Assembly (NCBI GenBank): GCA_023512835.1
Contig: CM042091.1
Location: 37,524,107-37,588,106, forward strand
DNA length: 64,000 nt
Source of the DNA: Taxillus chinensis
Taxonomy: Eukaryota > Streptophyta > Magnoliopsida > Santalales > Loranthaceae
Reading direction: 5' to 3'
Positions 1 to 64,000 of this stretch are shown in pieces; the first letter of the stretch is position 1, and every line of letters starts with the position of its first letter. Below the pieces are notes generated by a model. That model was not told where the DNA came from and searched no databases. It saw only the letters and a list, made by a program, of their open reading frames with translations. The translations under genes were made by a program, and so were the position numbers.

Positions 1-1827
1 AGCATTATCTTTTGGGGGAGAAGTTTGTGGTGTTCTCAGATCACAAGAGCCTTCAGTACATCTTCACCCAGAAGGACTTGAATTTGAGGCAGAGGAGATG
101 GGTAGAGTATTTGCAAACCTTTGATTTTACTCTTGCCTATACCCCGGGCAAGGGTAATGTGGTGGCTGACACGTTGAGCAGAAAAGGGAAAGCTGAGGTG
201 GCCATGAGAGAGTGGAAGCTGATGGAGCAGTTAGCGATGTTGTAGCTACAGCCTGTTGTTCGTGATGGTGGGACAATCCTGAGTCCTATGGTTGTTGTGC
301 CTGAGCTGTACCAGCGTGTCTGGGAGGGACAGTTGGGTGACATAGAATGTGACGTCCTCCGTTCCCGTATTGCGGCTGGTGAGCTGACTGAGGATTGGAT
401 AGAGGGTCCTGATCATGAGTTGTCTTTTCAGGGGCGGCTGGTAGTGGCTGCATCTCTTCGGGATGGGGTGATAAGGGAGTTTCATCAGTCTAGAGTTGCT
501 GTGCATCCAGGGGGTACGAAGATGTACCACGCACTCCGAGGGCATTTTTGGTGGCCCAGAATGAAACGAGATGTGGCTGCTTTTGTTTCGAGGTGCCTCT
601 CGTGTCAGCAAGTGAAGGCTGAGCATTAGTGGCCGGCGGGCATGTTACAGCTATTGCCAATAGCCGAATGGAAGTGGGACCACATAGTGATGGACTTTGT
701 GACTGGACTTCCACCCACCGCCAGGGCGAAGGACATGATATGGGTAATTTTGGACCGGAAGACCAAGTCGGCCCACTTTCTTCTTGTGCGAGAGCGGGAT
801 TCCATCGGCGCTTTAAGTCGCCTATATCTCGAACGAGATTGTGAGACCGCATGGAGTACCATCATCAATTGTGTCCGACCGAGGATTCGCGGTTCACTTC
901 CCGGATTTTGGATAGGTTTGCAGGAGGCTATGGGGACAAAGCTTAACTTGAGTACAGCCTTTCACCCTGAGATTGACGGTCAGACTGAGAGGACAAATCA
1001 GACCATGGAGGACATGTTGAGGGCTTGTGTGCTCAATTTTGGGGTTCGTGGGCCACTCACCTTCCTTTGGTGGAGTTTGCCTACAACAACAGTTATTAGG
1101 CGTCCACTGGGATGACTCCTTTTGAGGCGTTGTATGGGAGACCATGCCGATCACCCTTGTGTTGGACCAAGGTAGGAGAGGCAACTCTCTTGGGACCACA
1201 GTTGGTTCAAGAGGCTACCGAGAAGGTTAAGTTGATTCGTCAACAGTTGTTATTAGCTTAAAGTCGGCAGAAATCCTATGTGGATCAGCGGCGGCGACCT
1301 TTGGAGTTTTCCGTGGGAGATCATGTGTTTCTCCACGTCGTGGTCATCAACGGTTTGGGCGAGGTTCCAAGTTATCTCCGCGATTTATCAGTCCTTTTAA
1401 GGTTCTGGCTTGGGTGGGGACCGTGGCCTACCGGTTAGCATTGCCACCGCGATTGAGTCGGGTGCACAATGTGTTCCACGTGTCCCAGTTAAGGAAGTAT
1501 CATCTTGACCCAACTCATGTGATTGATTGGGGAACGTTGGATATTGAGGATGACATGTCCGTTGTTGAGGCCCCTATCCGTATACTGGACCGACGGGAAA
1601 AACTTTTGCGTGGTCGTGCTATTCATTTGGTTCGCGTGCTGTGGCAGCACCGTGGCATTGAGGAGGAGACATGGGAACGTGATTCCATGATGTGTGAGCA
1701 ACATCCTGGAGCAGTTCGAGGACGAACACTCTTGAGGGTGGGAGGTGGTTGTTGGCCAAGAGACAATTGTATGTTGTACTTCTTAGATTATTCTTTTGAG
1801 ACAATGAATTGTGATTTGTATTTGTAA
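1..1827 (+). pseudogene. gypsy pol remnant: RNase H, integrase, chromodomain-like tail
   Basis: The 3' part of a chromovirus polyprotein. Residues read in order: end of RNase H (GEKFVVFSDHKSL, later GNVVADTLSRKGK), integrase zinc-binding region at about 480-630 (H-x-H then CLSCQQVK), integrase core from about 665 ([16 protein letters not shown], first catalytic Asp), FHPEIDGQTERTNQ carrying the catalytic Glu near 960-1000, and the GPF/chromo-type tail at 1414-1750 ([24 protein letters not shown], then [16 protein letters not shown]). The frame is broken by a TAG at 243-245, another at 627-629 and frameshifts near 840-900 and 1115-1414, so no working protein is made. Several stops look like C-to-T changes in methylation contexts. 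Confidence 0.9.
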
Positions 1828-1970
1828 TTGAGATGTGCATTTGTGACATGTGGCTGTCATGTGATATGTATACGTTGTGATTCATGTGGTTATGCAAATG
1901 AGTTGCATGCGTTGTTATTCCTTGTGGTTCTAGTAACATGTGATTTCTTTTCGTGGACGAAAAGTCTTAA

Positions 1971-1981
1971 GGGGAAGAGGA
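1971..1981 (+). other. polypurine tract of the gypsy element
   Basis: The run ggggaagagga lies immediately before the LTR start TGTAATGACC. This is the expected position of the plus-strand primer. The mirror-image arrangement occurs at 61470-61485 in the related minus-strand element. Confidence 0.8.
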
Positions 1982-2142
1982 TGTAATGACCCGTGTTTTG
2001 GGATGTGAGGAGTTAGTCTCAGTTTTGCCTTTTTGGGTGGAAATTGTTGGGTTTTAGGGAATCTTATTTCCACACACTTTGGCTAAATCATCTTGTATGT
2101 TGATAAGCAAGCACGAGGCAAAGTTTGAGCCCAATAGGGAGT

Positions 2143-2270
2143 GCCCGTGAGAATGGCTTTTCACGTGCAGTGGTATTTTTGCATGGGAGCCTTCCTGATG
2201 TTTTTCTAAGGCTTTTGGAAAAATTCTAGAACATTTGGAGGTGCTCGTGAGAAGGGCCTTTCTCACGTGC
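2143..2270 (+). promoter_or_regulatory. paired LTR stem-loops with G-box cores
   Basis: Two inverted repeats: arms 2143-2153/2158-2168 and 2243-2253/2260-2270, loops of 4-6 bases. The right arms contain CACGTG (2162-2167, 2264-2269), the plant G-box core. The same pair of hairpins occurs in every related LTR in the window. Function is inferred only. Confidence 0.55.
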
Positions 2271-2375
2271 AGCCTCCATTACCCTTGTTTTGTTGTTCTG
2301 ATACTCTTGCTAAAGGACCATGGTGAAATTATGAGTGTTTTGTCCTATGTGGTTGCAAAAAGGTTGTAGTCTGTC

Positions 2376-2397
2376 ATCAAAACTATGTCGTTTTGAT
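2376..2397 (+). promoter_or_regulatory. LTR palindrome ATCAAAAC-n6-GTTTTGAT
   Basis: A 22-bp near-palindrome with an ATGTCG centre in place of the ACGT core of its relatives. One copy here, two copies in the LTRs at 60993-61051 and 63049-63106, where it sits close to a TATA box. Confidence 0.5.
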
Positions 2398-2405
2398 GCC
2401 GTCGC

Positions 2406-2438
2406 AGAGAGAGAGAGGGAGAGAGAGAGAGAGAGAGG
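2406..2438 (+). repeat. (GA)n microsatellite in LTR
   Basis: Imperfect GA tract in the gypsy LTR. A GA/CT tract sits at the equivalent place in the related LTRs (60879-60915 and 63183-63213), so it is an old LTR component. Confidence 0.85.
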
Positions 2439-2973
2439 AGAGTTCTGGCTGTTGCTACTGTGGTGTTTCTCGTGGATGGACAACGTTCGGTGTGGGAGCA
2501 GGATCGTTGCTGTGGTGATACGTTTTCCTACAGGTAAGGGTTCTGTCTTCCTTGGTCTGTCCCGGGGTTAGGCCCTATGTAGATGATTTGCAAAGTTTCT
2601 ATTGTTGTTGCTATAATATTTATATGTAAATTCATATAGGTGTGACCTCCTATATGAATGTTGGCCTTCAATGGCGTTTTGGTGTGATTCTGACGTTGGG
2701 TGGTCAGTGCATGTTAAATGTTCGATAAAATGCCTGTGTGAATATGTCTGGGTGAATATGCCTAGTATGTGTTTGATAATATGCCTGTGTGGCTGGATTT
2801 GCGAGTTTGTAAATGTGTGCATGCTAAGTGTTTGTTTTTATGCTTGAGTGGCTGGGTTTGTCCACTTGTGAATGTGTGCACAGTAAGTGTTTGGTTTTAT
2901 ACTTGAGTAACCGAGGTGTATGCTGTGTGCTTGATTGCGTGGTTGTTAGCCCAAGAGGCTGTGGAAAACGTTT

Positions 2974-3098
2974 GCCTGAAGAGGTGGTTAAATCACTTGC
3001 CTGAAGAGGCGGTTAAATCACTTGCCTGAAGAGGCAGTTAAATCACTTGCCTGAGAGGCGGTTAAATCATTGGCCTGAAGAGGCAGTTAAATCACTTG
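2974..3098 (+). repeat. 25-bp tandem repeat in gypsy LTR (about 5 copies)
   Basis: Five units beginning gcctgaagaggcggtt and ending aaatcactt, each about 25 bp with few differences; one unit has lost a base. The related LTR at the right edge carries about four 26-bp units (about 63779-63882). Confidence 0.85.
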
Positions 3099-3602
3099 TT
3101 TGAGTGGTTGTTAAAATGTTAGCCCGTGTGGTTGTGGGCCTGTGTGGCTGGGGCTTAGCTTGCGCCCGTTTGTGTGGTGTGTTTCCTTGCTATTTGTTTT
3201 TGCCGTTTGAGCCGTTTGTGGCTGGGAGACTTGATCCCTACTGAGTTGTGGTTGCTCACCCCTCCTACTGTGTTTGTTTTCTTTATAGGGACCTACAGGC
3301 GTTAGGTGGGAACACCAAGGTGGAAGACTTTCTACCTTGTGGCCTTGCTCCTTTTGTTATTTGAGTGTCTTGTTAAATGTTATTTTGGGAAATTATTGCA
3401 ACTCCAAATGGAGATGATGTAATGGATTTTGGAATTTAATAAAGATAAGTGGTTTGCCTTTCGGTTATTTATTGTGGATTATTATGAATGTGTTTGTTGT
3501 CTCGCTTGGATGTCGGATTCTGTACATCTACCCCTTACCCACCGGGTGGGTAAAGGGGAGTCACGAACCGGTTTCCTCGGGTTGGTAATCCGGGGTGTGA
3601 CA

Positions 3603-4760
3603 GTTGGTCCCTGGGAGCCTAGCGGGGGGTAAATAGGCTCTAATCAAAAACTCTTCTCTCGTCTCTGGGACAACGCTTATCTGGTTAAAAGATATAATCA
3701 ATACAGAAGCTAACTAGATAGTGAAAATATTTTGTTTTATTATCAAGAGATAATTACAACAAAATATAGCTAATTAAAGCTAATAAAGCTTTTCATTCTA
3801 TTGAACAATTCTCTTACACTCTGTTTACAATTACTCACACACTAGCCAATATGATCTCTATAAGCTCTTGTACATGTATGAGCATTTACTCTTTCACACA
3901 CATAAATATACGAGTGTTAATATATATATAGCCATTCACACACATAAATATACAAGTGTTAATATATATATAGCCATCCGTTAATAAGTTGAAGTAGCAT
4001 CTTTTTAATCCGTCATAAAGTTTCTTACTCCGTGTTAATGAAGCTCGGATCCTTACTCCGTGTCAGTATTTACTTACTCTATGTCAGTTTGATACTAGAA
4101 TCCTTATTCCGTGTCAGCGCTTCCTTACTCCGCACGAGTTCCTTACTGCGCATGAGTTCCTTACTCCCCATGAGTTGAAAGGTTCGGATGGCTTACTCCG
4201 TATCAGCGCATCCTTACTCCGTATGAGTAAAAGGTTCAGATTCCTTACTCCACATCTATTTTCCTTACTCCGTGCGAATAGAGGACTTGGGTCCTTATTC
4301 CGCACAAGTCGTTCCTTACTCCGCATGTATGAAAGACTCGGATTTCTTACTCCGTGTCTTCTTGTCCTTAGTCCGCTTGAGTGGAAGACTTAGCTTTTTA
4401 TTTCGCGATAATTGTTTCTTACTCCATGCTAGATGTAGACTAGGATTCTTATTCTAGTTCTATTTGACTTAGTCGATTAAGGTGTTAGACGTAGATTCCT
4501 TAGTTCGTAGCTTTAAGCATTTGGTCCGCATGAATGATCCTTATTCCGTATGAAGATTTGGTTATTTACCAAGTGTTTTACGATACTCACGATGATCCGG
4601 ATCAAGATTATGTATCATGTCCTTTAGCTTTTCTCTCACAAGTGAACGTTCAGATTAAGATCATATCTTCTGCAACAACTTAAGAATAAACATGCAATGT
4701 CTCAAATCAAATTACATAGGGTTTTATTCGCATCATCCAAATTCTAGGCTTGATCTAACA
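3603..4760 (-). repeat. Sirevirus-type copia 3' LTR (element A)
   Basis: In plus orientation it reads gttggtccctgggagcc ... ggcttgatctaaca, matching the LTRs at 19042-20473 and 21194-22555. The next bases, atctccccca, are the reverse complement of a purine tract, so this is the 3' LTR of a minus-strand element. It is about 270 bp shorter than the copy at 19 kb through a deletion after the AT tract near 3970. Its body is dominated by degenerate copies of a ttactccgtgtcag motif. Confidence 0.85.
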
Positions 4761-6648
4761 ATCTCCCCCAATATGGATATGCCAAAACCTTTTGTAATCT
4801 GATCTGGTAAGTGAAACAAAAAGATAATATACAAAAATAAAGAAAACTTCCATAATCCATTAAGTTAGCAACAGTATAATTCAGCCTTAATACATGAATT
4901 TTACATTAAGGTACATAAGGCTTACTATACTTGAAGATCATTGTTGCTGCCTTCTCTCGAAGCTCCATCGTCTACTTCATCATATAGTTGTGGATGTTGT
5001 TCCAGTCTTCATCCACTCTTATGAAAGACTTGATGGAGAAACAGACAAAGGCTCTACAGCTATCTCCATCGAGCCATTGATGCACTTGCTTCTTGCTCCG
5101 GATCGCCACCTTTAATATCTCAGTTGGAGCGAAAGAAATTTGACCCATTTCTTTATAAAGCCCAGATTGCTTTACTACTTCTGTCAGTCGAGGGACGCAG
5201 TGGTTCCAATTGATTCTTTTGAACTTTGTTATCCTTAATTTGATGAGAATCAATCAAGAGCATATGCTTGGACGGAATCAGAAAGACAATCAGCATCAAG
5301 TGCGGCGTCTTGACCCGATATGGAATGAGGACTGAGGAAAGATTTCTCCATGGTTTGTTGTCCTCAGTAGTTCCGTCAATGAAGGTTCGGATGTGAGCTA
5401 CGTCCAGAAGATAGCCCTCAAACCAACACGGCAAGACATCAGACAAGTGTCCGTCCTTATACAGAGACGGAAACAACCTCATCTCCATCTTTACTGCCCG
5501 AGAGAAGTTGTCTATGTCATCTGTAGTAAACAGTCCCTTCTTAGAATGTAAAGTCTAAATATCTTCAGGGGAGAAGGGATACATATCGGATAGACATCTT
5601 CACTCGGCAGTAGACGTGGCATACTTAGTCATTTCATTGAAAACACTTCCATTTGCATCAAGTGGATCATGTTCTGTGTATGATGGGAGGAAGGTGACAG
5701 CCGTGGATGGAGAGGTCAAAGGAGGAGCTGCACTTTAGGAGTTGGGCTAAGAGAAGTGGCTGCATTTGAGGATAGGAACTCTTGGAAGCAGTGTAGATGC
5801 AGGCCGCTTACCAGCAGGAGCTGAGGAAGTTGGAGGAGGATCAAATGGCACTCTCTCCCCCATTTTGGCAGATCGTCGAGGAGCGGTAGGAGAACGAGCC
5901 ATCGTTTGCGCCAAGTCTGCGAATGAGGTTGACAAACAATACACGAAAGAGGCTACAAGATTCATCTTTTGCTCAATGGAAGTGGAAGAGTCAGTTAGGG
6001 TGGGGAGGAGTTGGGCACTGAGAGCATCAACCTTGACGGCAATGGCGGCAATTTGGGCACTCTGGGCTTGGGCGTGTTGGTCCAGCTATGCAGAGATCAC
6101 AGCGTCGGAGTGACCCGTGCCAAAGGAGCCGCGGCCAAGCACAAACTCCGGGGCTTTGGAGGACTCCCCCGCATGAAGAAGTGCAGGAGTGCGTTGAGCA
6201 GAGGAGTCAACAGCTGGAGAGAGGGGTTGGTCAGCAATGCGTCATGCGCCGGTCCAGTGGTAACAGTAAAAGGGACGTCAGGAATGGAGGCCGGTGTAAG
6301 GAAGTCGCGGTCCAGATTCCATATGATCATTTCCGTTGGGGTTTTGGTATGGCAAGTGTAATACACCCGGAGGTCATTGTCAGGTGGCTGTGGAGGCAAG
6401 GCTGAAATGGAACCAGAGGTCCGTTATAGTGTCAGCGGGGAGATGGTCGAGGTAGTTTCGAGGTTGAGGAAGTGAAGGCAAAGGTGCTTCCAGAGGAGAG
6501 GTAGGGACATCAGCCACTGCCACACCAACAGTAGCATTAACAGTTGTAGCAACAGGGGGAGAATCAGGTGCGGGGACATCAGCAGCAGAAGGCGCTGGAG
6601 TATCAGCCGGAGGATAACTTGGCTGAGATGACCCCGCAACCTCGGATG
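4761..6648 (-). pseudogene. env-like ORF remnant and 3' region of copia element A
   Basis: Minus-strand fragments (4972-5253, 5153-5488, 5747-5965, 6097-6399) match, segment by segment, the extra ORF of element B at 22765-25434; for example VLIPYR and FIDGT(A/T)ED near 5.3-5.4 kb and EMIIWNLD near 6.3 kb. The reading frame is interrupted by stops and frameshifts. The sequence stops abruptly at 6648, where a gypsy LTR fragment begins. The product is the Sirevirus third ORF; no biochemical role is known to me, and 'env-like' describes its position only. Confidence 0.75.
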
Positions 6649-7259
6649 TGTAATGACCTGTGTTTTGAGATGTGAGGGGTTAGTCATAGTTATGCCTTTT
6701 GAGTGGCAATTGTCAAGTTTTTGGGAGTTTTCTTCCCACACACATTGGCTAGAATACTTTGTATATAGATGAGCAATCATGAGGCAAAAGATGAGCCCAA
6801 GAGGGAGCTTTTAGAGGTTGCACGTGACAATGGCTTTGTCATGTGCAGTGGTGTTTTTGCATAGGAGCTTTCCAGACTTAGTTCTAAAGCTTGCAGCAAA
6901 ATCCTAGGGCATTTAGAGCTTGCAAGTGACAATGGTCTTTGTCACATGCAACCATGTTTTTGTACCGTCACCTTGGTTTTGTGATGCTGGTAATGTTTTC
7001 CCTAAGGGCCATGTTCGAATTATGGGTATTTTTCCTATGTGGATGCGGGAATCTTGAAGCATGTTTCATTTATCAAAACTACTGTGATGTGTTTTCTTTC
7101 AGGAACCTACAGGCATTAGGTGGAATCCCAAGGTGGAAGACCGTATTTGTTGTTTAATTGTTTTTTTTCAATTATGTTATTTTGGGGAAAATGATGTAGC
7201 CCAGTGGGGAAAGATTGTAAAAGGGATTTGACTGTAATAAAGGCATGTTGATTGTTTTG
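6649..7259 (+). repeat. gypsy LTR fragment, internally deleted
   Basis: Starts TGTAATGACCTG like the LTR at 1982 and ends near 7259 in sequence matching about 3290-3450 of that LTR (cctacaggcattaggtgg). The GA tract, palindrome and 25-bp repeats are missing. Both hairpins are retained (6820-6846 and 6922-6949). It is cut off by the copia LTR that follows. Confidence 0.8.
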
Positions 7260-9282
7260 TGTTGGAAATATAGGATTTGATGAAGCTGCCAAAATATAGT
7301 CTAAGTCTGGAAACTCGAAGAACCGAAGGTCGTAGGGTCGAAGAGTTGAAGTTCGTAGAAGTGAAACTATCATAGGACGTATTGGCAAGAGACTCGTAGA
7401 CTCATAGGGTCTGGAGACTCAAGGTGAAACAGTGACAAAACATTGCGACTCGTAGATCCATGGTCGAAGGTCGTAGAGTCACAGTACGGAAAAGAGAGTG
7501 TTACTGTAAGTGTCAATAAGCTCGGAGACTCATAGAGTCGAAGAAGTGTTAAGAACAGTAACCAAAGCTAAATAACTCGTAGATTCGTAGACTCGTAGAG
7601 TCCCCATAAATACGCAAGTCAATTAACAGAACTTCAATGATCACTAGACTCGAAGACTTGCAGAGTCGTAGGGTTGAAACCATCGAACACTGTTAAGAAA
7701 ATAGGACTCGTAGACTCGTAGATTGAAAGTCGCAGAGTCGAAGCCTTCGAACAGTGTAAAGAAAACCGGACTCATAGACTCGTAGATTGAAAGTCGTAGA
7801 GTCGAAGCCGTCGAACACGGTTAAGAAAACTGAACTCTCGTAGACTCATAGGTTGAAGGTCGAAGAGTCGATATTGTAAAGATCGGCAAACAAATGAAAT
7901 CGTAACTCAAGGGTCATAGAGTCGTAGACTCATAGACTCAAGGGACACAGTTACTATAGAGAATTTGCAACACTTCCAGACTCGGAGATTGATGACAGTG
8001 AGTTGTAGCTAAAGGGTCATAGCTGTACAATAACTCAGTTTATGAGCCTCTGTAAAAGACTAAGGAAGAAAAGCGAAGTTAAAGACTCGTAGAGTCAAAG
8101 ATTTTCAGACCACTTAGTCAAATATAGTAAACTGAGAGACCCGTAGAACTAGAGTCATAGACTCGTAGCTACAATAACAGGTTGATCAGCTGAACTCGAA
8201 GAAGTCACTCTAAGCGCCATTCGTAGAGTCGTAGACTCACAGAGTCGTAGACTTCAGTTAAAGAGGAACACAAAAGACTGATCCAACCTAAACTCTAGCC
8301 TCGGAGACTCGAAGATATGAGTCGTAGACTCACAGAAACGCAGTAAAGCCTGAAGCAAACTCTCGCCACTTTCAGCAGGTTCTAACTGAAATCTTCGAGT
8401 TACCGAACCTATGAGGCATCTACCTCCGACGCAAACTTACAACCCTAAACACAACCACTTAGCGATATTAGCGATATTGTCAGCTAGGGTTTGTACAGCA
8501 AGTCCGCGCCGTCCCGGGCAGTTGAGCGCATTAATGACACATTAATTGCTGCCAACTACCATCCACGGATGGACGACCAAGATCAACTGCAAGCCAAATA
8601 CGCAGTATGCGCAACTGATCTGCAAATCAAAGCAGATCAACCCATCCCCTGACATTCCGTATTTTTAGTGGCGGGAAGTCAGTCTGTCGGGATGGACATC
8701 ATGGCGCACGAGAACTTTAATTTTAAAAATATATCTCTCACGCACTTAACGACAAAATCAAGAGTTTAACCTCTCTCTCAAAAGAAGGAAACACATAGAA
8801 CACAAGATATTGGTTCTCACGGACTTAGAGAAAATTGAGACTAAGCAGAACTAACATTAAGAGTTCTAACACAAGAGAGAGAGAAAAACGGAGAGAAATT
8901 GAAAAAGTGTTGTGCGCCGTGTTGAATCAAGAACAAGAACAATCCATTCTTTTATTCACGAATCTTATTGTTCATAAAAGATCTAGCTTTTTCATTAAGT
9001 CTTGATCTCAGTGTTGTTAGTTTTCCACACCCCGATCTATCATAAACCATCTCTTTCACAACCGAGATCTGTTGAGAAGAGAGCATTTACTCTTATCTCA
9101 GTTTTGTCTGATAGTTCATTATCACTCACCTTATCCTTACAATACTTCTGTCATCTTCTCCATCAATACTTCCATCATAGTCATCTATAGCAGGAATCCA
9201 AAAACCCAACTAACAGTCTAGCTTCCGCGCACGAAGGAAGTCTATTCACCCCCCCCCCTCTAGACTCACTTTGGGACCTACA
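7260..9282 (+). repeat. copia 5' LTR (2023 bp) with gactcgtag repeats
   Basis: Begins TGTTGGAAATATAG, ends TTGGGACCTACA, followed at once by a tRNA-Met primer site. The stretch 7300-8340 is filled with degenerate 9-13-bp units of the type gactcgtag / agagtcgaag, dozens of them. The 3' end has the copia-type tail attcacccccc-tctag. This is a different LTR family from elements A and B. No matching 3' LTR is present in the window. Confidence 0.85.
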
Positions 9283-9283
9283 A

Positions 9284-9300
9284 TTGGTATCAGAGCAAGT
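9284..9300 (+). other. primer binding site, tRNA-iMet type
   Basis: TTGGTATCAGAGCAAGT one base after the LTR end is the standard complement to the 3' end of initiator-Met tRNA used by plant copia elements. Confidence 0.9.
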
Positions 9301-9333
9301 TCTACAACTCTGTAGAGATCCCTATTGGCCGAC

Positions 9334-10386
9334 ATGGATTCTAGCAGTGCAGCTCCAGCTCCCGACCAAGCTTCAGTTCCTGTTGAGGAACATGAAGCGA
9401 CCGTGTTCCGAGAGGAAGGAGCGACGGAGACCAGGAGCAGGAAAAACCGAGTACCACAAAGCAATAAGAAAGAACAAGAAGACTTCTATGATGTTTTGCC
9501 AGGCTCATCCTCCCAAGTACCCATGTGCACACCCGCGCGCTTTTCCAAATGGAAAGCGAGAATGAGAGCACACCTAGACATGCTCGACACCTATCTCTGG
9601 GAAACAATAAAGAACGGACATTTCACCCCAAAGAGTATGCAGAGAGGTCGGCTAATGACGAAAGACCTGGATAGTTGGTCTAAGGTGGAGCAGAGGAAAG
9701 TAAAGCTCGGCTTCAAGGCAAAAGCCATACTTTTCTCTGCATTCGATGATGACATGTTCACGGATGTGCAAGATCTTGAGACTACTAAAGAGGTATGGGA
9801 CAAACTCTGTCTCATCTACGAAGGAGATGAGCAAATACAGGACAACAAGATCTCCATGCTCAAACAAGAGTATGAGGCCTTCAGATGTGAACCGAAAGAG
9901 TCATTGGACAGTATCTACAAATGGTTCACAGGTCTGATTCAACGGATGAAGACTTACAACGTTGAAATCTCTCAAAAGGACAAAAATGACAAATTTCTGA
10001 TATCTCTACCCTTGAGACTGCTGATAAAGATATTAGCCATCCATCAGCTGAAGGAATGGAAGACTTGTGCCTTGGAAACATTATACGGGGACCACAAGAT
10101 GTTCGAAATGCAAAAGGAAGAACTTGAGGCATTTGAGAATCCTTTCAAGAAAAAGGAGAAGTTTGTTGCCTTTAAGGCTGCTGCTGAACCACGGGAACCG
10201 TCTTCAGAAGAGAAAGAAGATGAAGCTGATGAACATGGCTCAGAGAGTGCCTCAGGAGAAAGAATTGAGGGTGGCATCAGAGAAGGTAGGCTTGGTGGGA
10301 ATAAAACCGAGACTTTTAGAAAGCCTACGCCACCCAATCGCAAAAAAGAAGAAGAAGCACAAGCGGTCCTGGCAACCCAAACTTGA
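9334..10386 (+). CDS. copia gag polyprotein (5' part), fused to foreign sequence
   Basis: A gag-type reading frame of about 350 residues starting at the first ATG after the primer site. An acidic N-terminus precedes the gag core: FSKWKARMRAHLDMLD, then DLETTKEVWDKLCLIYEG and SLDSIYKWFTGLIQRMK, which is the UBN2/copia-gag pattern shared with the minus-strand gag at 18.3-18.6 kb. It would form the capsid of virus-like particles. The zinc knuckle expected further on is missing: near 10387 the sequence switches to a Tat-type gypsy gag and the frame ends. The element is therefore truncated after gag, and there is no pol of this family in the window. Confidence 0.8.
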   Translation: MDSSSAAPAPDQASVPVEEHEATVFREEGATETRSRKNRVPQSNKKEQEDFYDVLPGSSSQVPMCTPARFSKWKARMRAHLDMLDTYLWETIKNGHFTPKSMQRGRLMTKDLDSWSKVEQRKVKLGFKAKAILFSAFDDDMFTDVQDLETTKEVWDKLCLIYEGDEQIQDNKISMLKQEYEAFRCEPKESLDSIYKWFTGLIQRMKTYNVEISQKDKNDKFLISLPLRLLIKILAIHQLKEWKTCALETLYGDHKMFEMQKEELEAFENPFKKKEKFVAFKAAAEPREPSSEEKEDEADEHGSESASGERIEGGIREGRLGGNKTETFRKPTPPNRKKEEEAQAVLATQT

Positions 10387-11145
10387 CTTCACTTCCTCCT
10401 GGGGCACAATCAGGCCGTGTATCACGCAAGGTTATTACGGCGGGCAGCCCATGGCATCTTATGTGGCATCAGGCCCACCACCACAATTCCCGCAGTATCA
10501 TCCACAAGGAGGAAGCTTGTACACGCCTCAGCTAAGCCAACCTCAACTAGCCCCGGTAGAATCAGACTTTTGGAAAGACTGGGCAACAAAAGTTTGATCC
10601 AATTCCTGTCACATACACAGAAGCCTATACACGATTGTTAGCAACAGGACTCACTAGTCCAATACCCCTAAAGGAACGGACTCCTCCATATTCTAACTGG
10701 TACAAAGCTGAGGCCCATTGTGCATACCATGGAGGTGCAAGTGGACATGACACCGAGAATTGTTTTGCTCTGAAAAAGAAGGTCCAACACCTAAGAGATA
10801 TTGGATGGCTAGACTTCTCCAAGATGACCAATGCTCCTAATGTGGGCACCAACCCTCTACCTGAACACTCGGGCAATGTCACCAATATAACAACTAGGTA
10901 TGGAAATCCTCCTACAAAGGTTTCTGAGATCAAGATAAGCAAGGATCAACTGTTCAATATGCTACATAAGAACGGGTTCTTGGTAACCAAAGAGGTGACT
11001 GAAACCACGAGAGGCACAGACTGGGAAAATGTTGTGTCTACCATAAATCAGCTTATGGAGATGATATTGAAGAATGCAATGAATTCCAGGAAGCTATGCA
11101 AGCTCTCATTAACTCTGGAAGGCTGGAAATCACATGCAAGTTAGA
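10387..11145 (+). pseudogene. Tat/Ogre-type gypsy gag, C-terminal part
   Basis: Readable across two frames: a Pro/Gln-rich stretch (GYYGGQPMASYV, about 10430-10580), then LLATGLTSPIPL and CAYHGGASGHDTENCFALK, the C-x2/3-H...C zinc-binding pattern characteristic of Tat-lineage gag proteins, then WLDF. A frameshift lies near 10590. The N-terminal gag and the 5' LTR of this element are absent. The start abuts a copia gag, so the two elements have been joined by recombination or deletion. Confidence 0.75.
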
Positions 11146-11544
11146 AGAACATGAGGCCTGTATGGCTTTGATGGAGCGTACAAACGCATTGGAGACGCCC
11201 AGGCCTTTAATTATCGAATATGAGGAAAAACCAAAAATCACCACATTGGCACAAGGAGTCTGATCTCTTGTCATCCAAACTCTCGCTCCATTCCCTTACA
11301 AAGATGATAAATCAGTGCCCTGGAAGTACCACTGCCAATCGGTCATTAGAGGAGACCCTACAGCCGAGAAGAAACAAGAAACGGTCGTGTCTATGGATCG
11401 GAAGAAGGCATTGAGGTCAACAAAAGCAACGGAGGAGAGTATGATCTACCTCCCGTACCTGCAATAGGTAGTAAGAACGCTCCTATCATTGACGGGGATC
11501 CCACCAAATTCCTTAAACTAATCAAGCAGAGCGAGTACAACATT

Positions 11545-12699
11545 GTGGACCAACTCAGTCGGCAGCTAGCTTGTATCTCTTTGTTGTCCTTGCTCATGGA
11601 TTCGACTCCACATAGAGAAGCCCTCATGAAGGTTTTGAGCAAGGCCTACGTTCCTTCGACCATATCCTTGGAAAATCTGAGTAGTCTCGTTAACAATATC
11701 GTGGTTGATAACTTCCTTAGTTTTGGCGAAGACGAGTTACCATCAGAGGGTATTAGGCACGTCAAAGCCTTACACATATCTGTCAAATGTAAGGATCACA
11801 TTATCTCCAGTGTGCTGATCGACAATGGGTCATCCCTAAATATCATGCCAACTCAAATCCTCAAGCAATTGCCAATAGACTCCTCTCACGTACGTCCCAC
11901 TAATATGGTTGTAAGAGCCTTTGACGGTGAAAAGCGAGAAGTAGTGGGTACGCTAGATATCCCTTTGCAAATTGGTCCAAGTGAGTTTATGGTTGAGTTC
12001 TAGGTGATGGACATCGCTCCATATTATAGCTATTTGCTTGGAAGACCATGGATTCACTCAGCAAGGGCAGTGCCATCGACACTACATCAAAAGGCTAAAT
12101 TTGTGGTAAATGGCTAACTCATCTGTGTATACGGAGAAGCGGAGCTTCTGGTTACCAAGCCTATGTCTGTTCCTTACATTGAAAACAATGAAGACATACT
12201 AGAATGCTCCTACCGTTCATTCAAAGTGGTTAATGCAGCCTATGTCCCAAACACTAGAAAGTCACTGGATACAGAAGTCTCGTTCCCAAAGGCTACAAAG
12301 ATGGTTTCCGCAGTCATGCTTAAACTGGGGCATAGGGAAGGTCAAGGTCTAGGTGCACAAGCACAAGGGATTAAGGAATCCTTAGTCATACGAAGCACTA
12401 AAGAAAGATATGGATTGGGCTACAAGCCTACCAAAGCTGACAAATCAAGGGAAGTTGCGAGAAGAAGGGAGTCCCGCTTAGCTAGACTAGAGAAGAGGCC
12501 TCTCCAAGAGCAAAGGATGACGTTCCCACCCCTTGGGGCTATATTCCAGAGCGCCGGTTTTATCCATCAAAGGAAAGAATGCACCATTGCCATGCTGAGG
12601 GCTAGCCGTGGAGAGCAAGAACAGATGGGGCGGGTATGCCAAGGACGCCCAGGGCACCAGCTGAACAATTGGAGTATTGTGGACCTCCCGGCCAAGTAA
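11545..12699 (+). pseudogene. Tat-type aspartic protease and G-patch-like segment
   Basis: The segment 11770-12000 holds a retropepsin-like core with SVLIDNGSSLNIMP, where the usual catalytic DTG/DSG has become DNG; whether this was functional is uncertain. After an in-frame stop at 12001-12003 the frame continues ([16 protein letters not shown]) to a second stop near 12115. At 12300-12450 a glycine-rich LGHREGQGLGAQAQGI motif resembles the G-patch found between protease and RT in plant Tat elements. The protease would process gag-pol. The region is broken and probably inactive. Confidence 0.7.
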
Positions 12700-12886
12700 T
12701 GATCAAAGAAGCTTTCTTTGGGGAATGTTCTGTTTTTATTATGTTTTCAAATTCCCAACAATGGTTGTAACCTTTTCGGAATATTTATAAAATAAGACTT
12801 TTGCCAAAAATGCATCTTCTTACATTGTATGACATGTGCATCATCATACTTTGTTAAACTAGTCAAACTTTTACCAACAGGTGCGA

Positions 12887-14690
12887 TCAAGTTAAAAAGG
12901 ATCTGTTAAGTAAAGAAGAAACGAGTTGCTTAAGGTTTGACCATAATCTAGATTGGGAGCAACCAGTATTTGGAGCAGAGGAAGCTGACGTCGAAGAAGA
13001 CTTTGAGCCTCCGGAGGACATCATACGCCTATTGAAAAAGGAGGATAAACTCATTGTTCCTAGCGAAGTTCCGATCGAGACTGTCAACTTTGGTACACCT
13101 CTGCGAGCCAAAAGAAGCTGCGATTAGGATCTCTAATCAATGAGGATATCAAGGGCCGATTGGTCGATCTCCTAAGAGCCTATATCAATGTTTTTGGGTG
13201 GTCTTACAAGGACATGCCGGGACTAAATACCGACATAGTGCAGCACCAGCTGCCACTAAATCCAGAATGCGCACCCGTACAACATAAGTTACGACGAATG
13301 AGACCAGCAATGATACTGAAGATCAGAGAAGAGGTTCGAAAACAATGGGATGTTGGATTCCTTAGTGTAGCTCGATACCCAAAATGGGCCGCTAACATCG
13401 TGCCCGTCCCAAAGAAGGATGGGAAGGTCCGTATGTGCGTAGACTACCGCGACCTCAACAAGGCTAGCCTAAAAGACAACTTTCTACTACCTCACATCGA
13501 CACTTTGGTAGATAACACCGCAAAACATGCCATGTTTTCTTTCATGGACGTATTCTCCAGCTACAACCAAATTCGGATGGACCCCGATTACAAAGAAAGG
13601 ACCACCTTCACAACTATCTGGGGTACCTTCTGCTACAATGTCATGCCTTTTGGACTCAAAAATGCCGGGGCAACATATCAGAGGGCCATGGTGACACTCT
13701 TCCATGATATGATGCATAAAGAAGTGGAGGTTTACGTCGATGATATGATTGCCAAGTCAGGAAAGGAGGAAGACCATGTAGAGGTATTGCATAAATTATT
13801 CAACAGATTGCGCAAATACCAGCTAAAGCTAAATCCAGCCAAGTGTACCTTCAGAGCTACATCTGGCAAACTACTGGGATTTGTTGTCAGTCAAAATGAA
13901 TAGAGATCGACCCCGACAAGGTCCAGGCCATCCAAGATATGCCTACACCAAAGACCATCAAAGAAGTTAGAGGCTTCCTGGGGCGCCTCAACTATGTTGC
14001 CTGCTTTATCTCACAGCTTACTGCAACTTGTGAGCCTATCTTCAAAGTGCTTCGCAAAAATAACCCTGAAGTTTAGAATGACGAATGTCAGGAGGCCTTT
14101 GACAAAATCAAGGAATACCTTATGAACCCACCGATTTTGGCTCCTCCAACACCTAACAAACCTTTGATTTTGTATTTGACGGTCCGAGAAACATCCATGG
14201 GTTGTGTTCTGCGACAGCTTGATAAAGCAAAGAAAAAGGAGCAAGTCATTTATTACTTGAGCAAGAAATTTACATCGTGCGAAGAGAAGTACACTCCCTT
14301 AGAAAAAGCTTGTTGCACTCTCGTCTGGGCAACACGAAGATTGAGACAGTACACCCTCTACCATACTACATGGCTCATCTCAAGACATGACCCACTCAAG
14401 TACCTGTTAGAAAGACCGGCAATGACAGGAAGGGTTGCAAAATGGCAACTGCTCTTATCCGAATATGATATCATCTATGTCCCACAGAAGGCCATCAAGG
14501 GAAGTGCCATAGCAGATTACTTGGCCGACAGGGCCTTGGAGGATTATGAGCCCATGAGCTCCAATTTTCCAGACGAATACATCAATATTGTTCAGGAGGA
14601 TCAGGAATCAAAGACATGGATCTTGTGGTTTGATGGAGCCTCAAATTTATCCGGTCATGGCATTGGGGCAGTATTAATCTCCCCAACCGG
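12887..14690 (+). pseudogene. Tat-type reverse transcriptase and RNase H
   Basis: RT is the best preserved block: an intact 247-residue frame at 13160-13903 with VPVPKKDGKVRMCVDYRDLN, the catalytic Asp in FSFMDVFSSYNQI, MPFGLKNAGATYQR and the active-site YVDDM. A one-base shift near 13900 separates it from the connection region (GFLGRLNYVA) and RNase H at 14122-14530 (QVIYYLSKKF, then GSAIADYLADR). One further stop lies near 14075. RT copies element RNA to DNA; RNase H removes the RNA. Domain order RT-RNase H-second RNase H-integrase is the Tat arrangement. Confidence 0.85.
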
Positions 14691-15192
14691 TTGACATTAT
14701 CCCATGGCCGCCAAGTTAGCCTTTCCCTGCACAAACAACATAGCAGAATATGAAGCTTGTGTCATGGGTCTCCAAGAAGCCTTAATCAAGGGAATTACAA
14801 GGCTTCAAGTCTTCGGAGATTCAGCCTTAGTAATTTATCAAGTTCATAAGGAGTGGGAAACCCAGAATCCCAAACTTATTCCCTACCAAGAGATGATATG
14901 TGATATGGCTAGACTATTTGATGAAATCTCATTTGAACATGCATCCCGGGAACATAATCGGATTCCCGATGCCTTGGCTACTTTGGCAGCCCTCCTTCGG
15001 TTGGATACAAGCTTAGAAATGCCCTCTTTTGATATTTGCGTACAAGAAGTGCCAATATACTGTATGTTGGCTAGTACGGATGCTAACACAAAGTCATGGT
15101 ATCATGATATCAAACAATATCTACTAGCAAGAGAATATCCAGTAGAAGTCTCAGAATCAGAAAAAAAGAAATATTCGGCGAACAAGTGCTAA
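14620..15192 (+). pseudogene. second (archaeal-type) RNase H of Tat element
   Basis: A second RNase H-like fold directly after the first: WILWFDGASNLSGHGIGAVLISPTG (catalytic-site Asp in FDGAS), then NNIAEYEACVMGLQEAL (Glu) and LQVFGDSALVIYQV (Asp). A stop at 14694 splits the first strand from the rest. The duplicated RNase H is a known hallmark of Tat/Ogre elements and absent from chromoviruses elsewhere in this window, which is the main reason for the lineage call. Confidence 0.85.
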
Positions 15193-16342
15193 CTACTTCT
15201 TAAATGGGCCCGTCCTTTACAAGCGCAGTTACGACATGGTGCTACTACGGTGCGTTGAGAAAGACGAAGCAGCTCAGATCCTCAATGAGGTCCACAATGG
15301 CAACTGTGGAGTTCATGTAAATGGACATGCTTTATCCCGACAGATCATGAGGATAGGCTACTATTGGGTCACTATGTAAAGGATAGTATCCATCATGTGC
15401 GCACGTGCCTTAAGTGCCAAGTTTATGGGGATCGAATCCAAGCACCCCCGTCCTACTTGCACACGATAACATCTCCATGGCCTTTCGCCATGTGGGGAAT
15501 GGACGTCATTGGAGCCATATCACCTAAGGCTTCCAACGGTCATAGATTCATCCTAGTGGCGATCGATTGCTTCACCAAATGGGTAGAAGCAGCCTCCTAC
15601 GCCCAAGTCACTCAATCAGTGGTGGTTAGGTTTCTCTGAAGCAACATTATTTTTCGTTATGGGCTTCCCGAGCAAATTATAACTGACAATGCCATCAATT
15701 TGAACAATAGAATGATGGATAATTTATGCGAAGGATTCAAAATCCGACACCGCAATTCTACCCCATATCGTCCCAAAATGAATGGAGTGGTTGAGGCAGC
15801 AAATAAAAACATCAAGAACATCATTCGCAAAATAACCGAGACATACAAGGATTGGCACGAGAAACTTCCATATGCACTGCATGCTTACAGGACTTCTGTG
15901 CGAACATCAACTGGGGCAACTCCTTTTTCCCTAGTCTATGGTATGGAAGCAGTCCTACCCATCGAGGTGGAAATCCCGTCTCTCAGAATTCTTAGGGATA
16001 CTCAGCTGGATGAAGCCGAGTGGGTCAGAGACCGTTTTGAGCAGCTGAATCTAATCAAAGGGAAACGTCTCGCCGTAGTCGGTCGAGGCCGGTTGTATCA
16101 ACAAAGGATAATGGCCAGCTTAACAAAAAAGTGAAACCCCGAACCTTCAAAGAAGGGGACTTGGTCTTGAAGAAGATCTTGCCGATACAACATGATCACC
16201 ATGGCAAGTGGACTCGAACTATGAAGGTCCCTATGTGGTAAAAAGAGCATTCTCAGGAGGGGCCTTAATCCTCACAGAAATGGACGGAGTTGAGCTGCGA
16301 AATCCTATAAACAGCGACGCTGTAAAGATGTTTTATGCCTAA
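15193..16342 (+). pseudogene. Tat-type integrase
   Basis: The HHCC zinc finger is readable at about 15290-15420 (VHNGNCGVHVNGHAL, TCLKCQ) and the core at 15480-15850: WGMDVIG, ITDNAINLN and NGVVEAANK carry the D, D and E of the catalytic triad. After it come the HAYRTSVRTSTGATPFSLVYG block and a C-terminal KEGDLVLKKI segment ending in a stop at 16340-16342. Interrupted by stops near 15377 and 15637 and a frameshift near 16130. Integrase inserts the DNA copy into the genome; this copy is inactive. Confidence 0.85.
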
Positions 16343-16756
16343 CTTCCCATTTCAAAATCCTTTACCCCCAACTGAGTCAAAACCTCATGTTTTGGTCCTT
16401 CACATGAATGGGCCAAATCTTGCCCTCACCATGGGCATATGGCAATCAAGTTTGAGTATGAGCCAACAAACGAATCTCGTGGCCCAAGAGCGGACTTGGT
16501 GAAAACCTGAAAGGGTGCCAAGGGTAAAACACAAAGCTCAATAAAAAGAAAGAAAGGCAGACTTGGTGAAAACCCGAAAGGGCGCCAAGGGTAAAATACA
16601 AGGCCAACAAAAAGTACAACGACATCAGGATCCCCGATCTTATAAGAGAACCAAGGTGGAGTACAACTCTTGAACTCCCCAAGCAGACAGTCGCGGGAAT
16701 ATCGTCACACTACTTCAAACCAGTAAGTCGTTACCCAGGCAGCGGTTTTAAGTACG
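16343..16756 (+). repeat. Tat 3' non-coding region with 67-bp duplication
   Basis: Non-coding stretch after integrase. It holds two tandem units about 67 bp apart (from about 16489 and 16556), both containing acttggtgaaaacc-gaaagg and gccaagggtaaaa. Such repeats before the 3' LTR are usual in Tat elements. No clear Tat LTR follows. Confidence 0.55.
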
Positions 16757-17263
16757 TTAAGTACTGGAAAACACATGGACGTCATCTAAGGGTGATGTAA
16801 CATGTTTCGACGATACATTCAAAGAACAGATCGTGAGTCTAGTATAGGCGTGATTGAAGGTTGAGCATAGCAAACGGTCATCCACGCAGAAGCAGATTGT
16901 GTTATACAGAGTCTTACTGTGAGTAAATTCTAGAGCAATACTATTTTGTATTTGCATTGAATAGAAGAGAGAGTTGATCCTATTGTAACAAGGGCTGGAC
17001 CCTACTGTATTAAAGGAGAATAGTGGATTAGACTCGGTGTAGGTACACCCTCACCACCGTGGAATAGATCACATTGATTGAACCACGTATATTGTGTGTC
17101 TTTGTCTTTTCTTTCTCTTACATGCTTGCTTGTGACTGATATTGCATGAGACATTAAAATATCACCCAAACGAAGACCACATCTATTAAAGTGAACTCTC
17201 CAAAGTATTCTAATCATAAAACTTAAGGAAAAGTTTTATAGTATATAGATTCACCCCCCTCTC
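16757..17263 (+). repeat. copia LTR 3'-end fragment (third copia family)
   Basis: Holds the sequence grammar of a copia LTR end: gtggattagactcgg, caccgtggaatagatcacattgattgaaccacg and attcacccccctct. No primer site follows; it runs straight into minus-strand gag of element A. The left boundary is uncertain. Confidence 0.45.
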
Positions 17264-18979
17264 TGTATACAAACACTTATATAAAGATAACTGTGCTTGG
17301 AACCTAGGAATAACAGTTTAGGAATGAAATCCGAGGGACACTCAGTAGCTTGTGTGGAGGTAGATGGTTCGGAGCCAAGGCCAGGTTTAACTCGAATGTC
17401 GTCTGGATCAGTTCTAAACGTAGAAGCTATTTCCCTCGATTTTAGCCACTTACGATTTATTTCCTTTTCCTTTTCAAGTTCATTCTCGAGTCTTTTAAGA
17501 TTAACTATTAGGCCATTTAGGTTGGTATTTAGCAAATGATTTTCAGCTCTTAGATCGTGATACCAAGCCTCTTTACTCCTAAAGTCAGCTATGTCTTTTT
17601 CAAGTCTTGCAATAGTAAATTCAAGACATTTAGCCTGACCATCCATATCTTTGTACATTTGAGTAATTATTAGTCTCTCATTCTTTTCATGGTCACGTTC
17701 AGCAGTAAGAGATTCTAATTTACTCATGAGCTCAGAGATAGAAGGTACCTCAGTATTTGCCATGAGGCAGACGTTTGGCTTCGCCGTTGGCTCATCATCA
17801 GAGGATTCCTCTACTTCTCTCGAGCCACTGACGTACTTTGTGATGAATGCCTTCCTCTTGTTCTAGCTATTTTTTGAGGTGGAGCGTCAGGGTTTAACCT
17901 TGTCACTTTTATCGGCTGTCTTTGATTTGTATTTACAATCCTTGGCCCAGTGACCGTGTTTCCTACAGTTGTAGCAGTCTTGGGAACTAGACTCCGATCT
18001 CTCCTTCCTTCTGGATGATGATGAGGAGCCTCTTCTGAATCCTTTTCTGTTTTTCTGCTGGAATCGCTCGAAGGATTTGACCAGAAGAGCTATTTCTTCT
18101 TCAATGTCCGAGTCAGAGTTCTCTGACTCTTTCATAGCATCATCCCGCTGTATGCTGAGACATTTCGTAGCTTTAAAAGCTAGCCTCTTTTCTTTCCGAG
18201 CTATTTTCTTATCTCGGTCAGAGTATTTGAACCTGACCTCGTGAGTCCGTGAGGGGAGCATACTGCTAGTTCTTGTCCGCTTGCTTCTGGAGCTATTTGG
18301 AGTAGTGGCGATCCGGCAAGGAGCGGAAAAACTTGTCATTGATTTGTAATTGAGTGTAGTGCTCATTGACAGTTTTCAGCTCAAGAATGAGCTTGCCGAA
18401 TCTCCGATAGATGCTTTCGAGGGATTTGCCAGGTTTATGATTGAAGCTCTTAAAGTTCTGTCTGAGAGCATAGATGATGTTCTGCATTTGAGACTGACTT
18501 CCTTCATAAAGGATTGTCAGTTTATCCCAGACAGCTTTCGCTATCGTGCAGCCCTGGACGTCCGTGAAAGCTTCGACTTCCAAAGATGATGTTACATATG
18601 CCAGAGCCTTTTTACTAGAATACTGTCAGGCTCTTTCCTCGTTGTTGAGTTCAGCATCAATCTTTGGCCTTCTAACTCCATTTTTTGTGATAGTCATCGG
18701 AATAGGCAACTCCTGATAAAAATAGGGCCATATGAGATGATCATGACATATCATGAACATTCTCATGCGAGCTTTCCACTGGGAGAAAAGCTCAAGTGTG
18801 GACTTTGGCGGTTTAGTCAGAGTGAAACCAAAACTCCATTGTTAAGGAGCAGCGGGAGCAGCGGGTTGAGCACTTGTGCTTGGATCAACATTTTCGCTAC
18901 TACTGCGGTTAGGGAGGGGCTCTTGTGCACCTCCGGAGTTAAGGCAAGCGTTGAACAACATGCTGCATTCTTCGGCCAT
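17264..18979 (-). pseudogene. Sirevirus-type copia gag (element A)
   Basis: Starts at the ATG at 18979 (MAEECSMLFNACL), about 40 bases inside the primer site. Readable in order: N-terminal WKARMRMFMICHDHLIW-type block, UBN2 gag core (AVWDKLTILYEG, SLESIYRRFGKLI; 18583-18293), zinc knuckle CYNCRKHGHWAKDC (CX2CX4HX4C, near 17950), and a coiled-coil-prone Glu/Lys/Leu-rich segment starting MANTEVPSISELMSKLES (17763-17300). Stops and frameshifts near 18640 and 18300 break it. It would form the particle capsid and bind RNA. The pol that should follow is missing; the 3' end joins a copia LTR scrap. Confidence 0.85.
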
Positions 18980-19021
18980 TGTTGAGAGAGAGAAAGAGTG
19001 GGATCTCTACTTTAGCAGGTA

Positions 19022-19041
19022 GAACTTGCTCTGATACCACT
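19022..19041 (-). other. primer binding site, tRNA-iMet type (element A)
   Basis: Minus-strand AGTGGTATCAGAGCAAGTTC immediately inside the LTR end GGGACCAACA. It establishes 19042-20473 as the 5' LTR of a minus-strand copia. Confidence 0.9.
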
Positions 19042-19358
19042 TGTTGGTCCCTGGGAGCCTAGAGGAGGATGAATAGGCTCTAATCGAAAACTTTTCTCTC
19101 GTATCTGGCACAACACTTATTTAGTTAAAAGATATAATCAATGCGGAAGCTAACCAGATAGTGGAAGTATTTTATTTTATTATCAAGAGATAATTACAAC
19201 AAAATATAGCATATTAAAGCTAATGAAGCTTTTCAATCTACTAAACAATTCTCTTACACTCTGTTTACAATTACTCACACACTAGCCAATATGATCTCTA
19301 TAAGCTCTTGTACATGTATGAGCATTCGCTCTTTCACACACATATAAATATACAAGTG

Positions 19359-19397
<39 letters not shown>

Positions 19398-20473
19398 CCA
19401 TCGGGTAAAAACATCTTTGGAACTTGTTTTTCCAAGCAACGTGCAACATTGATTGTTCCTCGGAAATCTCTCTGCCTTGACTGCTGCGGATGTGGAGCTC
19501 AAGATCTTGGGTCTTTAAAACATAAGTGTCTTTGCGAGTTCCCAAGTGCAGTTAAAGTTATGTCCACATATCCGTGTGATCCACGTGTAAGATGATTTAG
19601 GTTTTCAACGAGTTTGTCTTACATCGGGACACATCGAGCTGATGACTTTGAATGCGAAGTTGATAAGTTGAAGCAGCACCTTCTTAATCCGTCGTAAAGT
19701 TCCTGACTCTGTGTTAATGAAGCTCAGATCCTTACTCCGTGTCAGTAGTTGCTTACTCCATGTCAGTTTGATACTGGAATCCTTATTCCGTGTCAGTGCT
19801 TCCTTACTCCGAATGAACGAGAAATCCGGAGAGCTTACTCCATGTCAGTGCTTCCTTACTCCGTACGAGTTCCTTACTCTACATGAGTTGAAAGGTCTGG
19901 ATGGCTTACTCCGTATCAGTGCATCCTTTCTCCGCGTGAGTAAAAGTTTCGGATTGCTTACTCCACATCTATTTTCCTTACTCTGTGCAAATAAAGGACT
20001 TGGGTCCTTATTCCACACAAGTCATTCCTTACTCCGCATGTATGGAAGACTTGGATTTCTTACTCTGTGTCTTCTTGTCCTTAGTCCACTTGAGTGGAAG
20101 ACTTAGCTTTTTATTTCACAATAACTGTCTCTTACTCCGTGCTAAATGTAGACTAGGATTCTTATTCCGCATCTGTTTGACTTAGTCCATTAAGGTGTTA
20201 GACGCAGATTCCTTAATCCATAGCTTTAAGCATTTGGTCCGCATGAGTGATCCTTATTCTGTATGAAGACTTGGTTATTTACCAAGTGTTTGACGACACT
20301 CACGATGATCTGGATCAGGATTATGTATCCAGTCCTTTAGCTTTTCTCTCACGAGTGAATGTCTAGATTAAGATCATATCTTCTGCAACGACTTAAGAAT
20401 AAACATGCAATGTCATAAATCAAATTATATAGGATTTTATTCACATTATCCAAATTTTGGGCTTGATCCAACA
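19042..20473 (-). repeat. Sirevirus-type copia 5' LTR (element A, 1432 bp)
   Basis: Plus orientation TGTTGGTCCCTGGGAGCC ... GGGCTTGATCCAACA, perfect TG...CA ends. Same family as 3603-4760 and 21194-22555. The segment 19690-20270 consists mainly of degenerate ccttactccgtgtcag-type units. It includes an AT microsatellite at 19362-19396. Confidence 0.9.
19362..19396 (+). repeat. (TA)n microsatellite
   Basis: About 17 TA units in the copia LTR; the sister LTR at 3920-3975 has only a short TA run. Confidence 0.9.
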
Positions 20474-21193
20474 TACATCATATGTCGAGTGGACTGACGA
20501 CCTATGATTGCCCTTTTTGGTTTCATGTGAGCACATGTGACCGACAGGGCATTAAAAAGTATCTGCACAGCTAATACAAACATATCCCATGAAGAAATAG
20601 TGAGCGAGCCCGTGGATAAGCCAATCAGCGAAGGTCAAAGGTCGATATGGTCAAAGGTTAGTGGTGGCTCGGATCTGGATCAATGGAAGGCTATTCCGGA
20701 TGATTGAAGCTTAATCTAGATCAATGGAAGGCTCGGATCCTTACTCCGTATCAGTGGAAGCTTAGTCCGGATCAATGGAAGGTTCGGAACCTTACTCTGT
20801 GTCAATGGAAGCTTAGTCCGGATCAATGGAAGGTTCGAGATCCTTACTCCATGTCGAGTGGAAGCTTAGTCCTGGATAAATGAAGGCTTGGATCCTTACT
20901 CCGTGTCAGTAGAAGCTTAGTCTGGATCAATGGAAGGCTCGGATCCTTACTCCGTGTCAGTGGAAGCTTAGTCCGGACTAGTGATGTCTCGGCTTCTTAC
21001 TCCGTGTCAGTAAAAGCTTAGTCCGGACTAGTGATGTCCCAGATTTGACCATGATGCTCCGGATGTGACCATTTTTGTTAACTTTTAATTACCTTTTTAC
21101 CCCTACTCCAAATGCCAAAATGGACGAACTTTGAAGGATTGTTTGGGAAGTCCCGTATTCGCCTAAATAGGCATTTTGGAGAATATCACATGA
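20474..21193 (+). repeat. minisatellite and LTR-like spacer between copia elements A and B
   Basis: About 20655-21046 is a tandem array of some 6-7 units of about 54 bp (ggatcaatggaaggctcgg, ccttactccgtgtcag, tggaagcttagtcc). The core motif is the one that fills the A/B LTRs, so this is probably a relic of a related LTR. 21060-21193 has no recognisable feature; it continues after element B (30803-30865) and after the CACTA element (35234 on), showing that both inserted into this same sequence 60 bp apart. Confidence 0.65.
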
Positions 21194-22555
21194 TGTTGGT
21201 CCCTGGGAGCCTAGAGGGGGGTGAATAGGCTCTTATGAAAAAATCTTTTCTTACTCTTTGGCATTACACTTATCTAGTTAAGAGATAGAATCAATGCGGA
21301 AGATGACCAAATAGTGGAAGTATTTTGCTTTATTATCAACGGATAAGTACAACAAAATAGAAGGAGATTAAAGCTTGTAAAGCCTTTAGATCTACTACAA
21401 GACTCTCTTAAACTCTGTTTACAAAATGACTCACACACTAGCCTCTATGATCTCAATAGCTCTAGTACACACTTATTTCAAACTCACGAACGATCAACAC
21501 CTTCAACACATTTTTGAATGTACAGGTGTTACAATATATATAGAAACATCCTTGAGAGACAATCTTGGAACTTGTTCTTTCGGACTATGTGCAGCATTGA
21601 CTGTTCCTCGGAATTCTCTCTGCCTTGAATGCTGCGGATGTGGAGCTTAAGGTCTTGGGTTTGTAAAGCATAAGTGCCTTTGTGAGTTCCCAAGTTTAGT
21701 TAAAGTTGTGTCCACATATCCGGGAAATCCACGTGTAAGATTCTTTAGGTTCTCAACGAGTTTGTCTTACACCGGGACTTAACGAGTTGATGACTTTAAA
21801 TGTGAAGAGATAAGTTGAATCAGCGTCTTCCAAATCCGGTGTAAGTTTCCTTACTCAATGTTAACTAAGCTCGGATCCTTACTCCGTGTCAGTGATTGCT
21901 TACTCCGTATCAATTCAATACTAGAATCCTTATTCCGTGTCAGCGCTTCCTTACTCCATATGAATGAGAAGGTCTGAGTGCTTACTCCGCATCAGCGCTT
22001 TCTTACTCCGCGAGAGTTCCTTACTCCGCATGACTTAAAAGATCGGATGGCTTACTCCGTATCAGCACATCCTTACTCCACATGAGTAACAGGTTCGGAT
22101 TCCTTACTCCGCATGTATAGAAGACTTGGATGTCTTACTCCGTGTCTTCTTTTCCTTAGTCCGCTTGAGTGGAAGACTTAGCCTTTTACTTCGTGATAAC
22201 TATGTCTTACTCCATGCGACTTGTAGGCTAGGATTCTTACTCCGTATCTATTTGAGTTAGTCCGTTTCAAGTGTTAGGCGCAGATCCCTTAGTCCGTAGC
22301 TTTAAGGGATAAGTCCGCACGAATGATCCTTATTCCATATGAAGCAGAGACTTGGTTATATACCAAGTGTTTGACGACACTCACTCTCGTCCGGATCAGG
22401 ATTATATATCTTGTCTTGTAGCTTTGTTCTTGCGAGTGTAGGTTCGGATTAAGTTCATATCTTCTGCAATAACTTAAGATGAAAGCAACCAAAGTTTGAA
22501 ATCAAATTATATGGGGTTTTATCAGCATCATCCAAATTTTGGGCTTGATCCAACA
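21194..22555 (-). repeat. copia element B 3' LTR (1362 bp)
   Basis: Plus orientation TGTTGGTCCCTGGG ... TTGATCCAACA, followed by aatctcccccaatt, the complement of the purine tract ttgggggagatt. Contains the ttactccg repeats typical of the family. Confidence 0.9.
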
Positions 22556-22764
22556 ATCTCCCCCAATTATGGATATGCCAAAACCCTTTGTAATCTGATC
22601 TGGTAAGCAACGCAAAAAGATAGCATACAGAATAGAAATAACTTCTATTTCCATTAAGCAACAACAAATTACAATTTAGTCTTTATATAAAATTTTCTAT
22701 AAGGTACATGAGGCTTACTATACTTGAAGATTATCGTTGCTACTTTCTCCCTCAACTCCATTGT

Positions 22765-25434
22765 CTACTCCAATGTGTAGTTGCGGATGTTGTTCCAACC
22801 CTTATTCACTTGAACAAGTGATTTGATGAAGAAGCAGACAAAGGTTCCACATCTATCTCCATCCGGCTGTTGTGGCACTTGTTTCTTATTCCGGACCAAT
22901 GCCTTCAGCTTTTCATTCGGAGCCAGGGGAGTCAGGCCCATTTCTTTGTAGAGTCCGGATTGCTTCACCGTTGATCGACCGAAGACATAGAGGTTCCCAT
23001 TGATTCTTTCTTATGTTATTATCCACAACCTAATGAGAATCAATCAGGATCAACTGCTTTGAGTGAATCATGAAAGCAACCAGCATGAAGTGCAGTGATA
23101 AAATCCGGTATGGAATGAGGACAGTTGAAAGATTCTTCCAAGGTTTTCTGTCCTCAGCAGTTCCGTCGATGAAGGTCCGGATGAAGGGTACTTCAGGAAG
23201 ATATCCTTCAGAACAATAAGGCACAATATCAAATATATGTCCATCCTTGTAGAGGGACAGAAACAGCCTCATCTCCATCTTAACTGCTCGAGAGAAGTTC
23301 TCTATGTCTTTTGTATTGAATAGGCCCTTCTTGGAACAGAGAGTCTTAATGTCTTTAGGTGAGAAGGGGTATAGGTTAGAAAGACATCTTCTCTCGGCAT
23401 TGGATACGGCATACTTAGACATTTCAAGAAAAACACTTCCATCCACATCAAGTGGATCACGATCCGCATATGATGGGAGGAAGGTGTCAGCCGCTGATGG
23501 AGAGGTAGAAGGACGAGCTGCACTGAAGGAGCTAGGCTGAGAGAAACAGCTGCGTTCGGGAATGGTAACTCCTGGAAGTGGATGCAGTAAAGATGCAGGG
23601 CGCTTCTCAGCACGAGCGGAGGAAGGTGCAGGAGGATCAGATGACACGTTCTCCCCCATTTTGGCAGATCGCCGAGGAGCAGTAGGGGGACGAGCCATCA
23701 TGTGCGCCAAGTCCGTGAAAGAAGTCGACAGTGAATGAATGGACGAGGCCACAAGATCCATCTTCTGCTCGATGAAAGTGGAAGAGTCGGTCAGTGCAAA
23801 GAGGAGTTGGGTGCCAAGAGCATCAACCTTGGTGGCGATGGCAGAGATCTGGGCGCTTTGGGCTTGGGCGTGGCAGTCCAGCTAAGCGGAGAGCACAGCG
23901 TCGGAGTGGACCGTGCCCCGTTTGGCATGTCCAAGTGCTAACTCCGAGGCTTTCAAGGACTCCCCCGCAGGAATAGGTGTAGGTGTGCGCTGGGCAGAGG
24001 AGTCAGCAGGAGTGGAGGGAGTGTCGAAGCGCAGCGAAGGGGCATCTAGAGCATCGGAGGCATCCGGGAGCAGTAGATCCACTTTGACCAGGAGAGGTCA
24101 ACTACGAGGATGACCGTGGCGGGAGAGGCAGGCCGGGCCTCGGCAGAAGAGAAGGAACTTGTGCGTCATGGGCCGGGCTAGAGGTAACACCAAAGGCAAC
24201 ATCCAGAATGTGGGCCGGCGTAAGGAAGCCGTGATCCAGATTCCAGATGATCATATCCTCCGGGGAGTGGGTGTGTTTGGCATAAAACACCTTGATATCA
24301 CTGTCAAGGATGGAGGTAGTGCAAGCGAGGCTAAAATAGAACCATAGGTCCATTAAGACTTTGGCGGAGAGATGGTCAAGGTAGTCACGAGGTTGAGGTA
24401 GGGGAGGTAAAGGTGCTTCTTCTGGAGGAGGAGGGACATCTGCCATTGCCATAGCAATGGCAGCATCAACAGTAACAGCCACAATGGGTGAGTCGGGTGT
24501 GGGGACATCAGCGGGAGAAGGCGCTGGAGAATCAGCCAGATGAGGACTTGGCTGAGAGGAACCCGCAACCTCGGATGGTTTGGGACGGACATTGTGCTGG
24601 TAGCTGGGAGGCGCGAGAGATGGATGGGGCAGCAATAGACCGAATCCGAGAGGACCGGTGAGTAAAGCTGACTTCAGGGGCATGGCTGTCGGCTGGGTCA
24701 CCAACCGAACTGCCCTGTTGTTCCGAGGCGGGAGGGAAGTGGAGAGTAGCAGAAGGCCGGCGTGCCATCATGTTCCCATCAGGCGTAAGGTGGCAGAGAT
24801 AGTAAGCCTAGGGGAAAGGGATAGTGCCAGTTCCATTAAAATGGGACAGATACAGATACAGGAAGACTATGCTGAGAAACCGCTCGAAAGATTGGTTCTT
24901 GGGGCCATTCTTCAGCAATCGGAACAGGAATGTCCCCCAGTCCATCGAGAGACCTTCGAAGACTCTGTACATGGCCAGGAGAAGGTCATACGGAACGGAG
25001 TCTAGAGCGCAAGTGCGAACCAGTAGACATCGGCTCAGAATGGTCGCTATACATCGGTAGCGACCTTGGAAGGACTTCACCTTGTATTCCTTCCCTTTGT
25101 AAGTGCAGCCCATGGAAGCTGCCATCGATTCTAGGTCCAGATGCTAAGGTTCACCAGGGGGTAGGTTGAGAGCGGTGTAGAGGACGGCGGGGGTGATGAC
25201 GATGGATTCACCCCGAACATGGAAAAGGATGAAATCAGTGGTGCAGCGGATGCGTTGGTAGTACTTAGTAATATCGTCGATAAGACTGTCGACGGGATTG
25301 GAGACCAGATTCAAAATGTGGGAGGCTTCCAGGAGAGGGTGTAGGTCCAAAAACCAAGCCGGAGGATCAAAAATTCCAGGCCAATCGATCAGATGGCCGG
25401 GATTAACGCCAGAAAGAGAGAGCTTGGGTGCCAT
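22765..25434 (-). pseudogene. Sirevirus env-like third ORF, decayed
   Basis: A long minus-strand reading path starting MAPKLSLSGVNPG at 25434. The first part (WFLDLHPLLEASHILNL, then RGESIVITPAVLYTALNLP) resembles the 'putative plant transposon protein' type of domain (Transposase_32-like) by eye; this is unsearched. A Pro/Ala-rich middle (about 24650-23500) follows, then a helical C-terminal part (SRAVKMEMRLFLSLYKDGH, VPFIRTFIDGTAEDRKPW) in a 243-residue open frame at 23761-23030. In-frame stops near 25145 and 24820 and frameshifts break it. I see no clear signal peptide, furin-like site or fusion/anchor pair, so an envelope function is not supported by the sequence. The remnant at 4761-6648 is its paralogue. 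Confidence 0.7.
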
Positions 25435-27155
25435 TTCGAGTAAGAGTGATAGTGGGAAGGACGAGGAAGGTAGGTCTTAGAGATTGGAAGAGCGACGAGG
25501 TTTTAGGGATTTGGAAATGTAAACTCGCACTGCGTGTGAAAATCCAGTATATATAAGACGGAGTCCGTGGTTGCCAGCGGATCTTGGGATTAAGCGAGAC
25601 GAATAGTGATCCGCCTGACAAGCTGATGTCATTTATCTTGATACTTGAGCGCCTCCGAATGTAAAAGTGACGTGGAGGCCGCAGAATCAAGTATTTATGG
25701 CAGTTGTATGCCTTCTTCCGAAAATTGCTTGTCTCCAGACTTGCATTTTAAATAGACCATCATTATTCCTCCTCAAAAACACGCGATGAGACTTGAGTAT
25801 TTCAAGAGTCCGGAGGAAATGAACCGACGATCATCTGGATGAAAAATAATTCGGAGAAGAATATCGGGATGATCAACAGAGTGTGTTTATAGAAACAGAG
25901 TGTGGTAAGAGAAAAAATGATTCCTTTGCTGTCTTGAAGTCGAAGAAGGACGAAGTGCCACAACACTTCATATCTGAGACTTCAGACAAGATATTTCGAT
26001 GCGAAGGCAAAGTGAATCGGAACCTATAGCTGCACAAAGATAAACTAAAAGGAACACAGAGCTTTTACAGGTCGGGATTAGTACGGATGTAAACGAGATA
26101 TGGAAAATTAGCATAAACTGAACTAATGAAAAAGCAGAACTCATGCATTGAAAATGAAATGCTAGACACATACAAACGAATGACTGAATCAATGTTACTA
26201 AAAAATAAGCATATGTTAGATTAGAAACACATAAGTTCACATTGACCAACATAGTGAAACCGTCATGCTGAACATTGTAGCCAAGATAAATGAACTATAT
26301 ATGGGTTACTCTGATTAAGATTCATGAGTGAGAATGGAAGAAAGAACACATGCCAGATGCTATCAATTGATTATCCGATTAAGATGCACGGTTGAAGAAA
26401 TAAAAGCATCCAAACATGCCACAAATCTGATTCAACAATGCATGTCCAGTCAGATCCGGAAGTGAGAGGTGAGAGGGAGGAGCATCCAAGACATATTAGG
26501 GGGTTATTACTAAAATAATAGATAAAGCTTTTGCTCCCCCACAGATCGTGCGATCCTCTCAGTGATGAACTCCCCCTCAAATAGACAGCCGGGAAAGAGG
26601 TCACGAGACATATAAGGGGGGTATTACTTAGGAAGCATTTTCTCCCCCTTAGATCTTGCAATCCTCTCGATAGACATTTCCAGGTAAATGATTTAGATTT
26701 TGAGAATAGTGCTGTCTACCCTTTCGAAAACTTCACTTCAGAAGCTGATCAGACTGCCACTATGATTTCATCCACCACATTTCGAGCTAACCCATTGCAT
26801 TTCTTCAACTAAACATGTTAATAGTGTAATCAATATGAAATAGCATTGAACATGAGGTGATACATGAAAATATGAATCATGAAATCCAAAGAAGAGAATA
26901 CTCATATAGTGTTAATTATGTTAGCTAAACAACTTTAGTCGGGAAACGCAAGCATCCGCCCAATGAACATATGAGAAAATTATCAGAACATAATGTTTAT
27001 CAGCGGTAAACGTGATCAACATGAAATACAGGTAAGTGTCTTACGCCCACTAAGAACCACGATGCATGTTCTGAAAGAGATGTTGTTGGATACATAAATA
27101 AGGACCTATGTAGTAAGATCAAGCATACCTTGTTTTAAGAGAAGTTCAGAAAATC
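25435..27155 (-). other. element B region between pol and env-like ORF, with extra polypurine tracts
   Basis: No credible ORF. About 26500-26650 holds two similar ~110-bp units, each with a run that reads GGGGGAG on the minus strand (26533-26540 and 26641-26648) and a run of C. Repeated purine tracts near the end of pol are a reported Sirevirus signature. Confidence 0.6.
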
Positions 27156-30100
27156 TTACATCAGGTAGGGGCTTGGTAAGTATGTCTGCGAATTTATTAT
27201 CCGTAGCAACATGTTCAAGTGATATGTGCTTTTTGAGAACATGATCTCGGATGAAGTGATACCCGACTTCAATGTGCTTCGTTTCGGGTGCATAACGGGG
27301 TTGTTGCTGATAGTAATTGCACTCGTGTTGTCACAGTATAATGGAATCGATGTCATGTTGAAGCAGTAGTCAGTAAGCTGACTTTGCATCGAGAGAAGCT
27401 GTGCGCAGCAACTCCCAGCAGCTATATATTCCGCCTCAGTAGTAGAGGTTGATACGGAATTCTGCTTCTTACTGAACCATGAAATCAATCTGTTTCCTAG
27501 GAACTGACAAGTACCGCTAGTGCTCTTTCTGTCGATGTGACACTCGGCAAAATCAGTATCTGAATATCCGGATAAAGAGAAGTTGGACTCCTTTGGATAC
27601 CAGAGTACCAAATTCACTGTCCCTTTGAGATACCGCAATATCCGTTTTACATAAAGCATGTGTGACTCTTTGGGATCCACCTGATATCTTGCACAAATGC
27701 AAGTTGCAAACATTATGTCCAGGCGACTTGCTGTAAGGTACAGCAATGATCCAATCCTACCTCTGTATTTAGTCACATTTACTGATTTCCCGGCAGAATC
27801 AGGATCTAACTTTGCATTGACTGGCATGGGAGTCTTCACGAAAGATAAGGTTTCCATACCGAACTTCTTGATTAAATCCCGTGTGTACTTGGCTTGGTTG
27901 ATGAAGATTCCATCCTTCATTTGTTTAACCTCTATTCCAAGGAAGTACGCTAATTCTCCCATCATACTTATTTCAAATTTTCCAGTCATCAACTTCGCAA
28001 ACTCTTCATAAAGCTTCGGATTTGATGATTCAAAAATAATGTCATCCACGTAGATTTGTACGATTAGAGAATGATCTTTCTCTTTCTGTAAAAATAGTGT
28101 GGTGTCTATCTTCCCTTTTCTGAAATAATGTTCAAGCAAGAATTCTGATAATGTGTCGTACCTGGCTCTTGGAGCTTGCTTCAATCCGTACAAGGCTTTC
28201 TGCCTTGTGTTCAATGAAGCCCGGAGGTTGTTCAACACAAACCTCCTCTTGAAGATCTCCATTAAGAAATGTGCTCTTTATGTCTATTTGATAAACCTTG
28301 AAATTTTCATATGATGCATATGCAAAGAACATTCGGATCGCCTCAAGTCTAGCTACTGGAGCAAAAGTCTCATCATAGTCAATGCCTTCTTTTTGACGAT
28401 ATCCTTTGGCTACCAGTCTAGCTTTGTTCCGGATTACTATTCTATCAGTATTTAATTTGTTCCGGAACACCCATTTAACTCCAATGACTTGTTGCGACCT
28501 CGGCCTTGGTACTAAAGTCCACACTTCGTTCCTCTTGAACTGATTAAGCTCTTCTTGCATAGTATCTATCCAGTTTGAATCCTAAAGGGCTTCATCCACC
28601 ACCTTTGGCTCTATCTGTGACAGAAAACACGAGTAGAGGCACAGATTGGAAGTGGCTACCCTCGTTCTTACTCCAACAGTAGGATCACCAGTCACTTGAT
28701 CTGATGGGTGGTTCCAAGTCAACCTAATAGTTCTACGCAAGTGGTGGTGAGTAGTTAATAATTTGAAGCTCTGCCAGATCGGATGGATCTTGTACATCTG
28801 CTGGTTGAGCTTCTTTCAGGCCAATTGTATCCATAAGATGAACAGTTCCGGAAGAACTTGGAGGTTCTTCAGCACTATGACTTTCAGCATTAACTGGTCC
28901 GAATGGACTTGGAGGTTCTTCGGTGTAATGAATATCCGTAACAATTTGTCCGGAGTTATGTGGAATTCCTGAGTCTGAGTCTTCTGAAGCGTCATCAATA
29001 GCATTTCTTGTTACTTCACCAGTATTAGGTGATTCACCAGGAGTTGCAGCAGGGACATGTCTGAACTGAGAATAATCAATCGTATTATCCGTATGATCCT
29101 GCGCAATTGAATTTGAAGATCCTACACTCGACCGGTCAAGGTTAGATTCATCAAAATCAACATGGATAGATTCTTCAACTGTTGGACGTTTTTGGTTGAA
29201 AATACGATAAGCCTTGCTGTGTAAAGAATATCCGACAAAAATCTCATCATCAGATTTTGGCTCAAATTTACTCCGGGCCTCTTTGCTGTTGTTTAACACG
29301 TAGCAAGCACACCTAAAAGCTTTGAAATGAGAGATTGATGGATTTTTGCCTCTCCATATTTCATAGGGTGTTTTCATGGTAACCTTATTGGTAAGAGTTC
29401 TATTTTGAATATAGCATGCAGTGGACATAGCTTCAGCCCATAGACTGAGAGGAAGCTTTGCCCCTGCTAACATTGATCTACCAGCTTTGACTAACGTGCG
29501 ATTCTTACGCTCAGCAACTCCATTTTGCTGTGGAGTCCTGGGTATAGAAAAGTCGTGCTAAATGCCCTGTTCAGAACAATAAGATCTCATATATGAAAAA
29601 TCGAACTCCGTACCGTGATCACTCCTGATGCCCTTGATGCTCAGTCCTTGTGAATTGCTTATCCAGTTGAAGAGATCTACTAGATGTTCAAAGGTTTGAT
29701 CCTTTGATTTCAGGAACATCACCCATGTATACCTGGTGAAGTCATCGATAACCATGAGGGTATATCTCGCACCGGCAAGAGAAGCAATAGAAATGGGATC
29801 ACAAAGATCCATGTGAAGAAGTTGCAGCGGAGCAGTTATTGAATTAACGGATTTGCTCTTAAAGTTATGCTTGGTCTGGTTGCCGAGTTGGCATTCTCGA
29901 CAGAGAGAGTCTCTGGAAAATTTATGTTTGGGCAGACCATTTATTAAGTCAAGCGACACTAATTTAGACAAAGTCTTAAAATTTAAATGTGCGCAACGCT
30001 TGTGCCATAGCTAACTTTCTTCATCTGATGCTTTAGTGAGGAAGCATACCGGGTCAGAAGAATTATTTCTTAGGACCACTGAGTATATGTCCCCATCTCT

Positions 30101-30283
30101 TAATCCGTATAACTTAACATCTCCGGATAAGTTTTCCCTAATCGTGTAGGTGTTGGACATAAAGGAAATAGTAAATCCTTTGTCACATAAATTACTGACA
30201 CTCAACAGATTATGCTTCAAACCTTCGACTAGTGCAAGTTTAGTGATTGATACACAGCCGTTGGTTAAAGTGTCATACCCCAC
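27156..30283 (-). pseudogene. copia pol: GAG-pre-integrase, integrase, RT, RNase H (element B)
   Basis: Minus-strand order. GAG-pre-integrase and zinc finger (30283-29830: LALVEGLKHNLLSVSNL, LWHKRCAHLN, CRECQLG); integrase core with LLHMDLCDP, IRSDHGTEFDF and PQQNGVAERKNR holding D, D and E; APYEIWRGKNPS-type block (about 29370); RT ([38 protein letters not shown] at 28500-28350; active site YVDDI near 28050); RNase H (GYSDTDFAECHIDRKSTSG, TTEAEYIAAG at about 27530-27420). Domain order integrase before RT identifies Ty1/copia. In-frame stops near 30010, 29560 and 28580 and a frameshift near 28200 inactivate it. Gag and protease are deleted upstream. Confidence 0.9.
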
Positions 30284-30305
30284 AATCTTACCTTTATTGT
30301 TGTCC

Positions 30306-30797
30306 CCATATAAAGACTCAGGTCCTTATTCCGCACAAGTCATTCCTTACTCCGCATGTATAGAAGACTTGGATTTCTTACTCGTGTCTTTTTTTCCTTA
30401 GTCCGCTTGAGTAGAAGACTTAGCCTTTTACTCCGCGATAACTATGTCTTACTCCGTGCGACTTATAGGCTAGGATTCTTACTCCACATCTATTTGAGTT
30501 AGTCCGTTTCAAGTGTTAGGCGCAGATCCCTTAGTCTGTAGCTTTAAGTGATTAGTCCGCACGAATAATCCTTATTCCATATGAAGTAGAGACTTGGTTA
30601 TATACCAAGTGTTTGACGACACTCACTCTCATCCGGATTAGGATTATATATCCTGTCCTTTAGCTTTGTTCTCACGAGTGTAGGTCTGAATTAAGTTCAT
30701 ATCTTCTGCAATAACTTAAGATAAAAACAACCAAAGTCTCAAATTAAATTACATAGGGTTTTATCAGCATTATCCAAATTCTGGGCTTGATCCAACA
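30306..30797 (-). repeat. copia element B 5' LTR, truncated
   Basis: Only the first ~490 bases (minus strand, TGTTGGATCAAGCC onward) remain. It joins directly to the GAG-pre-integrase region of pol at about 30300. The outer end is intact and followed by the target duplication catga. Confidence 0.85.
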
Positions 30798-30865
30798 CAT
30801 GATCACATTTCCGGGCCCTTTGAACAGGGGCATTAATCGTCTTTTGGCAAGTTTGACTTTTTCCG

Positions 30866-30885
30866 CACTACAAGAAATCAAGCCT
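30866..30885 (+). repeat. CACTA left terminal inverted repeat
   Basis: CACTACAAGAAATCAAGCCT, preceded by the ccg target duplication. Confidence 0.92.
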
Positions 30886-30932
30886 TTAGTAAGACATAAA
30901 ATGTGTTACCATAGGATACCGTAACACTTTTG

Positions 30933-31209
30933 GGGGTGTTAGGTCTGCTTGGCTTATGAAAAATTCCCTACCTTTCGATAATACTTTTTGATGTCTTACG
31001 ATTTTATATTACAGTAGATCATAAAGTAACACATGTTATTGTCTTATGAAACATTTCTGTAAGTATTTTTTAAGCTTATTATAGCACTCTCTACATAACA
31101 CTTTTTACTGTGTTACGATTATGTGTTATCGAAAATCATACAATATGACCTTTTTGTATTATGAAAAGTAGCCAACATACCATAAGCCAAGCAGACCTAA
31201 CACACCAAA
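30933..31209. repeat. subterminal inverted repeat inside the CACTA element
   Basis: About 28 bases at 30933-30960 (tgttaggtctgcttggctta core) recur inverted at about 31181-31209 (taagccaagcagacctaaca core). The 220 bp between them are rich in gttac/gtaac motifs, probably transposase-binding subterminal repeats. Confidence 0.7.
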
Positions 31210-31498
31210 AAGGCTTATAATAGATAACACATAAATATGATAACCTTCTCAAATATTTACAATTATTAGTTACAATTTAATAAATACTTTTATATTATAA
31301 AAACTATCAATATTCAAGGAAACAAACCATCCAAAATATTATTAATATATATCCAAGCTAAGAAATAATATTCTAAAGTGTTACAACCCAAAATAATGGG
31401 CAATGCATTCAACTGATGTTGATGCATAGCTTGTCTAAGGAAACTGCAAGAAATCATTCCAAAAAATCACACTTATTTTTTTCAACATAGTTGATTAT

Positions 31499-32205
31499 CC
31501 TTCGGGAGTTCCTTCAGCATGATTACACTTTTCAATACAGCTGATTATCCTGAAACATAAGACATAGTCGCATTAAAATCATGCTCTACTGAATAAATTA
31601 AATCATGTCATTTGTAATTAAAAAATTATGATATTATATGCAGGACATACCTATGGGATGTATTATTCATGTAGAATATAGGGGAAGATGTATCCAAGCA
31701 GACTGTAAAACTGGTTACTATCATCACGTATAGGTCAGTTGTGCAAAGGATGGAAAATCACGATTTCTTAATGCTTCTTTTATTTGAAGTATCCACTTTG
31801 GAACTATCTCCTAAAAGGGATAAAGTATAAAATATAAATCGATTCTACTTTTGAACAATCTTGCACCATAAAATATAATTGCCAAACCCCCCAAACAACA
31901 GCCCAATGTAGCAGGTTATCTTTTAAATTTAGAAATTTCTTTCAAATGAATAACTGCATACCACGGCTATAATGGTAACAAGCTCATTCCAGTGTTCCTC
32001 TTTCGCAAGTTGCATGACAATGTTATCACTTCCACGTTCATTCTGAATATGTACAAACAAAAACATCAGAACTGCAAACTTGAAAGGAAACTATGAATAC
32101 TAAAAACTATAAACCCAAAGATGAGTGTAGAGTTATTAAACCTACATTTTCCTTGATCCACTTAACAAATCCACCATATAGACTACAATAAGCACTTCCT
32201 GATCC
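31499..32205 (-). pseudogene. MVD: captured fragment of diphosphomevalonate decarboxylase (mevalonate pathway), 4 exons
   Basis: Minus-strand exon pieces with splice-like borders. (1) about 32205-32142: GSGSAYCSLYGGFVKW. (2) 32042-31962, 27 codons: NERGSDNIVMQLAKEEHW then ELVTIIAV. (3) 31811-31651: EIVPKWILQIKEALRNRDF then, after a small out-of-frame stretch, VCLDTSSPIFYMNNTSHR. (4) 31549-about 31500: IISCIEKCNHAEGTPE. I recognise these, in this order, as the second half of plant mevalonate diphosphate decarboxylase, the ATP-dependent enzyme that makes isopentenyl diphosphate. The exon 3/4 joint splits the Arg codon (AG | G) at gt...ag borders, so genomic DNA rather than cDNA was captured. 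Frame disruption in exon 3 and absence of the N-terminal half make it non-functional. Confidence 0.85.
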
Positions 32206-32531
32206 TCATCTTTAACTAAACAAATAAAACAATCAACTGATACATAATACAATTCTTCAGATTGATTAAATAAGGAAACTATAGCAAACTACACATTAAA
32301 ATATAGATAACAAGCAACTAATTTTCCTAAAGAAAAATGAAACAATAAAAGTCTCCTTTCCAAAACCCATATTCAGAATGCAATATAGTTACAAGATATT
32401 TTAATATAGCATCAACTGATAAAGTAAATTATGTTCTTTTCTTCAATTTTCAGCTTTGCTTATAATTGGAGTCATATTATTAGTACTTCATCTAATGTTG
32501 TCATCTTAGCATCTATTTTTTATGTACCTAT

Positions 32532-32534
<3 letters not shown>

Positions 32535-32569
<35 letters not shown>
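32535..32569 (+). repeat. (CA)n microsatellite
   Basis: About 17 CA units in the CACTA element between captured fragments. Confidence 0.9.
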
Positions 32570-32575
<6 letters not shown>

Positions 32576-32726
32576 CATGCACAAATAGATTTAAAACAAG
32601 AGAATAATTTGCTCTCCTTATATTTATAACCTTTTACTTGTAACTTTAAAAAAAAACCGAGAAAAAAAAAAGGAAGGAGTTCTGCCACCTATCATGGTTG
32701 GTTTTTAGCGAGCAGACAAAATAGCA

Positions 32727-32732
<6 letters not shown>

Positions 32733-32776
<44 letters not shown>
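32733..32776 (+). repeat. (TA)n microsatellite
   Basis: About 21 TA units inside the CACTA element. Confidence 0.9.
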
Positions 32777-32777
<1 letters not shown>

Positions 32778-33720
32778 CCGAGAGAGAACACAAAATAGAG
32801 ATTGAGTGCTAGCTCACCATATAGACCTACAGGTGCAGTGCATGGCTTTATATTGAAATTTTTGTGGGAAAAATATTATACAGTTTTCCAAATTTTTAAT
32901 ATTATCACAAATCATTGGTGAAGGAACCTATAAGTGGTGATCATTGGTTTAACTTTCATAAACATGATGCAAATATGGAATGAAACATTAACTATTTGAG
33001 TTAAGATTCAGAATTAATTAGGATATAAACAGGGCTACACATCTTCCCATGTGAGATCAGCACACCTCCTATTCTTGTATAACCTTTACGCATATTGTTG
33101 CATTAATAAATAAAATTCCCATAGATCAAATATAACATGAAAGCAAGTTAAAAACTAAAATCACCTGGTCCACAAATACTTATTGCATTATTAATTATAG
33201 CACGCAGAGCTAGAAAGCCAGAGCAAAAAAAAAAAAGCAATACTAATTGCAAAATCAGTAAGCAATACTGCAAAATCAGCTAGTGCATGTTCTGCAGTGA
33301 TATGGGATAAAAAAGTTGCATTTGCATACATGATTTTACTGCATCCGCATGGCATAGATTGACCATAATACTGAAGCTAAAAAGCAAAAAATTAAAATCT
33401 TTGAAATAACATAAATAACCAAACTGTTATATTTAAAAAAACTGTTCTTAAAACAAACCATTCAATTCCAGAATTGCAATGAGAGATAATCAATACATGC
33501 TCATCATTTTACATTTTCCGACCTTCCATATCTCTTATCAAATGCATAGTGATGATTGTCTTGAATTTTCCTCCTACTTGAATCCCTCTAACAAAAGAAG
33601 CAAAACGGTCAACAAACGTAAATCAGCATCTCAAAAACAGAAATTGTACAATTTAGAGAAATGATGAAAGGAAAAAGGGGGTGGGCAACCAAAGAGTGAT
33701 GAATTGAAAGACATACATAC

Positions 33721-33795
33721 CCTAGCGAACTTAGATCTAGTAGCTCGAGGCATGGCAGGGACCCGATAGCCATTAAATCGATAGTCTAGCCTTTT
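33721..33795 (-). pseudogene. candidate captured exon of unknown gene (75 nt)
   Basis: Minus strand: preceded by gttgcag and followed by gtatgt, i.e. ideal acceptor and donor, and exactly 25 open codons between them, reading KRLDYRFNGYRVPAMPRA then TRSKFAR. It lies between the two recognised captured gene fragments and on the same strand. I do not recognise the protein. Chance exon-like structure cannot be excluded. Confidence 0.45.
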
Positions 33796-34291
33796 CTGCA
33801 ACACTATATATATCAGAAATCATACCAAATCTGTGGATAAGCACCCAAAGCTAACAAAAGCAAACCTGTCCGTCAACCAAACAGAAATAAGTGCTGCGCA
33901 TAATTTATTTTTAAAATATGATTACAAAAGTTAGAAGGGAAAACGTCAACTTGATGCAAATTATCAGATTAGATCAAGTGAAATCACATTAACTTAGAAA
34001 AAGGAAATCTTGATTTAGTGGAATAAAATTTCATAGCTTTGGGACATCAGGATCTGATTCAAATCCAAGATATCAAAATTCATTGGAATATATGAAACAA
34101 TAAAAAATGAAATAAAGATAGGCCACCATTTCCCTTTCCAAACATTCGATTCCTTTACAACCCCACGAGAATCTGTTATGCTCGCAAAAACCAACACATG
34201 CCACAACGCACCTTATGATGCTATGAATGATAAAATAAGACAAGAAATTGAATCAAACAAAACCCAAAGAAGAAAAACCTTAGACCCAATC

Positions 34292-34313
34292 AATAATAAT
34301 AATAATAATAATA
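34292..34313 (+). repeat. (AAT)n microsatellite
   Basis: Seven AAT/ATA units in the CACTA element. Confidence 0.9.
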
Positions 34314-34636
34314 TAGTTTAAAATGCCAACTATAAAACAAAAAATAATAAACTTTAAAGAGCCTCCATGCACAATCACAACCCAGAAAGACATAAACTGA
34401 TGAACATGTAAATCAGAGAAAGAATCTATAGAAAATGAAGTTTAATGGCATTTCCAAACACGCATGAGACCTAAGGAAGGTGAGACGGCAATGACAGTCT
34501 TCTTCTGGTTCTAGCTCTGGTCCAAGGACACAGATCGACGACCCTGGGAGCAACTAGGGTTCGATTAGATCCGGGTTACCTAAGGAAGGTGAGATATGAG
34601 ACGAGACGAGAGAGAGGAACGAGGCAAGATATGACA

Positions 34637-34940
34637 GTCTCCTTCCATTGATTTCAATCTTTATCGAATCAATAGAGCTTTGCTTTCCTGGATAACAAAA
34701 CGGTGACATTGGCATGGGGAGAGAGCATGGAAATAGATGGATAGATTAGGGAAGCAACAAAATTGCAAACCCTAGGAGAGAGAGAGAGAAACGTACAGAT
34801 CGAGGATTGAATCTTCCTCATCATCGCCAGTGGTTACGGTAACCTCTTTGAGCTCGATGATTGGAGCGACAACAACTCCAGTGTCTTCGTCTTCTGCAAA
34901 GGGACTGTCATCTTCCTCTTTGTGGGAAGGTGGATCTGGC
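34637..34940 (-). pseudogene. RANBP1: captured fragment of RanBP1 (Ran-binding protein 1), 2 exons
   Basis: Minus strand. Exon 1 piece (about 34940-34797) reads HKEEDDSPFAEDEDTGVVV then APIIELKEVTVTTGDDEED and SILDL, the acidic leader that precedes the Ran-binding domain in plant RanBP1. A 109-bp intron (34796-34688, gtacgt...ttatccag) splits the last Leu codon (CT | G). The exon 2 piece (34687-about 34640) reads KAKLY-stop-FDKD-stop-NQWKE, the start of the Ran-binding domain, with two TGA codons at positions normally Arg and Gly. Homology ends just after. RanBP1 assists RanGTP hydrolysis at the cytoplasmic side of nuclear pores; this copy cannot do so. Confidence 0.85.
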
Positions 34941-35210
34941 GGTGATCAAAGATCTATCTCTTTCCCAGCTACGGTTCGTCAATGGATGAGAGAGGGCGAG
35001 AGAGTTGTTTTTTTGTTTTGGTATGGGCGTCAAAGGAAAAGAGAGGGGTTTAAGTTTTGTGTGCCGGTAACACTTACCTTTCACCAAAAATATCCCGCGC
35101 AGACAAAATATTCGGCGCGCCATCCAACTCAAGCTGCTGCCCCGCAAAAGTTTTTTAACTTCTACCTATTGTAATACTTTTTCAATAATGTTATTCTTTG
35201 ATGTTACGGT

Positions 35211-35230
35211 AGGCCTGATTTCTTGTAGTG
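35211..35230 (-). repeat. CACTA right terminal inverted repeat
   Basis: AGGCCTGATTTCTTGTAGTG, inverted copy of the left end with one mismatch; followed by ccg. Confidence 0.92.
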
Positions 35231-36691
35231 CCGACACATTGTATTGGCCATAACTTCTTCATTTTACATTGGAATTGAGCTCGGTTGAGTGTGTTAATCT
35301 CCAAATTTCATCCCCTATCACTTGGTGTTGGTCTTGGGGCACTTTAGGAGCTTGCCACAAAGGTTATCAATTTTGGGCTTTTCTATTCATATCAATGTAT
35401 CCATCTTGTACAAATTGAGGTTAACATCAACTCCAACCCATTCCTTGGTAGTAAGGAATCCTTAAGGACCTGTTTAATAAGGAAAGGAGTTCAAAAACTT
35501 AATTATCTCCAATAATTTCTAAAATGACTATCCAGCCCCCTTTAAATATTTCCGGAACCTAACAGCCCATTTATAAGTTGGACTAAAGGGCGCTTACAGG
35601 TCACATTTTGTAAGAAATGAGTTCTAAGACTAGTAATGAAATGTTGGGATCTTGCCCTAATTATTATAATTAATGAATATAATAGGTAATATAAACACGG
35701 GTGTCATTTCAAATATCAACAAAGATAATCTAACTTATATCCTTGAAGTTTCATTTATTTATTTTAAATTTATTATTGCTTGGTTGAAGGGTTATCATGA
35801 ATGCACCCACTTGCTCTCTAATGGAATAGGTACTTCCTATTTTAGGGGCATATGAAAAATACCGTTTTTTAGTCTACTCGATAAAATAATTATCCTAAAG
35901 TGATATTGGAACTCCTTTCCTCATTAATAAAAATTACGAGGTATTAGTAGAGACAATTTATAAGATCATGAGATTGACATGGCAAATCATATATTCTGAC
36001 TTATTTGGTCATTTGGTTCTAAAAACATCATTAGATTTCGGCTATATATCTGGAGGAAAATATATTAATAAAATAGTAGTTACTCCAGCCGTAAATTTTC
36101 CGTGTATGCGTAAATAAAAGGGAAAATTTATTACTTTCAATAGACATATACTTCTAAATCGTTAGAATAGAGCCTTGTGACGTTTGATCACATGTATCTT
36201 GATGCTCCTTCATTGTAATTTGTTCTTGTAACAGATTTATATTTGCTTCATCCACATTTTGGCGCGCGGTGCTAATGTAGTCCCTGTATATTCATCGTAA
36301 TGCAGAAGATAAAGCTCACTTTTTACCCTTGGAAATTCTTGCAAGTCATCAACAAAAGATTTCAGTAGTAGAATTCAAGGTATCAAATTATTACAGGTGA
36401 TATACGTATTCGTTGAAGTTCAGTTTTCCTGTTATAGGGATTGCCTCAATCAGAAGATTGAGGTACATTTCAAGCAATGCAATAAGCCGAAACCAAATAC
36501 TCGTTGCCAGAGCATTGCGCCTGGAGTTGGAGGGATCATTCTTCTTGTTTCACCTCTCGAAAAACGTCCCCCCGCCCCGGGGGTAGAAGCCACATTTCTT
36601 AAAAGGATATAGCGTTTATTTCCCACCTCCTTTTTCTTCACCCGCATTGCTTCTTCATCTTTCTCGTTCCTTCTTGGGGCCTTGCAGGGCC
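35231..36691 (+). other. intergenic stretch, no gene seen
   Basis: AT-rich, no ORF with recognisable content on either strand. A 71-codon ORF at 36397-36612 has no family resemblance that I can name. A pyrimidine-rich leader (36610-36690, ctcctttttcttcaccc) precedes the small gene relic at 36692. Confidence 0.5.
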
Positions 36692-36829
36692 ATGGAGGAG
36701 TTAAACACACTTGCCGCGGACTGTGCTGTAGTATCATGTTGTTGCCAGTGCTTGGCTCTACAAGTTCTCATCATCTTGTTGGAACTCTCTTCCAAGGAAT
36801 AGGTAGGGACAGAGAAGAAATTATGATTA

Positions 36830-37050
36830 TGATAGACCTTAAGAAGGATAAAGAGATAGTATTTAAATAATTCAGCTTATTTAGGAAGTGATTTAATCTA
36901 TTTAATTAGGAAGTAAATTCTCTTATTTTATATAAATAATTCTGCTCGCAAGTGAGAGGGGCATGGAAAATTAATTGTGAAGTGGTGTGTCTCCAACCCA
37001 AATTAGAGAAGTTATTGATTAAATAATAAATCGTCCGTTGTGTTCCATCA
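36830..37050 (+). repeat. 5' LTR of mini gypsy element (221 bp)
   Basis: TGATAGACC ... GTGTTCCATCA. It lacks about 33 bases after position 13 that the 3' LTR has. Inside LTR: TATA-like tttatataaataat near 36930. Confidence 0.88.
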
Positions 37051-37073
37051 ACTTTGTGTCAGAGCACTGTACC

Positions 37074-38156
37074 ATGGGGACCAACAAAGAACGACTCAAC
37101 AAGCTAGAGTTTGAACTGCAAGAGGTGCGTTCAGACTTGCAGCAGTGAAAAAGGGAAAAATGAATTAAAAGATGCGGGGAATGGAGGACAAGTTAAAAGA
37201 GGTCCTTAACTCCTTGGCTGGGTTTCACCTCTCTTAGGAAAAGACGTCACAGACCCAGGCGGTGAAAAAGGGTCCTTGTCTTGTGGAGGATTTAACAGAG
37301 TTGACGCTAACTTCCATTCCAATCATTCACCATTCATTAAAATGAATTTCCCAAAATTTTCTGGAGGTGACCCAATTGAGTGGCTTAGTCGAGCGTCTCA
37401 ATATTTTGATTTTCAAGAAACTGAAGAAGAAAGGAAGGTTGCTTTGGCCTCCTTCCATCTGGAGGGTGAGGGGAATTAGTGGTGGCAGTGGCTCAAGCGG
37501 GTCCAACATGATGAAGGATTGACGCTTACATGGGAGCTATTTGAACGGGAGATTGTCACACAGTTTGGGCTGACGGGGTACGAATGCTTTGATGAAGACT
37601 TGACCCGCGTGAAACAAACCGGCTCTCTCAGGGACTACCAACGTGAGTTTGAAAGGTTGGCTAATCGGGTTGTTGGGTGGCCTCAGTCCGCTCTTGTGGG
37701 AACCTTCCTCGGAGGGCTACATGATGAAATTGCGGACGAAGTTCGAATGACCAGGCCACAGACCTTGCGCGAAGCTATTGGGGTGGCGACGATGAGGGAT
37801 GAACAAGCCACGAGAAGACGAATGCAAGGGCCGGTGGAAGCGCTATGGCCCCCCCGTGTCACAGTCAGCGGCGCCCACAACGCAACCCAAGCAAGAGGGG
37901 CGGCTCTATAGTTAAGCGCCTCTCATGGGAAGAAATGCAGCGACATAGGGAGAAGGGCCTTTGTTTTAATTGTAGTGATCGCTTCACTCCAAGCCATAAG
38001 TGCAAACCTCCTCAATTGTTTGTAATTGACAGCAAAAATGATGTAACTAGTATACCCAAGAGCCACGCCCTGGATTCTGGGCCTATTGGTCAATTTTCTG
38101 ACTTTGACCATGAGGGCAAGGTCCATGTCCCTGGGGCGGCAGATGATAGACCTTAA
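37074..38156 (+). pseudogene. gag of the mini gypsy element
   Basis: Begins MGTNKERLNKLEFELQEVRS, 23 bases after the LTR; the bases between (tgtcagagcac) resemble a tRNA-Met primer site. Core retrotransposon-gag block at 37341-37800: FPKFSGGDPIEWLSRASQYF, ASFHLEGE, TWELFEREIVTQFG, LRDYQREFERLANRV, TFLGGLHDEI. A zinc knuckle (CFNCSDRFTPSHKC) sits at about 37960-38005 in another frame, followed by KCKPPQLFVID. Stops near 37146 and 37477 and a frameshift near 37850 break it. No protease follows. Confidence 0.85.
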
Positions 38157-38397
38157 CATCACATAGCCGTGTTGAATGTGCAAAGGAAGGATAAGGAGAT
38201 AGTATTTAAATAATTCAGTTACGTTTATTTAGGAAGTAATTTAATCTATTTAATTAGGAAGTAAATCGTCTTACTTTATATAAATAATTCTGCTGGTAAG
38301 TGAGAGAGGCATGGAAAATTAATTGTAAAGTGGTGTGTCTCCAACCCAAATCGGAGAAGTTCTTGATTAAATAATAAATTGTTCATGTATTCCATCA
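38144..38397 (+). repeat. 3' LTR of mini gypsy element (254 bp)
   Basis: TGATAGACCTTAAC ... TATTCCATCA, preceded by a short purine-rich run (ggggcggcaga) and followed by the target duplication gatta. Differs from the 5' LTR by about 33 extra bases and scattered substitutions. Confidence 0.88.
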
Positions 38398-38585
38398 GAT
38401 TATGATTTGTGAAACCTCTTCAGTGGGTGTTGGGGTGGAAGAGGAGGGGGGATTTCAGGTTTTGATGGATGGAAGCCATGGTTGTGACTGTTGTTTGGAA
38501 AGTTCAGAGGGTGCTTCTGAGGCTGACTCTGGAGGGGGAGTTTGCATTTGGAAGCTTTTGGGGCAGAAATGGATCTCACAGATAA

Positions 38586-40169
38586 ATTATAACCAACATT
38601 CGTTTTCTTTTGGAAGCCCAGACTAGAAATTAGTCAAGGAACATCATTTCATTGGAGCACCCACACCCATGTTTATATATTTAATTGATGACATACATTT
38701 CTACACGTCTCTCTGTTCCCGATTGTTCCATCATTTCATTGGAGTACCTGCACACGTTTATATTTATTTGATGGCACAAATGTCATACATTTATGGTGAA
38801 ATCATTGAAATTACAGCATTACCTAATTGCTTTATCATCTCCAAGACGACTGGTGTGTAGGAGCACAGATTAATTCTGTTGAGAAGCCAATTTTGATTAC
38901 CAGTACCAACACTAACGCCTACTTGCCTGGATGGATTTAGCATAGGCTACGCCCTTGTCAACTTCATATTTGTTACATATTTTTAAAAAAACAGTAAATT
39001 TAATTTTTGTTATCCTTATGAAAATATTTAAGAACAGGACTCAAAGTTTGAATTTTGAATTATTATTTGTAACAATCGCAAACGCCTTTTTATTTGTAAC
39101 AATGATTTTGTGAATTTGAGTATAGAATCATGGTTTGAAAACAGCCACCTAACAAACGAGGCTTATAATATTTGCTCACAGTTCGAGTATGGGTATTTAT
39201 GTGCCCCTATGGTGAAACCGTGATGGTAACAGTTTTTATTTCCAACTTGTTTCCAAATCATAATAGGAAGGCATAAAAAGAACTTTTTATTCTTTCACCA
39301 CCTCTAACGCCAAACTTGACCTAAGGAGCCGCTCAATTAGAAGTTATTAACTACACTGCTTGCAGTTTAAAATTTAAAATTAATCCAATTATGGTCACAC
39401 TTTAACTAAAAGTAGCCTAAACGATAGCCCTTCAAGCGGAGCAAATTGCCAAGTCAGACGACGCGGTTTCTGTAAACAAATAAAACCAGGCAAATTACAT
39501 TTCTGGTCCCAAATGTTAGGGAGAATTTTCAATTTAGCACCGTGTTTTCAGTTCAACCAATCGAGTCCCTCATTACATAACGCCCCTCATTACATAAGGC
39601 ATATGAAATTTTTATGGAAAACACACAGGGTTTTGTATCTAAATTTTTTTGTGCCATAATCGGTAACATCCATATTTCCATAATTCCTTCCATATTCATA
39701 TCTTTTAGATGGTTAGTTTTAAGGGATAAATAAAATACAATTAGATAAGACCAAAAAAAATCATAAAGAATATCCTATTATATATATTAAAAAAGGATAA
39801 ATATATCGCTTGTAAATTGTAATGTGACTCTCTGGCTCCTCCTACCCTTTATGAAAAAAAAGAAAAGATTCCTTCCATCTTTTTAATAAATTTGTAAAAA
39901 TTTACAATGGCAATTGAAAATGCACCCCAAATTAGGGACTGAAGTGTAATAATAGTGCTGTTCAGAATACAAAAATAAATAAAAAAAATAAAAATAAAAA
40001 CCTACCCGCCCCGCGTCTTCAAAACTAAATGACCGGAGACAAAGACCAAACCACCCTCCCATCCGTTCAATTTGTAGTCGTCATCTCCTCACCCTCTTGC
40101 CTCTTCCTTCCCACCGCCTTCTCTGATTTTCTAAAATTCCAATTCCAATTCCAATTCCAATTTCTTTTC
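38586..40169 (+). other. upstream region of the calmodulin-like gene
   Basis: AT-rich, no ORF of note. The last 40 bases before the ATG contain a run of aattcc repeats (about 40138-40163), likely 5' UTR. I cannot place a TATA box with confidence. Confidence 0.4.
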
Positions 40170-40652
40170 ATGGCCTCGCTGCAATCGGAGCAGCTTCGAC
40201 AGCTGAAGGACATCTTCAAGAGGTTCGACATGGACTCCGATGGCAGCCTCACCCAGCTGGAGCTCGCGGCCCTGTTGCGGTCCCTTGGCCTCAAGCCTTC
40301 CGGCGATCAGCTCCATACCCTCCTCGCCAACATCGACTCCAACGGCAACGGATCCATCGAGTTCGACGAGCTCGTCGCCGCCATCCTCCCCGACATCAGC
40401 CAGCAGGTCCTCATCAACCAGGAGCAGCTCATGGAGGTTTTCCGATCCTTCGATCGCGACGGCAACGGCTACATCACCGCCGCGGAGCTCGCCGGCTCTA
40501 TGGCCAAGATGGGTCAGCCCCTAACGTACCGGGAGCTGTCCGAGATGATGCGGGAGGCCGACACCAACGGAGATGGCGTCATTAGCTTCAACGAGTTCGC
40601 TGCCATCATGGGCAGGTCAGCTTCTGATTTCCTCGGCCTCACCGTTTCGTGA
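40170..40652 (+). CDS. CML: calmodulin-like Ca2+-binding protein (CML16/18-type), 160 aa
   Basis: Single-exon gene; start MASLQSEQLRQLKDIFKRFD chosen because the upstream in-frame extension (to 40029) is low-complexity and not CML-like. Four EF-hand loops, each with acidic positions 1, 3, 5 and 12 in place: residues 20-31 (DMDSDGSLTQLE), 56-67 (DSNGNGSIEFDE), 95-106 (DRDGNGYITAAE) and 131-142 (DTNGDGVISFNE). It should therefore bind up to four Ca2+ and act as a cytosolic/nuclear sensor that changes shape and binds targets. Length and a C-terminal tail after EF4 (MGRSASDFLGLTVS) fit the CML16/CML18 group; no transmembrane or signal segment, no C-terminal prenylation box. Codon third positions are strongly GC-rich, unlike the surroundings. 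This is the only intact host gene in the window. Confidence 0.95.
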   Translation: MASLQSEQLRQLKDIFKRFDMDSDGSLTQLELAALLRSLGLKPSGDQLHTLLANIDSNGNGSIEFDELVAAILPDISQQVLINQEQLMEVFRSFDRDGNGYITAAELAGSMAKMGQPLTYRELSEMMREADTNGDGVISFNEFAAIMGRSASDFLGLTVS

Positions 40653-41637
40653 TTGTTAAAATTTGTTTAGATCCCGTGATGTCATGTCCCGTCGCGTCAT
40701 CAATTCATTGTTGTCCACGAAAACAATCTTTGTCTGGTCGCTCGCGAACTTTTCCTTCCCCCTTCGTTCTTGTCCCTCCGCGCCCCACCCCGCACCACCC
40801 CCCCCCCCCCCCCCCCCCGCTTATTATTTTATTGCTTATAGGTTAATCGTTGAACTACAGAGTATTTTCTCTGAGCGTGTCTAATGTGGTCCTCTGTAGT
40901 TGAGAGAGACTTCGTGTATGTACAAAGAATGCAACGAGATTTCAAGGTAACTGATCAAACTTTCTCACGGAAAAAAGGCAATGTGAATTCTTGTTAATTT
41001 GATTATGACTTTTGTAAGTAACGCCTGCCTTATCCTCCACTTGACAGCGGACATACATTTGCATTCTTTTCTGATAAGCCAAATTAGATATTCATATATA
41101 TTGGATCAAATATAATTTTCTTTCTTTCTTTGTTCGTATAACTGACCCCATGTTAGGCTTGCTGGTTTGGTTTGGTTTCATTTGGTTTATAAAGGATTTA
41201 GCATTTTGATGTTTCATGAAGCTGGCATCCTTCAAATTTTGTTTGGGTGGTTCATCACGAGGGAATTATGTTCCTCAGTGCTGCCTCTTTTTGAGGTGCT
41301 ACTTCTTTTCCGTGTGATCCTTCCGTACTAAATGAATGTGAATATGTTTTTCTTGTTCTGCTCCTCTCCAGTCCCCTTGTTTCATGGATGCTTTACTGGT
41401 TAAGTTTTCCGTATAAGTTGTCAGTCAAAAAAAACACTAACATATAGAAGCACAAGCCATCTTGTATATTTTGTAGTACAAGTTTCAGCATTGCTTGAAT
41501 GGTTGTATTGAATATCTGACACTTATTTGAAAGCCCCTATATGCATAGATTTATCTGAGACAAGCTGCCTTGTATAAAATTTAACCTATTAGCATGGAGT
41601 TGAGAAAAGTAATGAGTGCTTTAATTTAAATCTGTGA
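40653..41637 (+). other. 3' flank of the CML gene
   Basis: Probable 3' UTR then non-coding sequence. A run of about 20 C at 40799-40818 interrupts it; its exact length is unreliable in sequencing. No further ORF recognised. Confidence 0.5.
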
Positions 41638-41925
41638 GAGCATCAGGTGTAGCCTTTTTAAATTTTTAGCTAAATTTGTCGACATGGAGCAATATGAGCC
41701 ACAAATTATACTCGAGATCTGTGTTTTCAATACAAACTTTATTAAAACCCAAACATCGAGACACCAACTATCTAAATTTGGTTAAATTTAAATAACCATT
41801 GCTTCGATGTTTGGGTTTTAATAAAGTTTGTATTGAAAACACAGATCTCGAGTATAATTTGTGGCTCATATTGCTCTATGTCGACAAATTTAACTAAAAA
41901 TTTGAAGAGGCTGCACCTGATGCTC
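41638..41925. mobile_element. long-hairpin MITE (288 bp)
   Basis: Ends GAGCATCAGG and CCTGATGCTC. Almost the whole element is two inverted arms of about 120 bp (for example actcgagatctgtgttttc at 41711-41729 and its complement at 41836-41854) around a loop of about 45 bases. A 3-bp repeat tga flanks it (41635-41637, 41926-41928). GAGCATC ends and 3-bp duplication suggest the PIF/Harbinger (Tourist) type, though the usual duplication is TTA/TAA. RNA from it would fold into a near-perfect hairpin. Confidence 0.75.
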
Positions 41926-41928
41926 TGA

Positions 41929-43078
41929 CTGTCTGCAATGAGTAGGATTTAATTTGTGCGTATCATTTTTTGTTTAGGATGTTAACTAAGGCCATGGTCA
42001 AGGAAGTCTCTTGTTGTGTTAGTTGTTGCCAGATTCTAATAACCATTTTAAGTGAGCCTCCTTGTAGTCGAATTTGGGAGTTTATTTGGTCAAAGTTGCT
42101 GGTTATGGTATTCCACATTCTCGACCCTATGGAGGAATATTTTGCGGGCTCAACAAAAAAACCTATGCTATTAAGACTTAGTAATAACATTATGTGTTTT
42201 TTGTTTTTTTTCCCAAACATGCTTTTGCAGTGGAAAACAAAACCAACAACTCAAAAATATAGTTGCAAACATATAATAATTTTAATGATAATAAGGGCTT
42301 TTTACTAAAATAAAAACAAAAATCAAATAAAAGGCTTAAGAAATTCAAAACTCAAAATTTTCAAACCGTAATGACTTTCCATTTTGTTGCCTACGCAATT
42401 TAACAGATTGTCCTGGTATCATACTCGATTGAGGTAGCATGCGCCCTTGTAAGAGCACCTGGCATTGGCTTTATCAAGTTAATGTCAAAATTTAATCAAG
42501 AAAGATTATTTTTTTTATAAATTTAATGAACTCCTTCAAAATATGCTCCCAGAATGTCATTACCAGTGCCAACTATCCGGCCACTTCTTCAACACGGAGT
42601 GAAAATTTTCAAAGAAAAGAGGTGAGGGGTTAGAAATATTAAATCTAAAATCATTGCTTGATATTACACTTCACTTCGTTGTACAAAGGAAGTTGCACAA
42701 AATGGTTTCCATGGCCAAAAACATGATGACCGTGCCCCCCCCCCCCAATGCCCAACCCCCCCGACCTTCATCCCGCTCTTTCCCGCGGTGTCGTCCTCCC
42801 ATTGCACCTGGCATCATCCCCCACCTCATAGGCAGGCATTGTTTCGCAACGACGTGAAGCTAAAGACTCGAAGCCCATTCCATGAGCATTGATGATGCTA
42901 AGGTTTCTCGCCAAATTTAATAAAGGTTTTACATTTAGTGTAGCTAAAGCTAAATATTTAGCTTTTAATGAATCCAATGAGAACATATTTTATAAAAAAT
43001 TATTAAAAATTACATTTGCATTGGTCTTTAGCGAGACCATGTCATGCTCTAAGGATCCGCAATTTCAAATATGTCTTG
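41929..43078 (+). other. intergenic stretch, no gene seen
   Basis: AT-rich with a C-run at 42737-42748. Small ORFs on both strands have no recognisable content. Confidence 0.5.
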
Positions 43079-44960
43079 TGTCACGCCCCCAAATTCCAGG
43101 GAACCGGAACTAGGAACATGACTTCCCCTTGCCCGCACCCGATAGGTCAAGGGGTTGGTGACTAGCACCAATAGAGACTACACCGCGGGTCTTGTCTCAA
43201 ATATGCAACCCCGTACATACCATACATCAAGGGTAATCCTGTACTTTCCCATACATCATCATGCATACAATAAGTCAAACAATCATACGACATCACATCA
43301 CAAACAAGATGCAAATATAATCGTCCACGGACTCATGTCCGGGATACAAACATAATACAATACACAATACGGAATACGTATTGTATCATACATCGAGTAG
43401 TGGGCACGTCCTTCTAGAAGAAAGTCCTCCACTAGTCTCGGGTCACACCTGAAAAAGGTAAACAACAAGTAGGGGTGAGCGACAAGCTCGCAGGTGACCC
43501 CAACACTCCACATCATGCGGACATACAAGTCTATACTACATGCTCGTGTATTCGTGCACTTGTGTAGTGTGCACAATCATCGGACTCGGCCGCAAACAAA
43601 CATCAGGACCTAGCTTGCCCACACGGGACAGCTTGTCCACGATCCTCAACAAGATCCCAGCTCGGGGCACTCAGCCCCTACCACGGCCTATATGCCGGAC
43701 ACAGTCGCCACACCGGCCTGCCATCGGTGCATATGCCTGCCATGTCAACCACATCGCACCATCGGTGCATCACGGTGAGAACCCAGACAAGTCACGGAGT
43801 CCATGTCCCAATACCTCACACCAACATACTAACATTAGTATGGCATGTTATTCTCAACATTTCCTTTGGAACTATAGCCAGTCTTCACAAGTAAATCCTC
43901 AATCCTTGATTTATGAAGGAAGTACCCATAGCAGCTATTTTCTTGAAATTAAAAGTCCCGGCATTGGGTTCCCATAGCATAAATTAGATAATCTGATTTT
44001 TGGGGATTTTTCTGAGATGTCTAACCCCACTTTCCAAAAATTCACCACTACGAACTTTTGGGTTTTTCCGAGATTTTGCACTAAATCCCAATTTTCACAT
44101 TTTGAAATAGTGGGAATTAATTTTTCTAGTATTTTTCTTTGAATCCAAATGGGGGGTATTTCGTTATTTACATTGTAACTTAAGTACTTAAATGTGTAAA
44201 ATGTGTAGATGGGTATGGGTTGCAATGTAAATAGGTCAGATCCAATCAAACCGTATTTCGAATCGCGGTGAAACTACATTTTCGAATCCGCATTTCGAAT
44301 CTGTATTTTCGAATCTCTTTTCGAACTGCCTTCGACCCTCGAACCTACACTCGAACTACCTTCGAAAACTACCTTCGAAGTACCCATGAACTGCCTTCGA
44401 AACTCTCCTTCGAAGTACCTTCGAACCTTTGAAATGATACTCGAAAATTTCACATTCGACACTCGAAATTACACTACTTCGAACCTTCGAAACTGCACAT
44501 TCGAAATTTCCAATTTCCAGTCGATCTCATCGGTCGTTCTCTACCGATTCACGACGATTCATCGTTCATCATCGTTTTTCACTGTTTCTCGTCCTGGATT
44601 CAACCTGGAATCTCATAAAACTCATACCTAATGCTATATATTAGGTTTTAAATCACGTCTTACCCCTCAGAACGCATTTAAATACAAGATTCAACCCAAA
44701 ATTGGTTTTTCCCCAAATTCTAGGGTTCAACACGAATTTGCATGATTTCATCAAATTCTTACATGTTAATTCAAAAAAAAAAAACAGCAAGAAAAGGGTG
44801 AAGAATCAATGGAACACCTACTTGGAATGATTCTTGATGCTTGAACGAGCTCAAAACGCCCCAAATCGAAGGCTCCAAGCTTCCTTCTCTCTTTCTCTCT
44901 CTAAGCTCTCCAACGCAGATGCAGAAACGCTGAAACGTAACGTGGAAGCTCTCTTTCCCC

Positions 44961-44969
44961 CTATTTATA
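44961..44969 (-). promoter_or_regulatory. LTR TATA box (array LTR 1)
   Basis: Minus-strand TATAAATAG followed by GGGGGAAAGAGAGC, a typical plant core promoter. Conserved in LTR 2 (52695-52703) and LTR 3 (60397-60405). Confidence 0.75.
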
Positions 44970-44978
44970 TTTTTGCCA

Positions 44979-45226
44979 GTCAACTGACCTAGTCAACCAT
45001 TGACCCAGTCAATAATTGACCTCCAAAGCCCCAAACTCCAAATTGAGTCAAACTACAGTCAAAGCGCTCGAAATGACGAGCACAATACTAGACTGATATT
45101 ATTACACCCAAATGACCGCTCAAACGCAAAGTTAACCAAGAGACCCCGAAAAGTCAACAATCGGGTCAAACGGGGCCCCGACTCGGAATCGGGCCCAAGT
45201 ACAGTCAAAATGCTCACATTGACGGC
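44979..45226 (-). promoter_or_regulatory. W-box (TTGAC) cluster in LTR U3
   Basis: Eleven TTGAC/GTCAA cores in about 250 bp, on both strands, directly upstream of the TATA box. About 0.5 would be expected by chance. TTGAC(C/T) is the binding core of WRKY transcription factors. Confidence 0.65.
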
Positions 45227-45560
45227 TACACTACCGTCCAGATAGTTACATTCCCATAGAATGACTATCTCTCAAGACTACCCAAATACGAGTCTTTACA
45301 TCCTCCCCACCTTAGGACTTTTCGTCCTCGAAAATAAAACACATGCCCAAAAGACATAGCAAAATTCAAGCTCAATGTCCCAACAACAAAACATCAAACA
45401 TGATCACCGATCACATAGGTCCAATGCAACTCACAACAAGCCAAAAAGGCTTCACAATATCTAACAACAACAAGCTAAACCACATCTCAAACAACATATG
45501 CAAAACAAATGCATAAAATATAACTCATACCTCAGGGAAGGTCCTCACATCCTCCCCACC

Positions 45561-48500
45561 TCAGGACTGATCGTCCTCAAACAGCTCAGGATGAAGAATC
45601 CGTATCTGGCTCTCTTTCTCCCAAGTTTGCTCCTCCATGCCTCGGTGTCGCCATAATACCCGAACTAGTGGGATCGTCTTGCCCCGCAAGACCTGGTCCC
45701 GCCTGTCCAAAATCTGTGCCGGCATCTCAACGACGGCACCATCGTCAGCCAAGTCGATCTCGTGATAGTCCAACACATGAGAAGGATCTGGGTGATACCG
45801 CCTCAACTGAGACACATGAAACACATCATGTACTCGGGCCAACTCCGGTGGCAAAGCTAACCGATAAGCCACTGCGCCCACGGTGGCAACAATCTCAAAC
45901 GGCCCCACAAAACGAGGGGAAAGTTTGGATCCACGTCCAAACCTCCGATGCCCTCGACGCGGTAAAACCCGCAAAAATACACGGTCACCCACCTCAAATT
46001 GCAGGGGTCGACGCCTCTGGTCCGCGTAAGACTTCTGCCTACTCTGTGCTGTCAACATACGCTGTCTAAGCAACTGCACTATCTCCGTAGTTTCTCGAAC
46101 CATATCAGGACCGAGAACCGCTGTCTCTCCGGTCCGTGCCCAACACAAGGGTGATCTACAAGGCCGCCCATACGGCGCCTCATACGGAGCCATCCCAATC
46201 GTGGCTCGATAATCGTTGTTGTAAGAGAACTCCACCAAAGGAAGGTGAGTCTCCCAACAACCTCCAAAATCTAGGACACAGGCACGCAACATATCCTCGA
46301 GTGTCCGAATCGTCCGCTCCGATCGACCATCCGTCTGCGGATGAAAGGTCAGACCGAGGTTCACCCTAGTACCCAAGGCTCGCCGCAATTGTCTCCAAAC
46401 CGAGATGTGAACCTCGCATACCGATCGGATACAATAGACAATGGGACTCCATGCAACCGCACAATAACATCAATATACCTCGTCCCAAAGTCCTCACCTG
46501 GGTCTGTCTCTCGAATCGGAATAAAATGTGCCGATTTGGTCAACCGGTCGACAACTACCCATATAGTGTCGTGTCCCCTGAAACGAGGAAGTCCAGTGAC
46601 AAAATCCATGGTCACGTGGTCCCATTTCCACTCGCACCTGGCAATGATCGCAACTCACCACTGATCTCAGGTGCTCTGCCTTGACCTCGACAGGTCAAAC
46701 ACCTCCTCACAAAATCAGCAACGGCCTTCTTCAGGCCTGGCCACCAAAATCGCCTCCTCATGGCATGGTACATCTTGGTCCCACCAGGATGTACACTAAC
46801 CTCGACCTGGTGAAATTCCCGAAGAACCTCCTCCTGAAGAGAGTGGGAACTATCAATCTACCCCTATACCGCAAACACGTGCTCGCATCCTCGGTCCACC
46901 AAGAAGATACCGCCTCATCGAATCTCGTCGCGGATGACCTCACAATCAACGTCCCCTAGCCGATCCTCTATGATCCCGTGCCGCATCTCTGGGACCGCTA
47001 CAACAACACCGAGGGTCCCTCGCCCCTCGCTGGTCACCATCTTGCAACCTCATCGCCGCCAATTGACCCATCATCTCCCATTCCTTAATGGCACAATGGG
47101 CCACCATGGCCCTGCTCTTCCTACTCGAGCATCTGCCACCACGTTACCCTTCCCAGGGGTATACATCATATCAAACCGAAACCGTTGGTGTACTCCACCC
47201 ACCGCCTCGTCTAAGGTTCAAGGTCTCGCCGAGAGAAGATATATCGCAAGCTCTTGTGGTCCGTATACACCACAAACTTCTCCCCAAGGAGATAATCTCG
47301 CCAACTTTTAAGTGCAAAGATCATCGCAGCCCAACTCCAAATCATGCGTGGGATAGCTCTCGCTCATGTGGTCTCAACCGCCTAGACCCATAAGCAATCA
47401 CCTGCCGAGTCCGCATCAACACACAACCAAGTCCCACCCTGGAAGCATCACAATACACCTCAAAAGGCACACCCTCCTGTGGGAGAATCAAGATAGGTGC
47501 CGAGGTCAATCGTGCCTTCGGCTCCATGAAAGAACTCTCACACGCATCGGACCAAATGAAAGGAACTCCCTTCCTAGTCAAGTGTGTCATAGGAGCTGCC
47601 AACCTGGGAAAAATCCTCCACGAACCTCCGATAATAGCCTGCCAAACCAAGGAAGCTACGAATCTCAAACACATTCGTGGGCGTCTTCCACGACATGATC
47701 GCCTCAATCTTCTCGGGATCCACCGTGATACCCTCCGAAGATACCACATGCCCCAAGAAGTGCACTGTTGCAACCAGAAGTCACATTTTGTGAACTTCGC
47801 GTACAACCGATGCTCTCGCAAGGTCTGCAACACAACCTGCAAATGCTCCTCATGCTCCCTCTTGGTCGCTGAATAGACCAAAATATCATCGATGAACACC
47901 ACAACGAACATATCTAAATATGGAGCAAACACCGAGTTCATCAATCCCATAAACACTGCTGGAGCATTCGTGAGCCCAAACGGCATCACAAGCCACTCAT
48001 AATGCCCATAGCGACAACTAAACGCGGTTTTAGGGATATCTGCCTCCCTAACCCTCAACTGATGGTATCCAAATCTCAAGTCTATCTTGGAAAACCATCT
48101 CGCACCTCGAAACTGATCGAACAGGTCATCGATCCTCGGCAATGGATACCTGTTCTTCACAGTCACCTGGTTCAGCTTCCGGTAGTCTATACACAACCGA
48201 AGTGAACCATCCGCCTTCTTGGCGAACAACACTGGAGCGCGCCCACGGTGAGCTACTCCGCCTAATAAAGCCTCGTGCCAATAGATCATCTATCTGTCTC
48301 TTGAGCTCTCTAAGCTCTGTCGGTGCCATCCCGTAGGCCGCTAACCTGATCGGTGTTGTCCCTGGCAACAACTCGATCGAAAACTCTACCTCCCTTACGG
48401 GTGGCAAACTGACCAAGTCCTCGGGAAACACATCCGGGAACTGATCTACAATGGGTGGCAAAACAGCCTTCCCCTCTCTCCTCCTGTCAACCAATGTCAA

Positions 48501-50380
48501 AAACTGATCTACAATGGGTGGCAAAACAGCCTTCCGCTCTCTCCTCCTGTCAACCAATGTCAAACTGGCTAACTGGTGGGTCACATCACCCCACCCATGC
48601 CTCAAAGGTCCCAACCTGCATGCCTCCTCGGTCCACTCACCCACAAAGACACCCCGCGTGCCCTCTGGTGTGAGGAACGTCACACGCCGTCGAAAACAAT
48701 CAATCTTGGCCTCCACGGAGACCAACCAGTCCATACCCAGGATAACATCAAAATCATCTAACTCCATGATATACAAATCACACAACAAGGTTAACACCCC
48801 CAAGTGTTACCTGACAAGCACGACAGATACTCTCAAGTATCACAATTCCACCCAAAGGTGAAGCAACCATCAGAGACTGACTCACTGTCTCCTGGTCTAA
48901 CTCTAATCCAACCACCGTAGCATACGAAATAAAAGAATGGGTAGCACCAGTATCAATCAAAACTGAACAAATAGTATGAGAAATGATGATGGTACCTCTC
49001 ACCACCGAAGGTCCTGCTCCTGCCTCATCCACTAGTGGAACCTCTCGCTCTCTCGCTGGTAAGGGCAAAAGTCCTCCCTCGTGGTCCACCGCCACTAGCT
49101 TGACCCATTGGGGCCTTGCCCCGCCGATCAACATAACCCTGTGCCTCCCGTTGAGGCCGCCGCACCGCGCAGTCGCGTCTGCGTGCCTGTGCCGGCGGCA
49201 CCGACCCTCGAGACGGAGCCCCACTCCTCTCGTCCGTGATCTCTCGGACGAGGGCCTACACCGCTGGTTGAGCTAAGGGTAACACATTCCCTAGCTCCAT
49301 GCCCCACTTTCCCGCATCGGAAATAGGTCATCTTTTTCCTTGGGCGGTCTCTCGAGACATGCCTGGTCAAACCACAACTCCAACAGTACCTGGCCTCCCG
49401 TCTGGTCGAACTCTCACGGGGTCCCACCGCCTGGCCGGAAACCCTCTCGCACCTGCCTCCTCTCAGCCGAGGAGCACCGCTCTCCCCACCTGTCTCTTCT
49501 TACTCGAACCTACCGAACCGCCCGGCCTCTCGGGCTCTCGCCTGATCCCGACCTCGCTCAATAATGAGTGCCTTGTCGACCGCCTCCCAGGTAGCCGGTC
49601 AACCGCATCGGTTCTAGTTGTCTTTTCAAAGATGGCCTCAAGCCCTGAATGAAGTCCTGCGTCTTCCGGCCTTCCTTTTCCCAAGACTCCAGAGCAAACC
49701 GCCCCAAATCGTGAAGGCCTCGCACATACTCCCCCACGGTCATGCTACCCCGCACCAGCTCATAATACTCTCTACGTCGAGCATATTGCAACGAGCCGGG
49801 AAAATACTCCCCAAAGAAGCGCTCAACAAACTCTCTCCAGCTCATCCGATCGCCATGGACAGCTCTAGTGGATTCCCACCACCTGCGTGGGATACCAGCA
49901 AGATAGTGCGTTGCCACGCGCACCCGCTCCTCATCCGGCACCCCAATCATCTCAAAGATGTCCTCTCGTCCATCTAATCTAGTCCTCGGCTACCTCAGGC
50001 CGTGAACCATCCTCAAAAGTCTTGGGTGCATGTTTCAAAAAACCGTGCAGCCCAATCCACTCCTCGTCGTGCCGGCTCTATCACGACCTCCCGGCTGGTG
50101 CACATCTTGCACCACCCTCGTCTCCTGGTGGCCGAGGTCGTGGTGGCCGCCGAGGCCGCTGTTGCCTCTTCGACTCATCCACCTCTCTAGCCATATCTCT
50201 CATCGAGCCCCGCATCCCCCGCATGGCCTCCTTGCAATCGAATCAACACCTGAGCCAAATCAGGTCCCACAACGGAGCCGACGATCTCTGCTGCGGGCTC
50301 TGCTGCCCCTGGTGCCCCGACTCTATCGTGGGCTCCTCTGCCGGGCCTTGGCCTCGGACAGCTCTCCTCGGTGGTGCCAT
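45561..50380 (-). pseudogene. chromovirus gag-pol, array unit 1
   Basis: Minus strand from MAPPRRAVRGQGP at 50380. Gag: core at 49950-49560 (HYLAGIPRRWWESTR, FVERFFGEYFP, LRPSLKRQLEPM); knuckle CWSCGLTRHVSRDRP with last Cys changed to Arg, then a second degenerate one. Protease: SVLIDTGATHSFIS near 48960-48910. A 21-residue in-frame duplication precedes RT (48441-48566). RT: intact 48289-47700 with [19 protein letters not shown] and active site FIDDIL. RNase H follows in broken frames. Integrase: intact 46615-45561 apart from a shift, with [21 protein letters not shown], then [13 protein letters not shown] and the chromodomain-like [17 protein letters not shown]. Many frameshifts lie exactly at CTG/CAG sites, so some may be sequence errors. 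Confidence 0.9.
48441..48566 (-). repeat. 63-bp in-frame tandem duplication before RT (unit 1)
   Basis: Two 63-bp units encoding [21 protein letters not shown] twice, differing by Arg/Gly. The same duplication is in unit 2 (about 56167-56292), so it predates the array. Confidence 0.85.
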
Positions 50381-50792
50381 CACACTGGCCGCAACAACAA
50401 ACAACAAACGATCAATACTAGCACTGCTAGCACAAACAGCCATCAAAGGCACAACCGACTTGTAGGTTCTCACCACACGACCCGTAGGTCCATACCATGC
50501 ATATAGCATCATGTCCCCCATCAAGGTACACCACACTCAAGTCCTGGCTCTCACGGCCACGTGCCATCCTGGCACCAAATGCAATCATATCACACACAAA
50601 GACAATCTAGTGCCCTATATGCACACAATCATACCACTAGCAATGCACCCTATGTATGCTCCTAGGATGATCTAACTGACACCAACATAACTTAGAATAC
50701 CCGTAAGGACCGCGTTGATCAGGCGCCCTCCCTACGCTTTTCCAAGTCACATGGAATCAATTAACCACCCCTCACTAACCTAGGTCCGCTAG

Positions 50793-50812
50793 ACCATGCT
50801 CTGATACCAACT
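50793..50812 (-). other. primer binding site, tRNA-iMet type (array unit 1)
   Basis: Minus strand AGTTGGTATCAGAGCATGGT next to the LTR end GGCGTGACA. An identical site lies at 58505-58524 for unit 2. Confidence 0.9.
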
Positions 50813-53028
50813 TGTCACGCCCCCAAATTCCAGGGAACCCAGAACTAGGAACATGACTTCCCCTTGCCCGCACCCGATAGGTCAAGGGGTTGGTGACTAG
50901 CACCAATAGAGACTACACCGCGGGTGCTGTCTCAAATATGCAACCCTGTACAGTCATACATCAAGGGTAATCCCGTACTTTCCCATACATCATCATACAT
51001 ACAATAAGTCAAACAATCATACGGACATCACATCACAAACAGTATGCAAATATAATCGTCCACTGGACTCATGTCCGGGATACAAACATAATACAATACA
51101 CAATACGAATACGTATTGTATCATACATCGAGTAGTGGGCACGTCCTTCTGGAAGAAAGTCCTCCACTAGTCTCGGGTCACACCTGAAAAAGGTAAACAA
51201 CAAGTAGGGGTGAGCGACAAGCTCGGCAGGTGACCCCAACACTCCACATCATGCGGACATACAAGTCTATACTACATGCTCGTGTATTCGTGCACCGTGT
51301 AGTGTGCACAATCATCGGGACTCGGCCCGCAAACAAACATCAGGACCTAGCCTGCCCACACGGGACAGCTTGTCCACGATCCTCAACAAGATCCCAGCTC
51401 AGGGCACTCAGCCCTACCACAGCGCTATATGCCCGGACACAGTCGCCACACCGGCCTGCCATCGGTGCATATGCCTGCCATGTCAACCACATCGCACTAT
51501 CGGTGCATCACGGTGAGAACCCAGACAAGTCACGGAGTCCATGTCCCAATACCTCACACCAACATACTAACATTAGTATGGCATGTCATTCTCAACATTT
51601 CCTTTGGAACTGTAGCGGTCTTCACAAGTAAATCCTCAATCCTTGATTTATGAAGGAAGTACCCATAGCAGCTATTTTCTTGAAATTAAAAGTCCCGGCA
51701 TTGGGTTCCCATAGCATAAATAAGATAATCTGATTTTTGGGGATTTTTCTGAGATGTCTAACCCCAGTTTCCAAAAATTCACCACTACGAACTTTTGGGT
51801 TTTTCCGAGATTTTGCACTAAATCCCAATTTTCACATTTTGAAATAGTGGGAATTAATTTTTCTAGTATTTTTCTTTGAATCCAAATGGGGGGTATTTCG
51901 TTATTTACATTGTAACTTAAGTACTTAAATGTGTAAAATGTGTAGATGGGTATGGGTTGCAATGTAAATAGGTCCATCCAGTCAAATCGTATTTGGAATC
52001 ATGCGGTGAAACTACATTTTCGAATCTGCATTTCGAATCAGTATTTTCGAATCTCTTTTCGAACCGCCTTCGACCCTCGAACCTACACTCGAACTACCTT
52101 CGAAAACTACCTTCGAAGTACCCATGAACTGCCTTCGAAACTCCCCTTCGAAGTACCTTCGAACCTTCGAAACGATACTCGAAAATTTCACATTCGACAC
52201 TCGAAATTACACTACTTCGAACCTTCGAATCGCACATTCGAAATTTCCAATTTCAGTCGATCTCATCGGTCGTTTTCTACCCAGTTCACGACGATTCATC
52301 GTTCATCATCGTTTTTCACTGTTTCTCGTCTGGATTCAACCCGGAATCTCATAAAACTCATACCTAATACTATATATTAGGTTTTAAATCACGTCTTACC
52401 CCTCCGAACGCATTTAAATACAAGATTCAACCCAAAATTGGTTTTTCCCCAAATTCTAGGGTTCAACACGAATTTGCATGATTTCATCAAATTCTTACAT
52501 GTTAATTCAAAAAAAAAACAGCAAGAAAAGGGTGAAGAATCAGTGGAACACCTACTTGGAATGATTCTTGATGCTTGAACGAGCTCAAAACGCCCCAAAT
52601 CGAAGGCTCCAAGCTTCCTTCTCTCTTTCTCTCTCTAAGCTCTCCAACGCAGATGCGTAAACGCTGAAACGTAACGTGGAAGCTCTCTTTCCCCCTATTT
52701 ATATTTTTGCCATCAATCGACCTAGTCAACCATTGACCATCAATAATTGACCTCCAAAGCCCCAAACTCCAAATTGAGTCAAACTACTATCAAAGCGCTC
52801 GAAATGACGAGCACAATACTAGATCGATATTATTACACCCAAATGACCGCTCAAACGCAAAGTTAACCAAGAGACCCCGAAAAGTCAACAATCGGGTCAA
52901 ACGGGGCCCCGACTCGGAATCGGGCCCAATGATCAAAATGCTCACATTGACGGCTACACTACCGTCCGGATAGTTACATTCCCATAGAATGACTATCTCT
53001 CAAGACTACCCAAATACGAGTCTTTACA
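50813..53028 (-). repeat. array LTR 2 (2216 bp, shared)
   Basis: TGTCACGCCCCC ... GAGTCTTTACA, very close to LTR 1 and LTR 3. Differences from them at 52710-52950 fall at CAG/CTG positions. Confidence 0.9.
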
Positions 53029-53288
53029 TCCTCCCCACCTTAGGACTTTTCGTCCTCGAAAATAAAACACATGCCCAAAAGACATAGCAAAATTCAAGCT
53101 CAATGTCCCAACAACAAAACATCAAACATGATCACCGATCACATAGGTCCAATGCAACTCACAACAAGCCAAAAAGGCTTCACAATATCTAACAACAACA
53201 AGCTAAACCACATCTCAAACAACATATGCAAAACAAATGCATAAAATATAACTCATACCACACGGAAGGTCCTCACATCCTCCCCACC

Positions 53289-56200
53289 TCAGGACTGATC
53301 GTCCTCAAACAGCTCAGGATGAAGAATCCGCATCTGGCTCTCTTTCTCCCAAGTTTGCTCCTCCATGCCTCGGTGTCGCCATAACACCCGAACTAGTGGG
53401 ATCGTCTTGCCCCGCAAGACCTGGTCCCGCTGTCCAAAAATCGTGCCAGGCATCTCAACGACGGCACCATCGTCGACCAAGTCGATCTCGTGATAGTCCA
53501 ACACATGAGAAGGATCTGGGTGATACCGCCTCAACTGAGACACATGAAACACATCATGTACTCGGGCCAACTCCGGTGGCAAAGCTAACCGATAAGCCAC
53601 TGCGCCCACGGTGGCAACAATCTCAAACGGCCCCACAAAACGAGGGGAAAGTTTGGATCCACGTCCAAACCTCCGATGCCCTCGACGCGGTGAAACCCGC
53701 AAAAATACACGGTCACCCACCTCAAATTGCAGGGGTCGACGCCTCCGGTCCGCATAAGACTTCTGCCTACTCTGTGCTGTCAACATACGCTGTCTAAGCA
53801 ACTGCACTATCTCCGTAGTTTCTCGAACCATATCAGGACCGAGAACTGCTGTCTCTCCAGTCTGTGCCCAACACAAGGGTGATCTACAAGGCCGCCCATA
53901 CAGCGCCTCATACGGAGCCATCCCAATCGTGGCCTGATAACTGTTGTTGTAAGAGAACTCCACCAAAGGAAGGTGAGTCTCCCAACAACCTCCAAAATCT
54001 AGGACACAGGCACGCAACATATCCTCGAGTGTCTGAATCGTCCGCTCCGACTGACCATCCGTCTGCGGATGAAAGGCTGTACTGAGGTTCACCCTAGTAC
54101 CCAAGGCTCGCTGCAACTGTCTCCAAAACTGAGATGTGAACCTCGCATACCGATCAGATACAATAGACAATGGGACTCCATGCAACCGCACAATAACATC
54201 AATATACCTCTGTCCCAAAGTCCTCACTGGGTCTGTCTCTCGAATCGGAATAAAATGTGCCGATTTGGTCAACCGGTCGACAACTACCCATATAGTGTCG
54301 TGTCCCCTAGAACGAGGAAGTCCAGTGACAAAATCCATGGTCACGTGGTCCCATTTCCACTCGCACCGGCAATGATCGCAACTCACCCGGTGATCTCGGG
54401 TGCTCTCGCTTGACCTGGCGACAGGTCAAACACCTCCTCACAAAATCAGCAACGGCCTTCTTCAGGCCTGGCCACCAAAACTGCCTCCTCATGGCATGGT
54501 ACATCTTGGTCCCACCAGGATGTACAGCTAACCTCGACTGGTGAAATTCCCGAAGAACCTCCTCCTGAAGAGAGTGGGAACTATCAATCTACCCCTATAC
54601 CGCAGCACGTGCTCTCGCATCCTCGGTCCGGTCAGGAAGATACCGGCCGAGCTCAATCCTGTCGCGGATGACCTCACAATCAACGTCCCCCACTGATCCT
54701 CTATGATCCCGTGCCGCATCTCTGGGGACCGTTACAACAACACCGAGGGTCCCTCGCCCTCGCTGGTCACCATCTCGCAACCTCATCGCCGCCAATTGAC
54801 CCATCATCTCCCATTCCTTAATGGCACAATGGGCCACCATGGCCCCCGCTCTTCCTACTCGAGCATCTGCCACCACGTTACCCTTCCCAGGGGTATACAT
54901 CATATCAAACCGAAACTGCAGGGTACTCCACCCACCGCCTCGTCTAAGGTTCAGGTCTCGACGAGAGAAGATATATCGCAAGCTCTTGTGGTCCGTATAC
55001 ACCACAAACTTCTCCCCAAGGAGATAATGCCGCCAGCTTTTAAGTGCAAAGATCATCGCAGCCCAACTCCAAATCATGCGTGGGATAGCTCGCTCATGTG
55101 GTCTCAACCGCCTAGACCCATAAGCAATCACCGCCGAGTCCGCATCAACACACAACCAAGTCCCACCCTGGGAGCATCACAATACACCTCAAAAGGCACA
55201 CCCTCCCGTGGGAGAATCAAGATAGGTCTGGAGGTCAATCGTGCCTTCACTCCATGAAAGCACTCTCACACGCATCAGACCAAATGAAAGGAACTCCCTT
55301 CCTAGTCAAGTGTGTCATAGGAGCCGCGAACCGGGAAAAATCCTCCACGAACCTCCGATAATAGCCTGCCAAACCAAGGAAGCTACGAATCTCAAACACA
55401 TTCGTGGGCCTCTTCCACGACATGATCGCCTCAATCTTCTCAGGATCCACCGTGATACCCTCCGAAGATACCACATGCCCCAAGAAGTGCACTGTTGCAA
55501 ACAGAAGTCACATTTTGTGAACTTCGCGTACAACCGATGCTCTCGCAAGGTCCGCAACACACCTCGCAAATGCTCCTCATGCTCCCTCTTGGTCGCCGAA
55601 TAGACCAAAATATCATCGATGAACACCACAACGAACATATCTAAATATGGAGCAAACACCGGGTTCATCAATCCCATAAACACTGCTGGAGCATTCGTGA
55701 GCCCAAACGGCATCACAAGCCACTCATAATGCCCATAGCAACAACTAAACGCGGTTTTAGGGATATCTCGCCTCCCTAACCCTCAATCGATGGTATCCAA
55801 ATCTCAAGTCTATCTTGGAAAACCATCTCGCACCTCGAAACCGATCGAACAGGTCATCGATCCTCGGCAATGGATACCGTTCTTCACAGGTCCACTGGTT
55901 CGCCTTCAGGTAGTCTATACACAACCGAAGTGAACCATCCGCCTTCTTGGCGAACAACACCTGGAGCGCCCCACGGTGAGCTACTCCGCCTAATAAAGCC
56001 TCGTGCCAATAGATCATCTATCTGTCTCTTGAGCTCTCTAAGCTCGTCGGTGCCATCCCGTAGGCCGCTAACCCGATCGGTGTTGTCCCTGGCAACAACT
56101 CGATCGAAAACTCTACCTCCCTTACGGGTGGCAAACCGACCAAGTCCTCGGGAAACACATCCGGGAACCGATCTACAATGGGTGGCAAAACAGCCTTCCC

Positions 56201-58099
56201 CTCTCTCCTCCGTCAACCAATGTCAAAAACCGATCTACAATGGGTGGCAAAACAGCCTTCCGCTCTCTCCTCCTGTCAACCAATGTCAACCGCTAACCTG
56301 GTGGGTCACATCACCCCACCCATGCCTCAAAGGTCCCAACCTCGCATGCCTCCTCGGTCCACTCACCCACAAAGACACCCCGCGTGCCCTCTGGGTGTGA
56401 GGAACGTCACACGCCGTCGAAAACAATCAATCTTGGCCTCCACGGAGACCAACCAGTCCATACCCAGGATAACATCAAAATCATCTAACTCCATGATATA
56501 CAAATCACACAACAAAGTTAACACCCCCAAGTGTTACCTCGACAAGCACGACGAGATACTCTCAAGTATCACAATTCCACCCAAAGGTGAAGCAACCATC
56601 GAGATCGACTCACTGTCTCCTGGTCTAACTCTAATCCAACCACCGTAGCATACGAAATAAAAGAATGGGTAGCACCAGATCAATCAAAACCGAACAAATA
56701 GTATGAGAAATGATGATGGTACCTCTCACCACCGAAGGTCCTGCTCCTGCCTCATCCACTAGTGGAACCTCCGCTCTCTCGCTGGTAAGGGCAAAAGTCC
56801 TCCCTCGTGGTCCACCGCCACTAGCTCGACCCATTGGGGCCTTGCCCCGCTGATCAACATAACCCTGTGCCTCCCGTTGAGGCTGCTGTACCGCAGGTCG
56901 CGTCTGCGTGCTCTGTGCCGGCGGCACTGACCTCTGAGACGGAGCCCCACTCCTCTGTCCGTGATCTCTCGGACGAGGGCCTACACTGCTGGTTGAGCTA
57001 AGGGTAACACATTCCCTAGCTCCATGCCCCACTTTCCCGCATCGGAAATAGGTCATCTTTTTCCTTGGGCAGTCTCTCGAGACATGCCTGGTCAAACCAC
57101 AACTCCAACAGTACCTGGCCTCCCGTCGGCCGAACTCTCACGGGGTCCCACCGCCTGGTCGGAAACCCTCTCGCACCTGCCTCCTCTCAGGCCGAGGAGC
57201 ACCGCTCTCCCCACTGTCTCTTCTTACTCGAACCTACCGAACCGCCCGGCCTCTGGGCTCTCGCCTGATCCTGACCTCGCTCAATAATGAGCGCCTTGTC
57301 GACCGCCTCCCGGTAGCTGGTCAACTGCATCGGTTCTAGCTGTCTTTTCAAAGATGGCCTCAAGCCCTGAATGAAGTCCTGCGTCTTCCGGCCTTCCTTT
57401 TCCCAAGACTCCAGAGCAAACCGCCCCAAATCTGTGAAGGCCTGCACATACTCCCCCCACGGTCATGCTACCTCGCACCACTCATAATACTCTCTACGTC
57501 GAGCATATTGCAACGAGCTGGGAAAATACTCCCCAAAGAAGCGCTCAACAAACTCTCTCCAGCTCATCTGACTGCCATGGACAGCTCTAGTGGATTCCCA
57601 CCACCTGCGTGGGATACCCAACAGATAGTGCGTTGCCACGCGCACCCGCTCCTCATCTGGCACCCCAATCATCTCAAAGATGTCCTCTGTCCATCTAATC
57701 TAGTCCTCGGCTACCTCAGGCCGTGAACCATCCTCAAAAGTCTTGGGTGCATGTTTCAAAAACTGTGCAGCCCAATCCACTCCTCGTCGTGCTGGCTCTA
57801 TCACGACCTCCTGCTGGTGCACATCTTGCACCACCCTCGTCTCCTGCTGCTGAGGCTGTGGTGGCTGCTGAGGCTGCTGTTGCCTCTTCAGCTCATCCAC
57901 CTCTCTAGCCATATCTCTCATCGAGCCCTGCATCCCCTGCATGGCCTCCTGCAACTGAATCAACACCTGAGCCAAATCAGGTCCCACAACGGGAGCTGAC
58001 GATCTCTGCTGCGGGCTCTGCTGCCCCTGGTGCCCCGACTCTATCGTGGGCTCCTCTGCCGGGCCTTGGCCTCGGACAGCTCTCCTCGGTGGTGCCATC
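53289..58099 (-). pseudogene. chromovirus gag-pol, array unit 2
   Basis: Minus strand from MAPPRRAVRGQGP at 58099. Here the N-terminal gag is open for 133 codons after the start, with a Gln-rich coiled segment (VDELKRQQQPQQPPQPQQQ) that unit 1 has lost. Knuckle near 57095-57040 with CRKK-type CPRKK intact (HVSRDCPRKKMTYFRCGKVG). Protease region broken. RT in fragments (56017-55247), FIDDIL present. RNase H 55155-54900 (LLGEKFVVYTDHKSL). Integrase plus chromodomain-like tail is one open frame of 365 residues (54386-53289): [64 protein letters not shown]. The open and broken stretches are complementary to those of unit 1. Confidence 0.9.
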
Positions 58100-58504
58100 A
58101 CACTGGCCGCAACAACAAACAACAAACGATCAATACTAGCACTGCTAGCACAAACAGCCATCAAAGGCACAACCGACTTGTAGGTTCTCACCACACGACC
58201 CGACTTGTAGGTCGATCAGTTTTCGACCCCCATCAGGGTACACCACACTCAAGTCCTGGCTCTCACGGCCACGTGCCATCCTGGCACCAAATGCAATCAT
58301 ATCACACACAAAGACAATCTAGTGCCCTATATGCACACAATCATACCACTAGCAATGCACCCTATGTATGCTCCTAGGATGATCTAACTGACACCAACAT
58401 AACTTAGAATACCTGTAAGGACTGCGTTGATCAGGCGCCCTCCCTACAGTTTTCCAAGTCACATGGAATCAATTAACCACCCCTCACTAACCTAGGTCCG
58501 CTAG

Positions 58505-58524
58505 ACCATGCTCTGATACCAACT
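58505..58524 (-). other. primer binding site, tRNA-iMet type (array unit 2)
   Basis: Minus strand AGTTGGTATCAGAGCATGGT directly inside LTR 3. Confidence 0.9.
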
Positions 58525-60736
58525 TGTCACGCCCCCAAATTCCAGGGAACCCAGAACTAGGAACATGACTTCCCCTTGCCCGCACCCGATAGGTCAAGGG
58601 GTTGGTGACTAGCACCAATAGAGACTACACCGTGGGTGCTGTCTCAAATATGCAACCCTGTACAGTCATACATCAAGGGTAATCCTGTACTTTCCCATAC
58701 ATCATCATGCATACAATAAGTCAAACAGCCATACGGACATCACATCACAAACAAGATGCAAATATAATCGTCCACGGACTCATGTCCGGGATACAAACAT
58801 AATACAATACACAATACGGAATACGTATTGTATCATACATCGAGTAGTGGGCACGTCCTTCTGGAAGAAAGTCCTCCACTAGTCTCGGGTCACACCCTGA
58901 AAAAGGTAAACAACAAGTAGGGGTGAGCGACAAGCTCGAGGTGACCCCAACACTCCACATCATGCGGACATACAAGTCTATACTACATGCTCGTGTATTC
59001 GTGCACCGTGTGTAGTGTGCACAATCATCGGGACTCGGCTCGCAAACAAACATCAGGACCTAGCTTGCCCACACGGGACAGCTTGTCCACGATCCTCAAC
59101 AAGATCCCAGCTCAGGGCACTCAGCCCTACCACGCCGCTTATATGCCCGGACACGCCGCCACACCGGCTTTGCCATCGGCGATATGCCCGCCATGTCAAC
59201 CACATCGCACTATCGGTGCATCACGGTGAGAACCCGGACAAGTCACGGAGTCCATGTCCCAATACCTCACACCAACATACTAACATTAGTATGGCATGTC
59301 ATTCTCAACATTTCCTTTGGAACGTAGCCGGTCTTCACAAGTAAATCCTCAATCCTTGATTTATGAAGGAAGTACCCATACAGCTATTTTCTTGAAATTA
59401 AAAGTCCCGGCATTGGGTTCCCATAAGCATAAATAAGATAATCTGATTTTTGGGGATTTTTCCGAGATGTCTAACCCAGATTTCAAAAAATTCACCACTA
59501 CGAACTTTTGGGTTTTTCCGAGATTTTGCACTAAATCCCAATTTTCACATTTTGAAATAGTGGGAATTAATTTTTCTAGTATTTTTCTTTGAATCCAAAT
59601 GGGGGGTATTTCGTTATTTACATTGTAACTTAAGTACTTAAATGTGTAAAATGTGTAGATGGGTATGGGTTGCAATGTAAATAGGTCCATCCAATCAAAC
59701 CGTATTTGAATCCGTTGAAACTACATTTTCGAACTGCATTTCGAATCAGATTTTCGAATCTCTTTTCGAACCGCCTTCGACCTCGAACCTACACTCGAAC
59801 TACCTTCGAAAACTACCTTCGAAGTACCCATGAACGCGCTTCGAAACTCCCCTTCAAGTACCTTCGAACCTTCAAACGATACTCGAAAATTTCACATTCG
59901 ACACTCGAAATTACACTACTTCGAACCTTCGAAATCGCACATTCGAAATTTCCAATTTCGGTCGATCTCATCGGTCGTTTTCTACCCAGTTCACGACGAT
60001 TCGTTCATCATCGTTTTTCACTGCTTCTCGTCTGGATTCAACCCGAATCTCATAAAACTCATACCTAATACTATATATTAGGTTTTAAATCACGTCTTAC
60101 CCCTCAGAACGCATTTAAATACAAGATTCAACCCAAAATTGGTTTTTCCCCAAATTCTAGGGTTCAACACGAATTTGCATGATTTCATCAAATTCTTACA
60201 TGTTAATTCAAAAAAAAAAACAGCAAGAAAAGGGTGAAGAATCAATGGAACACCTACTTGGAATGATTCTTGATGCATGAACGAGCTCAAAACGCCCCAA
60301 ATCGAAGGCTCCAAGCTTCCTTCTCTCTTTCTCTCTCTAAGCTCTCCAACGCAGATGCAGAAACGCTGAAACGTAACGTGGAAGCTCTCTTTCCCCCTAT
60401 TTATATTTTTGCCAGTCAACTGACTTAGTCAACCATTGACCCAGTCAATAATTGACCTCCAAAGCCCCAAACTCCAAATTGAGTCAAACTACAGTCAAAG
60501 CGCTCGAAATGACGAGCACAATACTAGACTGATATTATTACACCCAAATGACCGCTCAAACGCAAAGTCAACCAAGAGACCCCGAAAAGTCAACAATCGG
60601 GTCAAACGGGGCCCCGACTCGGAATCGGGCCCAAGTACAGTCAAAATGCTCACATTGACGGCTACACTACCGTCCAGATAGTTACATTCCCATAGAATGA
60701 CTATCTCTCAAGACTACCCAAATACGAGTCTTTGCA
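58525..60736 (-). repeat. array LTR 3 (2212 bp)
   Basis: TGTCACGCCCCC ... CGAGTCTTTGCA. It runs directly into another gypsy LTR at 60737 with no target duplication matching the left end of the array. Confidence 0.9.
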
Positions 60737-60876
60737 TGCCGTATTAGTCACGGCCTGCATTTTCATCCGCCTTGCTCGAAGCGCTCCTCCAAGGTTTAGC
60801 AAATCCTCCTTGCTCCCACGCTAGATGCCGTCCACCCACGCGAGTCACCCCAATAGCTACGACCAGGAGCTCTCCT

Positions 60877-60919
<43 letters not shown>

Positions 60920-61469
60920 TGTCTGGGTCGCTAACAACCGAAACCCTAAAGCCTACAACAAAGAGGGCTCCTCCTTATATAGACACCTCAACATCAAAAT
61001 GACGTAGTTTTAATTAAGTGAACTCCAACATCAAAACGACGTAGTTTTGATTAAAGAGGCTACAACCTTCCCGCATCCACACATGACATAATACCCATAA
61101 TTCAAACATGTCCCTTTGGGAAAAGATTATTAGAATAACAGAACCAAGGTGATGGTGCAAAAACATGGCTGCACGTGACAAAGGCCATTGTCACGTGCAA
61201 GCTCCAAATGCCCTAAGATTTTGCCACAAGACTTAGAATAACTTCTGGAAGGCTCCCATGCAAAAGTACCACTGCCCGTGACAAGCCATTGTCACGTGCA
61301 CCCCCCTAAAGGTTCCCTCTTGGGCTCATGTCTTACCTCAAGCTTGCCCATCATCATATAAAGTGTTCACGCCAATGTGTGTGGGAATAAAACTCCCTAA
61401 AATCCAACAATTGCCACCTGAAAAGGCAAAACTATGACTAACTCCACATCCCAAAATACGAGTCATTAC
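60737..61469 (-). repeat. gypsy 3' LTR, truncated
   Basis: Minus strand TGTAATGACTCG ... up to the array junction. Holds two perfect or near-perfect hairpins (61171-61198, 61274-61299), two copies of the 22-bp palindrome (60993-61014, 61030-61051), a TATA box (60973-60982, minus) and a (CT)n tract (60879-60915). Confidence 0.85.
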
Positions 61470-61577
61470 ATCCTCTCCCCCTTAAGACTTTTTATCCTCG
61501 AAAAGAAACAACATGCAAGAAATAACCAACACATGCTACCCATTTGCAGAATGGCAAGCCACAACACCCCAAATGGG

Positions 61578-62486
61578 TCATACACCGCACACAACATATA
61601 ACAGGACATACATCCGCAAACTCAACAAAGCACCACGACAACTCATGCTCAGGACCCTCTGTCCAGTCCTTAGCTCACTAGCCTCAATACGGGCACAGAG
61701 AACCTCACACTCAATATCACCCAACTGTCCCTCCCGGACTCGTTGGTACAACTCAGGCACAAGAACAATAGGACTCAGCACTATCCTACCATCACGAGCA
61801 ATAGGCTGCAACTACAACATCGCCAACTGCTCCATCAACTTCCACTCTCTCACTGTCACCTCAACTTTCCCTTTCCTGCTCAATGCATCAGCCACGACAT
61901 TGCCCTTGCCTGTGGTATAGGCAAGAGTAAAATCGAAGGTCTGCAAATACTCCACCCATCTCCTCTGCCTCAGATTCAAGTCCTTCTGAGTAAAGATGTA
62001 CTGAAGGCTCTTGTGGTCTGAGAACACCACAAACTTTTCCCCCAAGAGATAATGCTGCCAACTCTTCAAGGCAAAGATGATAGCCGCCAACTCAAGCTCG
62101 TGAGTAGGGTAATTCTGCTCATGAGGTTTCTACTGCTTCGACCCATAAGCTACTACACTGTGCTCCTGCATAAGCACACACCCCAAACTAATCCTGAATG
62201 CATTACAATACACCTCAAATGGGACGTCCACCCTAAGTAACCTCAAAACCGGTGCAGTGGTCAAACGGGTCTTGAGATCTTCAAATGCCTACTGACACTC
62301 GTCAGTCCACTCAAACTTCACTCTCTTTCGGGTCAATGCCATCATAGGAGCCGCCAAATAGGAGAATCCCTCTACAGAACGCTGGTAATACCCCACTAAG
62401 CCAAGGAAACTACGAATCTCGAAGACATTGGTTGGCCTCTCCCATGATAACACAACCTCAATCTTAGTTGGGTCCACCCTAACTCT
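61578..62486 (-). pseudogene. gypsy pol fragment: end of RT, RNase H, start of integrase
   Basis: Minus strand: end of RT ([24 protein letters not shown]-type block, 62477-62289), RNase H (SWQHYLLGEKFVVFSDHKSL, NVVADALSRKGK; 62090-61812), amber stop at 61814-61812, then the linker toward integrase (VLVPELYQRVREGQLGDIE). It ends before the integrase zinc finger. Non-functional. Confidence 0.85.
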
Positions 62487-62891
62487 GTAATGACCCGTGT
62501 GTAACCCGTGTGTAAGGAGTTAACCACAAACACCTTGGATGTTGGTACACAAGTTTAAGGTAAGAGATGAGCCCAAGAGGGGACTTTTGAGAGGTGCATG
62601 TGCCAAGCGATAGCGTACATTTATGCCCTAGGAAGATGCTTTTGCGTTTCAGGCGGTTTTTACTGTTTTGGCTGATCTTGGAGCTCACTTTTGACCTAGT
62701 AGTTGGCCTCAAACAATTGGCGTGCAAGAACAAAAGTTTCTTAGAATGAGGTCCTCTATCTACCACAGAAATTTCAGAGCATTTGGAGCTGAACGTGAAT
62801 TCACCCATTTCACGTGCAAGCATATTTTTGCTCCTCAGGCCTCTACAAGATGCAAGGAGACTTGTGGTGAAGTTTGAGTGTATTTGGAGCT

Positions 62892-62917
62892 GCACGCCAA
62901 TTGGGGAATTGGCGTGC
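62892..62917 (+). promoter_or_regulatory. perfect LTR stem-loop
   Basis: Arms GCACGCCAATT (62892-62902) and AATTGGCGTGC (62907-62917), loop gggg. Same place as the G-box hairpins of sister LTRs but a different stem sequence. Confidence 0.6.
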
Positions 62918-63048
62918 AAATTGGCGTGCAGGTGTATTTTTGCATGGTTCCCTTGGTTTTGTCATTCTAATGATCTTTCTCCAAAGGACCATGTTGAAAT
63001 TCCGAGTATTTTGTCCTATATGGGTGCGGTAAGGTGCTAACTTGTGTG

Positions 63049-63127
63049 ATCAAAACTACGTCGTTTTGATCCTGGGTTTACTTAATCAAAACTACGTCGT
63101 TTTGATGTGGGTGGTGTCTATATAAGG
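63049..63127 (+). promoter_or_regulatory. LTR core promoter: two ACGT palindromes and a TATA box
   Basis: Two copies of the 22-bp near-palindrome ATCAAAAC-n6-GTTTTGAT with ACGTCG at the centre (63049-63070, 63085-63106), then TCTATATAAGG (63117-63127). The same order and spacing recurs inverted at 60973-61051. ACGT cores are typical bZIP sites; binding here is inferred. Confidence 0.6.
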
Positions 63128-64000
63128 AGGGCTTGAGTTTGAGTTTAGGGTTCTTGTGTTCCTTTCTGCCCGCCGCTTCCCGAGAGAGAGAGAGAGAGAG
63201 CTAGAGAGAGAGAGGGAAGGGGAGTTGCTGGTTCTCGCCGGAGCATCTTGCGTGGGGAGGACGGCGTTTGGCGCGGGAGCAAGGAAGATCCGCTTTAAGG
63301 TAGGGGTTCTGTTTCTTCCTAATCCCTCCTCCGTCCTAGGGTCCTAGGGCGATTCTGGGTCAGATCTGTTTATATATACATATGTAATCCATATAGGTGT
63401 GATCTCCTATATGGATGTTGGCCTTCGTGGCGTATTGGTGTGATTTCTGAGGTTGGGTGGTTAGTGCATGTTAAGTGTTTGATAAAATCTGGTGTGGATA
63501 TGCCTGTATGAATATGCCTGTGTGTATGCTCGAACGTGTTTGAAATAATGCCTGTGAGGCTACGCATATTATGTGTCCGAAATAATATCCGTGTGGTTGG
63601 GTTTGTGAGCTCTGTGAATATATGCATGCTAAGTGTTCGACGTTATTCCTGTGTGACTAAGCATATTAAGTGTTTGATGTTATGCCTGTATGGCCTTATG
63701 TCTTGTGTGGTTGCTTGTACACCCGGTGGCGTGGAAGCCCGGGACCATTTTGTGTTAGCCTTGTGAGGTCGTGGAAACTTGGCCTGAAGAGGCGGTTAAA
63801 TCACTTGGCCTGAAGAGGCGGTTAAATCACTTGGCCTGAAGAGGCGGTTAAACAACTTGGCCTGAAGAGGCGGTTAAATCACTTGTGTTAATGTGTTAGC
63901 TTGTGTGGCGGTGGCAGTTGTAATTGTTGATGTGGTTGTTATTATGTCTGTTGAAATTATTGTAACACGACACCGCACTTGTACACATGGCATGTAGATG

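What the first reader, a model, noticed from the sequence alone, without database searches (positions are those of the whole stretch)
30866..35230. Gene-capturing CACTA transposon holding pieces of at least two unrelated host genes
Both ends, a 3-bp target duplication and no transposase define a non-autonomous CACTA element. Inside are exon-intron pieces of diphosphomevalonate decarboxylase and RanBP1, both on the minus strand, plus a possible third exon. Seen: ends, duplication, exon motifs, splice borders. Known: Pack-type CACTA elements capture genes in some plants. Inferred: a single chimeric antisense or sense transcript could feed small RNAs against two housekeeping genes.
Basis: partly seen in the sequence, partly recalled or inferred. 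Interest (0 to 1): 0.75.

Follow-up and report, generated by a model that had tools for sequence, protein, structure and literature searches.

The report
Jumping gene packed with gene scraps
This is a plant DNA transposon with no detected transposase gene of its own that carries pieces of at least four ordinary plant genes; close copies with the same pieces sit elsewhere in the genome, and related copies keep the same ends around other contents, so the family records how such elements collect genes.

Summary
The element at 30866-35230 has near-perfect CACTA ends, a CCG target duplication and no transposase detected. It carries minus-strand pieces of diphosphomevalonate decarboxylase (MVD), RanBP1, a telomere repeat-binding protein (TRP) and an S28 carboxypeptidase, plus pieces related to two unidentified loci. 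The host plant genome (521 Mb) could be searched intermittently. It holds likely donor loci for all six pieces and three further copies with the same cargo (96-97% identical by column; two complete, each with its own target duplication), so the assembled cargo has moved. Five other complete members share only the left ~530 bp and up to ~600 bp at the right, including RanBP1 sequence, and have other interiors; one (L030) carries aminopeptidase M17 pieces. The RanBP1 piece has the same outer breakpoint in seven of ten members tested. This fits one old capture followed by other captures further in, though three members differ. The coding pieces are broken, so a protein role is unlikely. The small-RNA idea is untested; few exact 21-mers are shared with donor exons. 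This is a Pack-CACTA element: a known kind, with an unusually readable capture history.

The parts
30863..30865 (.). target site duplication, left (CCG)
   Evidence: matches 35231-35233
30866..30885 (+). left terminal inverted repeat CACTACAAGAAATCA-A-GCCT
   Evidence: 15/15 then 4/5 identical to the other end
30866..31396 (+). left family module (~530 bp) shared by members with other interiors; rich in subterminal TAAYAC motifs
   Evidence: 11 motifs in 355 bp, 0 of 300 shuffles reach it
30901..31232 (.). 332-bp imperfect palindrome inside the left module
   Evidence: score 82, best of 200 shuffles 33; folding z about -6.5; 7 of 7 other members examined also exceed 100 of 100 shuffles
31390..31479 (-). 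MVD gene block 3 (86% to donor C7:3.68M)
31505..31862 (-). MVD gene block 2 (88%): exon D 31549-31497 (its last bases run past this block), intron, exon C 31810-31651 with frame breaks
   Evidence: Pfam MDD_C 4.6e-5 for the frame at 31629-31757
31859..32427 (-). MVD gene block 1 (91%): exon B 32042-31962, intron, exon A 32205-32146, upstream intron sequence; 789 bp of the donor, including the exon for residues 207-235, is missing between blocks 1 and 2
32501..33004 (.). two blocks (32501-32909 at 74%, 32943-33004 at 89%) related to C6:3.55M, unidentified
33255..33537 (-). serine carboxypeptidase S28 gene piece (84% to C1:22.25M)
   Evidence: donor ORF is Pfam Peptidase_S28 E 1.4e-10; the element's own piece gives only E 0.006 to a solved S28 enzyme
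33537..34474 (-). telomere repeat-binding protein (TRP/TRFL) gene piece: about 667 bp upstream, exon 1 33807-33721 (ATG is ATA here), intron 33720-33588, part of exon 2; 88% to C2:9.39M
34485..34639 (-). piece from C8:5.92M (83%), gene not identified; strand is that of the match, not of a known gene
34638..34936 (-). RanBP1 gene piece from about codon 5: exon 1 to 34797, intron 34796-34688, part of exon 2 (two in-frame stops); 78% to C5:9.86M
34937..35230 (-). right family end; sequence like 35005-35230 is found at 40 or more places in the genome
35211..35230 (-). right terminal inverted repeat
35231..35233 (.). target site duplication, right (CCG)

Best explanation
A non-autonomous Pack-CACTA transposon, one of four close copies in a family that has accumulated genomic (intron-containing) pieces of host genes in several steps. 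Shown: CACTA ends and target duplication; genomic pieces of MVD, RanBP1, TRP and S28 peptidase plus two unidentified loci; matching loci in the same genome; the assembled cargo at three sites with different target duplications; related members with the same ends and other interiors; one RanBP1 outer breakpoint shared by most tested members. Inferred: a transposase supplied in trans moves it; the matching loci are the donors; new DNA enters when two nearby copies with compatible ends are excised as one unit, so that older captures tend to lie towards the ends; the element has no coding function. The stated confidence is for the element and its multi-step history; for the fusion step itself I would put about 0.5.
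For: Ends and duplication. Gene identities. Likely donors: MVD C7:3.68M, TRP C2:9.39M, RanBP1 C5:9.86M, S28 C1:22.25M; none of the fetched donor stretches has a CACTA end within 2 mismatches. Copies L026 and L027 are 4360 and 4355 bp with duplications AAC and ATC. Five complete members with other interiors share about 530 bp left and up to about 600 bp right (aligned pieces of 120 bp or more); their duplications are CTT, TAG, ATT, AGG and CTT. RanBP1 outer breakpoint at L032:3671/3672 in 7 of 10 members tested. The C8:5.92M locus gave neighbouring pieces to the window's subfamily and to L030/L034/L039, in each case next to RanBP1. The tandem-excision model and its prediction that newer DNA lies internally are in PMC8903248 (section 9 read).
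Against: Three of ten tested members (L036, L037, L040) begin RanBP1 at 3704, not 3671, so a second capture is not excluded; the RanBP1 tree groups them with the genes, support 0.85. Different inner ends of the RanBP1 piece (3882 to 4393) follow trivially once the outer end is shared and prove no order by themselves. The MVD tree leaves the gene between two element groups, so one or two MVD captures cannot be told apart. Donor identity does not rise steadily towards the middle (RanBP1 78, C8 83, TRP 88, S28 84, C6 74 and 89, MVD 86-91%). No inner terminal repeat of a fused neighbour is clearly recognisable. No autonomous partner was shown: the transposase search did not complete.
Confidence: 0.9

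Rival explanations
1. Same kind of element, but cargo was gained by faulty gap repair (template switching to other loci after excision) rather than by fusion of neighbouring copies.
For: Patchwork of short blocks with overlaps of 7, 4, 1 and 2 bp at four junctions (alignment edges, so approximate) and unassigned stretches of 10 to 250 bp at others; 17-bp and 15-bp direct repeats beside the RanBP1/C8 junction; 789 and 388 bp of the donor missing inside the MVD copy.
Against: Constant ends with exchanged interiors and the shared RanBP1 outer breakpoint are also what the fusion model predicts; the two models are not exclusive.
Confidence: 0.35
2. The element is retained because its transcript, carrying pieces of several host genes and a 332-bp palindrome, yields small RNAs that dampen the donor genes.
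For: Exact 21-mers shared between element exons and donor loci: MVD 16 of 274, TRP 16 of 98, RanBP1 3 of 150; the four identified gene pieces lie on the same strand; strong hairpin at the left end.
Against: No transcript or small-RNA data. RanBP1 homology starts after the ATG, so no RanBP1 promoter was taken. The palindrome is found in 7 of 7 other members examined, so it needs no such role. 0 of 150 exonic 21-mers are shared with the second RanBP1 locus L042.
Confidence: 0.07
3. The captured pieces form a working chimeric gene.
For: Splice borders are preserved: five GT-AG introns with fitting joins.
Against: No in-frame ATG for RanBP1, TRP start lost, two stops in RanBP1 exon 2, frame breaks in MVD exon C. 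The longest ATG-started frame in one simulated spliced transcript is 54 aa. 11 of 47 MVD columns invariant in five eukaryotic enzymes are changed, including the Arg of GSGSACRS. All four copies are broken, partly in the same places.
Confidence: 0.02

Closest known systems
Pack-CACTA elements (Arabidopsis, maize, rice; PMC8903248, abstract and sections 4, 9, 10 read)
   Same: CACTA ends, no transposase, coding fragments from several loci, copies at several sites; that paper reports that in maize Pack-CACTAs hold the most distinct loci among Pack-TYPE elements and that interiors are less repeated than ends
   Different: Here one captured gene piece (RanBP1) sits in the shared right part of several subfamilies whose other cargo differs; that paper's stepwise example (one gene, then a second) is a maize PIF cluster
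Tgm-Express1, soybean (PMC1947982, abstract and section 3 read)
   Same: 5.7-kb CACTA element with intron-exon pieces of five host genes (unknown protein, CDC2, fructose-6-phosphate 2-kinase, malate dehydrogenase, cysteine synthase)
   Different: Other genes; Tgm-Express1 sits in a gene's intron and its exons are spliced into that gene's transcripts, whereas this copy lies near retrotransposon sequence and no transcript is known
Pack-MULEs and gene-carrying Helitrons (as described in the introductions of PMC8903248 and PMC1947982)
   Same: Transposons carrying several gene fragments
   Different: CACTA ends and a 3-bp duplication here

Membership tests
CACTA superfamily | Terminal inverted repeats starting CACTA | tested here: met
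CACTA superfamily | 3-bp target site duplication | tested here: met
   CCG here; equal 3-bp flanks in 7 of 18 related stretches fetched; in the other 11 an end was missing, cut off or unrecognised, or the flanks were unequal
CACTA superfamily | Subterminal arrays of short direct and inverted repeats (as described in PMC8978399, passages seen) | tested here: met
   TAAYAC 11 times in the left 355 bp, 0 of 300 shuffles; right end weaker, 2 copies, 6 of 300 shuffles
Pack-CACTA | No transposase (non-autonomous) | tested here: met
   19 hand-picked frames show no transposase in Pfam; donor-related blocks make up 3163 of 4365 bp; remnants below Pfam sensitivity are not excluded
Pack-CACTA | Coding DNA captured from host genes between the ends | tested here: met
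Pack-CACTA | Mobilised with cargo | tested here: met
   L026 and L027 carry the same cargo and their own duplications
Pack-CACTA | Moved in trans by a related CACTA transposase | not tested
   PF02992 search was asked four times and never answered
Expressed chimeric gene | Open frame kept across copies | tested here: not met

The most novel reading that the evidence does not exclude
The RanBP1 piece has become a working part of the family's right end, for example as a sequence helping copies to be excised or to pick up neighbouring genes, so that the family acts as a cassette vector with constant ends and exchangeable gene cargo.
Probability: 0.08. Interest if true: 0.65.

Novelty: new member of a known kind. 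Interest (0 to 1): 0.42.

Why it matters
How DNA transposons pick up gene pieces is still argued largely from models. Here one genome holds likely donors, four copies of one product and several sister subfamilies that share the ends and an old capture. Breakpoints can therefore be compared across subfamilies to read the order of captures, and the fusion and repair models make different predictions about them. The element itself is a known kind.

Tried and rejected
First thought that a RanBP1 promoter had been captured: rejected, since homology to the donor starts 15 nt after its ATG. Thought the palindrome might be special to this copy: rejected, it is in 7 of 7 other members examined. A first count of shared exonic 21-mers (44 MVD, 16 TRP, 6 RanBP1) was too high because some donor stretches included intron; the strict count is. 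The inner terminal-repeat-like site at 31442 is suggestive only (3 of 60 shuffles reach it), and no in-register inner repeat is significant in this copy. Protein database searches for the TRP and RanBP1 pieces gave nothing, probably because few plant proteins are held (inference). A text search for peptide strings found 0 papers. A viral-collection scan for the end gave two contigs whose only window match is the end itself. Rfam found nothing at its gathering thresholds in 30000-36000. A text search for papers holding four of six terms (transposon, captured, RanBP1, diphosphomevalonate decarboxylase, telomere repeat-binding protein, CACTA) found 0; that does not show absence from print, as most subscription papers are not held. 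Catoni 2019 is not held and was seen only as cited in PMC8903248, PMC13317346 (passages) and PMC8978399 (passages). A radish CACTA element with the end CACTACAAGAAAA is in PMC7210773 (one passage).
Full report
What was checked. The element runs from 30866 to 35230 (4365 bp). Its ends are perfect inverted repeats over 15 bp, with four of the next five bases also matching, flanked by CCG on both sides. The left end is dense in TAAYAC motifs (11 in 355 bp, 0 of 300 shuffles; the right end has 2, 6 of 300 shuffles). Nineteen hand-picked reading frames give no transposase in Pfam; the only match above a cut-off is the MVD C-terminal domain.

Cargo. Reading the minus strand from the right end: RanBP1 exon 1, a 109-bp intron and part of exon 2. 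Joined, they read DLKAKLY-stop-FDKD-stop-NQWKE and match RanBP-type domains. Next come a C8:5.92M piece, then a telomere repeat-binding protein piece with about 667 bp of upstream sequence, exon 1, a 133-bp intron and part of exon 2. Then an S28 carboxypeptidase piece, two blocks related to C6:3.55M, and three blocks of MVD with four exons and three GT-AG introns. The TRP identity first rested on a protein recalled from memory (76% over 25 aa, E 4.8e-7, 44.3 bits against a best of 30.0 in 100 shuffles). It is supported by the matching locus, whose frames read MVLQKRLDYGFNGYRVPAMPRATRSKLAR and RDSSRRKTQDNHHYAFDLLATVAGRLL. The recalled TRP1 matches solved telomere-binding domains at its C-terminus; Pfam found nothing in the donor's second exon, so the family name at the N-terminus still rests on recall.

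Donors. The window lies at G000:C8:37524107-37588106 in a 521-Mb genome. MVD: C7:3.683-3.685M, 91%, 88% and 86% in three blocks; the fetched locus covers probe residues 65-412 and has the exon for residues 207-235 inside a 789-bp stretch missing from the element. TRP: C2:9.39M, 88%. S28: C1:22.25M, 84%, Pfam E 1.4e-10. RanBP1: C5:9.86M, 78%, a locus matching probe residues 1-202 in pieces; a second RanBP1 locus at C9:16.06M is more distant. C8:5.92M is 83%; C6:3.55M is 74% and 89% in two blocks; neither gene is identified. None of the eight donor stretches has a CACTA end within 2 mismatches, but several are only 0.8 to 3.4 kb long.

Copies. L026 and L027 are complete, with duplications AAC and ATC. 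L028 lacks the outer 23 bp of the left end. Kimura distances are 0.0095 (L026-L027), 0.028-0.030 (window to these) and 0.039-0.041 (to L028). With a recalled plant rate near 1.3e-8 per site per year these splits are under about two million years; that rate is from no call. The copies share some breaks: no RanBP1 start and one exon 2 stop in all four; the other exon 2 stop is in the window copy alone.

Family. Of 18 stretches fetched around places hit by the RanBP1 piece (out of 34 matches), 7 are complete elements with equal 3-bp flanks: the two copies above and L030, L031, L034, L036 and L040. These five share with the window the left ~530 bp and up to ~600 bp at the right. L030 and L034 are alike at 98% over most of their length, and so are L036 and L040. 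L030 carries peptidase M17 pieces (1e-6 and 2.2e-9); seven other frames of L030, L031, L036, the TRP donor and C8:5.92M gave only a weak RanBP1 match (L036, 0.039) or nothing, and the interiors of L034 and L040 were not scanned. Ends like these occur at 40 or more places each, a floor set by the search: 40 of 346 left-end and 40 of 280 right-end candidates were scored. Most of those places were not checked for RanBP1.

Order of capture. The outer RanBP1 breakpoint is at donor position 3671 or 3672 in 7 of 10 members tested and at 3704 in the other 3. Inner ends lie at 3882 (L038), 4005 (window, L029), 4022 (L030, L034), 4067 (L031, L035) and 4393 (L036, L037, L040). Given a shared outer end, different inner ends are expected and add no evidence of order. 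The C8:5.92M locus is represented next to RanBP1 in the window's subfamily (positions 308-456), in L029 (308-384), and in L030, L034 and L039 (449 or 471 to 666). TRP, S28 and C6 pieces were found only in the window's subfamily, which supplied 3 of the 12 members compared. The simplest order is RanBP1, then C8:5.92M, then the rest; this is inference. MVD cannot be placed: L053 and L054 have the left module plus an MVD piece, and the tree does not say whether that is the same capture. Donor identities alone give no clean order.

Left module. It holds a 332-bp imperfect palindrome, also significant in 7 of 7 other members examined (0 of 100 shuffles each). In L036 and L040 it spans nearly to the terminal repeat (positions 6-402). 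It may be the remnant of a small foldback CACTA element, which would suit the fusion model, but no inner terminal repeat is recognisable in the window copy.

Function. The coding pieces are broken. In MVD, 11 of 47 columns invariant in five eukaryotic enzymes are changed, against 0 to 6 of 47 to 53 in leave-one-out controls. A protein role is unlikely. Few exonic 21-mers are shared exactly with donors (MVD 16 of 274, TRP 16 of 98, RanBP1 3 of 150), so small-RNA action is possible but unsupported.

Known kind. Pack-CACTA elements with several donor loci are described (PMC8903248, sections read), as is Tgm-Express1 with five gene pieces (PMC1947982, abstract and section 3). This element is a further member; its sister subfamilies make the capture history unusually readable.

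Noticed in passing
window 43079-60737: LTR-interior-LTR-interior-LTR tandem arrangement of a Gypsy-like element; two 10-kb units 96% identical, with SH3_Tf2-1 hits and a sub-cut-off integrase hit.
   Followed up: partly
window 40029-40652: Open 207-aa EF-hand (calmodulin-like) frame, apparently a host gene.
   Followed up: partly
window 41634-41929: 296-bp self-complementary stretch, 89%, perhaps a miniature inverted-repeat element.
   Followed up: no
window 30342-30797: Repeat that ends 68 bp left of the CACTA element, with copies at 22099-22555, 19988-20473 and 4284-4760.
   Followed up: no
L041:3893-5192 (C2:26.785M): Deletion derivative of this subfamily: left part to 31811 joined directly to 34876-35230, with a 4-bp overlap; flanks CTG and GTG are unequal.
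   Followed up: partly
L050, L052 (C5:32.81M, C8:33.71M): Further MVD-like pieces covering residues 65-209 only, with no CACTA ends in the 3.3 kb fetched; whether element or gene copies is unknown.
   Followed up: partly
L037:2380-5195 (C6:36.92M): Family member with about 1.6 kb more between its RanBP1 piece and right end than L036 or L040, including stretches resembling sequence upstream of the RanBP1 gene in L032 in the other orientation.
   Followed up: no
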